From: Streptomyces sp. I6
GTDB lineage: Bacteria > Actinomycetota > Actinomycetes > Streptomycetales > Streptomycetaceae
Direction: 5' to 3'
Assembly: GCA_003725745.1 (NCBI GenBank)
Contig: RHDP01000001.1
Coordinates: forward strand, 3,549,001-3,613,000
Length of the DNA: 64,000 nt
The notes beneath the pieces were generated by a model, which was given only the letters and a program-made list of their open reading frames with translations, had not been told where the DNA came from and did no database searches. Below, piece after piece: positions 1-64,000 of the stretch (positions within the stretch are counted from its first letter, which is position 1; every line of letters starts with the position of its first letter). Both the position numbers and the translations under genes were made by a program.

Positions 1-282
1 GCCGCCGAGTCCACCGGGCTTCCCGTCACACTGCTGGTGGAGGCCGGCCAGGCCGTCCTGACGATGCCTCATCTCACCGCGCAGTGCACGGTGCCGCCGG
101 AGTGGCTGGCCGCTGTCGGGGAGCGGGGCCATGTGTACTTCATCTTCGCGACCCGGCCGTGGCCGGACGCCGCGCCCGGGGTCCCGGTCACGGAGGACCG
201 GCTGCGGGAGTTCGTCGGCGACGAGGCGGTGCTGTCGACGGCGGCGCACTGCCTGCTGCCGGTCCGTCAGCTCCGGGGCTGA
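1..282 (+). CDS. C-terminal part of a DUF5949-like protein (5' end outside window)
   Basis: The reading frame is open from the first base of the window and stops with TGA at 280-282, so only the last 93 residues are seen. The visible part has the motifs CTVPPEWLAA and YFIFATRPWP, which I associate from memory with the small, uncharacterised Streptomyces family DUF5949. There are no membrane segments, signal peptide or catalytic motifs in this part. A strong hairpin follows immediately, which supports this as the true gene end. The function is unknown; the family assignment rests on recall only. Confidence 0.6.
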   Translation, partial: AAESTGLPVTLLVEAGQAVLTMPHLTAQCTVPPEWLAAVGERGHVYFIFATRPWPDAAPGVPVTEDRLREFVGDEAVLSTAAHCLLPVRQLRG

Positions 283-301
283 GCGGCCGCCGGGCAGCGA
301 G

Positions 302-339
302 AGGCCCGGCTGACGGCGGTACGACCGCCGGCCGGGCCT
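302..339 (+). terminator. Hairpin terminator after the DUF5949-like gene
   Basis: A nine-base arm AGGCCCGGC at 302-310 pairs with GCCGGGCCT at 331-339, and an inner arm CGGCGGT (314-320) pairs with ACCGCCG (324-330), leaving a three-base loop. It begins 20 bases after the stop codon. No clear T-tract follows, as is usual in Streptomyces. Confidence 0.7.
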
Positions 340-727
340 GGTTCACGCCTTGCTGGTCAGAGCTGCCGGAAAGCGCTCGCCGGGCGGGAGGGCGCGTGGT
401 GCGCGTCCCCCCGGGCAGTCCCGGCGAGCCTGCGTCGTATTCCGGCACGCACGGCGGCGGCCGCCGCCGGGTGAGGAAGCGTCAGCTTCACGGTGGCCTC
501 CTTTGCAGGGGGTTGAGGACACCGGCGACGTTAGTCCGGATCTGACGATCCGTCGTGCCGAGCGGGGCGGCGATTACTGCGTGTGCGCATCGGCCCAGGT
601 GGCGGAGGGCCGGGGAATCGTCCGGACGGAACCGGGCGGAATTCGACGAGACCAGGCGAATCCGATGGAGCCGGACCGAATCCGACGGGAGCCGGCCGGG
701 ACCACCGGAGAGGAAGTCAGGAGAGAC
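340..727. other. Intergenic region without a supported gene
   Basis: Open frames here overlap each other on both strands and lack family features. The last 130 bases (about 600-720) are rich in repeated GA/CCG-type words (GAACCGG, GAATCCGA) and probably hold the promoter and leader of the VKOR gene. I could not place a convincing -10/-35 pair. Confidence 0.5.
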
Positions 728-1369
728 ATGGGGACTCGAGCCAGGACGCGCGCCCCGCGTTCCGTGGCGGCGTCGCACGCCGCTCCCGCGGCCGAGGTGG
801 GCGCGAGTCGCGGCTTCGCCCTGATGCTCGTGCTCACGGGCGCGGCGGGACTGCTCGCCTCCTGGGCCATCACGCTCGACAAGTTCCGGCTGCTGGAGGA
901 TCCGGGCTTCACCCCCGGATGCAGCCTCAATCCCGTGGTGTCGTGCGGGAGCATCATGGAGAGCGAACAGGCGGCCGTCTTCGGCTTCCCGAACCCGATG
1001 CTCGGGCTCGTCTCGTACGCCGTGGTGACCGCGGTCGGCGCCGGGCTGCTGGCGGGGGCCCGGTACCGGCGCTGGTTCTGGCTCGCGCTCAACGGGGGAG
1101 CCCTCTTCGGCGTCGCCTTCTGCACCTGGCTGCAGTTCCAGTCGCTGTACCGGATCGGCGCTCTCTGCCTGTGGTGCTGTCTCGCGTGGGTCGCCACGAT
1201 CGTCCTGTTCTGCCGGGTGACCCGGCACACCGTCGAGCACCGGATGCTGCCGGCACCGGACCGTCTGCGGGCCGGCCTGCTCGAGTTCGGCTGGCTGCCG
1301 CCGGTCGCGTGGACCGGGACCGTCGGCATGCTCGTGCTCACGCGATGGTGGGACTTCTGGACCAGCTGA
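728..1369 (+). CDS. Vitamin K epoxide reductase (VKOR) family membrane protein
   Basis: A 213-residue integral membrane oxidoreductase of the VKOR family, which in actinobacteria passes electrons between quinone and DsbA-like thioredoxin partners during disulfide formation in exported proteins. An AGGAG ribosome site lies just before the ATG at 728. The N-terminal ~30 residues are basic and cytoplasmic, then four or five hydrophobic helices follow. Two cysteine pairs are visible: CSLNPVVSC in the first extracytoplasmic loop (shuttle pair) and CLWC in the helix near residue 155 (active site CxxC next to quinone). Both pairs being intact argues for an active enzyme. No partner thioredoxin-fold gene is adjacent. 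Confidence 0.9.
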   Translation: MGTRARTRAPRSVAASHAAPAAEVGASRGFALMLVLTGAAGLLASWAITLDKFRLLEDPGFTPGCSLNPVVSCGSIMESEQAAVFGFPNPMLGLVSYAVVTAVGAGLLAGARYRRWFWLALNGGALFGVAFCTWLQFQSLYRIGALCLWCCLAWVATIVLFCRVTRHTVEHRMLPAPDRLRAGLLEFGWLPPVAWTGTVGMLVLTRWWDFWTS

Positions 1370-1818
1370 GTCCCCGAGGCGCCGGTCCCCGCGACCGGCA
1401 GGGCGGGCCGGGGAGCAGGAGCGGCCGTTCGGAGCGGGGACGGCCGCTTTCACGTTCCGGCCGGGCCTGCCCCGGGCTGTGGCACGCCGGGCCGGGACGG
1501 CGAGCCGGCCGAATGGACGTGCCGAGCACACGGTCGCGTCCAGGAGGCCGGCCCGGGGGCCGCATGCGGGGGCATCCCCGGTCCGGCCGCGGCCTTCCCG
1601 CCGCCGGTCGGATCGCCGGGGCGGCTCAGCCCTCGGCCGGTTGCCCGTCTGCACCGCGGGGACCTCGTGGTCCGGTCGGACGCCGCCGGGCCGCCGTGCC
1701 GCCGGGTCGCCGCGCCGCCGTGCCGCCGCGCCGGATCGCGGAACTCCTGTCACCAAAACTCCTGTCACCGGGACCGCGGAACTCCTCCCGCCGGGACGGC
1801 CCCGGGCGCACCTGGCCC
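1370..1818. other. Intergenic region between convergent genes
   Basis: No supported gene. It holds GC-rich low-complexity DNA, including short CCGCCG and CGGAACTCCTGTCACC-like direct repeats near 1735-1790. One minus-strand frame runs through it only because the hydrolase gene to the right has lost its frame. Confidence 0.5.
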
Positions 1819-3176
1819 CTACCGCTGCTGCGGCGCCAGGTGCAGTGTGAACCAGTCACGGGCCAGGGCCGAGACCTCATCGAGGGCTCCCGGCTCCTCG
1901 AAGAGATGCGTCGCCCCGGGACGACGACCAGTCGGCACTCGCAGCGCAACGCCGACTCCGCCTGGCGGTTGAGGTCGAGAACGGTCGTGTCACGACCCCC
2001 GACGATCAGCAGCGTCGGGGCGTGCACACCGGGCAGCCGGGACCCGGCCAGGTCGGGCCGGCCCCCGCGCGAGACGACGGCAGCGACCTCCGGACCGGCG
2101 CTCGACGCCGCCCAGAGCGCCGCGGCGGCGCCGGTGGACGCCCCGAAGTAGCCGACGGGTCCGGGGGTGCGGGTCCGCAGCCAGCGGGTGGCCCCCGAGA
2201 GCCGGTCCGCCAGGACCGCGATGTCGAACACGTTCCGGCGGTCGGCGGCCTCGGGCTCGGTGAGCAGATCGAACAGCAGGGTGCCGAGACCGGCCGCGTT
2301 CAGGGCCGTCGCCACCGCCCGGTTCCGCGGGCTGTGCCGGCTGCTCCCGGAGCCGTGGGCGAACATCACCACCGGGGCGGTGCCCTGCGGCAGGGCGAGT
2401 TCCCCCGAGAGCCGCACCCGGCCCGCCTCCACCTCGACGTCCTCCACCTCGACGTCCTCCACCTCGACGTCCTTCACCTCGACGTCCTTCACCCCGACGT
2501 GCTCCACCCCGACGTCCTCCGACGAGACGGCTTCCGGGGAGTCGGCGGCCGACCGGGCCAGCAGCGCGACGACCTCCTCGTCCGGGGTCTGCGAGAAGTC
2601 CCGGTACCACTCCCCGACCGCCGAGAACGCCCGCGGTGTCGACAGGCACACCACCTCGTCCGCCTGGGTACGCAGCCAGGACACCGCGTCCGGCGGCGCG
2701 ACGGGCACGGCGAGCACCACCCTGGCCGCCCCCTGTGCACGGACGACCTCGCAGGCCGCCGCGGCCGTGGCCCCGGTGGCGATCCCGTCGTCCACGACGA
2801 CCACGGTCCGGCCCTCGATGCCGATGCGCGGCCGGTCCGCCCGGAACCGCCGCGCCCGCCTGGTGAGTTCGGCGGCCTCCGCGCGCTCCACCGAGGCGAC
2901 GTCCTGCTCCGAGACACGGCCCCGGCGGACGATGTCGTCGCTGATGACCCGTACACCGCCCTCGCCGATGGCGCCGAACCCCAGCTCCCGGTGGTACGGC
3001 ACGCCCAGTTTGCGTACGACGATCACGTCCAGCGGCGCGCCCAGGGCCCGCGCCACCTGGAAGGCCACCGGCACCCCGCCTCGCGGCAGCCCCAGCACCA
3101 CGGGATCGGCCTCCCGCAGATGCCCGAGGGCCCCGGCGAGGCGCCGCCCCGCGTCGACGCGATCGGTGAACAGCAC
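1819..3176 (-). CDS. Phosphoribosyltransferase-dienelactone hydrolase fusion, frameshifted near the 3' end
   Basis: The N-terminal ~210 residues form a type I phosphoribosyltransferase with the PRPP loop VVVVDDGIATGAT at residues 125-137. A pentapeptide-repeat linker (VEVED type) joins it to an alpha/beta hydrolase domain with FAHGSGSSRHS (oxyanion region), nucleophile elbow GYFGASTGAA and an IVGGRDTTV acid-region motif. The start is GTG at 3176, preceded by GGGGGTGAG. After LVVVPG the frame changes: the expected ending (ATHLFEEPGALDEV...) is found in another frame and stops at 1819. One added base in the CCCC run at 1914-1917 restores 452 residues. The unshifted frame would otherwise read on to 1626. 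The substrate is unknown; such fusions are common in Streptomyces. Confidence 0.8.
2426..2520. repeat. 15-bp tandem repeat coding the interdomain linker
   Basis: About six copies of a 15-base unit (CTCCACCTCGACGTC type) lie end to end and encode alternating Val-acidic pentapeptides such as VEVED and VEVKD. The copies nearest the hydrolase domain are identical; those toward the transferase have drifted. The unit keeps the frame, so copy number can vary without breaking the protein. Confidence 0.9.
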
Positions 3177-3256
3177 AGTGGCTCACCCCCAACAGGGGTT
3201 CTCCTTCGAACCAACCCCATGGCGGCCCCCTTCGCAAGTCGGGGCCCGGGCCCGCG

Positions 3257-4378
3257 TCACCCGCCCCGGGGCAGGCACACGACGGGGATCCGCTGCACCA
3301 GGTTGTTCCCGAAACCGCCCCGGTTCCACGGCTGGTCGAGGGGCTGGGTGCGGCCGTCGCCGTCGGTGGCCCGGACGACGAGGACATGGCTGCCGGGGGT
3401 GGCCGTCCACGCCGTGTGCCAGTGGCGCCAGGCCCAGACGTCGCCCTCCGCCGCGTCGAGCGCCGCGTCGTGCCAGGTCCGCCCGTCGTCGGTGCTGACC
3501 TCCACCCGTGTGACCGGGGCGTGGCCGGACCAGGCGCGGCCTTCCAGCCCGGTCCGGCCGGGGCGCAGCACCCGGGTACGGGACATGAAGTCGGGGAAGC
3601 CCGGCGGGATCATCAGGGCGCGGGGCGCGATGCGGGTGACCGGCTCGCCGGGGTCGTCCGCCGACCGCCGGTAGCGGTACGCGACCGCCTGCTGGAATCC
3701 GGTGAAGGGGGTGTCGGTCAGGCTGATGTCGCACAGCCACTTCACCTGGGCCATGCCGTACCAGCCGGGTACGACCAGCCGCACGGGATGTCCGTGCTGC
3801 GGCGGCAGCGGCCCGCCGTTCATCGCGTAGGCGACGAGCACCTCCGGGTCGCCGCCCAGGGCCACGCCCAGCGGCAGGCTGCGGCGGTAGTCCTGCTCGA
3901 CGCCCCGCTCGACCCCGTGGTCGGAGCCGGTGAACACCGCCTCGACGGCGCCCGGCTCCACTCCTGCCTCCCGCAGCAGCATCCGCAGCGGGACGCCGGT
4001 CCACTCCGCGGTGCCCACCGCCTCCACCAGCCATGGCTGGCTCACCGGCCGGGGAGTGAGCCGTGCCCGCCCGTTCCCGGCGCACTCCATCGTGACGCGG
4101 AGCGTGACGGGCGGGAAGGCCCCGAGGTCCGCCAGGTCCAGCCGCAGGGGCGTCCGTACCAGCCCGCCCACGGTGACCCGCCAGTCGGCGGCCTCGGCGG
4201 CGGGGATGTCGTAGTGGACGAGGACGTAGTGCAGCCCGGGGGGCGTCAGCGGGTACCGGAGTGCCTCCAGCGGCATTCCGTGGTTGCGGGCGGCGAGGGC
4301 CAGTTCCTCGGGGCTGATCCCCTCACCGGGTCCGGCGAGGCGCCCGGGAACGCTGACGGCCGTGAGGTCCCGGTCCAT
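3257..4378 (-). CDS. Sulfite oxidase-like molybdopterin-dependent oxidoreductase
   Basis: A 373-residue protein with the two domains of the sulfite oxidase family: the molybdopterin-binding fold (about residues 55-230) and the C-terminal Mo-co dimerisation domain (about 250-370). The molybdenum-ligating cysteine is in MECAGNGR, and the QHGHPVRLVVPGWYG segment is typical of the family. The ATG at 4378 has GGAGG directly upstream, which is unusually close. There is no Tat or Sec signal and no heme domain, so it should be cytoplasmic and depend on an unknown electron acceptor. It is 80 bases from the phosphoribosyltransferase fusion on the same strand. Confidence 0.85.
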   Translation of the reverse strand: MDRDLTAVSVPGRLAGPGEGISPEELALAARNHGMPLEALRYPLTPPGLHYVLVHYDIPAAEAADWRVTVGGLVRTPLRLDLADLGAFPPVTLRVTMECAGNGRARLTPRPVSQPWLVEAVGTAEWTGVPLRMLLREAGVEPGAVEAVFTGSDHGVERGVEQDYRRSLPLGVALGGDPEVLVAYAMNGGPLPPQHGHPVRLVVPGWYGMAQVKWLCDISLTDTPFTGFQQAVAYRYRRSADDPGEPVTRIAPRALMIPPGFPDFMSRTRVLRPGRTGLEGRAWSGHAPVTRVEVSTDDGRTWHDAALDAAEGDVWAWRHWHTAWTATPGSHVLVVRATDGDGRTQPLDQPWNRGGFGNNLVQRIPVVCLPRGG

Positions 4379-4502
4379 GCCTCCATCCTGCGCCGCCCGC
4401 CGGCCGGCGGCAGCATCTGCGACAGGCCCCCGCGGGCAGGCGTCGGCACCGGTGGGCGGCTGCCTCCGGCGGGCTGCGGCACCCGTGGGCGGCGGTAGGC
4501 GC

Positions 4503-5408
4503 TCAGGACCAGGAAGCGCTGGAGAACAGCCCGCCCAGACCGAACGATCCGGTGTCGGAGAACTCCATCGGTTCCTCGTGCCTCCGGTGCCGGCCCGCGT
4601 ACTCCCTCGAACCGGTCGAGTAGTCCCTCGAGCCGCTCGCGTACTCCCTCGACGGGACCGAATGGTCCCGTGAGCCATTCACGTAGTCCCGCGGCACGAC
4701 CTGGTCGGCCTTGACGAGCTGGCCCTCCGCGGCGAGGGTCTGTACGCGCTGGAGAACCGTGCGCAGTTCCAGACCCAGCTCGTTCGCGACGACCTGGAGA
4801 TCCAGCCCGGAGTGCCAGCTCCACACCAGAACGGAATCCATCGAAGGAGACCAGACGGGACCCGCGGGCTGGGCGGCCGGAACGGGCTGCACCGGTTCGG
4901 TCCAGGTCTGTTCCTCGACCACCGGAATCGAATAGGCGCCGGTCTGCTGGAGCGGTTGTGCGGTGGTGTAGGGGGACGCGGGCGGAGTCGGGACCGGTAC
5001 CGCGGCCGGCTCCGCCCGGGGAAAAGACGCCGGGTTCTCCGCGGTCGTCTGCGCGGGTTCCCCGCCCGTATCGGAGGACTGATCCGACATTCGGGTCAGT
5101 AGATTTGCCGCGACGGTGCGCGCGCCCTCCCGGCCGACGGTCCTCCGGGCGACCCTGACCTCGCGTTCCGGCAGGCCCATCATGCCGGCGACGGTGCCGT
5201 CGTCGCCGACGACCACCGCGAATGCGGCCAGCATTCTCGTACGATCGGCCTGGGCCTCGTCGAGTGCGCTCTGCGCCAGCCGCACCCGGTCGTCGCTGGT
5301 GCAGAAGGCATTCGCAAGGACTGTATTTCTTTCCCACAACTCACGCGGTTCCACATACGCACAAACGCTTCGCTCGGGTCCGGGACTCGCGGTTGCCCAA
5401 GAATTCAC
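4503..5408 (-). CDS. Uncharacterised protein with winged-helix-like C-terminal part and RDY/REY repeats
   Basis: I do not recognise this 301-residue protein. Residues ~20-100 are helical and contain a DDGTVAGMMGLPEREVRVARR stretch resembling a helix-turn-helix. A Pro/Ala/Thr-rich linker follows (about 110-175). Near residue 185 a second small domain begins (SGLDLQVVANELGLELRTV and QRVQTLAAEGQLV), which looks like a winged helix. The tail has repeated charged units (RDYVNGS, REYASGS, RDYSTGS, REYAGR). The start is GTG at 5408 with GGAG eight bases upstream. It follows the 5435-5896 gene by 26 bases and is probably co-transcribed with it. A DNA-binding or regulatory role is only a guess. Confidence 0.65.
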   Translation of the reverse strand: MNSWATASPGPERSVCAYVEPRELWERNTVLANAFCTSDDRVRLAQSALDEAQADRTRMLAAFAVVVGDDGTVAGMMGLPEREVRVARRTVGREGARTVAANLLTRMSDQSSDTGGEPAQTTAENPASFPRAEPAAVPVPTPPASPYTTAQPLQQTGAYSIPVVEEQTWTEPVQPVPAAQPAGPVWSPSMDSVLVWSWHSGLDLQVVANELGLELRTVLQRVQTLAAEGQLVKADQVVPRDYVNGSRDHSVPSREYASGSRDYSTGSREYAGRHRRHEEPMEFSDTGSFGLGGLFSSASWS

Positions 5409-5434
5409 ACGATGAGCTCCAATGGCTCAAGTTT

Positions 5435-5896
5435 TCACGATTCACGGTCGTAGCCACGAGGACGGGGAGTCCCGGGCTCGCCCCAGCGCGGCCCCGGCAG
5501 ATGCGCGACGGCACCGGACACGGCCGGGTGGTGCCCGGTGTTCCCGGCGGGTAGCCGGGCCCCGGCCTCGGACGGCGGCGGCAGGGGGTCGCGCTCGAGC
5601 CGGAGCATGCGGAGCGTCCGCCGGGTGTCCTCCTCGAACGCGTGGAGGGAGGTGAGCCGGTCCCACTGCGGATCACGGGCGCCCGGCAGCATCGCGCCGC
5701 GCGCCCGCCACTCGGACACCAGTTGCCCGTACAGCGGTGTCGGGGAGAACCCGCCCGGACCGTGACGGCGCGGCACGGACCGCGCGGAACCGGGACGGCG
5801 TGCCCACGCCAGGACCCCGCCATGCGGGACGGGGGCGGCCGCGGGACCCGAAGGCCCGGGAGCCGGTGCAGCATCGGAAGAATTCATCGACGGCAA
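5435..5896 (-). CDS. Small uncharacterised protein
   Basis: A protein of 150-153 residues with a disordered Pro/Gly-rich N-terminus and a short helical core (PLYGQLVSEWRARG then WDRLTSLHAFEEDTRRTLRM). No known domain was recognised. Two starts are possible: TTG at 5896 with GGGA upstream, or ATG at 5887 with no good ribosome site. It sits 26 bases upstream of the 301-residue gene on the same strand, so the pair is likely one operon. The core reads like a protein-binding helix-turn-helix rather than an enzyme. Confidence 0.55.
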   Translation of the reverse strand: MPSMNSSDAAPAPGPSGPAAAPVPHGGVLAWARRPGSARSVPRRHGPGGFSPTPLYGQLVSEWRARGAMLPGARDPQWDRLTSLHAFEEDTRRTLRMLRLERDPLPPPSEAGARLPAGNTGHHPAVSGAVAHLPGPRWGEPGTPRPRGYDRES

Positions 5897-6124
5897 AACG
5901 ATGTCCCGCGCGGATGGACACGTCGCCGGGCGTGGTCCGGATCTACCCCTGCGGCGGCCGGGCCGGCAACGGTGACGTTACATACGGAAAACAGATTTCC
6001 GCCGCGGCCGAAGGGAGCCGGCCGCAGTCACCCGTATGGATCGTAGGCCGGGTGTATTTCCCGCTGCTTTTGCGGTAGTTGTAGAGCGGCATTCGGGCGG
6101 CACACCGCGAAGGGGTACAGAGGC

Positions 6125-6538
6125 ATGGGCGTCGCAGAGTCGGTCGCGGTGCATTCGGACAGCCGCGACCCCGGCCCGTGCGGCGGTCCCGGGCGGTGGG
6201 ACGAACCGCCGGCGATCTCGTACTGCCGGACCATCGACCGCACTCTGGTCATCGCGCTCAGGGGAGTGGTCGACCGGGAGAACCTCTACCCCCTGCGGCT
6301 GATGCTGACCGTCGCGGTGAAGTCGGGATACTCGCGACTCGTGATCGACTGCGACGAAATCACCGAGTGCGACAACGAGTTGCTCGAACTCTTCCTCTCC
6401 TGGAAACGCCACGACCGGAACATCGTTCTCGTCCACCCCTCCGGTCCGGTGCGCGACCTGATCGCCGCCGAGATCTCCCGGCGGCTCTTCCTCTGCGCCC
6501 TCTCGGTCAAACACGCACTGGATCTGATGGGGCAATAG
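6125..6538 (+). CDS. STAS-like (anti-sigma antagonist-like) protein lacking the phospho-serine
   Basis: A 137-residue protein whose residues ~35-130 follow the STAS fold pattern: beta strand TLVIALRGVVD, helix, strand RLVIDCDEITEC, helix, strand NIVLVHPSGPVRDLI. In classical anti-anti-sigma factors the segment after the third strand is D-S-S-G with a phosphorylated serine; here it reads ECDNELLELF, so the serine is replaced. This suggests a STAS domain used for binding without the usual kinase switch. It begins with ATG at 6125 and a weak AGAGG site. It lies 67 bases before rmlA on the same strand but does not obviously belong to that pathway. Confidence 0.65.
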   Translation: MGVAESVAVHSDSRDPGPCGGPGRWDEPPAISYCRTIDRTLVIALRGVVDRENLYPLRLMLTVAVKSGYSRLVIDCDEITECDNELLELFLSWKRHDRNIVLVHPSGPVRDLIAAEISRRLFLCALSVKHALDLMGQ

Positions 6539-6605
6539 CGTCACCTGGGTTGGTGCCGTGCGTGGCCGACGCGGTGGCGCGCCGTAAACGGCCTATGGTG
6601 AGGAC

Positions 6606-7547
6606 ATGCGTGGAATTCTTCTGGCCGGCGGCACCGGCTCGCGGCTCTGGCCGCTGACCCGTTCGGTTTCCAAGCAGCTCCTGCCGGTGTTCGACAAGCC
6701 GATGATCTACTATCCCCTTTCCACGCTGGTGATGGCCGGGGTCAGCGAGATTCTCGTCATCACGGCCCCCGGGGATCGGGACCAGTTCCGCCGGCTGCTC
6801 GGCGACGGGAGTCCCCTGGGCCTCCGGATCGACTACGCCATCCAGGACGCGCCGGAAGGCATCGCCCAGGCCTTTCTGCTGGGCGCCGAATTCATCGAGG
6901 GCGAACCGGTGGCCCTGATCCTGGGCGACAACATCTTCCACGGCAGTGGTCTCGGCACCCGGCTCGCGCACGGCGGGGCGCCGAGGGGCGGCCGGGTGTT
7001 CGCCTACCAGGTCGCGAACCCCTCGGCCTACGGCGTGGTGGAGTTCGACCGACACGGCCGGGTGCTGTCGATCGAGGAGAAGCCTGCCCGCCCCAGGTCG
7101 CGGTACGCCGTGCCCGGACTGTACTTCTACGACAACCGGGTCGTCGACATCGCGCGCGGTCTGCGCCCCAGCTCCCGCGGCGAACTGGAGATCACCGACG
7201 TCAACCGGGTGTACCTCGAAGCCGGTGAACTGCGTGTCACCGAACTCGACCGGGGAACGGCATGGCTGGACACGGGCACCTTCGCCTCCATGGTCCAGGC
7301 GTCCGAGTTCGTACGGGTGATCGAGGAGCGTCAGGGGCTCAAGGTCGGCTGCGTCGAGGAAGCGGTCTGGCGGGCCGGCCTCATCGACGACGACCAGCTC
7401 CGCGCCCTGGCACAGCCACTGCTCAAGAGCGGGTACGGCCGGTATCTGCTGGGACTGCTCGAGGACACCCGGTGCTCCGTCATCAACCAGCCCGGCGGCG
7501 GGCCGCGCCGGCGGGAGCCGCTGTCGCCGGAGACCGCCGCCGTGTGA
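6606..7547 (+). CDS. rmlA: Glucose-1-phosphate thymidylyltransferase
   Basis: First enzyme of dTDP-L-rhamnose synthesis; it joins dTTP and glucose-1-phosphate. The nucleotide-binding signature [11 protein letters not shown] is at residues 8-18, followed by [18 protein letters not shown], the [10 protein letters not shown] metal/phosphate motif near residue 105, and IEEKPARP and WLDTGTF motifs of the family. Length (313) is a little above the usual ~290 because of a Pro/Arg-rich tail. It starts an operon-like run rmlA-rmlC-collagen-rmlB-rmlD, all on the plus strand with short gaps. Confidence 0.95.
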
Positions 7548-7599
7548 CCGCGCACGGGGAGCCGTCCCCTGCGCGCCGTGTCCGAAAGGAAGGCACGAC

Positions 7600-8241
7600 G
7601 TGAGACCGCTGGGCATCGAAGGCGCCTGGGTGGACACCCCCCGGGTGTTCGAGGACCGTAGGGGCCGCTTCCACGAGTGGTTCAGGGCGGACCGGTTCCG
7701 TGCGGTGACCGGCCACACGATGGCGCTCCAGCAGGCGAACTGCTCCCGCTCGGTGCCCGGCACCCTGCGGGGCGTCCACTACGCGGCGGTCCCGCCGGGG
7801 CAGGCGAAGTACGTCACCTGTGTCAGCGGCGCCGTGCTGGACGTGGTGGTCGACCTTCGCACGGGTTCGCCGACGTTCGGTACCTGGGAAGCCGTTCGAC
7901 TCGACGACCGCGAGCACCGTGCCGTCTACCTCTCGGAGGGACTGGGCCACGCGTTCATGGCACTGGACGAGGACTCCACCGTGGTCTACCTCTGTTCCGA
8001 ACCGTACGCGCCGGACCGGGAGTTCGGGATCCATCCACTCGACCCGGACCTGGCAGTCGAATGGCCCGAGGGCCTCACTCCGCGACTGTCGGACAAGGAC
8101 GCGGCCGCTCCCACGCTGGCGGAGGCCGAACGGCTGGGACTGCTGCCCTCCTACGGGGCGTGCGCCGCGTACCGCCGGCGCCTGCGGGAGGCGGAGCCCG
8201 GGGGCCGCGGGGCGGCGCCTGCGGGAGCGCCGGCCCTCTGA
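7600..8241 (+). CDS. rmlC: dTDP-4-dehydrorhamnose 3,5-epimerase
   Basis: A 213-residue cupin enzyme that epimerises C3 and C5 of dTDP-4-keto-6-deoxyglucose. It shows RGRFHEWF, the active-site region [12 protein letters not shown] with the catalytic histidine, and [14 protein letters not shown] toward the end of the cupin barrel. The GTG start at 7600 has AAAGGAAGG upstream. It begins 52 bases after rmlA. The tail of about 25 residues is Ala/Gly-rich and probably disordered. Confidence 0.95.
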
Positions 8242-8489
8242 AGTCCTTCGCCGGACCGCTGTGTGTGCGGACTCGCTGACTTGCGGCCGGGCGCCGGGCG
8301 GATCCTGCTCCCCCGCTGCTCGGGTGATCTTCGGGAGCGTCGCGAACCGCTTCGTGATCATAGGATCCCGCCGAGTGAAGGATGGTGCGTGGCAACGGGC
8401 GAAGTGACTCGTACGCGAATCGACCCGCCCTTCGAGTCGGTGCGCTTGCCGCTAGTTCACTCCCAACACTCCGTGAGGAAGGTTCTCTG

Positions 8490-9272
8490 GTGAGCCGTAA
8501 GACAATCCGCAGCTCCCGCATCAAGACCACCACCATGGTCTCCGCGGGCACTCTGGCCGTGGTGCTCAACATCGTCCCGAGCACCGCGGCCGTGGCCGAC
8601 GCCATCGAGCGTTCGGGCACCGGGCACAGCCTGGGCCTGCCGGGGCCGAACGGTGCGATGTCGACCGAAGTCAGCGGGGATCGTGACCGGGGCCCGCGGG
8701 GCAAGGAAGGCAAGCGCGGTCCGCAGGGCCCGCAGGGCCCGCAGGGCCCGCAGGGTGAGCAGGGTGACACCGGTCCGCAGGGCCCGCAGGGTGAGCAGGG
8801 TGACACCGGTCCGCGGGGTCCCCAGGGCCCGCAGGGCGAGCGGGGTGACACCGGTCCGCGGGGTCCCCAGGGCCCCCAGGGCGAGCAGGGCGAGCGGGGC
8901 GAGCGGGGTGAGACCGGTCCGCAGGGTCCGCAGGGCGAGCAGGGCGACCAGGGTGAGACCGGTCCGCAGGGTCCCCAGGGCGACCAGGGCGAGCAGGGTG
9001 AGACCGGTCCGCAGGGCCCGCAGGGCGACAGCGGAATCGTGAGTACCTACATCGTCCAGGGAAGCCCGGATCAGGAGTTCTCCGCGGCGTTCTGCGAAGG
9101 CGATGACGTGGCCACCGGCGGTGGCTTCATCATCTCAAGTGAAGATGGGGAAGGAGTTGACATCCTAGAGAGCACCCCCATCGGGAATCCGGCCTTCGGT
9201 TGGCAGGCACGTATCCCGCAATCCGAAGTTAATACGGTCCAAGCCTGGGCCGTGTGCGCCGACCTGTCCTGA
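8490..9272 (+). CDS. Secreted collagen-like protein inside the rhamnose locus
   Basis: A 260-residue protein with a basic N-terminus and hydrophobic stretch ([22 protein letters not shown]) that reads as a Sec signal, a collagen region of uninterrupted Gly-X-Y triplets (about residues 70-180; mostly [12 protein letters not shown]), and a ~78-residue C-terminal globular domain with two cysteines (FCEGDD and AVCADLS), probably for trimerisation. Six threonines occur regularly as GDTG or GETG. The GTG at 8490 has GAGGAAGG nine bases upstream, which decides the start over longer frames. There is no LPxTG anchor or C-terminal membrane helix. Its position between rmlC and rmlB suggests a link to rhamnose, discussed in the findings. 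Confidence 0.9.
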
Positions 9273-9317
9273 GACATCGGTAGGCGGGCGTCGCCGGAAG
9301 ACGGCGGCGCATAGGGC

Positions 9318-9357
9318 GCTGGGGTGTCCCGCGGTTTCCGCCACAGGGCACCCCAGC
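9318..9357 (+). terminator. Hairpin after the collagen-like gene
   Basis: GCTGGGGTG-t-CCC at 9318-9330 pairs with GGGCACCCCAGC at 9346-9357, with one bulged base. It lies 46 bases after the stop and before rmlB, so it may attenuate or separate rmlBD transcription from the upstream genes. Confidence 0.65.
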
Positions 9358-9402
9358 CCCATTGCCCCCTGAAACCCCGGCCACGGAGAGCGGCGGAGAA
9401 CC

Positions 9403-10377
9403 ATGCGCACCCTCGTCACCGGCGGCGCCGGCTTCATCGGCTCGGAGTACGTCCGGCGGTCGCTGGAAGCCGACCCGGCGGCGCGGATCACGGTCCTCGA
9501 CAGCCTCACGTACTCCGGCGTCGAGGCGAATCTGGCGCCGATCGCACGCCACCCGGGCTACCGGTTCGTCCGCGGCGACATCTGCGACCCCGATGTCGTC
9601 GACCAGGTGACGGCGGGTCATGACGCCGTCGTGCACTTCGCGGCCGAGTCGCACGTGGACCGGTCGATCGAGGGGGCGGGCCCGTTCGTCCGCACCAACG
9701 TCCTCGGCACCCAGGTCCTGCTGGACGCGGCACTGCGCCACCGCGTAGGAAGGTTCCTGCACGTGTCGACGGACGAGGTGTACGGCTCCATCAGCGAGGG
9801 CTCGTGGACGGAGGCATCGCCGCTGGCGCCCAACTCGCCGTACTCCGCGTCCAAGAGCGCCGCCGACCTCCTCGTGCTCGCCTACCACCGCACGCACGGC
9901 CTGGACGCGGTCGTCACCCGGTGCACGAACAACTACGGGCCCCACCAGTTCCCCGAGAAGGTCATCCCGCTCTTCATCACCCACCTGATCGACGGGCGGT
10001 CGATCCCCCTCTACGGCGACGGCCGCAACATCCGGGACTGGCTGCACGTCTCCGACCACTGCCGGGGCATCGAACTCGCCCTGCACCGGGGGAAGGCCGG
10101 AGAGGTCTACCACATCGGCGGTGGGACCGAGGTCAGCAACCACAAGCTCACCGGACTGCTGCTGGACGCCGTCGGCGCGGACTGGGACCGCGTCGAGTAC
10201 GTGGCCGACCGCAAGGGCCACGACCTGCGCTACTCGCTCGACGACTCCAAGATCCGCGAGCAGCTCGGCTACGCGCCGCTGGTCCCCTTCGCCGAAGGGC
10301 TGGCCGCCACCGTCGCCTGGTACCGCGACAACCGCTCCTGGTGGGAGCCGCTCAAGGCCCGGGCGGAGCTGCGGTGA
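9403..10377 (+). CDS. rmlB: dTDP-glucose 4,6-dehydratase
   Basis: A 324-residue extended short-chain dehydrogenase that oxidises C4 and dehydrates C6 of dTDP-glucose. The NAD motif GGAGFIGS is at residues 7-14. The active-site motifs STDEVYG (Thr, Asp, Glu) and YSASK are present, with NNYGPHQFPEKVIPLF and GDGRNIRDWLHV downstream as in all RmlB proteins. The start is ATG at 9403. Its stop overlaps the rmlD start by four bases (GTGA), showing translational coupling. Confidence 0.96.
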   Translation: MRTLVTGGAGFIGSEYVRRSLEADPAARITVLDSLTYSGVEANLAPIARHPGYRFVRGDICDPDVVDQVTAGHDAVVHFAAESHVDRSIEGAGPFVRTNVLGTQVLLDAALRHRVGRFLHVSTDEVYGSISEGSWTEASPLAPNSPYSASKSAADLLVLAYHRTHGLDAVVTRCTNNYGPHQFPEKVIPLFITHLIDGRSIPLYGDGRNIRDWLHVSDHCRGIELALHRGKAGEVYHIGGGTEVSNHKLTGLLLDAVGADWDRVEYVADRKGHDLRYSLDDSKIREQLGYAPLVPFAEGLAATVAWYRDNRSWWEPLKARAELR

Positions 10378-11276
10378 CCACCCGCTGGCTGGTCACCGGT
10401 GCGGGCGGGATGCTCGGCCGGGACATGCTGGCCGAACTCGCCGCCGACCCCGAAGCGAGGGTGACCGGGCTGACCCGCGGCGAGCTGGACATCGCCGAGC
10501 AGGGGGCGGTGTACGCGGCCGTCGCCGGGCACCACGTGGTCGTCAACTGCGCCGCGTGGACGGACGTCGACGCCGCCGAGTGCGCCGAGGAGGCCGCGAC
10601 CGCGGTCAACGGCACCGGCGTGCGCCACCTGGCACGCGCCTGCGCGGGCAGCGGCTCCCTCCTGCTGCACGTCTCCACCGACTACGTCTTCGCCGGCGAC
10701 GCCGGGCACCCGTACCCCGAGGGCGCGCCGACCGCCCCGGTCAACGCCTACGGCCGGAGCAAGCTGGCCGGGGAGCGCGCGGTGGCCGAGCTTCTGCCGG
10801 GCACCGGCTACACCGTGCGCACGGCCTGGCTGTACGGCGCCCACGGGCGCAACTTCGTCCGGACGATGCTCGAACTCGCCTGCCTGCGCGAGACGCTGGA
10901 CGTGGTCGCGGACCAGCACGGCCAGCCGACATGGTCCCGCGCGCTCGCGCGGCAGCTTGCGGCGCTGGGCCGTGCCGCCCTCACCGGCCGGGCCCCGGCG
11001 GGTGTCTACCACGGCACGGCGGCCGGCCGAACCACCTGGTACGGGCTGGCCCACGAGACCTTCCGGCTGAGCGGTCTCGACCCCGAGCGGATCCGCCCGG
11101 TGGGTGCGGCGGCCTTTCCCCGGCCCGCGCCCCGGCCGGCGTTCGGGGTGCTGGGGCACGACGGCTGGTCCCGTGCGGGTGTCCCGTCCCAGCTCCGGTG
11201 GGACGACCAGCTGTCCACGGCGCTGGGAACATCCGGGTTCGCTGAGCTGGCCGCGGCGGCCCGGGCGGTCGGCTGA
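10374..11276 (+). CDS. rmlD: dTDP-4-dehydrorhamnose reductase
   Basis: A 300-residue short-chain reductase that makes dTDP-L-rhamnose, the last pathway step. It has the NADPH motif GAGGMLG at residues 9-15, NCAAWTDVDAAE, STDYVFAGD, and the catalytic YGRSK. The GTG at 10374 overlaps the rmlB stop. With rmlA, rmlC and rmlB the full pathway is present. A terminator follows and separates it from the convergent glycosyltransferase. Confidence 0.95.
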   Translation: MTTRWLVTGAGGMLGRDMLAELAADPEARVTGLTRGELDIAEQGAVYAAVAGHHVVVNCAAWTDVDAAECAEEAATAVNGTGVRHLARACAGSGSLLLHVSTDYVFAGDAGHPYPEGAPTAPVNAYGRSKLAGERAVAELLPGTGYTVRTAWLYGAHGRNFVRTMLELACLRETLDVVADQHGQPTWSRALARQLAALGRAALTGRAPAGVYHGTAAGRTTWYGLAHETFRLSGLDPERIRPVGAAAFPRPAPRPAFGVLGHDGWSRAGVPSQLRWDDQLSTALGTSGFAELAAAARAVG

Positions 11277-11351
11277 CCGCCGCGTTTCGCCGGTGTCGAG
11301 GGCATGGGGCGCTCTACCCGCCGGGGTCACGCCGCCGGGCGCACACGGCGA

Positions 11352-11380
11352 GGGCTCCCGGCCGGAACCGCCGGGAGCCC
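11352..11380. terminator. Bidirectional hairpin between rmlD and the glycosyltransferase gene
   Basis: GGGCTCCCGGC (11352-11362) pairs perfectly with GCCGGGAGCCC (11370-11380) around a seven-base loop. It sits between two convergent genes and could serve both. Confidence 0.8.
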
Positions 11381-11486
11381 CGGGCGCTCCGCGCGTTCTC
11401 TGACGACCGGCCGCCACCGGTGGCCGGCGTCGCCGCCTCCCCCGCGCCCGGCCGGGCGCGGGGAACGCCGTCCTCGGCCCGGTCGC

Positions 11487-12761
11487 TCAGACCTTCAGCG
11501 GCCCGCCGCAGCGTGCTGCGCCGTCCTTCATGGCGATGAGGTTGGCCACGACGTAGGAGATGCGGTTCTTGGAGTGCCAGTCGGTCGGGAAGTACGTGAC
11601 CAGGCGGGAGTTCTGGAACCGCGCCTCGATCTCGGGGACGAAGGCGCGGTACTGGTTGTCGGTGTAGTACCAGAACGAGTTCTCGTTGTAGAACGCGACG
11701 TGGGTGGGGTCCTGGTAGGCGCCGCGGCCGTCGGAGCTGGGCGTCATGGTCAGGAGCATGCCGCCGGGCGCGAGCAGCCGGTACAACTCGTTGATCAGCG
11801 GCACCTTGGCGGGTACGTGCTCCAGGAAGTCGACGGCGCGCATCAGGCCGACGGAGTCGTCCGGCAGGTCCAGCCGCTCAGGCAGGGTCGCGACGATGTC
11901 CACGCCCTCCCCCGGGTACTGGTCCACGCCCAGGTAGCCGGGCGGCTTGCGGTGGGCCGCGCCGAGGTCCAGGGCGAGCAGTCCGCGGCGCTGCGTCCAG
12001 GCGAGGGCGTTGGCCTCGACGTACTTGTCGTACAGCGCCACCGTCTCGCGCTGGATGCGTGCGTTGATCTCGGGGTCGCGCTGGGTGTTCGTGGAGTGGA
12101 TGCGCTGGAGGTACAGGCAGCGGTCGATGTGGTGGAAGTCCCCCGCCTGGAACAGACGGCACATCAGGTCCTGGTCGTCGAGGACCGTGCGGGTGGCGTC
12201 GTACCCGCCTACCTTGTCGTAGACGTCCTTGCGGAAGGCGCGTACGTGGTTGGGCGCGTACCAGATGTAGGAGACGTTGTGCGGCGTCGGCGCCATCGAC
12301 GTGGCGGCCAGCAGCCGGCGGCCGTCCACGTCCACCTCCTGGTACTGCCAGCCGTAGACCTCGTTGAACCGGGAGTCGTCGCGTCCGCCGTCCTCGGTGA
12401 TCTGGGCGGTGTTGCTGTAGACCAGCACGGCCTCCGGGTGTTCGTCGAACGCCTTCCCCAGCTCCGCCAGGCAGTCCCTCGCCAGGAGGTCGTCGTGGTC
12501 GAGTTCCACGAGGATCTCACCGCGGGCGAGTTCGCACGCCCTGCGCTTGGCCGCACCCACTCCCCTGACCTCGTCCGCGATCTCCACCCGCACGCGGTCG
12601 TCCGGCCGCTCCGGCCGCCACCGGGCGCCGTTGTTGAGCAGCACGATCCACTCCCAGTCGGAGCTGGACTGCGCCTGCAGGGTCGCCAGGCACTCGTCCA
12701 GGAAGCGGGGCCGGTGGCTGGGGGTGAAGATGGAGAACCTCGGTGTCGTGTTCGGCTTCAT
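11487..12761 (-). CDS. Family 2 glycosyltransferase fused to a SAM-dependent methyltransferase
   Basis: A 424-residue two-domain protein. Residues ~8-230 are a GT-A fold glycosyltransferase: FSIFTPSHRPRFLDECL, GVGAAKRRACELA, and the metal-binding ELDHDD. Residues ~265-400 are a class I methyltransferase: LLALDLGAAHRKPPGYLGVD (glycine loop), RAVDFLEHVPAK (motif II), and LLAPGGMLLTMTPS. The ATG at 12761 has AGGCAGGTAG upstream. It starts seven bases after the TPR gene, so they form an operon convergent to rml. Transferring and methylating a sugar, perhaps rhamnose, is an inference from position. Confidence 0.85.
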   Translation of the reverse strand: MKPNTTPRFSIFTPSHRPRFLDECLATLQAQSSSDWEWIVLLNNGARWRPERPDDRVRVEIADEVRGVGAAKRRACELARGEILVELDHDDLLARDCLAELGKAFDEHPEAVLVYSNTAQITEDGGRDDSRFNEVYGWQYQEVDVDGRRLLAATSMAPTPHNVSYIWYAPNHVRAFRKDVYDKVGGYDATRTVLDDQDLMCRLFQAGDFHHIDRCLYLQRIHSTNTQRDPEINARIQRETVALYDKYVEANALAWTQRRGLLALDLGAAHRKPPGYLGVDQYPGEGVDIVATLPERLDLPDDSVGLMRAVDFLEHVPAKVPLINELYRLLAPGGMLLTMTPSSDGRGAYQDPTHVAFYNENSFWYYTDNQYRAFVPEIEARFQNSRLVTYFPTDWHSKNRISYVVANLIAMKDGAARCGGPLKV

Positions 12762-12768
12762 CTGGGGG

Positions 12769-13404
12769 CTACCTGCCTGGGCTCGTGGTGGGTGAGGGGC
12801 TCGGCCTCGTGGCGTCCCTGAACTTCGCGGGTACCTTGGCGTGCAGCGAGGCGTCGACCGCGACGGCACGGCGGTAGGCGTCCAGGGCCTCGCTGTCCCG
12901 GCCCTTCCCCGCCAGCGTCTCGCCGAGCTGGAAGTGGGCCGTGGAGGCTTGCGGATCGACGCTGACGGTCCGTTCCAGCAGCGTGATGGCCCGGTCGGGA
13001 TCGCTCGCCTTGACCAGCACGGCCTGGTTGAACAGGGCCGAGGTGAAGGAGGGATCGGCCTTCAGCGCGGCGTCGTACGCCCTGAGGGCCTCGGCCGGCC
13101 TGCCGCTCTGCTGGGCGACGACGCCCACGTTGTACCAGGCGAGCTTGTTGTCCGGGTCCATCTCCAGGACCCGGCGGAAGGTGGCTTCGGCCCCGCTGAG
13201 GTCCTGGTGCTGCGCCTGCAGCAGGCCGGCCTGCAGCAGCGCTTCGGCGGTGAGTGCCGTACGGGCGGCCGTCTCGGACGTGCCGTCCGCGGCGGTGGTT
13301 TCCGACGGGGTCATGACGGCCCACGTGGCCGTTCCGGCGGCGGCCACGGCCGCCGCGCCGACCCCCGTCCACAGTCGCCTACGTTTCACTTGGTCACATC
13401 TCAT
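12769..13404 (-). CDS. Membrane-anchored TPR protein
   Basis: About 211 residues: a short basic N-terminus (KRRRLW), one transmembrane helix (GVGAAAVAAAGTATWAVM), then four tetratricopeptide repeats (for example AEATFRRVLEMDPDNKLAWY and AEALRAYDAALKADPSFTSA). It is likely anchored with the repeats outside the membrane, as a docking surface. The ATG at 13404 has a poor ribosome site; GTG at 13389 or an upstream start cannot be excluded. It precedes the glycosyltransferase-methyltransferase gene by seven bases and probably works with it. Confidence 0.8.
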   Translation of the reverse strand: MRCDQVKRRRLWTGVGAAAVAAAGTATWAVMTPSETTAADGTSETAARTALTAEALLQAGLLQAQHQDLSGAEATFRRVLEMDPDNKLAWYNVGVVAQQSGRPAEALRAYDAALKADPSFTSALFNQAVLVKASDPDRAITLLERTVSVDPQASTAHFQLGETLAGKGRDSEALDAYRRAVAVDASLHAKVPAKFRDATRPSPSPTTSPGR

Positions 13405-13947
13405 GGAGTCGGGATGACGATTCGGCGGGATATGCCGCTGAACCATCGCGATTGCTGCCAAAGTTACGAGGTGACCGGTATGTCGTCATTCGTGGTGGAG
13501 GCCCGGTCCGGGCACATCACCCGAACGGCACGCATCGTGCGCCGTGCGGGCCGCTTCCGGGGCCCGAATTCCGTTGTATGAACTGGTTATTCGGGTCCGC
13601 GTTCGGCAACTCTCCCCACCGGCCCACCGGCCCACCGGCCCACCGGCCCACCGGCCCACCGGCCCCCGCCCCGTCCGGCAGCCGGGCCGCCGGAACCGCG
13701 GCAGGCACGGCTCCGGCCCGGTGCCGCCGGCCGTCCGTACCCGCGCCGAACGGCGGAACGCGTCGCCGCCGCCCGGACGCAGAGCCGGGTCCGGCACCGG
13801 GCATCTGCTCCTCGGCGCAGCTCGGTGGCCGACCGGGATGCGCCGGCGCCGGGGGCGGCGCCGCGGCGATCCACCGGGTGGACCGACGGGACGCCCGGCC
13901 GGCCGGAGCGGGAGCGGCACGGGTCGGCGCCCGGACGCCGCCGGCGG
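13405..13947. other. Intergenic region with an 8-bp tandem repeat
   Basis: No gene is supported. It should hold the promoter of the TPR operon near 13410-13560, which is the only less GC-rich part (ATTGCTGCCAAAGTTACGAG). An 8-bp repeat array lies at 13615-13662. Confidence 0.5.
13615..13662. repeat. Six copies of an 8-bp unit
   Basis: Six perfect copies of CCCACCGG in tandem. The unit is not a multiple of three and lies outside genes. Confidence 0.95.
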
Positions 13948-14688
13948 TCACTCGCCGATGCGCACCAGCGCCAGCGTGATGTTGTCCGGCCCGCCCGCCT
14001 CGATGGCCGCCTTCCACAGCTCATAGGCGGCCCTGCCGTCCTCGTGGACCCGCAGCAGGCTCTGGAGCTCCTCGTCCGGTACCGGGTCCGTCAGCCCGTC
14101 GGTGCACACGAGGCAGCGGCCGCCCGGGGGCAGCGAGGTGGTCGCGACATGAGGGGTGACCGGGGTGTAGGAGGGGCCGCCGCCGAGCGTCTGGGTGACC
14201 GCCGTCGTCACGCGCCGCCCCGGCCGGGGCGGTGGGCTGTCGTCCACGCTCAGCTGCCGCAGTCCGTCCTCGGCCGCCTCGTACACCTTGCTGTCGCCGA
14301 CGTTGAACACCGTCACCGAGCCGGGCAGGACCACGACGCCCGCGACCGTGGTGCCCATCGTGAGCAGATCGGGATTGCCGTCGGCGGCCGCGTACACCAT
14401 GCGGTTGCACATGTTCAGCGCGTCGCCGACGGCGTCCTCGCCGTCCAGCCCGGGGCCGAGCGCGGCGAGCTGCCGCACCACGAGCGCGCTGGCCACCTCA
14501 CCGGCGGGCTGCCCGCCGAGTCCGTCGGCGACCGCGGCGACCAGCGGGGTGCCCAGCGGGAAGAGCAGGGTCTGCGGATTCTCCGTCACGGTGCCGCACA
14601 GCGTCCAGGGGCCCGCGACGAGGCTGTCCTCGTTGTGCTCGCGGACCAGCCCGGCGTCGCTCAGCGCGGTCACGGCTATGTAGGGCAT
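13948..14688 (-). CDS. PP2C-family serine/threonine phosphatase
   Basis: A 246-residue soluble PPM/PP2C phosphatase that removes phosphate from Ser/Thr of proteins. The metal-binding aspartate motifs are all present: HNEDS, VADGLGG, NVGDSKVY, CTDGLTD and GPDNITL. No membrane helix or sensor domain is present, so it is a bare catalytic domain. ATG at 14688 was chosen because MPYIAVTALSD begins the domain; GTG at 14715 is an alternative. No kinase gene is adjacent. Confidence 0.9.
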   Translation of the reverse strand: MPYIAVTALSDAGLVREHNEDSLVAGPWTLCGTVTENPQTLLFPLGTPLVAAVADGLGGQPAGEVASALVVRQLAALGPGLDGEDAVGDALNMCNRMVYAAADGNPDLLTMGTTVAGVVVLPGSVTVFNVGDSKVYEAAEDGLRQLSVDDSPPPRPGRRVTTAVTQTLGGGPSYTPVTPHVATTSLPPGGRCLVCTDGLTDPVPDEELQSLLRVHEDGRAAYELWKAAIEAGGPDNITLALVRIGE

Positions 14689-14782
14689 CGGTGGTCCCGC
14701 CTCACCGCAGTGCACGGCATGTCCGTGTACCCATTGTCGCGCGGACGCCGCCGCGGGGTCCGGCGGGCGCCCGGCGGCGGCA

Positions 14783-15943
14783 CTACAGCCAGTCCCGGCG
14801 CTTGAAGACCAGGTACAGGCCGATGCACACCAGCGCCATCAGCGCGAGGGCGAACGGGTAGCCGAAGCGCCAGTCGAGCTCGGCCATGTGGTCGAAGTTC
14901 ATGCCGTAGACGGTGCCGATGAGGGTGGGCGCGAAGAGGATGGCGGCCCAGCTGGAGATCTTCTTGATCTCGTTGTTCTGGGCGTGGCCGGCCTCGGCGA
15001 GCATCTTCATCTCCTCGTTCTGCGCCTGCGAGACGAGCGTCGCGTTGACGGTGAGGATGTCGCCGAGCGCCTGGCGGAAACCGTTGACCCGCTCGGCCAC
15101 GGTGGTGGCGTGGTCCGCGACGTCCCGCAGGTAGCGCTGCAGCTCCTCGTCCGTGCCGTACTTCTGGAAGCCCGCCTGCAGCCCGTTCATGATCGTCAGC
15201 AGCGGCCGGGTGGCCCGCTGGAAGTCGACGACCTCGCGGGACAGCTCGTAGATCCGCCGGGAGACCCTCGGGTCGCCGCGGAAGACCTCGGTCTCGATCT
15301 CGTCGATGTCGTGCAGCAGGCCCGCGATCACCGGGGCGTAGCCGTCGACGACCGCGTCCAGGATGGCGTACAGCACCGCCTCGGGACCGAGGGCCAGCAG
15401 CTCCGGGTCCGCCTCCAGCCGGCTGCGGACGACCGCCAGGTCCGGGGCCTGGCTGTGCCGCACGGTGAGGACGAACTCCGGGCCGACGAAGACGTGGATC
15501 TCGCCGAAGTCCACCTCCTCGGCCTCGTCCAGGTAGCGGGCCGGGCGCAGCACGACGAACAGCGTCTTCCCGTACCGCTCCAGCTTGGGGCGCTGATGGG
15601 CGACGATGGCGTCCTCGACGGCCAGTTCGTGCAGCCCGAACTGCTCGGCAGCCTCCCAGAGCTGGGCCGGGGAGGGCCGGAACAGCCCGATCCAGGCCAT
15701 CGTGCCCGGTTCTCCGGGGAGCCGGTGGTAGATCTCCGCCAGCGACGCGGGGGTCTCCACCCGGCGCCCGTCGCGGTACAGGGCGGCGTCCACGAGGCTG
15801 CGCTCCAGCGGGGCCGGCTCCGGCGACTCGTGCTCCGCCCGCGGATCCATCGACTGCTCGGGGGCGGGGTCGGCCTGCCGGGCGGGCCCGGCCCGTAGCG
15901 GCCACCTGCCCGCCCGCGTCGCGCGCGGACGCCTGTCGGACAT
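14783..15943 (-). CDS. corA: CorA-family magnesium/cobalt transporter
   Basis: A 386-residue divalent-metal channel. A disordered Pro/Arg-rich head of ~45 residues precedes the cytoplasmic domain (to ~310), with long helices rich in Glu; two C-terminal transmembrane helices flank the selectivity loop with the signature YGMNF. The C-terminus KRRDWL is the usual basic gate region. ATG at 15943 has GAGG eight bases upstream. It is a single-gene unit, 94 bases upstream of the phosphatase on the same strand. Confidence 0.92.
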   Translation of the reverse strand: MSDRRPRATRAGRWPLRAGPARQADPAPEQSMDPRAEHESPEPAPLERSLVDAALYRDGRRVETPASLAEIYHRLPGEPGTMAWIGLFRPSPAQLWEAAEQFGLHELAVEDAIVAHQRPKLERYGKTLFVVLRPARYLDEAEEVDFGEIHVFVGPEFVLTVRHSQAPDLAVVRSRLEADPELLALGPEAVLYAILDAVVDGYAPVIAGLLHDIDEIETEVFRGDPRVSRRIYELSREVVDFQRATRPLLTIMNGLQAGFQKYGTDEELQRYLRDVADHATTVAERVNGFRQALGDILTVNATLVSQAQNEEMKMLAEAGHAQNNEIKKISSWAAILFAPTLIGTVYGMNFDHMAELDWRFGYPFALALMALVCIGLYLVFKRRDWL

Positions 15944-16156
15944 CGCCTGCACCTCGTCTGGCGGGAATCGCTCGATCGCCGCATCATCGGGCGATACGGC
16001 ACGAACAGCCTATTTCGCAGCCGCCGCGACCGCGATCACTGCCGTCCGGCCGGGGCCGCGATCACTGCCACTCAGGCCGGGGCCGCCATCGCCTCGGTCC
16101 GGGAACGGGCCGCCATCACGTCGGTCCGGGCACGGCCGCCGACGCAGCCGCACCGG

Positions 16157-16708
16157 CTACTTCAGCGCCAGGACGACGAACGCCCCGACGAGACCCAGGA
16201 CCAGGGCGAACCCCGCCGGAGCCCAGCCGCCGTCCCGCCACGGGAAGCGCGCGTCGAGCGAGAGCCGCAGCGGTCCCACCGCGGCGACGGTGAGCGCGCC
16301 GACGGCCAGGACCATCGGATAGACGAAGGCGGTGCCGGCGGCCGTCCACAGGTCGATCACCGGGGCGATCGCCATGGCGCCGACCATGACCCCGACGCAG
16401 GCCGCCGCCGAGAGCGGAGTCAGCAGCCCGGCGGCAAGGCCCAGCCCGCCCAGCAACTCGGCGACCCCCGCCAGGCCCGCGTAGAACACGCCGGGGTCCC
16501 AGCCGAGCTGGGAGAAGCCCCGGCCCGCCCCGTCCAGGCCGGGGCCGTCGAACCAGCCGAACAGCTTCTGCGCCCCGTGCCCCGCCAGGACCAGGCCGAC
16601 GGCCAGCCGCAGCAGCAGCACGCCCGCGTCGGCCGCGCCCACCGCGACGGGCGCCGTGCCCCCGTCGGGATCCTCGGAATGCCGGACACGCCCGGTCGGG
16701 AGTTTCAT
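16157..16708 (-). CDS. DoxX-family membrane protein
   Basis: A 183-residue membrane protein with four hydrophobic helices and the DoxX motif LRLAVGLVLAGHGAQKLFGW near residue 38. In this family the GHGxxKLFG motif is constant, and members have been linked to thiol or quinone redox chemistry. ATG at 16708 is preceded by a strong AGGAGGTGA site. The upstream 330 bases are shared with the phytase gene on the other strand. Confidence 0.9.
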   Translation of the reverse strand: MKLPTGRVRHSEDPDGGTAPVAVGAADAGVLLLRLAVGLVLAGHGAQKLFGWFDGPGLDGAGRGFSQLGWDPGVFYAGLAGVAELLGGLGLAAGLLTPLSAAACVGVMVGAMAIAPVIDLWTAAGTAFVYPMVLAVGALTVAAVGPLRLSLDARFPWRDGGWAPAGFALVLGLVGAFVVLALK

Positions 16709-17044
16709 GGTGGTGTCACCTCCTGCGCCGATGCCGCAGGTCCCGGGGGCCGCCGAAACGGGTCTCCGGGGCGGGCCGTCGGCACGGTCGGGCGGAAAGC
16801 GGTCGTGGGGCACACACCGGTGGATTCGCGCCTCACCATCGATACTGCCCTTCCCCGCGAAGGTCGGCCACGTGCGCGGCGTGCACCCGGGGCACCGTGC
16901 GCCGGACACGTTCACGGCGTGCGCCCGTGGGCGACACGTTCACGGTGTGCTCACCCGAGGACCGTGCGCCGGACGCCGGGCCGTCATCGGCCGCTTCCAC
17001 CCTCAACGGGAAGTCGTCATGTTCCCGACATGAAGGAGTGCGTG
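16709..17044. other. Divergent promoter region between doxX-like and phytase genes
   Basis: No gene is supported. It contains the PHO-box-like direct repeats at 16905-16950 and should contain the promoters for both flanking genes. Confidence 0.6.
16905..16950 (+). promoter_or_regulatory. PHO-box-like direct repeats upstream of the phytase gene
   Basis: Two 18-base direct repeats, GACACGTTCACGGCGTGC (16905-16922) and the same with one change (16933-16950), lie 28 bases apart. Each contains GTTCAC, the core of the PhoP direct-repeat unit in Streptomyces. Classical PHO boxes have units 11 bases apart, so the spacing here is atypical. Control by PhoP is inferred from the downstream phytase. Confidence 0.5.
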
Positions 17045-18367
17045 GTGAGCAGACACCTTCCCCGCCGGCCGGCCGCCGTCGTCCTGGGCGTGGTCCTCGT
17101 GGCCTCCGCCGCCCTCCCGGCCGCCGCGCACACTGCCGCAGCGCCCGCCGAACCCACCGCCCCCACCCTGCCGGCCGTCACCCCCACCGCCGAGACACCC
17201 ACGCTCTACGACGACGAGGCGGGCGGCAACGCCGACGCCGACGACCCCGCGATCTGGCGCGACACCACCGACCCCGCCCGCAGTCTGGTGATCGCGACGG
17301 CCAAGGAGGGCGGACTGCGGGTGTACGACCTCGACGCCCGGCCGGTGCAGTCCATCGCGGCGCCCGCGCCCGCCCGCCCCGGCGACGCGCCCGGCCGGTT
17401 CAACAACGTGGACCTCGTGCACGGACTGCGGCTGCCGTCCGGCCGCGCCGACCTCTCGGTCACCAGCGACCGCGGGCACGACCGCCTGCGCATCCACCGC
17501 ATCGACCCCGAACGCCCCGGCGGCCCCCTCACCGACGTCACCGACCCCGCCGTGCCGCCGGTCTTCTCCGGCGACCAGGACGAGATCAACGAGCAGCGGA
17601 CCGCCTACGGCCTCGCCACCTGGACCGACCGGGGCAGCGGCCGCTCCTACGCCCTGGTGAGCCGCCGGGCGAGCACCGAGGTCGCGCTCCTGGAGCTGCG
17701 GCCGACGGCCGCGGGCACCGTCACCTACCGCACGGTGCGCACCCTCGCGCTGCCGTCCTCCTTCCGCCTGCCCGACGGCACCGCCTGGACGCCGTGCGGT
17801 GAGCCCGGTGACGCCCCGCAGGTCGAGGGCATGGTCGTCGACCCGGCGAACGGAATGCTCTACGCCGGCCAGGAGGACGTCGGGATCTGGCGGGTCCGCG
17901 CCGATCTCACCGGCACGCCCCGGCTCGTCGACAAGGTCCGGGAGTACGGCGTCCCCGCCGCCTACGACGAGAAGACCGGGGAGTGCGCCGCGGGGGCCGA
18001 CCCCGGCTTCGGCGGCACGCACCTCTCCGCCGACGTCGAGGGGCTGACCCTGCTCACCGAGCCCGGCGGCGACGGCTACATCCTGGCGTCGAGTCAGGGC
18101 GACGACGGCTTCGCCGTCTACGACCGCGAGGTGGACGAGCGCAACGAGTACGAGGGCGGCTTCCGCGTCACCGCCGCCTCGCCCGCCCTCGACGGCGCCG
18201 AGGAGAGCGACGGCGCGGCGGTGCTCAGCGCACCGCTCGGCGCGAAGTACCCGAAGGGCCTGCTCGTCGTGCAGGACGGGCACGACACACCGGGGGACGG
18301 CGACCGCGGGGCCACCGGCTTCACGTTCGTGGACCTCGGCGCCGTCAAGAAGCGGGCCGGCCTCTGA
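17045..18367 (+). CDS. Secreted beta-propeller phytase
   Basis: A 440-residue exported enzyme that releases phosphate from phytate. A typical Sec signal (RRPAAVVLGVVLVASAALPAAAHT) is followed by the six-bladed propeller: DADDPAIWRDTTDPARS, VIATAKEGGLRVYDL, NNVDLVHGL, VEGMVVDPANGMLYAGQEDV, SADVEGLTLL, LASSQGDDGFAVYD. These are the calcium- and phosphate-binding motifs of the family. GTG at 17045 is seven bases after AAGGAG, which fixes the start. It is followed by a hairpin. The nearby pstSCAB operon fits a shared phosphate-starvation role. Confidence 0.93.
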   Translation: MSRHLPRRPAAVVLGVVLVASAALPAAAHTAAAPAEPTAPTLPAVTPTAETPTLYDDEAGGNADADDPAIWRDTTDPARSLVIATAKEGGLRVYDLDARPVQSIAAPAPARPGDAPGRFNNVDLVHGLRLPSGRADLSVTSDRGHDRLRIHRIDPERPGGPLTDVTDPAVPPVFSGDQDEINEQRTAYGLATWTDRGSGRSYALVSRRASTEVALLELRPTAAGTVTYRTVRTLALPSSFRLPDGTAWTPCGEPGDAPQVEGMVVDPANGMLYAGQEDVGIWRVRADLTGTPRLVDKVREYGVPAAYDEKTGECAAGADPGFGGTHLSADVEGLTLLTEPGGDGYILASSQGDDGFAVYDREVDERNEYEGGFRVTAASPALDGAEESDGAAVLSAPLGAKYPKGLLVVQDGHDTPGDGDRGATGFTFVDLGAVKKRAGL

Positions 18368-18391
18368 CGCAGCGGCGGCTGTACGCACGGT

Positions 18392-18426
18392 GTGGGCGCC
18401 CCGGCAGGACCCCCGGGGGCGCCCAC
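18392..18426 (+). terminator. Hairpin terminator after the phytase gene
   Basis: GTGGGCGCCCC (18392-18402) pairs perfectly with GGGGCGCCCAC (18416-18426) around a 13-base loop, 25 bases after the stop. Confidence 0.8.
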
Positions 18427-18638
18427 CGGACCCGCCACGGCACACCAGGCCGTGCGTCGCGCGGGACCCGGTCCGCCGTGGCGGCGCCGCGGCACGGGAC
18501 GGAGCGGCGCCCCGCCCGACGGTGCGCCCGAGGACGGAGAGGGAAGGGGCCGGTCCGGGGCCGTCGGCCTGTGCGCGGCCGGGGCCGCGAGCCCCCACGG
18601 GGTTCGGGGCCGTCATCCCGCATGGCTCGCGGCGGCCG

Positions 18639-19406
18639 TCACATGACGTCGGGCGTCCGGGTCGCGGTCCGGCCCGCGGCGGCGGCGGCCCGGGCGAACC
18701 GCACGGCGTCCACGACGGCCGCGCAAGCGGTGTCGTTGTTGAAGTACACGTACACGTCGTCCTCGTCGTCCCAGGAGCCGGCCAGCCGCCGGACCCACGC
18801 CGTCAGTGCCTGGCGGCCGTAGCGCGGCGGCGGCTGGGCGAGACCGCCGTGGAGCCGCAGGTAGCCCCAGTCCGCCGTGCGCCACAGCGGGGCTGCGGGG
18901 CGGGACCCCCGGTCCGCCCAGCACAGTGCGCTCCGGTGCCGTTCCAGCACCACCCGGAGGTCCCGCTCGGCTTCCCACCACGAGGGGTGGCGCAGCTCGA
19001 CGGCGACCCGGGCGCGGCGGGGGAAGCAGCGGAGGCAGGCGTCCAGCGCCGCGGTGTCCTCGCGGAGGGTGGGCGGGAGCTGCAGCAGGACGGGCCCGAG
19101 CCGGCCGCCGAGCCCTTCGGCCCGGTCCATCAGCCGGCCCACCGGCTCCTCGGGATCGTGCAGCCGCTTCAGGTGCGTCAGATAGCGGCTCGCCTTGACC
19201 GCCATGACGAAGTCCTCCGGCGTGCGCTCGCGCCAGGAGGCGAAGACCTCCTGGGTGGGGAGGCGGTAGAAGGCGTTGTCGTTCTCCACCGTGGCGAACC
19301 GGCGGGCGTACTCCTCCAGCCACAGCCGCTGCGGCAACCGGGCCGGGTAGAGGGCGCCGCGCCAGTCCTTGTACTGCCATCCCGAGGTTCCGACGAGCAT
19401 GGGCAT
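18639..19406 (-). CDS. DUF72-family protein
   Basis: A 255-residue TIM-barrel-like DUF72 protein. Family motifs are clear: VGTSGWQYKDWRGALYP at the N-terminus, FYRLPTQEVFASWRERTPEDF, VELRHPSWW, and the C-terminal VYVYFNNDTACAAVVDA. The biochemical function of DUF72 is not established. ATG at 19406 was used; a second ATG is six bases further in. It lies downstream of pstB on the same strand with a 135-base gap. Confidence 0.88.
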   Translation of the reverse strand: MPMLVGTSGWQYKDWRGALYPARLPQRLWLEEYARRFATVENDNAFYRLPTQEVFASWRERTPEDFVMAVKASRYLTHLKRLHDPEEPVGRLMDRAEGLGGRLGPVLLQLPPTLREDTAALDACLRCFPRRARVAVELRHPSWWEAERDLRVVLERHRSALCWADRGSRPAAPLWRTADWGYLRLHGGLAQPPPRYGRQALTAWVRRLAGSWDDEDDVYVYFNNDTACAAVVDAVRFARAAAAAGRTATRTPDVM

Positions 19407-19541
19407 GGAGGGATCCGTGCCCCGCGCGCGCCGGGACCTACCGACTCACGCGGGATCGCGCGTCCGCCGCGGGCCCGCCCGTGCCCGGCGGCCGCCCGGA
19501 CCTGCCGTCCGCACGCACCCGTACCCGGATCCGGCGGCCCC

Positions 19542-20393
<852 letters not shown>

Positions 20394-20430
20394 GGGGCTT
20401 CCTCGTCAGGGGTCTTCGGTGGCACGGCGG

Positions 20431-21330
20431 TCACCAGCGGTGGGTGAAGTGGTTGCGCAGCCAGATCGCCAGCGAGTTCATCACCAGCAGGATCACCAGC
20501 AGGACGACGATGGCGGCGGAGGCGAGTGCGGTGAACTCGGCGCGGGACTGACTGACCCAGTTGAAGATCTGGATCGGCAGCACCGTGAACTGGCTCTGCA
20601 CACCGGTCGGGTTGAAGGTGATGAAGGTCAGTCCACCGAGCAGCAGCAGTGGCGCGGCCTCCCCGATGGCGCGGGACAGGGCGAGGATCGAGCCGGTCGC
20701 CATGCCGGGCACGGCGGCGGGCAGCACCTGGCGCCGGATGGTCTGCCACTGGGTGGCGCCCAGCGAGAGCGAGGCCTGGCGGATGGACTGGGGGACCGCC
20801 CGGATCGCCTCCCGGGAGGAGATGATCACGATGGGCAGTACCAGCAGGGACAGCGTGAGCGAGGCGGTGAGCACGGTCTGGCCGAAGCCCAGTCCGCGGG
20901 AGATCACGCCGAGGCCGAGGATGCCGTAGACGATGGAGGGGACGGCCGCCAGGTTCTGGATGTTGATCTCGATCGCCCGGTTCCACCACCGGTCGCGGTC
21001 GGCGTACTCCTCCAGGTAGATCGCGGTGAGTACACCGGTCGGCAGGCAGTACAGGGCGGTGAAGGAGATGACCCAGATCGTGCCCGTGATCGCCGACTGG
21101 GCGCCGGCGTTCGACGGGTCGATGACGTCCGGGAAGTTGGTCCACAGCTTCGAGTTCAGCCGGGGCCAGCCCTCGACCACCACATAGGTGAGCAGGCCCA
21201 CCAGGAAGAGCACTCCGATGGCCAGCGAGGCCCACAGGCTGAGCCGGAAGAACCGCTCGCGCAGCGGTGTGCCCCGTCCCCTGAGGCGGGGGACCTCCGG
21301 CGGGTCGGAGGTGACCGCGGTGGGGATCAT
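20431..21330 (-). CDS. pstA: Phosphate ABC transporter permease PstA
   Basis: A 299-residue permease with six transmembrane helices and the permease-ATPase coupling loop (SREAIRAVPQSIRQASLSLG and AIGEAAPLLLLGG). It forms the channel with PstC. Its ATG at 21330 overlaps the pstC stop by four bases. Confidence 0.95.
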   Translation of the reverse strand: MIPTAVTSDPPEVPRLRGRGTPLRERFFRLSLWASLAIGVLFLVGLLTYVVVEGWPRLNSKLWTNFPDVIDPSNAGAQSAITGTIWVISFTALYCLPTGVLTAIYLEEYADRDRWWNRAIEINIQNLAAVPSIVYGILGLGVISRGLGFGQTVLTASLTLSLLVLPIVIISSREAIRAVPQSIRQASLSLGATQWQTIRRQVLPAAVPGMATGSILALSRAIGEAAPLLLLGGLTFITFNPTGVQSQFTVLPIQIFNWVSQSRAEFTALASAAIVVLLVILLVMNSLAIWLRNHFTHRW

Positions 21331-22277
21331 TCGTACACCTCCCGGTAGCGGCGCACCAGGCGGATGCTGATCAGGTTCATCACCAGGGTGATGGCGAAGA
21401 GCAGCAGTCCCACGGCGAAGATCGTCTGGTATCCCGTGGAGCCGGTGGGCAGGTCGCCGATGCCGGCCGCGGCGATGAACGCGGTCATCGTCTGCATGCC
21501 CTCGAGCGGGTTGAAGGTGAGGTTCGGGCGGCCGCCTGCCGCGATGGCCACGATCATCGTCTCCCCGATGGCGCGGGAGACCCCGAGGACGACGGCGGCG
21601 ACGATGCCGGAGAGGGCCGCCGGGAACACGACCCTGGTGGAGACCTGCATGCGTGAGGAGCCCAGGGCGTAGGCTCCGTCGCGCAGCGAGCGGGGCACGG
21701 CGGCCATGGAGTCCTCGGCGAGCGAGGCGATGGTCGGAATGATCATGATGCCCATGACGAAGCCGGCCGAGAGGGCGTTGAAGACCTCCGGCGGGTCGTC
21801 ACCCGGCCAGTTCCGCTGGAGGAGCGGGGTGATGGCCCTGAGCGCGAAGAAGCCGTAGACCACGGTCGGGATGCCTGCGAGGACCTCCAGCACGGGTTTG
21901 AAGATGCCGCGGACCCGGTGACCGGCGTACTCGCTGAGGTACACGGCCGCGCCGAGGCCGAGCGGGACGGCCACGAACAGGGCGATGACCGTGACCACCA
22001 GCGTGGCCGTCACCAGCGGCAGGACGCCGAACTGCGGCGGTTCGAAGAGCGGGGACCAGTCGGTGCCGGTGAGGAACTTCCCGAAGTCCACCTTGCCGAA
22101 GAACTCCACGACCGGCGGGATCAGTGCGACGACGATACCGATCGTGGTCAATACCGAGACGAGTGCGGCGGCCACGAGCAGGGCCCTGACCGCCCGCTCG
22201 GCCCAGCGCGAGTGCGAGCGCTTCAGGAAGCCGGGGCTGCCGGGAGCGGCCCGGCGGCGCTGTGCCCGGGCCGTCAT
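21327..22277 (-). CDS. pstC: Phosphate ABC transporter permease PstC
   Basis: A 316-residue permease with six helices and the coupling region SLAEDSMAAVPRSLRDGAYA and SRAIGETMIVAIAAGG. It pairs with PstA. The ATG at 22277 overlaps the pstS stop by four bases, so the whole transporter is translationally coupled. Confidence 0.95.
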   Translation of the reverse strand: MTARAQRRRAAPGSPGFLKRSHSRWAERAVRALLVAAALVSVLTTIGIVVALIPPVVEFFGKVDFGKFLTGTDWSPLFEPPQFGVLPLVTATLVVTVIALFVAVPLGLGAAVYLSEYAGHRVRGIFKPVLEVLAGIPTVVYGFFALRAITPLLQRNWPGDDPPEVFNALSAGFVMGIMIIPTIASLAEDSMAAVPRSLRDGAYALGSSRMQVSTRVVFPAALSGIVAAVVLGVSRAIGETMIVAIAAGGRPNLTFNPLEGMQTMTAFIAAAGIGDLPTGSTGYQTIFAVGLLLFAITLVMNLISIRLVRRYREVYE

Positions 22278-23242
22278 GGCGTGTGCTCCTCGCGCAGTCT
22301 CGTCAGGTCCCGCCGCAGCTCTGCCTCCTGGCCGGGGCTGAGCGGGACGAACTGGGCGGCCGTGGCGATGTCCGCGTTGTTGTCGACGTAGTACTCGACG
22401 AACGCCTCGACCTCCCTGCGGTCGAGGGCGGCGGCGCTGGGATAGATGAGCAGGGGGCGCGACAGGGGCCGGTAGGTGCCGTTCTGGACGGTGACCCGGG
22501 TGGGCTCGACGCAGCCGTTCCCGCCGTCGATCTTCAGGACCTTCAGCTTGTCCTGGTTCTCCTCGTAGTACGACAGGCCGAAGTAGCCCATACCGCCCTT
22601 GGAGCCGGAGACGCCCTGCACGGTGACGTTGTCGTCCTCGCTAGGGGAGTAGTCGGTGCGGGACCGGCCTTCCTTGCCGTTGACGGCGTGGGTGAAGTAG
22701 TCGAAGGTGCCGGAGTCGGTGCCGGGGCCGAACAGCTCCAGGTCGACGTCCGGGAAGGCCGGGTCGACCTGGTTCCAGTTGTCGATCCGGGAGCCGGGCT
22801 CCCAGATCCTGTGCAGCTGCTCGACGGTGAGGCAGTCGGCGAAGTCGTTGTCCTTGCTCACCACGACGGACAGTCCGTCGTTGGCGATCCGCAGCTCCTC
22901 GTACTTCACGCCCTTCTCCGCGCAATGGGCCTGCTCCTCGGCGGTGATCCTGCGTGAGGCGTCGGCGATGTCGGTCTCGCCGTTGCAGAACTTCTCGAAG
23001 CCGCCTCCGGTGCCGGAGGTGCCGACGGTGATCCGCACGCCGGGGTTGCGCTGCTGGAAGAGCTGGGCGGCCGCCGTGGAGAGGGGGGCCACCGTGCTGG
23101 AGCCGTCCACCCTGACCGTGCCGGACAGCCCGTCGCCTCCGGAGCCGGCGTCGGCGCCGCCGCACGCGCCCGCTGCCACCACGACTGTTGCGGCCAGGAG
23201 CGCGCGTGCCGCGGCCCGGCGCGGGGAACGGGGGGTGTCCAC
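22274..23242 (-). CDS. pstS: Phosphate-binding lipoprotein PstS
   Basis: A 322-residue lipoprotein that captures phosphate outside the cell and hands it to PstCA. A short basic n-region and hydrophobic core end in a lipobox (VVAAGAC, Cys27). The phosphate-binding segments GSSTVAPLS, TSGTGGGFEKFCNGETDIAD and GPGTDSGTFDYF are present. GTG at 23242 gives a normal-length lipoprotein signal; ATG at 23299 would add 19 residues. It belongs to the shorter PstS type (no ~370-residue form). No phoU lies in the operon. Confidence 0.92.
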   Translation of the reverse strand: MDTPRSPRRAAARALLAATVVVAAGACGGADAGSGGDGLSGTVRVDGSSTVAPLSTAAAQLFQQRNPGVRITVGTSGTGGGFEKFCNGETDIADASRRITAEEQAHCAEKGVKYEELRIANDGLSVVVSKDNDFADCLTVEQLHRIWEPGSRIDNWNQVDPAFPDVDLELFGPGTDSGTFDYFTHAVNGKEGRSRTDYSPSEDDNVTVQGVSGSKGGMGYFGLSYYEENQDKLKVLKIDGGNGCVEPTRVTVQNGTYRPLSRPLLIYPSAAALDRREVEAFVEYYVDNNADIATAAQFVPLSPGQEAELRRDLTRLREEHTP

Positions 23243-23299
23243 GTCAGCTCTCGATCCTCGTCTGCGCACTCGCCGGGCGTCCGTGCCGGAGCCCGTCAT

Positions 23300-24212
23300 A
23301 GGGCCGCCAGAAGCGACAAAATACCCCATAAGGTTACGAACGACCAGGGGTTCACGCGACCGACGAGGCCGACGGCCGGGCTGGGGGCCGGAGCTGGGGG
23401 CTGGGTCCGCGGCCGATACGGGAGGGCGGGCGACGGCGGTGACGGCGACACGGGGGACGGGGGACGCGGGACGCGGGACGGGGGGACGGGGGGGCGAGAG
23501 ACCGAAGACGGCGGTCGGCGGGGTTGGGGGTGGCCGAGGGTGGCGGCCCGGGGCCGCATGGCCCGGCCGGGGCGGCGGCGCGGCGGGGTGCGCCCCGGAG
23601 GCGCGGTCCGGGCCGTGTCCGGGGGCGGTGAGGCGTGGGGCGCTCCCTGCGCTCGCTCGCCAGGTCGGGCCGGGGCTGGCCGTGGTCGGGCCGTGGTCGG
23701 GCCGGGGCTGGCCGTGGTCGGGCCGTGGTCGGGCCGGGGGCGGGCCGGGGGCGGATCGTCCCGGTCGGATCGTCCGGCATCGAGTACCTGGAAGGGGCGG
23801 GCGAGGTTCGGGGCGGGACCGTGACCGTGAGGGCAGTGCAGGCAGTGCAGGACGGGGTGGCGCAGGTGCGGGCCGGACAGGACGGGCCAGGGTAGGTGCG
23901 GGCCGGACAGGACGGGGCGGCGCAGCACGGGGCCGGGGCAGGTGCGCGCCGGACGGGGCAGACGGGGCGGGGCCGAGCGCGCCGGGTCCGTGCGGGAGTG
24001 GGGAGTGCGTGTCGGGGATCGCGTGGGCCGGGGCTGTCCGGCGAGGCACCGGGGGATGGGCGAGGCGCCGCGGAGCCACGGGTGCGGTGGCTCCGGGCCG
24101 TGTGCTCACCGGGCACGGCCGGGAGCCACGGCACCCGGTGCAGGCGTCCGTCCGTGCGGGGTCGTTCGTCCCGGCCGCGGCGTCCTGGCGGCGCCGTGCC
24201 GGCCGGTCCGCG
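23300..24212. repeat. Repeat-rich 0.9-kb intergenic region upstream of pstS
   Basis: No gene is supported on either strand. It contains degenerate tandem repeats: GACGGGG/GACGCGG words at 23448-23495, GGGCCGTGGTC/GGGGCTGGCC units at 23668-23745, and GGTGCGGGCCGGACAGGACGGG units at 23868-23925. The only AT-leaning stretch (23310-23345, containing AAAATACCCCATAAGGTTACG) lies immediately upstream of pstS and probably holds its promoter. A GGTTCACGCG word at 23349 recalls a PhoP unit but lies on the plus strand. Confidence 0.6.
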
Positions 24213-24470
24213 CTACTCGACGGAGCGCATCATCTTCTCCATCGAGGTGATGGAGGCCCGGGCCACCGTCAGCTCCTCCAGGGTGCGCCGGTGCAGCTCG
24301 ACGTTGTCCTCCAATAGCTCGGCGTACCTGGCCGCGAGCCGCTTGTACTGGTCCTCGCGGGCCGCGAGCATCCTGGCGCGCCAGGTCGCGGCGACCTGCC
24401 ACACGACGACCATCAGGAAGAGGAAGACGCCGCCGGCGCCGATCGCTCCGGCCCAGTCCGTGTGGTTCAC
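24213..24470 (-). CDS. Small membrane protein with a coiled-coil tail
   Basis: An 85-residue protein with one transmembrane helix (GAGGVFLFLMVVVWQVAATW) and a charged helical tail (YKRLAARYAELLEDNVELHR) predicted to be a coiled coil in the cytoplasm. The ATG at 24470 overlaps the stop of the ArsR-like gene by four bases, so it is co-translated with the regulator. No family was recognised; it may be a target or partner of the regulator. Confidence 0.8.
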   Translation of the reverse strand: MNHTDWAGAIGAGGVFLFLMVVVWQVAATWRARMLAAREDQYKRLAARYAELLEDNVELHRRTLEELTVARASITSMEKMMRSVE

Positions 24471-24823
24471 TTCGCCGTCTCCTTCATGGTCTGTTTCTCC
24501 TCCGTGGTGATCGTCGCGGCCGCTCGTGCGACCGCTTCCGGGGTGAGGCCGATGGCGAACGGGGTGACCTCGAAGTACTTCACGGCCTTGCCGTCCGAGG
24601 CCTGTTCGAGCGAGCCGGTGACGAGCCCGGCGGCCTCCAGCCGCTGCAGGTGCATGTGCAGCAGAGGCCGTCCGATGCCCAGCTCCCGGGCGAGGCTGCT
24701 GACGTAGTCGCGGCCGCCCTCGGTGAGCGCCGCGACGATCCGCAGCCGGTGCGGATTGCCGAGCGCCGCGAGGACCCGCAGCAGTTCGTCCCCCGTCGGG
24801 TGCGGGGCCGTGCCTCCGGTCAT
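24467..24823 (-). CDS. ArsR-type winged-helix regulator
   Basis: A 118-residue winged-helix protein: LRVLAALGNPHRLRIVAALT, then SLARELGIGRPLLHMHLQRL as the recognition helices, then LVTGSLEQASDGKAVKYFEV as the wing. The metal-box cysteines of ArsR/SmtB are absent, so it is not an obvious metal sensor. ATG at 24823 is seven bases after GGAGG. It heads a two-gene operon with a small membrane protein. Confidence 0.88.
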   Translation of the reverse strand: MTGGTAPHPTGDELLRVLAALGNPHRLRIVAALTEGGRDYVSSLARELGIGRPLLHMHLQRLEAAGLVTGSLEQASDGKAVKYFEVTPFAIGLTPEAVARAAATITTEEKQTMKETAK

Positions 24824-24956
24824 CACGTCCCCTCCGCGGCTACCTGTCAGTCAAAGCTGACACTCCCCCCGGAGGGCCTGTAAAGGAGATCCGGCGCATC
24901 TCAGGGATGAAGGTGGGGAGATCTCAGGGGCGCCTCAGGGTGGGGGCGACGAGAAG

Positions 24957-24991
24957 GCCCCTGGATTCCGCCGCCGGCGGAATCCAGGGGC
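24957..24991 (-). terminator. Strong hairpin downstream of the GTP cyclohydrolase gene
   Basis: A 15-base arm at 24958-24972 (CCCCTGGATTCCGCC) is perfectly complementary to 24976-24990 with a three-base loop, and one further G-C pair closes it. It lies 40 bases after the ribA-like stop codon on the minus strand. Confidence 0.9.
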
Positions 24992-25031
24992 TTGCGGGGT
25001 GCGGGACTCGCCCCGGCCGAGCCGTCCCGGC

Positions 25032-25703
25032 TCAGGACTGGCCCGCCGTGCGGTCCAGCGGGGGGCGGTCCAGGTGGGGGAGCAGATGGCCCATGCGCTC
25101 CCGCTTGGCCCGCAGATAGACGATGTTCTCCTCGCGGGGCTGCGTCAGCAGCGGGACCTGCTCGCTCACCTCGATGCCGTGCCGCAGCAGAGCCTCCCGC
25201 TTGAGCGGGTTGTTCGACATCAGCCGTACCGACCGGACGCCGAGGTCGTGCAGCATGTCCGCGGCGACGCCGTAGTCGCGGGAGTCGACGGGCAGGCCCA
25301 GTGCGAGGTTCGCCTCGACGGTGTCCATACCCTCCGCCTGGAGTTGCATCGCCTGGAGTTTGGCGAGCAGGCCGATACCGCGCCCCTCGTGGCCCTGGAG
25401 GTACACGAGAACGCCACGGCCCTCGCTGACGATCGCGCGAAGCGCCGCGGACAGCTGGTCGCCGCACTCGCAATGGCGTGACCCGAAGGCGTCACCGGTC
25501 AGGCACTCCGAATGCAGTCGGGCGAGTACGTCCTCTCCCGTGATGTCGCCGTATACCAGCGCGATCTGCTCGTCACCGCGAATGCGATCCAGGTAGCCGA
25601 TGGCGCGGAAAACACCATAAGTGGTGGACAGTTGGACAGTTGCCATGCGCTCGGTGTTCTTGGCGCGAGCGTTCATGCGGAGAGTGCCATCGCTGTCTGT
25701 CAT
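25032..25703 (-). CDS. GTP cyclohydrolase II, Met119 variant (probable FAPy-forming type)
   Basis: A 223-residue GTP cyclohydrolase II. Zinc ligands are in SECLTGDAFGSRHCECG, and the GTP-binding GRGVLVYLQGHEGRGIGL and SNNPLKREAL are intact. The position of E. coli RibA Tyr105 (in KIRAYALQ) is occupied by Met119 (KLQAMQLQ). From published work on the S. coelicolor paralogues, a Tyr-to-Met change at this place makes SCO6655 stop at the formylated pyrimidine FAPy instead of the usual riboflavin precursor. No ribB domain is fused and no riboflavin genes are near, which also argues against a housekeeping role. It diverges from the creatininase-family gene. Confidence 0.92.
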   Translation of the reverse strand: MTDSDGTLRMNARAKNTERMATVQLSTTYGVFRAIGYLDRIRGDEQIALVYGDITGEDVLARLHSECLTGDAFGSRHCECGDQLSAALRAIVSEGRGVLVYLQGHEGRGIGLLAKLQAMQLQAEGMDTVEANLALGLPVDSRDYGVAADMLHDLGVRSVRLMSNNPLKREALLRHGIEVSEQVPLLTQPREENIVYLRAKRERMGHLLPHLDRPPLDRTAGQS

Positions 25704-25840
25704 GGCCGGATCCTATCGGGTAGCCTCTGGCGGGAGTTGTCTTCGGTGTGGAGATTCCGGCTGACCGGTTTTTGAAGCCGGTTCAGATCGGCCGCATCTC
25801 ATGGAACGCAGAAAGTGCACGGAAGGAAAGGGGCGGGAAC

Positions 25841-26614
25841 ATGACCGACCCGCAGGAAAGGCCGCCGGAACCCGGACCGTTGCCGTGGGACACGACCGGC
25901 GACGCGGGTGCGCGGCGGGCGGACGTCGCGGTCCTGCCGATCGGCAGCTTCGAGCAGCACGGCCCGTATCTCCCGCTGGCCACCGACACGTTGATCGCGT
26001 GTGCGATCGCGCGGGAGGTCGCGGCCGCGTACCCGGTCCACCGGTTGCCGCCGCTGACGTTCTCCTGTTCGCACGAGCACTCCGACTGGCCGGGGACCGT
26101 CAGTATTTCCGCCACGACGCTCTGCGCCGTGGTGCGGGACATCGCCGAATCGCTCCGGCGGTCCGGTGTCCGGAATCTCGTACTGGTCAACGGGCACGGC
26201 GGAAACTATGTGCTGCGCAACGTGGTTCAGGAATCCCTCGGCACCGGTACCCGTATGGCGCTTTTCCCGGGACCGGCCGACTGGGGTGCCGCACGCGAAC
26301 GCGCCGGTGTGGAAACACCGTCGCACAGTGATATGCACGCGGGTGAAGTGGAGACGTCGATTCTTCTGCATGACCGTCCCGAACTCGTACGCCCCGGTCA
26401 TATGACCTCCGATTTCCTCGCCGACGACCGGGAGCATCTGCTCACCGTCGGTCTGCGTCCCTACACGGACACCGGTGTGGTCGGCCGGCCTTCCCTGGCG
26501 TCGGCCGCGAAGGGTAAGGAATTGCTCGCCTCCCTCGCCGGCTCCTTCGGCGCGTATTTCTCGCTGCTGGTGCCGGAACGTTCCGCCGAGCCGGACGGGG
26601 AGGGGGCCCGGTGA
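25841..26614 (+). CDS. Creatininase-family amidohydrolase, candidate FAPy deformylase
   Basis: A 257-residue metal-dependent hydrolase. The family metal-binding motifs are SFEQHGPYLPLATDT (Glu, His, Asp), LVNGHGGNYVLRN and MHAGEVETS. Archaeal ArfB, a creatininase-family enzyme, removes formate from FAPy; placing this gene beside a FAPy-type GTP cyclohydrolase suggests the same reaction. Mycofactocin MftE and true creatininases are alternatives, but no mycofactocin genes are seen. ATG at 25841 has GGAAAGGGGCGGG upstream. Its stop overlaps the next gene by four bases. Confidence 0.88.
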   Translation: MTDPQERPPEPGPLPWDTTGDAGARRADVAVLPIGSFEQHGPYLPLATDTLIACAIAREVAAAYPVHRLPPLTFSCSHEHSDWPGTVSISATTLCAVVRDIAESLRRSGVRNLVLVNGHGGNYVLRNVVQESLGTGTRMALFPGPADWGAARERAGVETPSHSDMHAGEVETSILLHDRPELVRPGHMTSDFLADDREHLLTVGLRPYTDTGVVGRPSLASAAKGKELLASLAGSFGAYFSLLVPERSAEPDGEGAR

Positions 26615-27516
26615 GCGGCGTTCCCGCCGGGCGGCCGGCCGGCGCTCTCGACGCGCGGAGCGCCTGGGAGCGGCTGCTGGCCGTACGGACCCGGGCGCAG
26701 GCCGAGGCCGCCGGACTGCGCCGCGACGGGCACGGGCGGTACCGGTGGAGGGACGGCGCCTCCGCCGAGGCGGACCTTCTCGCCGAGCGCTATCTGCCGC
26801 TCTGCCTGGCAGGCCCCCGCTTCACCTTCGCCCAACTCGGCCAGAGCCTCGACGGGTTCATCGCGACCCGCAAGGGCGACGCCGACTACGTCACCGGCCC
26901 CGAGGACCGCGAACACCTGCACCGGCTGCGGGCGCTCTCCGACGCGGTGGTCGTCGGCGCCGGGACGGCCGCCGCCGACGACCCCCGGCTGACGGTCCGC
27001 GCCTGTCCCGGCCCGGACCCGGTGCGGGTCGTCCTCGACCCGCACGGCCGGGTCCCGCCGGAACGGCGGCTGTTCACCGACGGTGCGGCGCCCACCCTGT
27101 GGGTGGTCGGCGCCGGGCAGGCCCCCGCGGACGGTACGGCCGGCGCCGGTGTGGACGTACTGGTCCTCCCCGACTCCGCCGCGTTCGCCCCCCGCCGTCT
27201 GGTGCACGAGCTCGCGCGCCGGGGGCTGGGCCGGGTACTCGTCGAGGGCGGCGGGGTGACCGTGTCCCGTTTCCTGCACGAGGGCGCCCTGGACCGGCTG
27301 TACGTCACCGTGGCGCCGGTGCTGATCGGCGACGGGGTGCCGGGCCTCGCCTTCCCCGGCCCCGATGCGATGCGGGACGCCCTCCGGCCGCCCGTGCGCC
27401 GCGCCTTCCTCGGTGAGGACACCCTCTACGAACTCGATCTTCGTGCGCCGAGGTCCGGTGAGCCACTGGACGGCGAGCACGGCGGCACCGGGGAGGGCGG
27501 CGGCGAAGGCCAGTAG
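26611..27516 (+). CDS. RibD C-terminal-like (dihydrofolate-reductase fold) reductase
   Basis: A 301-residue protein. The first ~70 residues are an uncharacterised head; from residue ~68 the RibD reductase fold is clear: FTFAQLGQSLDGFIATRKGD, DAVVVGAGTAAADDPRLTVR, LVEGGGVTVSRFLHEGALDR and TVAPVLIGDG. It would reduce a ribosylaminopyrimidine with NADPH. There is no deaminase domain. GTG at 26611 overlaps the creatininase stop (GTGA). The last ~25 residues, after LYELDLRAP, are low-complexity and overlap the opposite-strand gene; a missing base near 27440 would instead end it at TGA 27459-27461. Confidence 0.85.
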   Translation: MSGVPAGRPAGALDARSAWERLLAVRTRAQAEAAGLRRDGHGRYRWRDGASAEADLLAERYLPLCLAGPRFTFAQLGQSLDGFIATRKGDADYVTGPEDREHLHRLRALSDAVVVGAGTAAADDPRLTVRACPGPDPVRVVLDPHGRVPPERRLFTDGAAPTLWVVGAGQAPADGTAGAGVDVLVLPDSAAFAPRRLVHELARRGLGRVLVEGGGVTVSRFLHEGALDRLYVTVAPVLIGDGVPGLAFPGPDAMRDALRPPVRRAFLGEDTLYELDLRAPRSGEPLDGEHGGTGEGGGEGQ

Positions 27517-28362
27517 CCCGTAGGCCACGGCAGTGCTCAGCCCCTGGGCACTGCCCAGGCCCGCGGCTCCGAAGGCCCAGGCGGTGACGCCCTCCCTGGG
27601 GCCCCAGCCGCCCACGTTCAGCGGCAGCGCCATCGCGAGCAGCGCCAGCACCATCAGCGGCAGCAGCTCGGTCGCGGCGGCCCTCGATCCGGCGGCCCGG
27701 GCGGCGAGGAGGAACATCCCGAGATGCCCCGCCAGCACCGCGAGGGACGAGATCAGCACCCCGGGGCCGTGGCGCCGGCCGAGGTACGCCACCCGCACCT
27801 CGGCCAGGGTGCCGCGGACCGCACGGCCCCACCGCGAGGCCGCGGGCCTGCCGCGACGCCGTACGGCCACCGCGGTCACCAGGACCGCGGCCGCCGCGAG
27901 GATTGCGGCCGCGCCGGGAGCCGCGGCGAACCCGAGGAGAGCGCCGCCAACCCGGTCCAGCGGCCGGGACGGGTGCGCCACCAGCAGAACGGCGCCGACG
28001 GCCAGCAGGACCACCTGCCCCGCCACCCGTTCGAGGACGACCGCCCGCACCCCCCGGCCCACGGCGCCGGCGCTCCGCCCGTGCCGCACCGCCCGGTGCA
28101 CATCGCCGGCCACCCCACCGGGCAGCGCGGCGTTCAGGAACAGGGAGCGGTAGTAGTCGGCGACGGCCGGGCCGAGCGCGAGCCCGATGTCCAGCGCCCG
28201 CGCCACCAGGCACCATCGCCATGCGCTCAGCACCGTGGTGAACAGGCCGATGCCGAGAGCGGCCAGCAGCGTGGGCGCGTCGATGCCGCGCATCCCGTCC
28301 ACGAACGCGCCGGTGCCCTGCCACCACAGCGTCGCCGCGACCAGCACCGCCCCGGCGAGCAT
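27430..28362 (-). CDS. MprF/UPF0104-like flippase-type membrane protein (both ends uncertain)
   Basis: About 310 residues with seven to nine transmembrane helices typical of the lysylphosphatidylglycerol synthase membrane domain: RWCLVARALDI, DYYRSLFLNAALPGGVAGDVHRA, RAVVLERVAGQVVLLAVG, and ALPLNVGGWGPREGVTAWAFG. It probably moves or houses a lipid-linked molecule. The frame has no stop at the expected place: it reads on antisense through the RibD-like gene to 26461, and a TAG sits at 27426-27428 one frame away. At the 5' end the frame is open into an 18-bp repeat array up to 28758; ATG at 28362 is the first start inside the conserved part, without a ribosome site. Confidence 0.7.
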
Positions 28363-28504
28363 GCCGAGGCGCCCCCGGACCGCCCTGATCGCGGTGTGCC
28401 GCGAGGCCGTGAGGTGCCGCCGCGCGGCCGCGAGACGGCGCCCGGCCGCGAGGTGACGCCCGGCCGCTGGGCGTCCGATCGACGGGAGCCCGGTCACGTG
28501 GTGT

Positions 28505-28640
28505 CCCGCGGTCAGCCGCTGCCGTCCGGGTGTGAGGTGCTGCCCGGGTGTGAGGTGCTGCCCTGCCGTGGGGTGCTGTCCGGGTGTGAGGTGCTGTCCG
28601 GGTGTGAGGTGCTGCCCTGCCGCTAGGTGGCGCCCGGCCA
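28505..28640. repeat. 18-bp minisatellite at the methyltransferase/flippase junction
   Basis: Repeats of GGTGTGAGGTGCTGYCCG, about seven recognisable copies, with degenerate CCGCGAGGTGCCG-like copies spreading to about 28390 and 28740. On the minus strand they encode GQHLTP units in one frame and PHTRTA units in another. Both neighbouring genes appear to run into the array, which keeps two frames open. Confidence 0.85.
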
Positions 28641-28753
28641 TGAGACGCCATCCGGTCACGGGGTCCCGCCCTGCCGCCGGGTTGCGGCCTATCGCCGGGT
28701 GCGCCGGGCGCCGCCCGGTCACGGGGTGCCGCCGGCCCGCCGGGGAGCGCCAG

Positions 28754-29683
28754 CACATCGCTGTGATGCACCATCACGCGCAACTCCCCCGCCTCGCACG
28801 CCTCCAGTCGGCGCCGCAGATAGGCGCCGGACCGGGCGGCGAGGTCCGGCCGCTGCTCGCGTGCCGCGCCGACCCAGCCCCGCAGCCACTCCGCCGTCAG
28901 CCGCCGCGACAACCGCCCGTCGGGCGCGACGCCGTCACCGCCCGCGGCTCCCGGGCCCTCGGCGGCCCCGGCGGCCACGGCGGCCCCGGCGGACTTCCCC
29001 GCCCAGGCGCCGAGCCGCCAAGGGCTGGTCTGCACCCGCACGGTCATGCCCCGGCGGGCGAAGGCGACCGAGGCCGCGGCGACCGCGTCCGGCCCGAGCA
29101 GCCGGCGGCCGTGCTCCTCGCGGCGCTGATGCGCGTTGAAGGCGTCGGTGATCTCGTCGTCCATCGGGTCCGCCGGGGCGAGGTCCACCCGCCCCACCAC
29201 CGACAGCGCCAGCAGCGCCGGGCATCCGGCTCCGGCGCACGCGGCGACCAGCCCGTCCAGCTCCTCCCGGGTGAGCAGGTCCAGCAGCGCGGACGCCGTC
29301 ACCAGCGAGGTTCCCATGAGCCGATCCGCCGTCAGCCGGGAGACGTCCCCGCGTTCCGTCGCGACCGTGACGGGGCTGCCGTCCGCGGCCCTACGGGGCA
29401 GCCGGGCGGAGGCCAGTTCGAGCAGCCGGGGGTCGTGGTCGTGCAGGATCCAGTGCTGGCGGCCGCCCAGCCGGGGCGCCAGCCAGCGTCCCATCGAACC
29501 GGTGCCGCAGCCGAGGTCCCGGATCACGAGCGGGGCGGCCCGGCCGTGCCGTTCCACCGGATCCGCGCCGGGCAGATGGAGCCGCAGCGGCTCCAGGAGT
29601 TCGGGTGCGCGGGCCGCCGCGTCGGCGGCCTCCCTCAGCGCCAGCCACTCCGGCGCGAAACGCGTGACATCGGTCGTACTCAC
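28754..29683 (-). CDS. SAM-dependent methyltransferase (3' end uncertain)
   Basis: Residues ~1-300 form a class I methyltransferase: EWLALREAADAAARA, VIRDLGCGTGSMGRWL (SAM glycine loop), HWILHDHDPRLLELA (ribose-binding acid), TASALLDLLTREEL. It ends naturally near GELRVMVHHSDVLALPG; after that the frame runs through the 18-bp repeat array and into the flippase gene in another frame to 27305, which I do not believe is protein-coding. GTG at 29683 overlaps the glycosyltransferase stop by four bases (GTGA). Substrate unknown; context suggests a modified pyrimidine or its glycoside. Confidence 0.78.
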
Positions 29684-30888
29684 ACGGCCTCCAGGGGATT
29701 GTGCCGGAGCTGTTCCAGCGCCCTGGCCAGGTTCCGGGAGGTCGTCTCCCAGCCGGCCAGTGCGGTACGCCGCCGTCGCGCGGCCGTCTTGGAGCGGTGC
29801 CGTTCACCGGGCTCGGTGAGCCAGCGGCGCAGTGCCGCGGCGAGTGCCGCCGGGTCCCCCGGCGGCACGAGGGTGCCGGGCACGCTGCCGTCGGGCGCCT
29901 GCCCCACGGCTTCCGGAAGCCCGCCGGCGGCCGTTGCCAGCACGGGGACCCCGCGGGCGAGCGCCTCGGTGGCGACCATCCCGTACGTCTCGGTGTGCGA
30001 GGCGAGCAAGAGGAGGTCCGCGGCCGCGTAGCTCGCGTTCAGTTCGGGCCCGGAGCGGGGGCCGGCGAGGTGCACCCGGTTGCCCAGGCCGTGCTCGTCG
30101 ATCAGTTCCCGGAGCCGGGCGACATAGGCGGGGTCGTGGCCGGTCCCGCCGACGAACTCGCATGTCCAGGGCAGCCCGGCGACCGACGCCAGGGCCTCGA
30201 CCAGGAGGTGCTGCCCCTTGCGCGGCGTCACGGAGGCCACGCAGAGCAGCCGGGGCGCACCGCCGTCCGGGACGGCGCCGCCCCGGACGGCAACCGGCCC
30301 GGCAAGGACGGGCGCGCCGGACGCGGTCCCGGGCGCCAGCGGGGCGACGTCCGCGCCGGGGGCGGCGGCGTGCACTCGGTGCGGGTCGAGCCCGTGGTGC
30401 TCCACGAGCCGCCGCGCCGCCCACTCGCCGGGTGCCACGACCACCGCCGCGGCGCGCAGCGTCGTGCGTTCCGCGGCATCCAGTTCCGCGGCCACGGCCG
30501 GGGCGAGACCCGTCTCGTCCCCCAGCGGCAGATGCACCAGTACCGCCAGCCGCAGCCGGCCGGCCTCGGGCACGACGACGTCGGGGACCCCGCACGCGAC
30601 GAGCCCGTCGAGGAGGACCAGGCTGCCGTCCGCCGACTCGCGCAGCACCCGGGCCAGTTCGGCCCGGGGCCCGGCCCCGGGCCGCGGCCACGCCCCCGCG
30701 ACGGCGTTCTCCTGGACCTGCCAGCCGATCCTGGGCAGCTCGCGGCACACCCGCCGGTCGTAGACGTTCCCGCCGCTCGGCGCGGCCGGGTCGTCCACGC
30801 CCCCCGGCATGACGAACCGGACGGCGCGCTCGGGCTCACCGGCGGTGGTGCGGTGCTGGGGGCGCGCGCCCACGGCGTCCGCACTCAC
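29680..30888 (-). CDS. Family 4 glycosyltransferase
   Basis: A 402-residue GT-B retaining glycosyltransferase. The N-terminal half has [21 protein letters not shown] (glycine-rich acceptor loop); the C-terminal half has [38 protein letters not shown] and [20 protein letters not shown] with the E-x7-E-type nucleotide-sugar site. GTG at 30888 overlaps the PTPS-like stop (TGA 30885-30887), which is preferred to ATG at 30912. It belongs to the run PTPS-GT4-methyltransferase-flippase. Confidence 0.88.
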
Positions 30889-31283
30889 AGATCCCGCTCG
30901 TAACTCGCCCATGCGATGTGCGACTCGTGCAGCGTGACCGAGACGCCGGACAGCCCGCGCGCGCCCTCGCCGAGCGCCCCCGCGTGCACCCGGTCCGCGA
31001 GCCGGTCGGCGATCACCTTGGCCAGGAACTCGGTGGAGGTGTTGGTCCCGGCGAACTCGGGCAGCTCGTCCAGATTGCGGTAGTTGAACTCGCTCACCAC
31101 ACTGCCCAGTTCGGCGGTGGCGAGGCCGATGTCGACGACGAGATTGTCGGCGTCGAGCTCGGCGCGGCGGAAGGAGGCGTCCACGAGGTACGTCGCTCCG
31201 TGCAGACGCTGCGCGGGTCCGAAGACCTCGCCCTGGAAGCTGTGAGCGATCATCAGGTGCTCACGGACGGTGACGCTGAACAA
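30885..31283 (-). CDS. 6-pyruvoyl-tetrahydropterin synthase-like protein with altered active site
   Basis: A 132-residue T-fold protein: [71 protein letters not shown] and [14 protein letters not shown]. In PTPS/QueD enzymes the zinc and catalytic segment reads C-x3-HGH; here it is A-x3-HGA, so the catalytic Cys and one zinc His are absent. The start is TTG at 31283, chosen because GGGAGG lies ten bases upstream and the domain begins there. A pterin- or pyrimidine-related role is likely, but the classical reaction is doubtful. Confidence 0.85.
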
Positions 31284-31797
31284 CGGCGGTGACCTCCCGG
31301 TCGTACGGCTCGGCCGCCGGTGGGCGGCCGTGTCCATCAGTACGGCCGGAGAGTACTGGGTGTTCAAAGACGCAGGTCGTTCCGATGACGGCAGCATCCG
31401 GGCGCGTTCTGGGCGGCATGCCGGCAGGGTCCCGGGCGCGTTCTGCGCGCGAAGCCTGCAGGGACCCCGGCCCGTTCCCGGCGGGGTCCGGGGGCGGTCC
31501 GGGGGCGGTCAGGGCGCGTTCCCGGCGGGGTCCGGGGGCGATCTCGGCGGGGTCCGGGGCGGTTCGGCAGAGTGCGGGCGTGGTGTGAACCCGGTTCAGG
31601 CGCGGGGCCGAGCGCCCGCCGGGTGCCGGGTGCCGGGTGCCGGGTGTCGGGTGTCGGGTGCCCGGTGCAGGGTGTGCCGGGTGCCGCGCACCGGTGGCCG
31701 CCCGCGCGACGCCGGGCAGCCACACCTCGGCACCGAGCCGCCCCCGGACAACCGGTGGCCGCCCGCGCGACGCCGGCCGGGGCGGCGTCAGCCCCCG
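31284..31797. other. Intergenic region with tandem repeats
   Basis: No gene is supported. GGTCCGGGGGCGG words repeat at 31490-31560, and a 7-bp array lies at 31621-31662. The PTPS operon promoter is expected near 31290-31400, where TCAAAGACGC and AGTACTGGGTG are the least GC-rich words. Confidence 0.5.
31621..31662. repeat. Six copies of a 7-bp unit
   Basis: GGGTGCC repeated six times in tandem, with two copies reading GGGTGTC. Confidence 0.95.
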
Positions 31798-32778
31798 CTA
31801 CGAGGCGTCGTACACCACCCGGTGGCACAGGCCGGGGAGTTCACCCGCGGCGATCCGGGACATCACCGACGGCAGTTCCTCGAAGGCGCACTCGCCGGTG
31901 ATCAGCGCGTCGAACACGGGGTCGGCGAGCAGTTCGAGCGCGAGCGCGAGACGGTCGGCGTAGCTGCGGCGCGAACGACGGGCCTCCGCCACCCGCCCGA
32001 CCTGGCTGCCGCGCAACACCAGCCGGCCGGAGTGGAAGGCCTCGCCGAGCGGCACGCTGACCCGGCGGTCGCCGTACCAACTCAGCTCCAGCACCGTGCC
32101 CTCCGGCGCGAGCAGTTCCAGCGAACGGGTGAGGCCGGCCTCGGTCGCGCTGGCGTGGACGGCGAGGTCGCAGCCGCCGAGGGCCTCCTCCGGGAGTGCG
32201 AAATCGACGCCGAGTGCCTCGGCCAGGGCGGCCCGTGCGGGGTCCGCGTCGACCAACTGCACCCGCACGCCCGGATAACGGGCGAGCAGGGCGGCGACCG
32301 ATCCGCCTACCATCCCGGCGCCGACGACCGCGATCCGGTCGCCCACCAGGGGCGCGGCGTCCCACAGGGCGTTGACCGCGGTCTCCACCGTCCCCGCCAG
32401 CACCGCCCGTCCGGCGGGCACCGCGTCCGGCACCGGGGTGACCGCGTTCGCCGGAACGACGTAGCGGCTCTGGTGCGGATGGAGGCAGAACACCGTCCGG
32501 CCGAGGAGACCGGCCGGCCCCTCCTCGACGACACCGACGCTCAGATAGCCGTACTTGAGCGGACCGGGGAACTCGCCCTCCTGGAACGGCGCCCGCATCG
32601 CGGTGTACTGGCTCTTCGGCACCCCGCCGCGGAAGACGAGGCTCTCCGTGCCGCGGCTCACCCCGGAGCAGAGGCTGCGCACGACCACGTCGCCCTCGTC
32701 GGGATCCGCCAGCCGAACATTTCGAATCTCGCCCTGACCTGGGGAATTGAGCCAGAAGGCGCGTGCGACGCGCTCCAT
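31798..32778 (-). CDS. Zinc-binding-type medium-chain dehydrogenase
   Basis: A 326-residue MDR-family protein. The NAD(P)-binding region is IAVVGAGMVGGSVAALLARY with VQLVDADPARAALAEALG. The N-terminal GroES-like part has LCSGVSRGTESLVFRGGVP, but the usual GHE zinc motif is not seen. Its relatives include the chlorophyllide/2-desacetyl bacteriochlorophyllide-type dehydrogenases. ATG at 32778 has GGGAGG seven bases upstream. It diverges from the phosphatidyltransferase gene, so the two share a control region and probably a pathway. Confidence 0.87.
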   Translation of the reverse strand: MERVARAFWLNSPGQGEIRNVRLADPDEGDVVVRSLCSGVSRGTESLVFRGGVPKSQYTAMRAPFQEGEFPGPLKYGYLSVGVVEEGPAGLLGRTVFCLHPHQSRYVVPANAVTPVPDAVPAGRAVLAGTVETAVNALWDAAPLVGDRIAVVGAGMVGGSVAALLARYPGVRVQLVDADPARAALAEALGVDFALPEEALGGCDLAVHASATEAGLTRSLELLAPEGTVLELSWYGDRRVSVPLGEAFHSGRLVLRGSQVGRVAEARRSRRSYADRLALALELLADPVFDALITGECAFEELPSVMSRIAAGELPGLCHRVVYDAS

Positions 32779-32827
32779 CCGCGACCTCCCGCTGAACACT
32801 CCCACGACGGTTTACGTTCTGAAAATC

Positions 32828-33685
32828 ATGAGACCGCGCACACCGTACGCGGCACTCGACGACTCTGTCACACATCCGGAGGGTGGTACCGCGGTGGCCC
32901 TGATCGGCACCTACGAGGTTCGGCTGCTGCGCCCGGAGACGGCGGCGGGTGCGGGCGGGCTGGCCGTCCTGCTGGTCCTGCTGGACGCGGCGACCGGACT
33001 GGGCGCCGCCGGATGGCTCGCGGGCGGGGTGTTCACGGCCGGGATGTGGATGCTGCTGACGCGTGCCCTGCACCGTTCGTGGCCGCCCAGGCCGTTCGGT
33101 CCCGCGAACACGGTCACGCTGGTCAGGACGACGCTCGCCGGCGGGGTGACCGCGCTGGTCGCGGAGTCCTTCGCGAGCGGGCCCCGGACCGCCGCGCTGG
33201 TCGCGCTGACCGCTGTGGCGCTGGTCCTCGACGCGGTCGACGGCCAGGTCGCGCGGCGCACCGGGACGGAGTCCGCGCTCGGCGCGCGCTTCGACATGGA
33301 GGCCGACGCCTTCCTCATCCTGGTGCTCAGCATCCATGTCGCCTTCTCCCTGGGAGCCTGGGTGCTGGCGATCGGAGCGATGCGCTACGTGTTCGTCGCC
33401 GCGGCGCGGATACTGCCGTGGCTGAACGGCCCGCTGCCGCCGAGCACGGCCCGCAAGACCGTGGCCGCGCTCCAGGGCGTCGTTCTGCTCGCCGCCGCCA
33501 CCGGCCTTCTGCCGCCCGTCGCCGCCCTGCTGGTCGTCCTCGCCGCGCTGGCGGCCCTCGTCTGGTCCTTCGGCCGCGACATCAGGGGCCTTTGGTACGT
33601 CGGGGCCCGCGGGGGCGCCCCGGTCGCGGGTGCGTTCCGGCACCGCTCGGTGGTGGTACGGGGGCGGGCGCGCCAACGGGTCTGA
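32828..33685 (+). CDS. CDP-alcohol phosphatidyltransferase family protein
   Basis: A membrane enzyme of about 285 residues. The complete family signature D-x2-DG-x2-AR-x8-G-x3-D-x3-D is present (DAVDGQVAR, then G, ARFD, MEAD), so it should move a phosphatidyl-type group from a CDP-activated lipid to an alcohol. Six hydrophobic helices surround it. ATG at 32828 has no ribosome site; GTG at 32894, eleven bases after GGAGG, is an equally good start and would leave more room for the divergent promoter. A strong terminator follows. Confidence 0.9.
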   Translation: MRPRTPYAALDDSVTHPEGGTAVALIGTYEVRLLRPETAAGAGGLAVLLVLLDAATGLGAAGWLAGGVFTAGMWMLLTRALHRSWPPRPFGPANTVTLVRTTLAGGVTALVAESFASGPRTAALVALTAVALVLDAVDGQVARRTGTESALGARFDMEADAFLILVLSIHVAFSLGAWVLAIGAMRYVFVAAARILPWLNGPLPPSTARKTVAALQGVVLLAAATGLLPPVAALLVVLAALAALVWSFGRDIRGLWYVGARGGAPVAGAFRHRSVVVRGRARQRV

Positions 33686-33700
33686 CCCGCCTGGCCGGGT

Positions 33701-33736
33701 GAGGGGGTGGCGGGCCCCCGCGCCCGCCACCCCCTC
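33701..33736 (+). terminator. Perfect 15-bp hairpin after the phosphatidyltransferase gene
   Basis: GAGGGGGTGGCGGGC (33701-33715) pairs perfectly with 33722-33736 around a six-base loop, starting 15 bases after the stop. Confidence 0.9.
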
Positions 33737-34245
33737 CCGGCCGGTGCGGCGGGGCCCCGGCCGTCGGTGTGGCAGCCTTTCGCGCCGGCCGTGCACGGGC
33801 GTAGCCGACGGCGCCTGCCCCGCGGCACCCCGTCTGAGCTTCTGCCCTTCTGCCCGCACACGCACGCCCGTGCCGCGTCAGTCCGGGTACGCCGGCATGT
33901 GCAGCGCCTTCGGCCCGCACACGCGCGCCCGTGCCGGGGCGACCCGCGCACGCGCATCCCACGATCCCGGGCGGTGCCCGGAACGCGGTGCCCGGAACGC
34001 GGTGTCCGGTGGGATCCGGCCCGGAACGCGGTGTCCGGTGGGATCTGGCCCTCCGGCGTGTCCGGGGCCGGGGCATGTGCGCGTGCGCATCCGGGCGGGG
34101 GCCGAGGGCGCGGCCCGTCAGGCCGGGTGGGAGCGCCCGGGCGCGGTCACCTACGCGTGCGCGTCCGCGCGGCCACATATGCACGTGCGTCCGCGCGGCG
34201 CGGCAGGAGATCCGGCGGGGACCCGTGCCCGTACCGGCGAGTCGT
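33737..34245. other. Intergenic region with direct repeats
   Basis: No gene is supported. Around 33974-34050 GGAACGCGGTG(C/T)CCGG units repeat, including a longer pair GGAACGCGGTGTCCGGTGG at about 33995 and 34023. The opposite-strand sulfatase-like frame runs through here only because of its probable frameshift. Confidence 0.5.
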
Positions 34246-36500
34246 TCAGCCCCCGATGCCGATGCCGATGCCGATGCCGATGCCGACGCCGACGCTGCTC
34301 CCGGTCGGTCCCCGTACGCGGACAGGAACCGGTCGCGGAAGGCGTCCATGGGCCAGACCGGGGCGTCCGGGCCGGGCTTGAGGCCGGAGTGCCAGCCCCA
34401 GCCGTCTACCCGGTCCAGCACGGCCGGATCACGGGCGAGGATCGTGACGGGCACGTCCCGGCCGAGCCTGTCCTCCGTGACCGTGGACACCGGCTGGTGG
34501 TCGCCGAGGAACACGAGCACGGTGTTCTCGCCGCCGTACTCCTCCACGTACGAGATGAGGCTCGTCAGCGAGTACTCGATGGAACGCCGGTACTCGGTGC
34601 GGACCCGCGACGGGTCCTTCCACACCTCCTCGGGGTCCTCGCCCTCCTCCTTCACCGAGTCGTACACCGACCCGTCACCGATCTCGTCCCAGCCGAGCGT
34701 CCTCGGGATCGGCGCCCACGGGTTGTGGCTCGACGCGAGCATGATCTCCGCCATCATCGGCCCGCGTCCCGGCCTTCCGTGCTCCAGGCGCTCGAACGCG
34801 GACAGGCTGTACTGGTCCGGCACCGGAGTCCAGCTGAACTTCGGCCCCTTGTAGCCCATGCTGCGCGAGTCGTAGACATGGTCGAGGCCGTAGAACTTCC
34901 CTTCTGGCCAGGACCGGGTGACGCCGGGCATGATGCCGACCGTGCGCCAGGCCCCCGTCTTCCGGAAGGCACCGGTGAGCGTCATCCGGTCGCCGGAAGT
35001 GAGGGTGCGGTACCGCTGCTGGTTCTTGATCCACAGACCCGAGTTGAAGGTCGAGTGCGCCAGCCAGCTCCCGCCGCCGTATGTCGGGGAGGTGAGGAAC
35101 CCGCTCCGGGAGGACCAGCCGGCGTCGCCGAGCCGGCGGTCCGCGTCCGCGAGCAGCGCGGAGACCTGCGGCGCGATCCCCGGGTCCTGGAGCGCGCTGC
35201 GCCCGTAGCTCTCGATGAAGGCGAAGATCACGTCCTTGCCGCGCAGCCCGGTGAGCAGCCGGTCGGCCGGTAGGTCGGCGAAGTCGTCGTCGGCGGCCTC
35301 CCGGGCGAACTCCTCCTTGTCCCGCAGCCCGGCACGCACCTGCTGCACCCGGTCCTGGAGGAACTCGGCCGAACTGCCTGCGGCGACCGGCACGGCCGTG
35401 TTCCGCACACCCAGCGCGGCGCACAGGACCCACACGGTCCCGAGCACGAGTGTGCCTCCCACGGCCGCGGCGCTGTGACGTGCCAGGACGCGGTTCAGCC
35501 GGACGGCCGCCCAGGTCATGAGGCCGAGCACCAGGACGACCAGGGCGAGGGTCGCGATCACGACGCCTATCGCGCCCGCAGGGCCGATGGAGTCCTGGAG
35601 GAACGACTGGCCGTAGTCCAGGAGAACCCAGTCGAGCACGAGGTCGAAGGGCCGCTTGTAGACGGCGTCGAACCCCAGGTCGAGCAGCTTGAGCACGGCC
35701 ATCAGGCCCAGGCCCGCACCCGCGAGTGCCGGTACGACGCGCCTCACCCGGCCGGGTCCGCCCGGCCCCAGGAGCAGCAGTACGGCGACGCCGCAGATCC
35801 CCTCCACCGGTATGCGCAGGAACACGGGCGCCGTGAGATGCCCGAGCTTGGTCGGCAGCAGCAGTGCGGCGAGCACGGCCGCGGCGGCCAGGGCGGTGGC
35901 GCCATGGCGGAGGACGAGCGCCGCGACCGGGTACCGGCCCCGCCGGCCGCCGGGGCCGGAGGCCGCGGCAGGGTCGCCTCCACCGTCGGGGCGGGTGCAT
36001 GCGTCCGGCGTGCTGTCGGACCCGGTGCCGTGAGCGCCGCCATCGCTCGCACCATCCCGAGCGGCGTTCTCCGCGGTGTCCCGACCGGTGTCCCGAGCGG
36101 CGTTCTCGCCTCCGTCCCTACCGGCGTCCCGGGCGGCGAGCCTGCCCCGGTCTTCACCTTCGTCCAGGCCCTGGCTCTGGCCCCGGTCCTGACTTTCGTC
36201 TCGGCCTTCGTCCCGAGCTTCGTCCTGGCCCTGGTCCTGACCTTCGCCCTGAGGTTTGTCGTGGCCTTCGTCCTGACCGGCTCTCGACCGGGGCGCGGCC
36301 CTCTCCGCCCCGGTTCCGCCGTCCGAACGGCCGTCCCGGGGCCCGTCGGGCGCGGGACGGGCGACTGCGTTGTCGCCGCCGTCCGTGCAGTCGTCCGTCG
36401 GGGTCTCCGCGGCCGGAGCCGCGGCCTGGGCCGGCAGCCGGCCAGAACGTGTCCAGAGCGCCACCCGAAGGTCCTTTCGCGCGGGGCCGTTGGTCGGCAT
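34246..36500 (-). CDS. LTA-synthase-like sulfatase/phosphatase-superfamily membrane protein (probable 3' frameshift)
   Basis: About 751 residues. A disordered, highly charged head (~190 residues; GQDQGQDEARDEGRDE-type repeats) precedes five transmembrane helices (about 200-385) and a large extracellular alkaline-phosphatase-superfamily domain with FIESYGRSALQDPG (nucleophile region), SSHNPWAPIP and VLVFLGDHQPVS (metal site). The fold resembles lipoteichoic acid synthase and related phosphoglycerol transferases. The true end is probably TGA 34246-34248, reached if the CCCCC run at 34250-34254 had one more base; unshifted it would add ~220 low-complexity residues to 33582. ATG at 36500 was chosen; GTG at 36518 is possible. 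Confidence 0.82.
34255..34296. repeat. Hexanucleotide repeat at the 3' end of the sulfatase-like gene
   Basis: Five copies of GATGCC followed by GACGCC and GACGCT encode an alternating Ala-Ser tail. Slippage by whole units would keep the frame. Confidence 0.95.
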
Positions 36501-37302
36501 GACGGCAGAGGCCGCCACGCCCGCGACTACCTGTACGGCTCGTCGACGGCATCAGTTCAAGCGCACGGGCAGCGGGGGACGACATCGCATCGCGATCGCC
36601 GGGTCCGGAGCAAGCCCCGGATGCGATCGCCGGGTCCGGAGCAGGCCTCGGATGCGATCGCCGGGTCCGGAGCAGGCCTCGGATGCGATCGCCGGGTCCG
36701 CAGCAAGCCCCGGACGCGACCGCCGGGTCCGGAGCAGGCCGCGGTCCGTGTCCGCGGCGCCCGCCCGCTCACCTCGGCGGTCGTCGGTCCGGGCCCCGGA
36801 CCGCGCCCACGCCACCTCCCCGGCGCGGTCGTTCCGGGCCGTGGTCCGGGGCAGAGCAGGGCTGGGCAGGGCAGGAGCGCGTGGGTGCCGCTCCCGCAGT
36901 GGCACGCCCAGCGGCTCCGTCCTTGCGCCGCCGCGCCACTCGGCCCCTGTGTCCCTGCGCCCCCCGACCGGCCAGTCGGCGGGGGCGGTCCGGACATCTG
37001 CCGGATGGTCCGCCCGCGCGGCCGTGGCCGACGCTGGAGCACATGAGGACCGACGCACAGCAGGCCGTGCCGCCCGCCGCAACCGCGGTGGACGGCTCCC
37101 GTACGCCCGCGCCGCCGACGGACCGGTTCCTCGGGATCGTCCCCGTCCGCCCCCGCGTGATCCACGGCATGTCCGCGGCCCGCGCGGGCCGCGTCGCGGC
37201 CGCTCGCGTACCTGCTGTGCCCGGCCGTACACACCCGCTGATCAGCTGACCGGCGGCAGGAGCCCGGCGCGGTCCGCCGGGCCCGGAAGGAGGTCCATCG
37301 CC
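36501..37302. other. 0.8-kb intergenic region with a 31-bp tandem repeat
   Basis: Apart from the repeat array (36592-36745) no feature is supported. A short frame at 37043-37249 (68 residues) was considered as a partner of the downstream gene but has no recognisable domain. The end has a very good ribosome site for the next gene. Confidence 0.5.
36592..36745. repeat. Five tandem 31-bp repeats
   Basis: Copies begin at 36592, 36623, 36654, 36685 and 36716. Each has the form GCGATCGCCGGGTCCGGAGC followed by a less constant half, and the first eight bases GCGATCGC are a palindrome. There are no spacers, so it is not CRISPR. Confidence 0.95.
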
Positions 37303-38115
37303 ATGACGGTCCGCCTGACGTTCCTCTGCGCGGCCGCGGGGCTCCGCGAGGCCGCCGGAGACGGCATCCGAGGCACGCGGAACACGGTCTTCGGCGACGG
37401 GCTCCCGAGCGAGCGCGTGCTGCGGGAAGCCGGCGCCGCCAGGGCGGCCCTGCCCCCGTACCTGCTCTCCCTGCGGGCACCGTCGGTGCGCTGCGCGACC
37501 GTGGCCGCCGCCCTCGGCCTGGAACCCGAGGTCGAGCCCGGGCTGCGCGACATCGACTACGGCGCCTGGCGCGGCCGCACCGTCGAGGAGGTGGCGACCG
37601 CCGATCCCGACGGCTTCTCGGCCTGGCTCCGGGACCCGGACGCCACGCCCCACGGCGGTGAGTCCGTACGCAGGCTGTGCCGCCGTACCGCCGACTGGCT
37701 GGAAAGCCTCCCCGCGGACACCGGGCACGCCCTGGTGATCGCCGAGGAGGCGGTCGTCCGGGCCCTGCTTGTACACGCCCTCTCGGCCCCGGCCCGGGCC
37801 TTCTGGCGCCTCGACGCCCCGGCGCTGTGCACGATCTCGTCCCCGGCGCTCGACGGCCGCCGGGCAGTCCGCCCCGGCCGCGTCCCCTGCCGTGTCCCCG
37901 GCCGTATGTCCGGCCGCACCCCCGTCCCCGTCCCCTGCCCTCCCGGCCCGGGTGCCTGGGGTGTCTCCGGCGTGGCGGACGTCTCCGCCGTCGTCCGGCA
38001 CGTCGGGGCCGCGCGGGCGACGGACGCGAGGAGCGCGGCCCGCGCCGCACGGCGCGGGGTCGTCCCCGGGGAGCGTTCCCGAACCGACCACACGGATGTG
38101 CGCGCAGCCGGGTGA
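37303..38115 (+). CDS. Histidine-phosphatase-fold protein lacking both catalytic histidines
   Basis: A 270-residue frame whose first ~185 residues follow the phosphoglycerate-mutase/histidine phosphatase fold: SLRAPSVRCATVAAALGLEP and LRDIDYGAWRGRTVEEVA match the family. The catalytic R-H-G is replaced by FLCAAAG at the N-terminus, and the second His motif (normally V-x-H-G) reads VIAEEAVVRALL. Such proteins occur beside CbtA/CbtB cobalt-transport genes in Streptomyces, but those are not seen here. ATG at 37303 is nine bases after GGAGG. The last ~80 residues are low-complexity, so the true end may be earlier. Confidence 0.8.
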   Translation: MTVRLTFLCAAAGLREAAGDGIRGTRNTVFGDGLPSERVLREAGAARAALPPYLLSLRAPSVRCATVAAALGLEPEVEPGLRDIDYGAWRGRTVEEVATADPDGFSAWLRDPDATPHGGESVRRLCRRTADWLESLPADTGHALVIAEEAVVRALLVHALSAPARAFWRLDAPALCTISSPALDGRRAVRPGRVPCRVPGRMSGRTPVPVPCPPGPGAWGVSGVADVSAVVRHVGAARATDARSAARAARRGVVPGERSRTDHTDVRAAG

Positions 38116-38342
38116 TCCCGAGGTCCGGGGCCCGAGGTCCGGGGCCCGGGGTCCGCGGGTCCGGGGCCCGGGCTCCAAGGTCCGGGGCAACGCGGTGGCG
38201 GCCGGACCGGGCATTCCGGCAAGCGCGGACGCCGAGAGCGGCGGCCGCCGACCCCCGTCCCGTGCCCGGGTGGTCCCAAGCCCCGGCGGCCGGCCGCTTC
38301 CGCGGCCCGCCGCTTGCCGGACGGCGCTCCACCGGCGGCCGT

Positions 38343-39280
38343 CTACGCCTGGTGGACCTCGTTCGCCCCAGCCGGGTGCAGATCGCGGTGAATCGACCGG
38401 GCCACCCGCTCGATCGTCTCCATCCCGTAGTCGCAGCCCACCTCGGGTGAGGCACCCTCGGGCACCCGGTTGTTCTCGGTCATCACCACGAGCCCGTAGT
38501 CGTAGGAACGCCCGGTGATCGCGCTCATGCTGTGGACCTTCCAGTCCCCGCGGTCCCAGGAGCTCCTGACACCCTTCTCGGACCGCTGCAGCCATCCGTT
38601 CTTGACCTGCACGACGGCGTCGGACGGGGCGCCGGACGGCGTCCCCCAGCGCTGGTCGTCCTGCACCTCGCGCATCAGACCCAGGATGTAGGCGCGTTCC
38701 GGGGGCTGAGTACGGACCCGTGGGCTCCCGTGAGCAGTTGAAGCAGCTTCACCTGTTCGCGTGCGGTGATCTGCGTCAGCCCCATGAAGCCGGCGTCGTT
38801 CAGGTTGGTGTCCTCCAGCCCCGCCTCGTCCAGGAAGTCCTGGATCCTCTCCTCCCCGAGCAGGTCCCACAGGGCGTACGTCGCGTCGTTGTCCGAGTTC
38901 ACGATCATCTCCCTGGCCAGGGACCGCTCCTCCCCGGTCAGGCGGGTGCCCCTGGCCAGCAGCAAGGCCCCGAGGACGATGGGTTTGACGGTGCTGGCGG
39001 AGTCGTAGTGCACATCGGCGCGGTAGGTGCACGAGGTGCGGGACGTCCGGTCGTAGAGCGCGATCGAGACCCGACTCGACCGCTTCTCCAACGACTTCAC
39101 CATGTGCCGGACCAGCGTCTCCGCCAGTCCGGGCCTGCCGGAGGTGCATTCGACGGTCCGGCCCTTGAACCGCTGGGCCGCGTGCTCCGTCCGGGGCGCG
39201 TGCTGGGGGCCGGACTTCGGGATGAGCGGGATCACGGGGTTGAGGGCGACCGCGAGGACAACAACCCCGAACACGGTCAT
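38343..39280 (-). CDS. Class A beta-lactamase-like serine hydrolase, frameshifted
   Basis: An exported or membrane-anchored protein (hydrophobic VFGVVVLAVALNPVIPLIP at the N-terminus) with all three motifs of penicillin-recognising enzymes: SxxK as STVK (in YDSASTVKPIV), SDN as NSDND, and KTG-like KNG (VQVKNGW). The order and spacing fit class A-type hydrolases in Streptomyces. The first two motifs and the third lie in different frames; adding one base to the GGGGG run at 38701-38705 joins them into 312 residues. ATG at 39280 has AAGG eight bases upstream; GTG at 39289 is possible. It may hydrolyse a beta-lactam or a cell-wall peptide. Confidence 0.82.
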
Positions 39281-39991
39281 CGATGTCACCTTGCCGCGTG
39301 CCAACTCTCCTCCTCTCCGCGCCTCTCCGTACCCGTCCACAGGTGTGGACCGACACCGCACTGCGTCCCGTCGCCGGCTCTCTCCGGCAGCCATCCGGTA
39401 CCGGTGGGAAGATCCCATGGATCACGCTTGTGCGCCGACGCTACAAGCGGGTACCGCGTCGTGCCCGCCGGACCGGCCAATAGGTGTACGGCGCCTTCCC
39501 CGGGCGCCCGAACAGGGGCGCCCGGCCCGGCCGCGGACGCGGTGCCCGGACGGGACGCCGGGCGCCGGACGCTCGTCCCGCGACCGCACGGCGCAGCGCC
39601 TCGGTGCGCCGCGGGGCACGCCGGCATGGTCTGAAGGCCTCGGAGCCCCGGTGGGAGTCGGGCGCGCCACCGCGGGGCATGACGCCGGAGCCTCCGTGGG
39701 GAGTCGGGCGCGCCGCGCGCCGGCCCGTCCCGCGGTCCCGGGGCGTCCGCCCCGCGGTGGCGCCGCCTTCCGCACACCCGGAGGCTCCCCCGGCCGATCC
39801 TCACCCGGAGGCTCCCTCGGCCGATCCCCGTTCGATCCCCACGCGGAGGCTCCCCCGGCCGATCCCCGACGAGCGAACCGCCGGAAACCGACTTACGGTC
39901 GAGCAGGGGCTGCGCACTCGGGACGCGGAGTCCTGCCGCGCTTGTGTGACCGGCCGAACCTCGTCACGACACCGTCAGGAGACGACCTGCC
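39281..39991. other. 0.7-kb intergenic region with repeats
   Basis: No gene is supported. It holds three 22-base direct repeats (39779-39865) and two copies of a GCATG-flanked GGAG(C/T)C(C/T)CCGTGGG word near 39640-39700. The promoter of the CMD-like gene is probably within the last 100 bases. Confidence 0.5.
39779..39865. repeat. Three 22-bp direct repeats
   Basis: CGGAGGCTCCC(C/T)CGGCCGAT-CC occurs at 39779, 39806 and 39844. The word GGAGGCTCC is itself an imperfect palindrome. Confidence 0.9.
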
Positions 39992-40324
39992 ATGGCCACT
40001 GCATCCGAAACCCCGGTACTGGACACCCTCGCCGCGATGACGGTCGACTCGATCGAGCGGTGCGGGCTGACTCCGGACATGTTCATGCTGACGCGCATCG
40101 CGGCTCTCGCCGCCTCGGACGCCCCGCCGATCTCCTACGTCGCCCACATCGACCCCGCCCTCCAGTCCGGTATGACCGCCGAGCAGCTGCAGGACGTACT
40201 GGTCGCCATCGCTCCCATCGTGGGCACGGCACGGGTCATGACGGCCGCCGGGAACATCGCCAAGGCGCTCAGCATCGAGATCGCCGTCGCCGAGGCCGCC
40301 GCCGCGGCCCAGGCCGAGGCGTAG
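39992..40324 (+). CDS. Carboxymuconolactone decarboxylase (CMD)-like protein
   Basis: A 110-residue all-helical protein of the CMD/AhpD-like superfamily: DTLAAMTVDSIERCGLTPDM and MTAEQLQDVLVAIAPIVGTA are the characteristic helices. The CxxC redox pair of AhpD is absent; a single cysteine (Cys23) remains, so a peroxidase-reductase role is unlikely. ATG at 39992 has AGGAG ten bases upstream. It stands alone. Confidence 0.82.
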   Translation: MATASETPVLDTLAAMTVDSIERCGLTPDMFMLTRIAALAASDAPPISYVAHIDPALQSGMTAEQLQDVLVAIAPIVGTARVMTAAGNIAKALSIEIAVAEAAAAAQAEA

Positions 40325-40851
40325 CGGCCTCGCCCGCCCGTCCGGTGGACGGCGCCGGGGCCTCCGGGACATCCGCCCGCCTCGGCTGTCCGGCTGTCGG
40401 CACATCCGGCCCGGCCGCCGGTGACGTGAGGGGCCCGCCGAGCTTGCTCGGGTTCAAGTGGGCGCGGGGCCCTTCACGCCGGATCAGGGGGTGTCATGGT
40501 GGGGACCTGCACCGCGCTTGAACAGGCAGGCAGGCAGGGAGGCAGGCAGGCGGGCGGGGGCGAGCCGTATCGAACGTTCGGAGTGCGGCCCCTTGCGGAG
40601 GCCGTCTCAGCCGGGTCCCCGATCGCGGCGGCCTCCTGTCGCCGAGTTCGCGCGGTGCGTCCCTTGTCGTCGTCCCCATCGACCCGTCCGGACAAGCGCC
40701 GCCGGGCACCGGGGAGATCGGCGAGCACAGCCGACGCTGAGACCTGGCTGCCGCAGAATGGAGGCGGATTTCGCCCGCAAGCACGGGAAAGTTCAGCACG
40801 GTCGAGACGGCCCGGAATCCAGGTCCACTCGGAAACGGCAGCTTAGACAAC
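40325..40851. other. Intergenic region with an AGGC microsatellite
   Basis: No gene is supported. At about 40523-40560 AGGC/GGGC units repeat in tandem. The rest is unstructured GC-rich DNA before the tRNA terminator. Confidence 0.5.
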
Positions 40852-40886
40852 GACGAAGGCCCTGGTCTGCGACCAGGGCCTTCGTC
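40852..40886 (-). terminator. Terminator of the tRNA-Gly gene
   Basis: A 16-bp perfect stem, with 40852-40867 pairing to 40871-40886 around TGC, starts five bases beyond the tRNA 3' end on the minus strand. Confidence 0.9.
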
Positions 40887-40890
40887 CAAG

Positions 40891-40961
40891 AGCGGGTGAC
40901 GGGAATCGAACCCGCGCTCTGAGCTTGGGAAGCTCATGTTCTACCATTAAACTACACCCGC
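40891..40961 (-). tRNA. tRNA-Gly (CCC)
   Basis: A 71-base tRNA on the minus strand: acceptor GCGGGTG pairs with CACCCGC, the D-arm is GTAGTTTAATGGTAGAAC, the anticodon stem-loop is TGAGC-TTCCCAA-GCTCA with anticodon CCC, and the T-arm GCGGGTTCGATTCCCGT is standard. The CCA end is not encoded. A terminator follows at once. Confidence 0.95.
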
Positions 40962-41009
40962 GCAGCGGCTTGGTTGATCAGTACCGCAGCGTTGCACACT
41001 GTACCTCAT

Positions 41010-41044
41010 CGAAGGCCCCCAGCGTATTGCGCCGGGGACCTTCG
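41010..41044. terminator. Hairpin upstream of the tRNA gene
   Basis: CGAAGGCCCC at 41010-41019 pairs with GGGGACCTTCG at 41034-41044 with one mismatch. Its arm sequence CGAAGG matches that of the tRNA terminator. No supported gene ends here, so its role is open. Confidence 0.55.
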
Positions 41045-41120
41045 GTGCGTTTCCGGTGGTTCGGCCACTGATCACCGGTCATCGGTCATCCGTTACCGGC
41101 CGCCGCGGCAGTGGGTTCGC

Positions 41121-41208
41121 TCGGCCCGTCTCGGCCCGTCTCGGCCCGTCTCGGCCCGTCTCGGCCCGTCTCGGCCCGTCTCGGCCCGTCTCGGCCCGTC
41201 TCGGCCCG
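41121..41208. repeat. 10-bp tandem repeat, eight perfect copies
   Basis: TCGGCCCGTC is repeated eight times without change from 41121 to 41200, followed by a partial copy. It lies between the tRNA gene and a small zinc-ribbon gene in a gene-free stretch. Confidence 0.97.
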
Positions 41209-41390
41209 GTCGCGCGGCAGTCGGAGGGGGTATCCGCCGCGGTGGCTCCCGGGGCATCCGCGGGGTGTTCGATGCGGCTGCGGCGTGGAGGGGTCGGGGC
41301 GTACCGTTGCAGCGGAGTGCCGCATGGAGCGCTGTCCTGTTGATCCCCTAATGTGGCGGTCTCGTCCGTGCTTGTTGGGGAAGGGACTTG

Positions 41391-41600
41391 ATGCAGCCGA
41401 TGCACTCCAAGAACTCGGTGGATCAGGGCGGTTCACTCGCCCGCACCGTCGTCCGCTGTGCCGAGGGGCACGTTTTCACCACCTCGTCGTTTCCGATGCA
41501 GCAGCTCGGTGCCCGGCGGATCGGGCCCGGGCGGCTCATCCGCTGTCCCCGCTGCGCGCGGCTGCGCCAGGCCGTCCCCGTGGCTCTGCAGAAGAGCTGA
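41391..41600 (+). CDS. Small zinc-ribbon-like protein
   Basis: A 69-residue protein with possible zinc ligands in CAEGHVF and CPRCARLR (C-x4-H and CxxC). It is of a small actinobacterial type with no known function. ATG at 41391 follows GGGGAAGGG; TTG at 41388 is possible. Downstream there are 300 bases before dcd without another gene. Confidence 0.7.
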   Translation: MQPMHSKNSVDQGGSLARTVVRCAEGHVFTTSSFPMQQLGARRIGPGRLIRCPRCARLRQAVPVALQKS

Positions 41601-41904
41601 CGGGTGAGCGCCGGGTTCCGTGCGGGCACCCGGCGCAGGCCGTGCCGGGCGGAGCCGGGCGGTGCCGGCGCCACGGAACGCGGACGTGCCGCAGTCCGTG
41701 GGACGCCGCGAAGGCCCCGTGGCCAGGGCGGCCGAGACGGCCGTACGGGCCGGGGCGGCGGTCCCCGTGGCCGGGAACTCCGGGGTGGCGGTCACCGGAG
41801 AGCGGCGCGTGTGGGACGGCGCGGGTGAGACGGGACGCGTAGGACGGGGCGCGCGGGATCCGCCCGATTGGGGTGGGCCCGCGCGCTCTGCGTATCCTCG
41901 GGGC

Positions 41905-42480
41905 GTGCTTCTCTCAGACAAGGACATCCGGGCCGAGATCGACGCGGGACGGGTGCGCATCGACCCGTTCGACGATTCGATGGTGCAGCCCTCGAGCATC
42001 GATGTGCGCCTCGACCGCTTCTTCCGGGTGTTCGAGAACCACCGCTATCCCCATATCGACCCCGCCGTCGAGCAGGCGGACCTGACGCGGCTGGTCGAGC
42101 CGGAGGGCGACGAGGCGTTCATTCTGCACCCCGGCGAGTTCGTGCTGGCGTCCACGTACGAGGTCATCAAGCTGCCCGACGACATCGCCTCCCGGCTGGA
42201 GGGCAAGAGTTCCCTCGGCCGGCTCGGCCTGGTCACCCACTCCACGGCCGGCTTCATCGACCCCGGGTTCTCCGGACACGTCACGCTGGAACTGTCGAAC
42301 CTCGCCACCCTGCCCATCAAGCTGTGGCCGGGCATGAAGATCGGGCAGCTCTGCATGTTCCGGCTGAGTTCGCCCGCGGAGCACTCGTACGGTTCCGAGA
42401 AGTACGGATCCCGGTACCAGGGGCAGCGGGGTCCGACGGCCTCGCGGTCGTTCATGAACTTCCACCGCACGCAGGTGTGA
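41905..42480 (+). CDS. dcd: dCTP deaminase
   Basis: A 191-residue enzyme converting dCTP to dUTP. The family motifs are present: [58 protein letters not shown] (catalytic Glu is in the following VTLELSN), and [14 protein letters not shown]. The GTG at 41905 gives the same length as other Streptomyces Dcd proteins. The 300 bases upstream carry no gene. It is followed after 12 bases by a phosphoribosyltransferase gene. Confidence 0.95.
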
Positions 42481-42492
42481 GGCTGGTGCGCG

Positions 42493-43003
42493 ATGGGTGA
42501 GGCACGCGAGAACCTCACCTACGAGACGTTCGGCGTCGCGATCCGTGAACTCGCGCGGGGAATCGCCGACGACGGCTTCGAGCCCGACATCGTCCTGCTC
42601 CATCGCGCGCGGCGGTGTCTTCGTCGCGGGAGGGCTGGCGTACGCGCTGGACTGCAAGAACATCCACCTCGTCAACGTGGAGTGCTACACCGGCGTCGGC
42701 ACGACGCTCGAGATGCCGGTGATGCTCGCACCGGTCCCGAACGCGATCGACTTCTCCGACAAGAAGGTCCTGATCGCCGACGACGTCGCGGACACCGGCA
42801 GGACCCTGAAGCTCGTGCACGACTTCTGCGTGGACCATGTGGCCGAGGTGCGGTCCGCCGTCGTCTACGAGAAGCCGCAGTCGCTGGTGAAGTGCGAGTA
42901 CGTGTGGAAGCGCACGGACGACTGGATCGACTTCCCGTGGAGCGTCCTGCCTCCGGTACGCGGGCCGAGGCAGCCCGGGACGCCCCCCGCGGTCGCCCCG
43001 TAG
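42493..43003 (+). CDS. Phosphoribosyltransferase, frameshifted
   Basis: A type I phosphoribosyltransferase of about 170 residues. The N-terminal part (LTYETFGVAIRELARGIADD) and the rest (SIARGGVFVAGGLAYALDCK and VLIADDVADTGRTLKLVHDF, the PRPP loop) lie in different frames. Removing one base near 42598 joins ...FEPDIVL to SIARGG as in homologues. Unlike the other frameshifts here, this one needs one base fewer. The start is ATG at 42493, 12 bases after dcd, so they are likely co-transcribed. The base it salvages is not evident. Confidence 0.8.
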
Positions 43004-43384
43004 CCTCCGGCAGACCCGGGTCAGGGTCAGGCCGGGCACGGTGGCGGCCGGGTCGGGGTGTCAGTGGCCCGTCCCGGGCTCTTCAGGCGGTCGCCGGCCG
43101 CACGGCCGCGCACCACGCCCGCCCGTACACCGTCGTGCGGGCTGCGGGCTGCGGGCTGCGGGCTGCGGACATGCGGACATGCGGGCTGCGGACATGCGGG
43201 CTGCGGACATGCGGCCTGCGGACATGCGCGCGCCGCACCGCGCACGGCCGCGGACGTACTGCCGCCGATGAGTGAAGTCCGCTACGGATCAGGCGAGTTG
43301 GTGCCCGGCCGAGGGTACGTGCCGCCGTGCCGTCGTCTACTCTGGTGGCCAGTCAGCCGACCCCCACGCAGAGAGGGCATCCTC
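43004..43384. other. Intergenic region with GGGCTGC/GGACATGC repeats
   Basis: No gene is supported. The array at 43138-43225 dominates; the end carries the ribosome site of the next gene. Confidence 0.5.
43138..43225. repeat. Mixed 7- and 8-bp tandem repeats
   Basis: Four copies of GGGCTGC are followed by alternating GGACATGC and GGGCTGC units, seven to eight bases each. Confidence 0.9.
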
Positions 43385-44203
43385 GTGTCCGATGACGCAC
43401 AAGCGGCCAGCGCCGAGATCCGGGCGCGGATCGACACGAGCAAGCCGCATTCCGCGCGGTTCTGGAACTACTTCGTCGGCGGCAAGGACCACTACGAGAT
43501 CGACCGGGAGATCGGGGAGCAGATCAAGGAGATCTTCCCCGGGCTCGTCGACGTGGCGCGCACCAGCCGCCACTTCCTCGGACGCGCGGTGCGCCATCTC
43601 GCGGGGGAGCAGGGAGTCCGGCAGTTCCTCGACATCGGTACCGGTCTGCCGACCGCCGACAACACCCACGAGGTGGCCCAGCGGGTGGCCTCCGACGCGC
43701 GGATCGTCTACGTCGACAACGACCCGCTGGTCCTCACCCACGCCCGTGCCCTGCTCACCAGCACCCCCGAGGGTGCGACGGCCTACATCGACGCCGACAT
43801 GTACGAGCCGGACGCCGTACTGGAGGAGGCCGCCAAGTCCCTGGACCTCACCGAGCCCGTCGCCCTGGTGATCCTCAACACCCTCGGCCATGTGGCGGAC
43901 TACGGCCGGGCGCGCGCGATCGTGTCGCGGCTGATGGCCGGTCTGCCGTCCGGGAGCTTCCTGGTGGTCAGCGACAGCACCGCCACGAGCGCGGGCATGA
44001 TCGCCGCGTCGGAGGCGTACAACGCCAGCGGTGCCATCCCGTACCACGTACGCGCCGTGGAGGAGATCGCCGGGTTCTTCGAGGGCCTGGACCTGGTGGA
44101 CCCCGGCATCGTCCAGGTCACCCGGTGGCGTCCGGACACCGACGGCGCACAGGGCGAGCCGGCGGATGTCGACGCCTACGGCGGGGTGGGGCGCAAGGCC
44201 TGA
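43385..44203 (+). CDS. DUF574-type SAM-dependent methyltransferase
   Basis: A 272-residue member of the actinobacterial methyltransferase family PF04672. Typical motifs: SARFWNYFVGGKDHYEIDRE, RHFLGRAVRHLAGEQGVRQF, LDIGTGLPTADNTHEVAQ (SAM loop), IVYVDNDPLVLTHARALL and LVILNTLGHVADY. Streptomyces genomes carry many copies, and their substrates are generally unknown. GTG at 43385 has GAGAGGG upstream. Confidence 0.92.
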   Translation: MSDDAQAASAEIRARIDTSKPHSARFWNYFVGGKDHYEIDREIGEQIKEIFPGLVDVARTSRHFLGRAVRHLAGEQGVRQFLDIGTGLPTADNTHEVAQRVASDARIVYVDNDPLVLTHARALLTSTPEGATAYIDADMYEPDAVLEEAAKSLDLTEPVALVILNTLGHVADYGRARAIVSRLMAGLPSGSFLVVSDSTATSAGMIAASEAYNASGAIPYHVRAVEEIAGFFEGLDLVDPGIVQVTRWRPDTDGAQGEPADVDAYGGVGRKA

Positions 44204-44264
44204 CCCTCCCGGCCGTGCCCGGGACCGTGCGCGCGGTACCGGCGAGCCGGCCTCTGCCGCGAGC

Positions 44265-44290
44265 GGCCCCCGCCCTTCGGGGCAGGGGCC
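44265..44290. terminator. Hairpin between convergent genes
   Basis: GGCCCCCGCCC pairs with GGGCAGGGGCC around TTCG with one mismatch, between the methyltransferase and Yip1-like genes. Confidence 0.75.
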
Positions 44291-44332
44291 GTCGTCCGTT
44301 GCGCGGTCCGGTGTCCGCGACCGGCGCGCCGG

Positions 44333-45280
44333 TCAGATCGTGCCGAGCTTGATGATCGCGAGCAGCGCGATCAGCTGCAGCGCCGAGGCGCCCAGCGCCT
44401 TCGGCCACGGCAGGTCGTGCGACTTGCTCACCATGGATGTGAACAGCGCCGCCGCCGCCAGCCAGGTCACCCAGCCCACCATCTGCACCAGGGAGTTCTC
44501 GCCGCCCAGGAAGAGGGCGACGAGCAGTCTCGGCGCGTCGGTGAGGGACATGATCAGCATGGACAGGCCCACCGTCGGCTGCCACGCCCCGTCGCCGCCG
44601 AGTTGCCGGGCCAGGGTGTGGGTGACCGCGCCGAGGACCAGACCGCCGACGACGAAGCCGACGCCGGTGATGACGACGGACGTGAGAACGGTCGCGAACG
44701 GTGCGCCGATCGCCTCGTCGCGGGTCTGGTCGAATCCGAAGATCGCGAGCAGGCCGTAGAGGAACGTGACCGTCAGCGCCGGGCCCCAGACCGGGTGGTC
44801 CCGCATCTGGAGGAAGGTCGGTCCGGGGCGCAGCGCGATGCCGCTGAGCAGTTCCTTCCAGTGCAGGCGCGGGCCGGACGGGACGGGTGCGGCGCCGGCG
44901 TGGTACGTGGAGCCGTCGCCGTAGGGGTCCTCGCCGATGCTGAAGGCCCGGGTGTGCCCGGGGTTGTCGGCGTAAGGGTCGGGTCCGTGCCCGCCGCCCC
45001 GGTGACCGCCCGGCTGCTGGTGCTGGTGGTACGGGTCGCCGAAGTACTCGGGCTCGCCGTGCTGCGCCTGGCCCCCGCTGCCGTTCCCGTGTGCGTAGCC
45101 CTGCCCGCCGTGCCCGCCGCCCGTGTCGCGGGGCCACTGCTGCCGCGGGGGGTACGAGGGCGACGCCTGGCCGCCTCCGGGGCCGTACGGCTGTCCGTAC
45201 GGCGGAGGGGGCGCCTGCTGCGGTTGTTGTTGCGGTGTGCGGTTGTTGTCCCGGCCGCGTCCGATCCTGAATCCAGCCAC
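44333..45280 (-). CDS. Yip1-family membrane protein
   Basis: A 315-residue protein. The first ~135 residues are disordered and rich in Pro, Gln, Gly, His and Tyr (PQQQPQQAPPPPYGQPYG). From residue ~140 a Yip1-type domain with five or six helices follows: HWKELLSGIALRPGPTFLQM, FLYGLLAIFGFDQTRDEAIG, TGVGFVVGGLVLGAVTHTLA. The function in bacteria is unknown. GTG at 45280 (MAGFRIGRGRDN) has no clear ribosome site and could be leaderless. Confidence 0.85.
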   Translation of the reverse strand: MAGFRIGRGRDNNRTPQQQPQQAPPPPYGQPYGPGGGQASPSYPPRQQWPRDTGGGHGGQGYAHGNGSGGQAQHGEPEYFGDPYHQHQQPGGHRGGGHGPDPYADNPGHTRAFSIGEDPYGDGSTYHAGAAPVPSGPRLHWKELLSGIALRPGPTFLQMRDHPVWGPALTVTFLYGLLAIFGFDQTRDEAIGAPFATVLTSVVITGVGFVVGGLVLGAVTHTLARQLGGDGAWQPTVGLSMLIMSLTDAPRLLVALFLGGENSLVQMVGWVTWLAAAALFTSMVSKSHDLPWPKALGASALQLIALLAIIKLGTI

Positions 45281-45620
45281 GCATTCGAACGTACCCGGTC
45301 CTGCTGTGTCCGGTGCCCGGGGCCGGGTAACCGGGGGACCTTTGCGGCCGAGCTGTGACATCCCCTAGGGGGTACCCGGGGCTTTCCGCAGGTCTGCACC
45401 GGGCCGGCCGGGGCCGGGGCGGTTGCGGGGCCCCCGGCCGCGGGGCCGCCTTCCCGCGGGACCGCTCCCGCCGCTCGGCCGGACGGGCCGCCGGAGAGCG
45501 GCCGCCGCGGGACGGGTGGGCGGGCGTCCGGTTCCGCCGTACGGGGCCGTGCCGGCGACCGGGTCGTGCCGGAAGCCGGTCCGTCCGGATCGGGCGCGGC
45601 GGAGCGCCGGGAACGGCAGA
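45281..45620. other. Intergenic region, no gene seen
   Basis: GC-rich DNA without a supported frame. The promoter of the Yip1-like gene should lie near 45281-45370. Confidence 0.5.
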
Positions 45621-45657
45621 AGCGGCCGGTCCTGCCCCCGAGGCAGATCCGGCCGCT
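45621..45657 (-). terminator. Terminator of the Fe-S oxidoreductase gene
   Basis: AGCGGCCGG (45621-45629) pairs with CCGGCCGCT (45649-45657), with an inner TGCC/GGCA pairing, 22 bases after the stop on the minus strand. Confidence 0.8.
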
Positions 45658-45679
45658 TGCTGCTCGCCCGTGCAGACGA

Positions 45680-48001
45680 CTACTTCACGGGCTGCGGTTC
45701 CGGGTCCGGCGAGTCCGCCGGCGCCGAGTCGTCCGCGTCACCGCCGTCGTCCGGCTCCCCCGGGGTCTTCACCGAGTCCAGCAGCAACTGGGCCACGTCG
45801 ACGACCTGGAGGGACTCCTTGGCCTTGCCCTCGCCCTTCTTGCCGTTGACCGAGTCGGAGAGCATGACCAGGCAGAACGGGCAGGCGGTGGAGACGATGT
45901 CCGGGTTGAGGGACAGGGCCTCGTCGACGCGCTCGGTGTTGATGCGCTTGCCGATCCGCTCCTCCATCCACATGCGGGCGCCGCCGGCGCCGCAGCAGAA
46001 GCCGCGTTCCTTGTGGCGGTGCATCTCCTGCTGGCGCAGGCCGGGCACCTTGTCCATGATCTCGCGCGGGGGCGTGTAGACCTTGTTGTGCCGGCCCAGG
46101 TAGCAGGGGTCGTGGTAGGTGATCAGGCCCTCGACCGGGGTCACCGGGACCAGCCTGCCCTCGTCGATGAGGTGCTGGAGCAGCTGGGTGTGGTGGATGA
46201 CCTCGAACTCGCCGCCGAGCTGCGGGTACTCGTTGGCGATGGTGTTGAAGCAGTGCGGGCAGGTGGCGACGATCTTCTTCGCGGCCTTCGGCTTCCCGGT
46301 GGACACCCCGTCCTCCCCGGCCTCCCCGTTCTCGTCGGCCGCGTCGGGGGACTCGCCGAAGGCCATGTTCAGCATGGCCACGTTCTCCTGGCCGAGCTGC
46401 TGGAACAGGGGCTCGTTGCCGAGGCGGCGGGCGGAGTCGCCGGTGCACTTCTCGTCCCCGCCCATGATCGCGAACGTGACGCCCGCCATGTGCAGCAGCT
46501 CCGCGAAGGCCTTGGTGGTCTTCTTGGCCCGGTCCTCCAGGGCGCCGGCGCAGCCGACCCAGTAGAGGTAGTCGACCTCGGTGAGGTCCTCGACGTCCCT
46601 GCCGACGATCGGGACCTCGAAGTCGACCTCCTTGGTCCACTCGACGCGCTGCTTCTTGGCCAGACCCCAGGGGTTGCCCTTCTTCTCCAGGTTCTTGAGC
46701 ATCGTGCCCGCCTCGGACGGGAACGAGGACTCGATCATCACCTGGTAGCGGCGCATGTCGACGATGTGGTCGATGTGCTCGATGTCGACCGGGCACTGCT
46801 CCACGCAGGCGCCGCAGGTGGTGCAGGACCACAGCACGTCCGGGTCGATGACGCCGTTCTCCTCGGCGGTGCCGATCAGCGGGCGCTCGGCCTCGGCCAG
46901 CGCGGCGGCCGGGACGTCCTTCAGCTGCTCCTCGGAGGCCTTCTCCTCGCCCTCCATGGTCTTGCCGCCGCCGGCCAGCAGGTACGGGGCCTTGGCGTGC
47001 GCGTGGTCGCGCAGCGACATGATCAGCAGCTTCGGGGAGAGCGGCTTTCCGGTGTTCCAGGCGGGGCACTGCGACTGGCAGCGGCCGCACTCGGTGCAGG
47101 TGGAGAAGTCGAGGATGCCCTTCCAGGAGAACTGCTCGACCTGGGAGACGCCGAAGACGTCGTCCTCGCCCGGGTCCTCGAAGTCGATCGGCCTGCCGCC
47201 CGAGGTCATCGGCTGCAGGGCGCCCAGCGCGGTCTCGCCGGTGGCGTTGCGCTTGAACCAGATGTTCGGGAAGCCCAGGAAGCGGTGCCAGGCCACACCC
47301 ATGTTGGTGTTGAGCGACACCGTGATCATCCAGATCAGCGACGTGCCGATCTTGATCATGGCGAAGAGGTAGATCAGCGTCTGCAGGGCCGGGACGCTCA
47401 GCCCGTCGAAGGCCAGGACCAGGGGGTACGAGACGAAGTACGCGGCCTCGTAGTGGTCCACGTGGTGGATCGCGCCCTCCAGTCCGCGCAGGACGAGGAT
47501 CGCCAGGCCGATGGTCAGGATGACGTACTCGACGAAGTAGGCCTGCCAGGCCTTGGAGCCGGCGAAGCGGGACTTGCGGCCCGCGCGGGAGGGCAGGTTG
47601 AGCAGCCGGATCGCCATCAGCACGAGGATGCCGGCGACGGTCATCAGGCCGATGAACTCGATGTACATCTCGAAGGGCAGGAAGCCGCCCAGGACCGGCA
47701 GCGTCCAGTCGGCCACGAACAGCTGGCCGTACGCCTGGGCGAGCGTCGGCGGCAGCGTCAGGAAGCCGATGGCGACGAACCAGTGGGCGAAGCCCACGAT
47801 TCCCCAGCGGTTCATCCGGGTGTGGCCGAGGAACTCCTTGACCAGGGTGACCGTGCGGGCCTTGGGGTTGTCGGTACGGCTGCCCGCGGGCACGGGCTGG
47901 CCGAGTGTGACGAACCGGTAGATCTGCGCGACGGCTCGGGCGATGAGCGCAACGCCGACCACGGTCAGGACCAGCGACACGATGATCGCGGCGAGCTGCA
48001 T
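45680..48001 (-). CDS. Large membrane-bound (Fe-S) oxidoreductase, HdrD/GlpC-like
   Basis: A 773-residue protein. The N-terminal ~270 residues have six transmembrane helices with several histidines of heme-b type (FAHWFVAIGFL, AIHHVDHYEAAYF). Two 4Fe-4S motifs follow (CTECGRCQSQCP and CTTCGACVEQCP), then two cysteine-rich CCG domains (WVGCAGALEDRAKK; CPHCFNTIANEYP; DPCYLGRHNKVY; FCCGAGGARMW). This layout matches heterodisulfide-reductase-like enzymes that couple quinone to a cytoplasmic donor. ATG at 48001 has GAGGAG upstream. The C-terminal ~30 residues are acidic and disordered. The electron donor is unknown. Confidence 0.92.
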   Translation of the reverse strand: MQLAAIIVSLVLTVVGVALIARAVAQIYRFVTLGQPVPAGSRTDNPKARTVTLVKEFLGHTRMNRWGIVGFAHWFVAIGFLTLPPTLAQAYGQLFVADWTLPVLGGFLPFEMYIEFIGLMTVAGILVLMAIRLLNLPSRAGRKSRFAGSKAWQAYFVEYVILTIGLAILVLRGLEGAIHHVDHYEAAYFVSYPLVLAFDGLSVPALQTLIYLFAMIKIGTSLIWMITVSLNTNMGVAWHRFLGFPNIWFKRNATGETALGALQPMTSGGRPIDFEDPGEDDVFGVSQVEQFSWKGILDFSTCTECGRCQSQCPAWNTGKPLSPKLLIMSLRDHAHAKAPYLLAGGGKTMEGEEKASEEQLKDVPAAALAEAERPLIGTAEENGVIDPDVLWSCTTCGACVEQCPVDIEHIDHIVDMRRYQVMIESSFPSEAGTMLKNLEKKGNPWGLAKKQRVEWTKEVDFEVPIVGRDVEDLTEVDYLYWVGCAGALEDRAKKTTKAFAELLHMAGVTFAIMGGDEKCTGDSARRLGNEPLFQQLGQENVAMLNMAFGESPDAADENGEAGEDGVSTGKPKAAKKIVATCPHCFNTIANEYPQLGGEFEVIHHTQLLQHLIDEGRLVPVTPVEGLITYHDPCYLGRHNKVYTPPREIMDKVPGLRQQEMHRHKERGFCCGAGGARMWMEERIGKRINTERVDEALSLNPDIVSTACPFCLVMLSDSVNGKKGEGKAKESLQVVDVAQLLLDSVKTPGEPDDGGDADDSAPADSPDPEPQPVK

Positions 48002-48084
48002 GGGAGGGCTCCTCGGGCCTGCGCGGGTGGGGAATCGGCACTTACTAAGCGGTAACTTATGCAGTCCGTGCCGAGCGTACCCAG

Positions 48085-48723
48085 TTATTCCGTCGCACTG
48101 TAGCCAGGTGGGCGGTGATCTGCGTCGCTCAGGTGACCCTGAGTGCGGGGTGGGAGCAGGGCCGGGAGCGTGCGCGCGAGGACGGCCAGGTCCAGCCCGA
48201 TCCAATGGTGCTCCACATAGTGCTGGTCGAGCAGCTCCGGCTCGTCCCAGGGGAGGGTGGAACGCCTGCGCAGCTGGGCGGGGCCGGTGAGGCCCGGCCG
48301 GAGGGTCTGCCGCCAGGGCGCGGCGGCGCGGGGGTTCTCCGGGGCCAGGGCCGCCGGGCCGACCAGGGACATCTCGCCCGAGACGACATGGGGCAGTCTG
48401 GAGAGCAGGTCCAGTCGCCAGCGGCGGGTGCGCAGTGAGCGGACGGTGAAGGGGTACCCGTGGAGCCCCGTCCTCAGCTCCCGTACGACGATCCCGCCGG
48501 GCGGGCGCCGCACGGCGAGGGCGCAGGCCGCGGCGGTCAGCAGCGGTGCGGCGAGGGCCAGCAGCAGGGTGCCCAGGGCCAGGTCGAGGAGGCGCTTGGG
48601 GTCCGGAGGCCTCGGCGGTCCTGCTGATCCCGCAGGTCCCGCCGGTCCTGCCGATCCCGCCGGCCCTGCTGATCCCGCCGGTCCCACCGGTCGTGCCGAC
48701 TGCACGGGGCGCAAGGCGCTCAC
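48085..48723 (-). CDS. Bacterial sugar transferase (polyprenyl-phosphate type)
   Basis: A 212-residue protein of the WcaJ/UPF sugar-phosphotransferase family, which starts exopolysaccharide units on a lipid carrier. One membrane helix (LALGTLLLALAAPLLTAAACAL) is followed by VRELRTGLHGYPFTVRSLRT, LLSRLPHVVSGEMSLVGPAAL and LRPGLTGPAQLRRR. It is short and lacks the usual R-x-G-x-D-G form, so activity is uncertain. The head has GPAGSAGPAG repeats resembling collagen triplets. GTG at 48723 has a weak ribosome site. Confidence 0.78.
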   Translation of the reverse strand: MSALRPVQSARPVGPAGSAGPAGSAGPAGPAGSAGPPRPPDPKRLLDLALGTLLLALAAPLLTAAACALAVRRPPGGIVVRELRTGLHGYPFTVRSLRTRRWRLDLLSRLPHVVSGEMSLVGPAALAPENPRAAAPWRQTLRPGLTGPAQLRRRSTLPWDEPELLDQHYVEHHWIGLDLAVLARTLPALLPPRTQGHLSDADHRPPGYSATE

Positions 48724-48880
48724 CTGACCGTTCTGTCGTTTCTCGGCCGATACCAGATGGTTTCTGTCCAGTCAGACGCGTGTATGAACCTTTCGCGTGC
48801 TTTGCCGAACGATGGCACGGTGGGTGCGGGGGTGCATGCAGGCCGCGCCGGGCGGGCAGCGTGTGGGTGGACGCACCATA

Positions 48881-48901
48881 GTTGAGTCGACTCGACTCAG
48901 C
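48881..48901 (+). promoter_or_regulatory. HAIR operator 1 (HspR site) upstream of dnaK
   Basis: GTTGAGT-N7-ACTCAGC fits the HAIR consensus CTTGAGT-N7-ACTCAAG with one change at each end; the seven spacer bases CGACTCG extend the dyad. It lies 71 bases before dnaK. Confidence 0.85.
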
Positions 48902-48926
48902 TCTGTTGACGCCCTGGTGCGAGTGA

Positions 48927-51484
<2,558 letters not shown>

Positions 51485-51517
51485 CGCGGACGGCGGGTAC
51501 CGGAAGGAGGGACGTCG

Positions 51518-52696
51518 ATGAGCACGAAGGACTTCGTCGAGAAGGACTACTACAAGGTCCTCGGCGTCCCCAAGGACGCCACCGACGCGGAGATCAAGAA
51601 GGCGTACCGGAAGCTCGCGCGCGAGAACCACCCGGACGCCAACAAGGGCGACGCGAAGGCCGAGGAGCGCTTCAAGGAGATTTCCGAGGCCAACGACGTA
51701 CTCGGCGACCCCAAGCGGCGCAAGGAGTACGACGAGGCCCGGGCGCTCTTCGGCAACGGTGGCTTCCGGGCCGGTCCCGGAGCCGGAGGAACGTTCAACT
51801 TCGACCTGGGCGACCTCTTCGGGGGCGCCCCGCCCCCGGGCGGCGGCGGCGCCGGCGGCTTCGGCGGCGGACTCGGGGACGTCTTCGGCGGCCTGTTCAA
51901 CCGCGGCGCCGGCACCGGTGCCCGCACCCAGCCGCGCCGGGGCCAGGACGTCGAGTCCGAGGTGACGCTCAGCTTCACCGAGGCGGTGGACGGGGCCACG
52001 GTCCCGCTGCGGATGTCCAGCCAGCAGCCCTGCAAGGCCTGTTCGGGCACCGGCGACAAGAACGGCACGCCCCGGGTGTGCCCGACCTGCGTCGGCACCG
52101 GTCAGGTCTCGCGCGGCGGCAGCGGGTCCTTCTCGCTGACCGACCCGTGTGTGGACTGCAAGGGCCGCGGGCTGATCGCCGAGAACCCCTGCGAGGTCTG
52201 CCACGGCAGCGGCCGCGCCAAGTCGTCCCGGACCATGCAGGTCCGCATCCCCGCCGGGGTGAGCGACGGCCAGCGGATCAGGCTGCGCGGCAAGGGCGCA
52301 CCGGGCGAGCGCGGCGGGCCGGCCGGCGATCTGTATGTGGTGGTCCACGTCGGTGAGCACCCGGTCTTCGGGCGCAAGGGCGACAACCTCACCGTCACCG
52401 TGCCGGTCTCCTTCACGGAGGCCGCGCTCGGCGGCGAGGTGAGGGTCCCGACGCTCGGCGGGCCTCCGGTCACCCTGAAGCTGCCCGCGGGCACGCCGAA
52501 CGGGCGTACGATGCGGGCCCGCGGCAAGGGCGCTGTCCGCAAGGACGGCACCCGGGGCGATCTGCTGGTCACCGTGGAGGTCGCGGTGCCCGTGGACCTC
52601 GGCGACGAGGCCCGTGAGGCGCTGGAGGCCTACCGCAAGGCGACTGAGGGCCATGACCCGCGGGCAGAACTGTTCCAGGCCGCGAAGGGAGCATGA
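51518..52696 (+). CDS. dnaJ: Co-chaperone DnaJ
   Basis: A 392-residue DnaJ of full type: J domain with HPD (residues 38-40), Gly/Phe-rich region (about 80-135), four CxxCxGxG zinc motifs (CKACSGTG, CPTCVGTG, CVDCKGRG, CEVCHGSG), and the C-terminal substrate-binding domains (SDGQRIRLRGKGAPGERGG). ATG at 51518 has GGAAGGAGGG upstream. It follows grpE by 33 bases. Confidence 0.97.
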   Translation: MSTKDFVEKDYYKVLGVPKDATDAEIKKAYRKLARENHPDANKGDAKAEERFKEISEANDVLGDPKRRKEYDEARALFGNGGFRAGPGAGGTFNFDLGDLFGGAPPPGGGGAGGFGGGLGDVFGGLFNRGAGTGARTQPRRGQDVESEVTLSFTEAVDGATVPLRMSSQQPCKACSGTGDKNGTPRVCPTCVGTGQVSRGGSGSFSLTDPCVDCKGRGLIAENPCEVCHGSGRAKSSRTMQVRIPAGVSDGQRIRLRGKGAPGERGGPAGDLYVVVHVGEHPVFGRKGDNLTVTVPVSFTEAALGGEVRVPTLGGPPVTLKLPAGTPNGRTMRARGKGAVRKDGTRGDLLVTVEVAVPVDLGDEAREALEAYRKATEGHDPRAELFQAAKGA

Positions 52697-52700
52697 CGCG

Positions 52701-53162
52701 ATGGACGGCGGACGTCGACAGCCCGGATTCGGTGGCAGGGCCTACGAACTGACTGAGGAGACCCCGGTGTACGTCATCTCGGTGGCGGCCCAGCTCTCCG
52801 GACTGCATCCGCAGACCCTTCGGCAGTACGACCGCCTCGGCCTGGTCTCCCCGGACCGCACGGCGGGGCGTGGCCGGCGTTACTCGGCCCGGGACATCGA
52901 ACTGCTCCGCCAAGTCCAGTCCCTGTCCCAGGACGAGGGCATCAACCTGGCCGGCATCAAGCGCATCATCGAGCTGGAGAACCAGGTGGCGGCGCTGCAG
53001 GCCAAGGTCGCCGAGCTGTCCGCGGCGGTCGAGGGCGCGGCGCTGGCGATGCAGCAGCGCGAGGCCCAGGTGCACGCGTCGTACCGGCGCGACCTGGTGC
53101 CCTACCAGGATGTGCAGCAGACGGGCGCGCTGGTCGTGTGGCGGCCGAAGCGGGACGGCTGA
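52701..53162 (+). CDS. hspR: Heat-shock repressor HspR (MerR type)
   Basis: A 153-residue MerR-family repressor. The winged HTH reads YVISVAAQLSGLHPQTLRQY then RYSARDIELLRQVQSLSQDE, with GINLAGIKRIIELE leading to the dimer helix. It binds HAIR sites and represses dnaK and clpB, with DnaK as corepressor. ATG at 52701 is four bases after the dnaJ stop. This and the three HAIR sites in the window form a complete local regulon. Confidence 0.96.
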   Translation: MDGGRRQPGFGGRAYELTEETPVYVISVAAQLSGLHPQTLRQYDRLGLVSPDRTAGRGRRYSARDIELLRQVQSLSQDEGINLAGIKRIIELENQVAALQAKVAELSAAVEGAALAMQQREAQVHASYRRDLVPYQDVQQTGALVVWRPKRDG

Positions 53163-53282
53163 GCGTCCGCCGGCCCGCCTGTGTCCGTCAGCGGCCGTCA
53201 GCGGCCGTCTGTGTCCGTGGTGGCCGTCTGTGTCCGTCAGCGCCCGCCGCGGGCCCGCCGGGCCGCGCGGCCGGGCTCCTGT

Positions 53283-54269
53283 TCAGTGGTCGTGTTCCAG
53301 GATCCCGGACCGGGCGATCAGGTAGCCGAGCTGGGCGCGTGAGCCGCTGCCGAGGGCGGAGGCGAGCTTGGCGATGTGGGCGCGGCAGGTGCGGACGTTC
53401 ATGCCGAGGCGGCGGGCTATCGCCTCGTCCACATGGCCCTCGACGAGCAGTTTGGCGATGGAGCGCTGGACGCCGCTGACGCCGTCCAGTTCGGGGGCGT
53501 AGGAGACGACCTGGTCGTCCCAGGGGACGCCGTGGAGCCAGAACTGCTCGAAGACCCCGACGAGATACTGCACCAGACCCTCGTGGCGCAGCTCCAGGGC
53601 GACCCTGCGGTCGCTGCGCGCCGGGATGAAGGCCACCTTCCGGTCGACCACGATGAGCCGGTCGATGATCTCCTCGAGGGTGCGGACCTCCGAGCCGTAG
53701 GGGGCCACCCGTTCCACGTAGGCCATGGTGGCCGGGTGGTGGCGTGCGGTGTGCTGGTACAGCGTGCGCATCGAGACGCCCCGGTCCACCAGCATCGAGA
53801 CCCGCCGCAGCCCCTCCTGGAGGGTCGCGGGCCGGCGGCCGCTGCCGGGCTGCACCGTCAGCAGCTCCTCCTGGCACTCGGCGATGACGCGGTCCAGCGT
53901 CGCGTTGATCAGGTTCAGTCCCTCGAGGACGGTGATGGCGTCGGTCGTGGACGGATCGTGTGAGTTCAGCGCCATGAATGGCTCAAACGACTCCGCCAGT
54001 GAGATGGTGAGCCGTCTCCGCTCCTGGATCTCCCGCTCCAGGGGGTGCATCAGCTGGTGCAGGGCGATGGACGGCGGGACCGGGCGGAGCCACTCGGTGT
54101 CGTCGGGGTCCGGGCGCAGCATGCCCATGTCTATGAGGCACGGGGCGTCTGTCACCTCCGACCGCGCGATGCGGCCACTGCGCAGAGCGGACGCATACAG
54201 CTTTTTCCCGGCCTCGCACAGCTCGTCGTGACTGTGCTTATCTCCCCCGTTGCCCTGTTTCGTCTGCAT
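53283..54269 (-). CDS. LuxR-type regulator with TrmB-like N-terminal part
   Basis: A 328-residue transcription factor. The C-terminal LuxR HTH (VQRSIAKLLVEGHVDEAIAR and LGMNVRTCRAHIAKLASALG) is clear. The middle has a phospholipase-D-like/TrmB-type ligand region (MLVDRGVSMRTLYQHTARHH, DRLIVVDRKVAFIPARSDRR, ALELRHEGLVQYLVGVFEQFW), typical of a Streptomyces LuxR subgroup. ATG at 54269 has GAGGGG six bases upstream. It diverges from a small secreted peptide gene, separated by about 127 bases, which makes that gene its likely target. Confidence 0.88.
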   Translation of the reverse strand: MQTKQGNGGDKHSHDELCEAGKKLYASALRSGRIARSEVTDAPCLIDMGMLRPDPDDTEWLRPVPPSIALHQLMHPLEREIQERRRLTISLAESFEPFMALNSHDPSTTDAITVLEGLNLINATLDRVIAECQEELLTVQPGSGRRPATLQEGLRRVSMLVDRGVSMRTLYQHTARHHPATMAYVERVAPYGSEVRTLEEIIDRLIVVDRKVAFIPARSDRRVALELRHEGLVQYLVGVFEQFWLHGVPWDDQVVSYAPELDGVSGVQRSIAKLLVEGHVDEAIARRLGMNVRTCRAHIAKLASALGSGSRAQLGYLIARSGILEHDH

Positions 54270-54396
54270 TTGCACCCCCTCAGGGTCCTGAATTACAGGA
54301 ACATGATGCCTGGCCTCGCTGGTGAAGGCGTTCGGAGTGGGCCATCGTCGTAACCGCGGGGGAGGAGGTAGTGATTAAAAGAGGTGGAGATCGGCC

Positions 54397-54612
54397 ATGA
54401 CCAGGATGGTTCGTGCACTGTGCGCTATAGCCGTTGCGGCTGCTCTCGGCGGTCTCGCGGCGAGCGGTGAACCCACGTGGGAGTCGGCGCCCACGACGGT
54501 GACCGCGACGGTGGCTGCGGCTCCGGGCGAACCCACTTGGGACAGCGCGCCGGCGAACGCGGCTCCGGGCGAACCCACTTGGGACAACGCGCCGGCGGAC
54601 GCGGACGCATGA
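54397..54612 (+). CDS. Small secreted peptide with three GEPTW repeats
   Basis: A 71-residue protein. Residues 1-23 form a signal peptide (MVRALCAIAVAAALGGLAAS). The mature part is three copies of GEPTW(E/D)(S/N)AP at residues 24-32, 44-52 and 58-66, joined by Ala/Thr/Pro spacers. Repeats two and three are almost identical in DNA, in a 42-bp unit, indicating recent duplication. GGAG lies eight bases before the ATG at 54397. Its stop overlaps the next gene (ATGA). I know no family for it; a multi-copy exported signal peptide or a modified-peptide precursor is possible. Confidence 0.82.
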   Translation: MTRMVRALCAIAVAAALGGLAASGEPTWESAPTTVTATVAAAPGEPTWDSAPANAAPGEPTWDNAPADADA

Positions 54613-54929
54613 GCATGCCCCCGGACGATCGCGTCTTCCGGCGGGAGATGGCGACCGCATACCGATCCGGGTGGCACTTCATCGATCTCGTCACGGCAAT
54701 CCCCCACCGTGGCGACTCGCTGATGGTCACTCTCTTCGGGGAGCCGATCGTCGTCGCCCGCGAGGACGACGAGGACGTCCGCGCCTACCGGTGCCTTCGC
54801 CGGCCCCGCGGGGCCCCGCGCCCCGTCCGCTGTGCCATCCGGTACGGCATGATCTTCGTCAATCTCGACCAGCGCGACCACCAGCTGGTCGAATCGGAGG
54901 CCACCACCGCCACCCCCCGCAGTGCCTGA
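54609..54929 (+). CDS. Rieske-like small protein without cluster ligands
   Basis: A 106-residue protein. DSLMVTLFGEPIVVAREDDE followed by VRAYRCLRRPRGAPRPVRCA and IRYGMIFVNLD parallels the strand order of Rieske oxygenase N-domains (..GEPVVVVRD...CRHRGAP...FVNLD). The C-x-H and C-x2-H ligands are missing: the CRHRG motif reads CLRRPRG and the second pair is absent, so no 2Fe-2S cluster should form. It is translationally coupled to the GEPTW peptide gene, which suggests a binding or maturation role for that peptide. Confidence 0.7.
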   Translation: MSMPPDDRVFRREMATAYRSGWHFIDLVTAIPHRGDSLMVTLFGEPIVVAREDDEDVRAYRCLRRPRGAPRPVRCAIRYGMIFVNLDQRDHQLVESEATTATPRSA

Positions 54930-54970
54930 GCGGTTCCCCGTCGTTCAAGATCGCTCAGGTGCTTCCCCCA

Positions 54971-55015
54971 CACAGCGGCGCCATCGTGGACCTGAAACAC
55001 GATGGCGCCGCTGTG
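54971..55015 (+). terminator. 18-bp perfect hairpin terminator
   Basis: CACAGCGGCGCCATCGTG (54971-54988) is fully complementary to 54998-55015 around a nine-base loop, 41 bases after the Rieske-like gene stop. Confidence 0.92.
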
Positions 55016-55058
55016 CTGCGTGCGGACATCCGGCGCGGGGACGTGCCAGCCGGCCCGT

Positions 55059-55444
55059 CACTTGCGGGCCCGTGACGCCTGGACCCGTGACGCCTGGACC
55101 CGTCACGCCCGGGCCCGTGATGCCCGGGCCCGTGATGCCCGGGCCCGTGATGCCCGGGCCCGTGACCCCTGGGGGTGCGACCGGTGGCTTTTCGGGCCGG
55201 TGGTCCCGAGCACCGGTCACTTGCGGGCCCGTGACGCCTGGACCCGTCACGCCCGGGCCCGTGATGCCCGGGCCCGTGACCCCTGGGGGTGCGACCGGTG
55301 GCTTTTCGGGCCGGTGGTCCCGAGCACCGGTCACTTGCGGGCCCGTGACGCCTGGACCCGTCACGCCCGGACGCGTGATGCCCGGGCCCGTGACCCCTGA
55401 GGGTGCGACCGGTGGCTTTCCGGGCCGGTGGCCCCGAGTGCCCG
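55059..55444. repeat. Nested tandem repeats between convergent genes
   Basis: A long unit beginning CACTTGCGGGCCCGTGACG starts at 55059, 55218 and 55332 and ends each time with GGTGCGACCGGTGGCTTT(T/C)CGG. Inside each unit a 15-bp block (GCCCGGGCCCGTGAT or GCCTGGACCCGTGAC) is repeated three to seven times, so unit lengths differ by whole 15-bp blocks. No protein is supported. Confidence 0.92.
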
Positions 55445-55858
55445 TCACGCCCGGCCCATCGCACGGGTCAGCGCGATCTCGATGACCACACGGTCCGGGT
55501 TCGGCGACGGCGTGCGGCCGTAGCGCTCCGCGTAGCGGGCGACCGCGTCGGTGACGGCCTCCGGGTCCGTCCGGACCGTGGCGCGGCCCTCGAGCGTCGC
55601 CCAGCGCCCCTTGTCGACCTGGCAGACCGCGACCGGAGCCCCCTCGGGGCCGGCGGCCAGCACATGGGCGACCTTGCGGCTGTGCTTGTTGGTGATCACC
55701 CGGGCGATGCCCTTCCCGCCGCCCTCCGGGTCGTATGTGGCGCCCACCGCCACGACGTGCGGTGTGCCGTCGGGGCGGGGCGTGGTGAGTGTGCACAGGT
55801 GGTACTCGCGCCAGAAGCCGAGGAAGGACTCGTGCGGGTGCCTGGGGTCGATGGCCAT
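55445..55858 (-). CDS. PPOX-class (pyridoxamine 5'-phosphate oxidase fold) protein
   Basis: A 137-residue split-barrel flavin/F420-binding protein. FLGFWREYHLCTLTTPRPDG, TPHVVAVGATYDPEGG and ARVITNKHSRKVAHVLAAGP are typical of the F420-dependent PPOX subfamily. The enzyme reaction cannot be named. The gene starts with ATG at 55858 and diverges from clpB. Confidence 0.88.
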   Translation of the reverse strand: MAIDPRHPHESFLGFWREYHLCTLTTPRPDGTPHVVAVGATYDPEGGGKGIARVITNKHSRKVAHVLAAGPEGAPVAVCQVDKGRWATLEGRATVRTDPEAVTDAVARYAERYGRTPSPNPDRVVIEIALTRAMGRA

Positions 55859-55926
55859 GTTCCGGAACCTACCCGGGGGCGTACACGTCGACGAATCCGG
55901 GGAGGACGCAGTCCGGTGCCGCCATA

Positions 55927-55947
55927 GTTGAGCGGAATGGGCTCAAC
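55927..55947 (+). promoter_or_regulatory. HAIR operator (HspR site) upstream of clpB
   Basis: GTTGAGC-N7-GCTCAAC is a perfect inverted repeat that matches the HAIR core TTGAG-N9-CTCAA. It lies 62 bases before the clpB start and overlaps its expected promoter. Confidence 0.9.
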
Positions 55948-56009
55948 TTTGTGTACCGTGTAAGAGTCATAGTCATGGGGAGAGCCGAGGCGAGGAGGAG
56001 AAGCCGCAC

Positions 56010-58600
56010 GTGGACGCCGAGCTGACCAACAGGAGCCGGGACGCGCTGAGCGCAGCGAGCACCCGGGCCGTGTCCGAGGGGCACGCCGATCTGACCCCCG
56101 CGCATCTGCTGCTGGCGCTGCTCGCCGGCCAGGACAACGAGAACATCACCGATCTGCTGGCGGCCGCCGACGCCGACCAGGCCGCCGTGCGGTCCGGTGC
56201 GGAGCGGGTCCTCGCCGACCTGCCCAGCGTGACGGGCTCGACCGTGGCGCCGCCGCAGCCCAACCGCGAGCTGCTCGCCGTCATCGCCGACGCCGAGCGG
56301 CGTGCCAGGGAGCTGGGAGACGAGTACCTCTCCACCGAGCACCTCCTCATCGGCGTCGCCGCCAAGGGCGGCCGGGCCGGCGAGGTGCTCTCCGGACAGG
56401 GCGCCACCGCGAAGAAGCTGCAGGAGGCGTTTCAGAAGGCACGCGGAGGGCGCCGGGTGACCACACCCGACCCCGAGGGCCGGTACAAGGCCCTGGAGAA
56501 GTTCGGCACCGACCTCACGGCCGCGGCCAGGGAGGGCCGGCTCGACCCGGTCATCGGCCGCGACCAGGAGATCCGCCGCGTCATCCAGGTGCTCTCCCGC
56601 CGCACCAAGAACAACCCCGTGCTGATCGGCGAGCCCGGCGTCGGCAAGACCGCCGTCGTGGAGGGCCTCGCCCAGCGCATCGTGAAGGGCGACGTCCCGG
56701 AGTCCCTCCGCGACAAGCGGCTGGTCGCCCTCGACCTCGGCGCCATGGTCGCCGGGGCCAAGTACCGCGGCGAGTTCGAGGAGCGCCTCAAGACCGTCCT
56801 CTCCGAGATCAAGGAGAGCGAGGGCCGGATCATCACCTTCATCGACGAGCTGCACACCGTCGTGGGCGCGGGCGCCGGCGGCGACTCCGCCATGGACGCG
56901 GGCAACATGCTGAAGCCGATGCTCGCCCGCGGTGAGCTGCGCATGGTCGGTGCCACCACCCTCGACGAGTACCGCGAGCGCATCGAGAAGGACCCGGCGC
57001 TGGAGCGCCGCTTCCAGCAGGTGCTGGTCGCCGAGCCGACCGTCGAGGACACCATCGCCATCCTCCGCGGACTCAAGGGCCGCTACGAGGCCCACCACAA
57101 GGTGCAGATCGCGGACAGCGCCCTGGTGGCCGCGGCGACGCTCTCCGACCGCTACATCACCTCCCGCTTCCTGCCCGACAAGGCCATCGACCTCGTCGAC
57201 GAGTCCGCCTCCCGGCTGCGGATGGAGATCGACTCCTCCCCGGTCGAGATCGACGAGCTGCAGCGCGCCGTCGACCGGCTGCGCATGGAGGAGCTCGCGC
57301 TGTCCAAGGAGACCGACGAGGCGAGCATCCAGCGGCTGGAGAAGCTGCGCCGGGACCTCGCGGACAAGGAGGAGGAGCTGCGCGGGCTCACCGCGCGCTG
57401 GGAGAAGGAGAAGCAGTCCCTCAACCGGGTGGGCGAACTCAAGGAGAAGCTCGACGAACTCCGCGGCCAGGCCGAGCGGGCCCAGCGCGACGGCGACTTC
57501 GACACCGCGTCCAAGCTGCTGTACGGGGAGATCCCGACGCTGGAGCGCGAGCTGGAGGCCGCCAGCGAGGCCGAGGCCCGGCAGGAGGCCGCCAAGGACA
57601 CCATGGTCAAGGACGAGGTCGGCCCGGACGACATCGCCGACGTCGTCGCCTCCTGGACCGGCATCCCGGCCGGGCGGCTGCTGGAGGGGAGACCCGGAAG
57701 CTGCTGCGGATGGAGGAGGAACTGGGCAGGCGGCTGATCGGCCAGACCGAGGCCGTGGTGGCCGTGTCCGACGCCGTGCGCCGCTCGCGCGCCGGCATCG
57801 CCGATCCCGACCGGCCCACGGGATCGTTCCTCTTCCTCGGCCCGACCGGTGTCGGCAAGACCGAACTCGCGAAGGCCCTGGCGGACTTCCTCTTCGACGA
57901 CGAGCGGGCCATGGTCCGCATCGACATGTCCGAGTACGGCGAGAAGCACAGCGTGGCACGGCTCGTCGGGGCGCCGCCCGGGTACGTCGGCTACGAGGAG
58001 GGCGGCCAGCTCACCGAGGCGGTCCGCCGCCGCCCGTACAGCGTGGTGCTGCTCGACGAGGTGGAGAAGGCCCACCCCGAGGTCTTCGACATCCTGCTCC
58101 AGGTCCTCGACGACGGGCGGCTGACCGACGGGCAGGGCCGGACGGTGGACTTCCGCAACACCATCCTGATTCTGACCTCCAACCTCGGCAGCCAGTACCT
58201 GGTGGAGCCGCTGACCAGCGCCGAGGAGAAGAAGCGGCAGGTCCTGGAGACCGTGCGGGCCTCGTTCAAACCGGAGTTCCTCAACCGGCTGGACGATCTC
58301 GTCGTCTTCTCGGCCCTGGACAAGGAGCAGCTGGAGCGCATCGCCGAGCTGCAGATCGCCCGGCTCGCCGAGCGGCTCGCGGAACGCAGGCTCACCCTGG
58401 ACGTCACCCCGCAGGCCCTTCAGTGGCTGGCCGACGAGGGCAACGACCCCGCCTACGGGGCCCGGCCCCTGCGCCGGCTGGTCCAGACGGCGATCGGCGA
58501 CCGCCTCGCCAAGGAGATCCTCGCCGGTGAGGTGAAGGACGGCGACACGGTCCGCGTCGACCGGGCCGACACCGGCCTGATCGTGGGCCCGGCGGGGTGA
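56010..58600 (+). CDS. clpB: Disaggregase ClpB, with a one-base frameshift
   Basis: A Hsp100 AAA+ disaggregase. The N-domain (residues ~1-150), first AAA domain (Walker A GEPGVGKT at ~207), the coiled-coil middle domain (about 395-520), and the second AAA domain (GPTGVGKT at ~611, [20 protein letters not shown]) are all present. The frame breaks at IPAGRLLEG; one added G in the GGGG run at 57686-57689 joins it to the rest ([17 protein letters not shown]), giving 863 residues. GTG at 56010 has GAGGAG upstream. A HAIR site lies upstream, so it belongs to the HspR regulon and works with DnaK. Confidence 0.93.
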
Positions 58601-58678
58601 GCCACGCCCGGGTGGGGGTTGCCAGCCCCCGCCCGCGATGGGGGAGGATGGCCGCATCCGTACGAAGGGAAACACCCG

Positions 58679-59223
58679 GTGAGCATCGACCCGTCCTCGA
58701 TTCCGAACTTCGGGGACAGCCCCAGCCCCAGGCTGCGTCAGGACCGGCGGGCCCGGTCGTCCCCGACCAGGACCTGGTCAAGCAGCTCCTCGACCAGATG
58801 GAGCTGAAGTACGTCGTCGACGACGAGGGTGACCTCGCGGCGCCGTGGGAGGAGTTCCGCACGTACTTCATGTTCCGCGGCGAGAACGAGCAGCAGGTCT
58901 TCTCGGTGCGGACGTTCTACGACCGTCCCCACGCGCTGGAGGACAAGGCCCGGGTCCTCGACGCCGTCGACGACTGGAACCGCCGCACGCTGTGGCCGAA
59001 GGTCTACACGCACACCCACGAGGAGGAGGGACAGCCCACGACCGTCCGCCTCATCGGCGAGGCCCAGATGCTGATCGGCACCGGCGTCAGCCTCGAGCAC
59101 TTCGTCTCCTCGACGGTCAGCTGGGTGCGCGCGGCCATCGAGTTCGACAAGTGGCTGGTGGAGCAGCTCGGCCTCGCCCCGGCCGGGGAGTCCGCGGACG
59201 AGAAGCCCGCCGACGACGCCTGA
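58679..59223 (+). CDS. YbjN-domain protein, with a one-base frameshift
   Basis: A 181-residue protein with the YbjN fold (type III secretion-chaperone-like): VKQLLDQMELKYVVDDEGDL, WEEFRTYFMFRGENEQQVFS, VRTFYDRPHALEDKARVLDA. The GTG at 58679 follows AAGGGA and reads SIDPSSIPNFG; the remainder is one frame away. One extra G in the GGGG run at 58712-58715 joins them. Without this the frame would start upstream at 58597 with unrelated residues. Function unknown; it is conserved next to clpB in Streptomyces. Confidence 0.85.
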
Positions 59224-59460
59224 GGGCGCCTGGGGCGCCTGACGACGCCTGGGCCTGAGGACGCCCGGGGCGTCCCGGGACCCGGGGACGCCGGGGCGCC
59301 AGGGGCGCCTGGAGCCGGCACGGCCTGAGGCCCGGGGCGCTCGAAGGCCACGGCACCCGAGGCGCCTGGGACGCCCGGGCGGACGTCCACACGGGCGTCC
59401 GTGCGGACGTCCGGGCGGGCGCCCGAGTGGACTGCGCGGGCTGTCCACCGGCCCGGGCAC

Positions 59461-59482
59461 CCTCCGCGCCGAGGCGCGGAGG
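59461..59482. terminator. Hairpin between convergent YbjN and mannosyltransferase genes
   Basis: CCTCCGCGC (59461-59469) pairs with GCGCGGAGG (59474-59482) around a four-base loop. Confidence 0.8.
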
Positions 59483-59495
59483 GCCCCGCCGGGGC

Positions 59496-60703
59496 TTACA
59501 GCGCCATGGGGGCGACGGTCAGATACGCCCCGTAGCAGAACGACAGCCCGGCCAGGGCGGCGATCACCGTGACCGCCGCCCTGGGACGGGCCTTCGCCAG
59601 CGCGGCCGCCAGAGGCAGCAGCAGCGGGAACGCCGGCAGCAGGAAGCGCGGCTTGGACTCGAAGAAGCCCGAGCCGCCGACCGTGATGAGCACCAGTACC
59701 CCGGTGTACACCACGAGCGCCAGGGGCGGCCGGTCCAGCAGGAAGAGGGCGAACAGCAGGACCCCGGCGCCCGCGATCAGCAGCGCCATCGGGAACCCGA
59801 GGAACGTCGGGGCGGTCACCATGCCCGGATCACCTTCAGCGACCCGAGACCCAGGTCGAACCGCGAGGTCCAGCCGCGCTGCACGGCGAAGTAGCCGCCC
59901 GGCACATCGCCCTTGCGCACCCCGACCCACAGCACGTAGCCCAGCCAGCCGGCGGGCGCCAGCGCGGCGGCTGCCCAGACGGGCGCCCGGCCGCCTTTCG
60001 CGCCGCGCCGCCTCCACAGCTCACAGCCGGCCACCGCGCAGACGGCCGCGGCCACCGCGATCCCGTTGGGCCGGGTCAGACCGGCGAGGCCGGCCAGCGT
60101 TCCGGCCCACAGCCAGCGGCCGGACGCCAGCGCGTACAGCGACCAGGCCGCGAACGCCGTCAGCAGCGGCTCGGTGTAGGCCATGGACAGGACGACCGCG
60201 TGCGGCAGCAGCCCCCACAGCAGCACGACGAGGGTCGCGAGCCGGCGGCCGTGGAGCCGCTCGACGACCGCGTAGATGCCCCATGCCGCCGCTCCCGCGG
60301 CTGCCCACGACAGCGCCAGCCCCGCGGTGCCGCCGGTGACCGGCAGCGCGGACACGACGGCTCGGATCAGCCCCGGGTAGAGCGGGAAGAAGGCGAGATC
60401 GGACTGGACGGCGCCGTCCGGCCAGTAGACCGTGCGGCCGTAGCCATGGGTGGCGATGCCGACGTACCACTTGGAGTCCCACGAGGTGGCCAGCAGCGCC
60501 CGTGGGGAGCGGCCGATGTGCCAGGCCCACAGGGACACCACGGCCATGCCGGTCAGCCGGGCCGCCGCGAACAGCCCCAGGGCGGGCGCCGCCCGGTGGA
60601 GCGCCGCGCGTGGGCGGGACACGGCCCGGCCGTCGGTGGACGCTGCCTTGTCGAAGGTCTCGGCGAACAGGGGGCACCTCCGTGCGCGCGCATGTGCGGT
60701 CAC
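59496..60703 (-). CDS. PIG-V-like integral membrane mannosyltransferase, frameshifted
   Basis: A polytopic glycosyltransferase of about 402 residues that would use a polyprenyl-phosphate sugar. WDSKWYVGIATHGYG carries the lumenal acidic motif; SDLAFFPLYPGLIRAV, MAYTEPLLTAFAAWSLYA and LAGLTRPNGIAVAAAV are typical. The last part (FGFPMALL..., GGSGFFESKPRFLLPAFPLL) is in another frame; adding one base to CCC at 59824-59826 joins them. The start is GTG at 60703; a CTG after GGAGGTG further in is a possible alternative. Confidence 0.83.
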
Positions 60704-60810
60704 CCCGACCTTCGGCGGTGCGCGCGGGGGGCGCGACCCTTGGGCAGCCGCCCGGGTGGATCGCCCCGCCCTGCCCGCCGGGGCGGGCGTGTCGCCGTGA
60801 CGGCGGACGG

Positions 60811-61088
60811 TCAGGCCGCCGCGAGCCCCTTCAGCCGTGCGACGGCCTCCTCCAGGACGTCCGTCTGCTTGCAGAAGGCGAACCGCACGAAGGGTGCGCC
60901 CTGCTCGCGGTGGTCGTAGAAGACCGCGTTCGGGATGGCGACGACACCGGCGCGCTCCGGCAGGGCGCGGCAGAAGGTGACACCGTCGCTCGCACCGAGG
61001 GGCCGGATGTCGGTGGTGATGAAGTAGGTGCCTGCCGGGCGGAAGACCCTGAAGCCCGCTTGCTCCAGACCGTCCGCGAGCAGGTCCC
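60811..61088 (-). pseudogene. 3' fragment of a PLP-dependent aminotransferase (chromosomal copy)
   Basis: The last ~93 residues of a class I/II aminotransferase (DLLADGLEQAGFRVFRPAGT, TYFITTDIRPLGASDG, VVAIPNAVFYDHREQGAPFV, RFAFCKQTDVLEEAVARLKG). Above 61088 the homology stops abruptly. It sits in the usual chromosomal place, next to the mannosyltransferase, so it is the stump of the original gene cut by an insertion. A nearly identical, longer copy is at 62625-63077. Confidence 0.88.
60833..61088. repeat. 256-bp direct repeat, left copy
   Basis: Matches 62644-62899 with a constant offset of 1811 bases and only about two differences. It carries the aminotransferase 3' coding sequence. Confidence 0.92.
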
Positions 61089-61220
61089 TACCGAGGGATT
61101 TCCAGGACCGCCGTCGAGGCGGCTGCAGAACCGTCCAGGCGGGTCTCAATGCCGTACTACCGGTCTCGGTGACGTGGCACAGTCCGTCGTATCCTGGCCA
61201 CACGCGGGAAGGAGCCGTCC

Positions 61221-61775
61221 ATGAGCGTCGACGCGATCGTGCACACCGAGTTCCCCAAGGGGTACACGGTCCTGTTCGGAGCTGACGGAAAGGTGATCAT
61301 GACTCCGCAGAGCTTCGAGCACTCCAGCACGATCAAGTCGATGCAGTACGACACGGTCGTGTCCCTCGGGCGCCATGCGAAGACCGCCTCGGACGTCTAC
61401 ATCGACTTCCCCGCCGACGAGAACTCCGCCCCCGATCTGGTAATCCTCCGCGAGGACGCCCGCCGGGAGGGCAAGCGCTACGGCTTCGAGGACGTCCTGC
61501 TGATCTCCGAGGTCGTCTCGACCTCCTCCGCGCGCAAGGACTACGACGACTGCACCGCCAAGTACGGACGGTACGGCATCCCGATCTACCTGGTCGTGGA
61601 CCCCTACGCCCAGGAAGTCGTCCTCCACACCCAGCCGACCGCCACCGGTTACATCGCGGCCCACACCCACAAGTACGGCACGGGCAAGCTCCCCATCCCG
61701 CTGGCCGACGGCCGCACCTTCACCCTCGACCTCGACGAACTCCCGCTTCCGGAGCCCGAGGCGGACGTGCGCTGA
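61221..61775 (+). CDS. Uma2-family (DUF820) endonuclease-like protein
   Basis: A 184-residue PD-(D/E)xK-fold protein of the Uma2 family: DVYIDFPADENSAPDLVILR, LLISEVVSTSSARKDYDDCT, KYGRYGIPIYLVVDPYAQEV. The acidic and lysine residues of the nuclease site are present. The family is widespread in Streptomyces and cyanobacteria, and its role is not settled. ATG at 61221 has GGAAGGAG upstream. It is the only intact gene of the insert between the two aminotransferase pieces. Confidence 0.88.
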   Translation: MSVDAIVHTEFPKGYTVLFGADGKVIMTPQSFEHSSTIKSMQYDTVVSLGRHAKTASDVYIDFPADENSAPDLVILREDARREGKRYGFEDVLLISEVVSTSSARKDYDDCTAKYGRYGIPIYLVVDPYAQEVVLHTQPTATGYIAAHTHKYGTGKLPIPLADGRTFTLDLDELPLPEPEADVR

Positions 61776-61853
61776 CGAAGGACTCCCGGTGCGGTCGGCC
61801 GTGCTCCGCCACCGGAGGCGGTCGCGCGGGCCGCCGGAAGGGTCTTCTCCGGC

Positions 61854-62349
61854 TCAAGACCCTGAACGGGTCCGGCGCTGTGCTTCGACGCCGCCTCCCG
61901 GGCCGTCTTCACCGGCACTTCGTACACCGAACGCGGTCAGCAGGGAGGCGAGTGCCGCCCGGACCGATCCGCTGCGCGGAACCCGGCGCCTAACCGTGCA
62001 TGTTGGTGACGAGGCCCCGCCGGAGAACCAGCCGGGCTCCGCCCGAGCGCGGTGGGCGGCCTGCAGCACGAGTTCTGTCTTGCCCACTCCGGGCGGGCCG
62101 GTTACCAGATGCACGGCCGGGGGCCCGGACCCGTCGACCCCGTCAGGAGCGGGCCGCAGTGCCGCCGCGGACAGCTCCGTATCCGTCCGGCAAAGGCAGC
62201 TGACCGCGGGGGAGGCTGCTCAGGGCGGGTTCGATCTCCGTCGGCAGTCGGGTCGTCACGTGCCTGCCCACGACCACGGTCCCGAGGACCAGGCTGTTCT
62301 GAACCCGATCGACAGCCTCTGCCATGTGCTCCGGCCGCGGCGAACTCAC
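61854..62349 (-). pseudogene. Decayed P-loop (NB-ARC-like) regulator fragment
   Basis: A Walker A segment (VTGPPGVGKTELVLQAAHRA) begins 61854-62114, and the matching upstream segment (LSSLPRGQLPLPDGYGAVRG) lies in another frame at 62143-62349. Together they resemble the start of an AfsR/NB-ARC-type ATPase, which normally continues for hundreds of residues. Here it is frameshifted and stops early. It is probably cargo that decayed after insertion. Confidence 0.6.
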
Positions 62350-62624
62350 CCGGAGTCGTCGCTCACACCAGCATCTCCGGCGTCTCTGGGCTCGCCTGTG
62401 TCCCCCACGCCATCGGTGTCACGCGTGTCCGCGTCCCGGCGCGCGTCCCTCAGCACGGACGGCTGCGGTGCCGAGAGCGCCACCGTGTTGCCTTGGGCCA
62501 CGATGCCGTGCATCCAGCCTCCGCTGATGTGTGGTCAGCTCGGAGACCTCGACCGTGATGCTGGTGTACGCCTCCCCGCGGCACCCGAAGGACACCGAAC
62601 AGCCCGGCCACCTGGGCCCGGCCG

Positions 62625-63077
62625 CTATGAGCCCAGTGTCTTGAGCCGTGCGACGGCCTCCTCCAGTACGTCCGTCTGCTTGCAGAAGGCGAACCGCACG
62701 AAGGGTGCGCCCTGCTCGCGGTGGTCGTAGAAGACCGCGTTCGGGATGGCGACGACACCGGCGCGCTCCGGCAGGGCGCGGCAGAAGGTGACACCGTCGC
62801 TCGCACCGAGGGGCCGGATGTCGGTGGTGATGAAGTAGGTGCCTGCCGGGCGGAAGACCCTGAAGCCCGCTTGCTCCAGACCGTCCGCGAGCAGGTCCCG
62901 CTTGCCCCGCATGTCGGCGCGGAACTCATCGAAGTAGCTGTCCGGCAGGCGCAGGGCCTCCGCGACCGCGTACTGGAAGGGGCCGGAGGCCACGTAGGTC
63001 AGGTACTGCTTCGCGGAGCGTACGGCGGTGACGAGTTCTGCGGTACCGGTGACCCAGCCGACTCCTCGTTCGTACAC
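62625..63077 (-). pseudogene. Second, longer aminotransferase 3' fragment
   Basis: About 150 C-terminal residues of the same aminotransferase (GVGWVTGTAELVTAVRSAKQ, YLTYVASGPFQYAVAEAL, then the shared part). It ends in ARLKTLGS instead of ARLKGLAAA. Upstream the homology breaks at about 63070, right after VGWVTG, where the recombinase region begins. A GTG at 63077 opens the frame, but the catalytic lysine part of the enzyme is missing, so it cannot be active alone. Confidence 0.85.
62644..62899. repeat. 256-bp direct repeat, right copy
   Basis: The partner of 60833-61088. Homology to the aminotransferase continues beyond its right end here, but not in the left copy. Confidence 0.92.
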
Positions 63078-63085
63078 TCATTCGC

Positions 63086-64000
63086 GTGTCACGCAACAGG
63101 TCCACCAGGGGCAACCCCAGCACCAGCGTCGCCGGTGAGCCGGCGGCGGTCTACTGCCGCATATCCCAGGCGGATGACGACGACCAGACGGGCGTCGACC
63201 GCCAGGAGCGCATCTGCCGCGAGATCGCTGAGCGCCGGGGCCTGGTCATCAACCCCGCCCACGTCTTCGTGGACAACAGCCGCTCCGCCTGGAGCCGCAA
63301 GCGGAAGCGGCCCGGCTGGGACCGGCTGCTGGAGGAGGCCCGGAACCGAGGCTTCCGGCACATCATTGCCTACCACCCCGACCGGCTTATGCGGCAACCC
63401 CGGGACTTGGAGGAGCTACTCCAGGTCTCCGACGACCACGCGATCACCCTCCACGGCGAGGCGAACCGGCGGGACCTCGCCGACCCCGACGACCGCTTCA
63501 TCCTCCGCATCGAGGTCGCGCACGCATGCCGCTCCTCGGACGACACCTCACGGCGGTTGAAGTCCGCGATGCAGGACCGGGCGCGGGAGGGCAAGCCACA
63601 GGGCGGCGTGAGGCGGTTCGGCTACGACAAGGGCGGGATGACGATCGTCGAGGAGGAGGCCGACATCGTCCGGGAGGTGTTCGACCGCTACCTGAAGGGC
63701 GAAGGCGCGGCACCCATCGCGAAGGACCTGCACGGGCGGGGTATCCGCACGGCTGGCGGCAAGGCATGGAACAGCGGCACCGTCCGTGCGCTGCTCGACT
63801 CCCGGCATGTCGCCGGAATCCGCATGCACCAGGGCGAGGAGGTCGGCCCGGCACCTGGCCCGCGATCATCGACGCAGGTGTGTGGGCGGAGGTGCGGATG
63901 CGGCGCGAGTACCGGTCGGCGGTGTACCGGGAGGCGCTCAGCAAGCCCGCGCAGCGCTACTACCTGTTGCGTGGCCTGGTGATGTGCGGGCGGTGCGGGA
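63086..64000 (+). CDS. Large serine recombinase (partial, frameshifted)
   Basis: The N-terminal resolvase domain has the catalytic serine in VYCRISQADDDDQTGVDRQE and the Arg cluster YHPDRLMRQPRDLEELLQ; a recombinase domain follows (AREGKPQGGVRRFGYDKGGM and LHGRGIRTAGGKAWNSGTVR). After GIRMHQGEEVG the frame breaks; one added base near 63847-63851 continues TWPAIIDAGVWAEV and reaches the zinc ribbon (LRGLVMCGRCG) at the window end. The GTG at 63086 lies nine bases from the divergent aminotransferase fragment, so the integrase gene abuts its attachment site, as in phage and integrative elements. Confidence 0.9.

Follow-up and report, generated by a model that had tools for sequence, protein, structure and literature searches.

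A conserved Streptomyces locus with a Met-type GTP cyclohydrolase II and a predicted biosynthetic branch off early riboflavin synthesis

Ten genes, A to J, lie at positions 25032-36500 of a 64,000-nt stretch of DNA from Streptomyces sp. I6, the whole of which is called the window here (Table 1). A sequence-only reading had proposed a ten-gene locus at this place, and the searches bear it out, with the neighbours as described and some refinements. The stretch is not one operon: A, D to H, and J are on the minus strand, while B, C and I are on the plus strand, I being divergent from H. The start of C overlaps B by 4 bases, and F and E overlap to the same extent. The coordinates of D are those of its conserved part, both ends being uncertain because the reading frame stays open, and the C-terminal end of E is uncertain because its frame continues into a repeat tract. 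The likely start of G is a TTG at 31283, inside a 170-aa open reading frame (30885-31397).

Table 1. Genes of the locus, with positions in the window and the match on which each assignment is based.
Gene	Assignment	Position	Strand	Match
A	GTP cyclohydrolase II (GCHII), 223 aa	25032..25703	-	PF00925, 219.7 bits
B	Creatininase-family amidohydrolase, predicted FAPy formamidase	25748..26614	+	PF02633, 220.8 bits
C	RibD C-terminal-type reductase (RibD_C) without deaminase domain	26611..27516	+	PF01872, 132.5 bits
D	Flippase-like membrane protein, LPG_synthase_TM domain only	27379..28392	-	PF03706, 108 bits
E	Class I SAM-dependent methyltransferase	28736..29683	-	PF13649, 29.4 bits
F	GT4 glycosyltransferase	29680..30912	-	PF00534, 111 bits
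G	PTPS-like T-fold protein, SCO6650/PDB 3D7J orthologue	30885..31283	-	PF01242, 78.9 bits
H	Medium-chain dehydrogenase (BchC-like)	31798..32778	-	PF00107, 33.5 bits
I	CDP-alcohol phosphatidyltransferase	32828..33685	+	PF01066, 54.3 bits
J	Alkaline-phosphatase-superfamily (LTA-synthase/sulfatase-like) membrane protein, accessory	34293..35936	-	36% identity to Rhizobium counterpart

A exceeds the GCHII cut-offs of both PF00925 (219.7 versus 23.3 bits) and TIGR00505 (224.9 versus 205.85 bits). The Met of its KLQAMQLQ segment, residue 119, aligns with a Tyr of solved structures, namely that of the E. coli-type GCHII 2bz0 (KIRAYALQ) and that of RibBA 4i14 (KLQAYQLQ), and the other GCHII of this genome (RibBA, L001) also has Tyr there. 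GCHII of S. coelicolor SCO6655 reportedly carries a Tyr-to-Met change and has the formamidopyrimidine nucleotide FAPy as its end product. From gene order, A would be the orthologue of SCO6655, and it is predicted to stop at FAPy monophosphate. Met is present in A and in all 78 Streptomyces orthologues found by a GCHII search, and at the SCO6655-type position in 83/83 Streptomyces cluster GCHIIs checked. The placing of Met119 at the active-site Tyr position, as claimed from the letters alone, is thus upheld. FAPy is not a hallmark of the pathway, however: Tyr occupies this position in all 21 cluster GCHIIs from outside Streptomyces, and GCH III is present at three of the six haloarchaeal loci.

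B scores below the cut-offs of the NCBIfam models for MftE (136.6 bits), creatininase (101.6 bits) and ArfB (NF033501); with 38 bits against the ArfB cut-off of 180, it is not classed as ArfB and is only predicted to work similarly. A creatininase of at least 60 bits is found beside 82 of the 83 Streptomyces Met-GCHIIs, a count in which the window's entry was made by hand from its Pfam score, and one Met-GCHII locus (L072) has a creatininase remnant only. Of 199 Streptomyces genomes, 91 have orthologues of both A and B and the other 108 have neither. The association of a creatininase-family gene with the cyclohydrolase is upheld, although it is not confined to the Met type: creatininases only about 33% identical to B lie beside 4 of the 21 Tyr-type GCHIIs. 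Creatininases are also found without GCHII at two further Pseudomonadota loci, and at 54-59% identity to B in 14 Streptomyces genomes without the cluster. A bacterial creatininase-family FAPy formamidase, BrbF of Sinorhizobium and Brucella, serves riboflavin synthesis in Sinorhizobium, its gene adjoining MarR and CobW-like genes (PMC9478397).

PF01872 is the only domain found in C, which falls below NCBIfam cut-offs. Its best solved match is 6p8c, named 2,5-diamino-6-ribosylamino-4(3H)-pyrimidinone 5'-phosphate reductase, and it weakly matches one dihydrofolate reductase (E 1e-4). RibD_C is present at 26 of 78 Streptomyces loci, 22 of 26 Pseudomonadota loci and 21/21 non-Streptomyces loci having GCHII. 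Fusions of GCHII with RibD_C at 3 of 11 distant actinobacterial loci (one confirmed with Pfam) tie GTP opening to the reductase. The RibD-like gene of the sequence-only reading is present and coupled to B, but it is not a constant member: of the 76 Streptomyces loci informative for it (those whose sequence spans its site), 50 do not have it, and neither does any of the six haloarchaeal ones.

G matches 3d7j at 210.8 bits in a profile comparison. Among 133 cluster PTPS-like proteins, the position of the catalytic Cys is Ala in 125, Glu in 7 and a gap in one, so that none of the 132 proteins with a residue there has Cys. The third zinc His (the second of HGH) is Ala in G and in 117/133, His being found in 16 haloarchaeal and distant actinobacterial proteins; of the Asp-His pair, the His is absent from 133/133 and the Asp is kept in three. 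G accordingly does not have the residues that PTPS chemistry requires, the catalytic Cys being absent and the three-His zinc set incomplete. Glu158 (numbering of the 170-aa frame), presumed to bind the base, is kept in 133/133; in PTPS this Glu anchors the pterin. SCO6650 is likewise said to be without zinc, triad and PTPS activity. H is the near-constant partner of G, which lies directly downstream of it also in other phyla. It reaches 42 bits for bchC, under the cut-off, and apparently has no zinc, judging from what appear to be Ser and Tyr/Gly at the usual Cys and His-Glu positions (alignment A2, compared by eye with the zinc-ligand motif).

I has the complete CDP-alcohol phosphatidyltransferase motif DxxDGxxARx8GxxxDxxxD, read in translation as DAVDGQVARRTGTESALGARFDMEAD. 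The phosphatidyltransferase is found at 73/78 Streptomyces loci, 12/26 Pseudomonadota loci and 11/18 plasmid loci, including 4 of 6 haloarchaeal ones, and at 0/11 distant actinobacterial and 0/17 control loci. D had been called MprF-like; a Pfam search of D returned PF03706 alone, without a synthase domain, so that the flippase-like membrane part of the label holds and a whole MprF lysyl-PG synthase is rejected. J has no Pfam or NCBIfam match of its own, and its LTA-synthase-like label is kept because a sulfatase-like protein encoded in the Rhizobium sp. SL42 cluster aligns with it over 518 aa at 36% identity (E 6e-99); that protein itself scores 23.1 bits for PF00884 (cut-off 25). Such a gene is present at only 5/78 Streptomyces loci. 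The lipid genes, listed earlier as members of the locus, are recurrent accessories, the phosphatidyltransferase being regular in Streptomyces but missing from the distant actinobacteria.

Seventy-eight Streptomyces loci were collected through GCHII alone, of which 73 are free of truncation at a contig end. All 73 uncut loci keep A and D to I, 72 of them with the same order and strands. Orthologues of H, B and A are all present in 90 of the 199 Streptomyces genomes, all absent from 106 and discordant in three; at one locus, L171, D to I are retained in a Streptomyces genome without GCHII or creatininase orthologues. At 17 control loci around paralogous dehydrogenases, no partner gene is found except one 91-bit GCHII match. 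The association exceeds chance (73/73 uncut loci versus 17 controls), and whether the genes stay together in other genomes, a point raised by the sequence-only reading, is answered in the affirmative for most of them, orthologues of H, B and A being jointly present or jointly absent in 196/199 genomes. The dehydrogenase occurs in 26 of 398 Pseudomonadota genomes, and these 26 loci have the PTPS-like protein (26), GT4 (25), methyltransferase (24, fusions counted), RibD_C (22), phosphatidyltransferase (12) and GCHII (11), GCHII not being seen at 15 within the stretch read; GT4 is fused to the methyltransferase, a relative of E, at six of them. In Pseudomonadota and other Actinomycetota, a variable selection of GT4, methyltransferase, RibD_C and GCHII genes thus accompanies the dehydrogenase/PTPS-like pair, and haloarchaea have a shorter set without RibD_C. 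Similar sets are found on plasmids of Rhizobium, Agrobacterium, Methylosinus, Thiodictyon and Microbacterium, and shorter ones on haloarchaeal plasmids. This recurrence beyond Streptomyces is new; its span of bacteria and, in part, halophilic archaea suggests that the natural molecule concerned is widespread.

No described product of this gene set was found. We give an even chance to the locus encoding a dedicated pathway that leaves riboflavin synthesis after its first steps; gene content, conservation, fusions and active-site residues are observed, and each chemical step is inferred. GCHII-Met would open GTP to FAPy, and B would take the formyl group off to give 2,5-diamino-6-ribosylamino-4(3H)-pyrimidinone 5'-phosphate, which RibD_C, if present, would reduce to the ribityl form. 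Reduction may be skipped or borrowed at the Streptomyces and haloarchaeal loci from which RibD_C is absent. As no deaminase gene is seen, the 2-amino-4-oxo edge would be kept, and the PTPS-like protein may bind this edge and, with the dehydrogenase, modify the polyol or pyrimidine part. Glycosylation would be the task of GT4, and methylation that of the methyltransferase. Here and in many other versions of the locus, the product would receive a phosphatidyl group through the phosphatidyltransferase, be moved over the membrane by the flippase-like protein and be modified outside by the LTA-synthase-like protein; lipid attachment, the weakest part of the proposal, is put forward tentatively. Three entry types are found, Tyr-GCHII, Met-GCHII with creatininase, and GCH III in haloarchaea, all of which can, by known biochemistry, reach the same diaminopyrimidine. 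Probably 2,5-diamino-6-ribosylaminopyrimidinone phosphate is the intermediate that they share, Met-GCHII with creatininase being a two-enzyme substitute; with entry enzymes this varied, the predicted intermediate is more closely defined, and labelled guanine offers a direct test of the pathway. Our best guess for the product is a glycosylated, methylated aminopyrimidine, often membrane-linked. A bolder extension, which we consider rather doubtful, is a class of membrane-anchored glycosylated, methylated ribitylaminopyrimidines (or pterins) common to Actinomycetota, Pseudomonadota and haloarchaea, in which a phospholipid or archaeal lipid bears a head group made from GTP, redox-active or signalling, and which a linked cytochrome b561 serves in some proteobacteria.

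The product might instead be a pterin, analogous to the cyanobacterial pterin glycosides, in which case the deformylated ribosylaminopyrimidine would undergo an Amadori rearrangement and be cyclized on the PTPS-like protein, and a side-chain carbonyl would be reduced by the dehydrogenase before glycosylation and methylation. The invariant Glu suits this, as does the want of RibD_C at haloarchaeal and most Streptomyces loci, which leaves the ribosyl form needed for the Amadori step; the weak dihydrofolate reductase match of RibD_C and a FolB gene adjoining the core at one locus (L156), with tblastn counterparts in seven other loci compared of its lineage, point the same way. However, a ribityl-making RibD_C would block the Amadori step, the GCHII-RibD_C fusions put reduction straight after GTP opening, and FolB is a neighbour in that one lineage only. 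A pterin is possible but somewhat unlikely. That the product is soluble and the lipid genes are neighbours of separate function, which is compatible with the other readings, agrees with the absence of phosphatidyltransferase, flippase-like and LTA-synthase-like genes at the 11 distant actinobacterial loci and of phosphatidyltransferase at 14/26 Pseudomonadota ones; its recurrence beside the core elsewhere, against none of the controls, makes this unlikely.

The product could also incorporate FAPy still carrying its formyl group, in which case the creatininase would do something else, such as opening a cyclic amide later. Fixation of Met-GCHII in the Streptomyces clade, the reported end of the SCO6655 reaction at FAPy and the creatininases beside four Tyr-type GCHIIs would fit, but Tyr in every cluster GCHII outside Streptomyces and the shared presence pattern of the GCHII and creatininase orthologues (91 both, 108 neither) render it improbable. 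Slightly less probable still is that the locus is a reserve or export pathway for riboflavin or another flavin. In its favour, GCHII, formamidase and RibD_C belong to the riboflavin type of enzyme, and BrbF serves riboflavin synthesis in Sinorhizobium (PMC9478397). Yet deaminase, lumazine synthase, riboflavin synthase and DHBP synthase are not seen among the window's scanned reading frames or the features of 16 annotated plasmid loci, the genome has its own RibBA, and it is the dehydrogenase, PTPS-like and GT4 genes that are near-constant.

If real, the branch pathway, with its vitamin B2-like start and different end and its retention in two bacterial phyla and partly in archaea, would represent a natural product or cofactor that has been overlooked. 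Toxoflavin-type azapteridine clusters also redirect GCHII and RibD-like enzymes, together with a methyltransferase, into natural product synthesis; to our knowledge, they have no core of PTPS-like protein, dehydrogenase, GT4 and phosphatidyltransferase. G shares the family PF01242 and the base-anchoring Glu with QueD/PTPS (COG0720), while differing in the catalytic Cys, the HGH motif and the Asp-His pair. The archaeal GCH III/ArfB/ArfC start likewise has a FAPy former, a creatininase-family deformylase and reduction preceding deamination, whereas the window uses GCHII, B falls far short of ArfB, and no later riboflavin genes are seen alongside. BrbF, which acts on FAPy in a bacterium and feeds riboflavin, is like B a creatininase-family protein (PMC9478397). 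Also close is the S. coelicolor SCO6650-SCO6655 region, G being a clear orthologue of SCO6650; we suggest that this numbering fits the order PTPS, GT4, methyltransferase, flippase, creatininase and GCHII of loci without RibD_C, as in S. fungicidicus, the window having RibD_C and the LTA-synthase-like gene in addition. The proposed pathway would give a role to the reported FAPy stop of SCO6655, to the PTPS homologue SCO6650, whose structure is solved (3D7J), and to creatininase genes beside cyclohydrolases.

The locus lies in a 7.05 Mb Streptomyces genome (window, G000:C1:3549001-3613000), whose nearest named relative is S. wuyuanensis (GCHII 98% identical). From the sequence alone, a ten-gene locus had been described, headed by a GTP cyclohydrolase II (GCHII) with Met at residue 119 in place of the Tyr of the E. 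coli enzyme; both observations are correct, and the genome's own other GCHII, RibBA, likewise has Tyr. The genes are assigned in the table below. A and B are divergent, as are H and I, and there are overlaps of 4 bases in B/C and E/F and of 28 bases in F/G. The G+C frame plot places most genes over 27500-36000 on the - strand, and + strand ORFs scanned over the same interval gave no matches. The methyltransferase frame is open through the repeat tract that separates E from D, and the gene ends on either side of the tract are therefore uncertain. Among the 78 Streptomyces loci compared below, the ABC binding protein adjoining the locus is found only in L003 and L004.

Features of the ten-gene locus and its surroundings in the window
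Feature	Position	Description	Basis
Locus, genes A to J	25032 to ~36000	Ten genes	Frame plots, Pfam, NCBIfam
A		GTP cyclohydrolase II	Frame plots, Pfam, NCBIfam
B		Creatininase family	Frame plots, Pfam, NCBIfam
C		RibD C-terminal (RibD_C) reductase	Frame plots, Pfam, NCBIfam
D		Flippase-like LPG_synthase_TM protein	Frame plots, Pfam, NCBIfam
E		Class I methyltransferase	Frame plots, Pfam, NCBIfam
F		GT4	Frame plots, Pfam, NCBIfam
G		PTPS-like	Frame plots, Pfam, NCBIfam
H		Medium-chain dehydrogenase	Frame plots, Pfam, NCBIfam
I		CDP-alcohol phosphatidyltransferase	Frame plots, Pfam, NCBIfam
J		LTA-synthase/sulfatase-like
ABC transporter set	19542-24109	ATPase, permeases and a 611-aa PBP_like_2 protein with unexplained N-terminal half; adjoins locus
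Open antisense frame	26461-28758	Flippase-like frame runs on without a stop, antisense to most or all of the RibD_C gene; seen in the window and several relatives
Tandem repeats	28398-28655	18-54-base units, 73-95% match; between E and D
Short repeat	34253-34292	6-base unit, 6.7 copies, giving a Ser-Ala run; on the C-terminal side of J
Repeat	36592-36744	31-base unit, 4.9 copies, 91% match

A search with the GCHII protein alone returned 80 loci, and 78 were compared after two ordinary GCHII relatives (L081 and L082) had been set aside; 30 loci with 1.5-kb flanks (L094-L123) were not taken into the counts. The sequence-only reading made its interpretation depend on co-conservation of the genes, which holds for most of them: A and D to I are kept in all 73 loci that are not cut by contig ends (5 are), with the same order and strands in 72, and the creatininase is found in 77/78, the rearranged L072 retaining a remnant. 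It does not hold for RibD_C (26/78; missing from 50 of the 76 informative loci, L067 and L077 ending short of where it would lie) or for J (5/78). Separate searches of 199 Streptomyces genomes for H, B and A found all three in 90, none in 106 and a discordant set in 3, a tight association that is not a probability because related genomes are not independent. The cut-offs for this count were our own choice (dehydrogenase, E <=1e-130; creatininase, >=65% identity and E <=6e-88; GCHII, >=69% identity), and GCHII was called by identity, not by reading the Met/Tyr residue genome by genome. As for the discordant genomes, G861 (L171) keeps D to I but lacks A and B orthologues of the cluster type at these cut-offs, and G776 (L172) has H, G and a RibD_C match on a short contig. 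In G790 (L173), whose genome is fragmented, A and B lie on a contig of 3.3 kb. Creatininase relatives at E 1e-60 occur in 105/199 genomes; 14 of these lack the cluster, and their creatininase shares 54-59% identity with B, which counts against the association.

Much of the gene set recurs beyond Streptomyces. Profiles were seeded from the window and 11 of 18 plasmid loci (L083-L093), so that their own matches are in part built in; the rows from Pseudomonadota, distant actinobacteria and the other Streptomyces supplied no seeds. Of 398 Pseudomonadota genomes, 26 gave a match to the H profile at E <=1e-92, and 14-20 kb around H was scanned in all 26 with the profile of each gene, which found the dehydrogenase and PTPS-like genes in 26, GT4 in 25, the methyltransferase in 24 (fused to GT4 in 6), RibD_C in 22, the phosphatidyltransferase in 12, GCHII and the flippase-like gene in 11 each, the creatininase in 6 (4 alongside GCHII) and the sulfatase-like gene in 4. 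Similar sets are found on annotated plasmids of Rhizobium sp. SL42, Peteryoungia, Agrobacterium, Methylosinus, Palleronia, Thiodictyon and Microbacterium (18 of 31 records examined; L166 and L170 are unannotated), and among the five Rhizobiaceae plasmid loci examined, L087, L164, L165 and L170 (all but L091) have matches to every window gene except the creatininase, nine of ten. A cytochrome b561 gene recurs in 7/26 Pseudomonadota genome loci and 5/18 plasmid loci (L084, L087, L134, L135, L137, L143, L144, L146, L148, L164, L165 and L170), hinting at a redox role. An OpgH/MdoH-like glucosyltransferase often lies beside the dehydrogenase in proteobacterial loci (L086, L091, L128, L135, L137, L139, L143, L144, L146 and L148).

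Shorter sets are found in the six haloarchaeal loci examined, with dehydrogenase in 6, PTPS-like and methyltransferase in 5 each, phosphatidyltransferase in 4, GT4 and GTP cyclohydrolase IIa (GCH III) in 3 each, creatininase in 1 and RibD_C in none. The GCH III gene overlaps the dehydrogenase gene in all three loci having one, and the one such protein tested scored 276.5 bits with the GCH_III Pfam model. An ORF of Haloarcula marismortui (L089) taken as GCH III was rejected and excluded from the GCH III profile, as it proved to be sulfatase-like (7993-8862, directly before the dehydrogenase; PF00884 20 bits, below the cut-off); it is a possible archaeal equivalent of J, and no GCH III was found within the stretch of L089 examined. 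Among distant Actinomycetota, 29 genomes have a dehydrogenase at E <=1e-30 below the close group. The 11 loci examined (L152-L161 and L163) all contain dehydrogenase, GT4, PTPS-like (10 at a stricter per-domain count) and RibD_C genes, the last as a GCHII-RibD_C fusion in 3, one confirmed with Pfam. The methyltransferase profile had no match in these 11 loci; a class I methyltransferase lies beside GT4 in L156, with counterparts in 7 related loci. Next to its core, L156 also carries a gene for dihydroneopterin aldolase (FolB; 12215-12805), with tblastn counterparts in 7/7 other loci of the lineage compared.

In 52 of the 57 loci counted as non-Streptomyces (L088, a Streptomyces plasmid, included), the PTPS-like gene comes directly after the dehydrogenase gene; overlapping stop-to-stop frames spoil the distance in L135, L143, L150 and L155, and L092 has no PTPS-like match. 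As a control, 17 loci of paralogous dehydrogenases (16 Streptomyces, 1 proteobacterial) showed no partners save one 91-bit GCHII match. In a 63-row tree of H, with arbitrary root, the Streptomyces rows group as a single clade (100/89) in an actinobacterial group nested among proteobacterial rows, which suggests transfer between phyla.

The entry enzyme varies among these loci. Met is found at the residue-119 position in all 83 Streptomyces cluster GCHIIs checked, and this Tyr-to-Met change reportedly stops S. coelicolor SCO6655 at FAPy; Tyr is found in all 21 cluster GCHIIs outside Streptomyces, and three haloarchaeal loci have GCH III. All three types of entry can end at 2,5-diamino-6-ribosylamino-4(3H)-pyrimidinone 5'-phosphate, although the haloarchaeal route would need a deformylase encoded at another place in the genome. 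The rule that a creatininase accompanies the cyclohydrolase exactly when the latter is FAPy-forming was only half upheld: Met-GCHII is accompanied by creatininase in 82/83 cases, whereas Tyr-GCHII has one in 4/21, about 33% identical to B. The Met-GCHII rows are a single clade, so that the Fisher statistic for this association is not independent evidence. Since L150, which has the nearest non-Streptomyces dehydrogenase in the tree, carries Tyr-GCHII and RibD_C without creatininase, the pairing of Met-GCHII with a creatininase appears to have arisen later, as a substitute within the Streptomyces line. This apparent swap makes the best argument for B as a predicted FAPy formamidase, with a gap left by the four Tyr-type loci that also carry a creatininase.

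The pathway would proceed from GTP via FAPy and a diaminopyrimidine to a glycosylated and methylated product, possibly lipid-linked in many versions. RibD_C is present at all 21 non-Streptomyces GCHII loci, and the GCHII-RibD_C fusions lend support to a ribityl step. Absence of RibD_C from the 50 Streptomyces loci and from 6/6 haloarchaeal loci speaks against that step and in favor of a pterin product, made by an Amadori step and ring closure on the PTPS-like protein; on this account the main reading was lowered from slightly better than even to evenly balanced, and the pterin was raised a little, to a level that is still unlikely. The PTPS-like protein G itself, an orthologue of SCO6650 (PDB 3D7J), has Ala or Glu, with one gap, at the catalytic Cys position across 133 cluster copies. 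At the position of the third zinc ligand 117 copies carry Ala, and His is confined to the 16 from haloarchaea and distant actinobacteria; of the Asp-His pair, none of the 133 has the His and 3 keep the Asp. Glu158 is invariant in all 133; with the catalytic and zinc residues altered, G is predicted to bind a 2-amino-4-oxo pyrimidine or pterin without catalyzing the PTPS reaction.

A dedicated, non-riboflavin pathway derived from GTP is predicted with about even confidence, and membrane attachment of the product is a tentative, rather doubtful addition. The FAPy-and-lipid interpretation drawn from the sequence alone pointed in the right direction, but it gave too much weight to FAPy, in view of the Tyr-type GCHIIs outside Streptomyces, and to the lipid genes. 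No description of the cluster or its product was found among the literature matches listed, which mostly lacked subscription papers and preprints. In the parts of two expression studies available, SCO6655 stands in a table of genes that are for the most part upregulated in stationary phase (PMC2853524), and another table, which compares mycelial stages, lists SCO6652 at 0.8, 4.3 and 4.1, units not given (PMC3610822). As to known systems, the available part of a PTPS-family review leaves the subfamily PTPS-V without a clear function (PMC5041015), and according to the available part of another report, FAPy formamidase activity has already been shown for BrbF, another bacterial protein of the creatininase family (PMC9478397).
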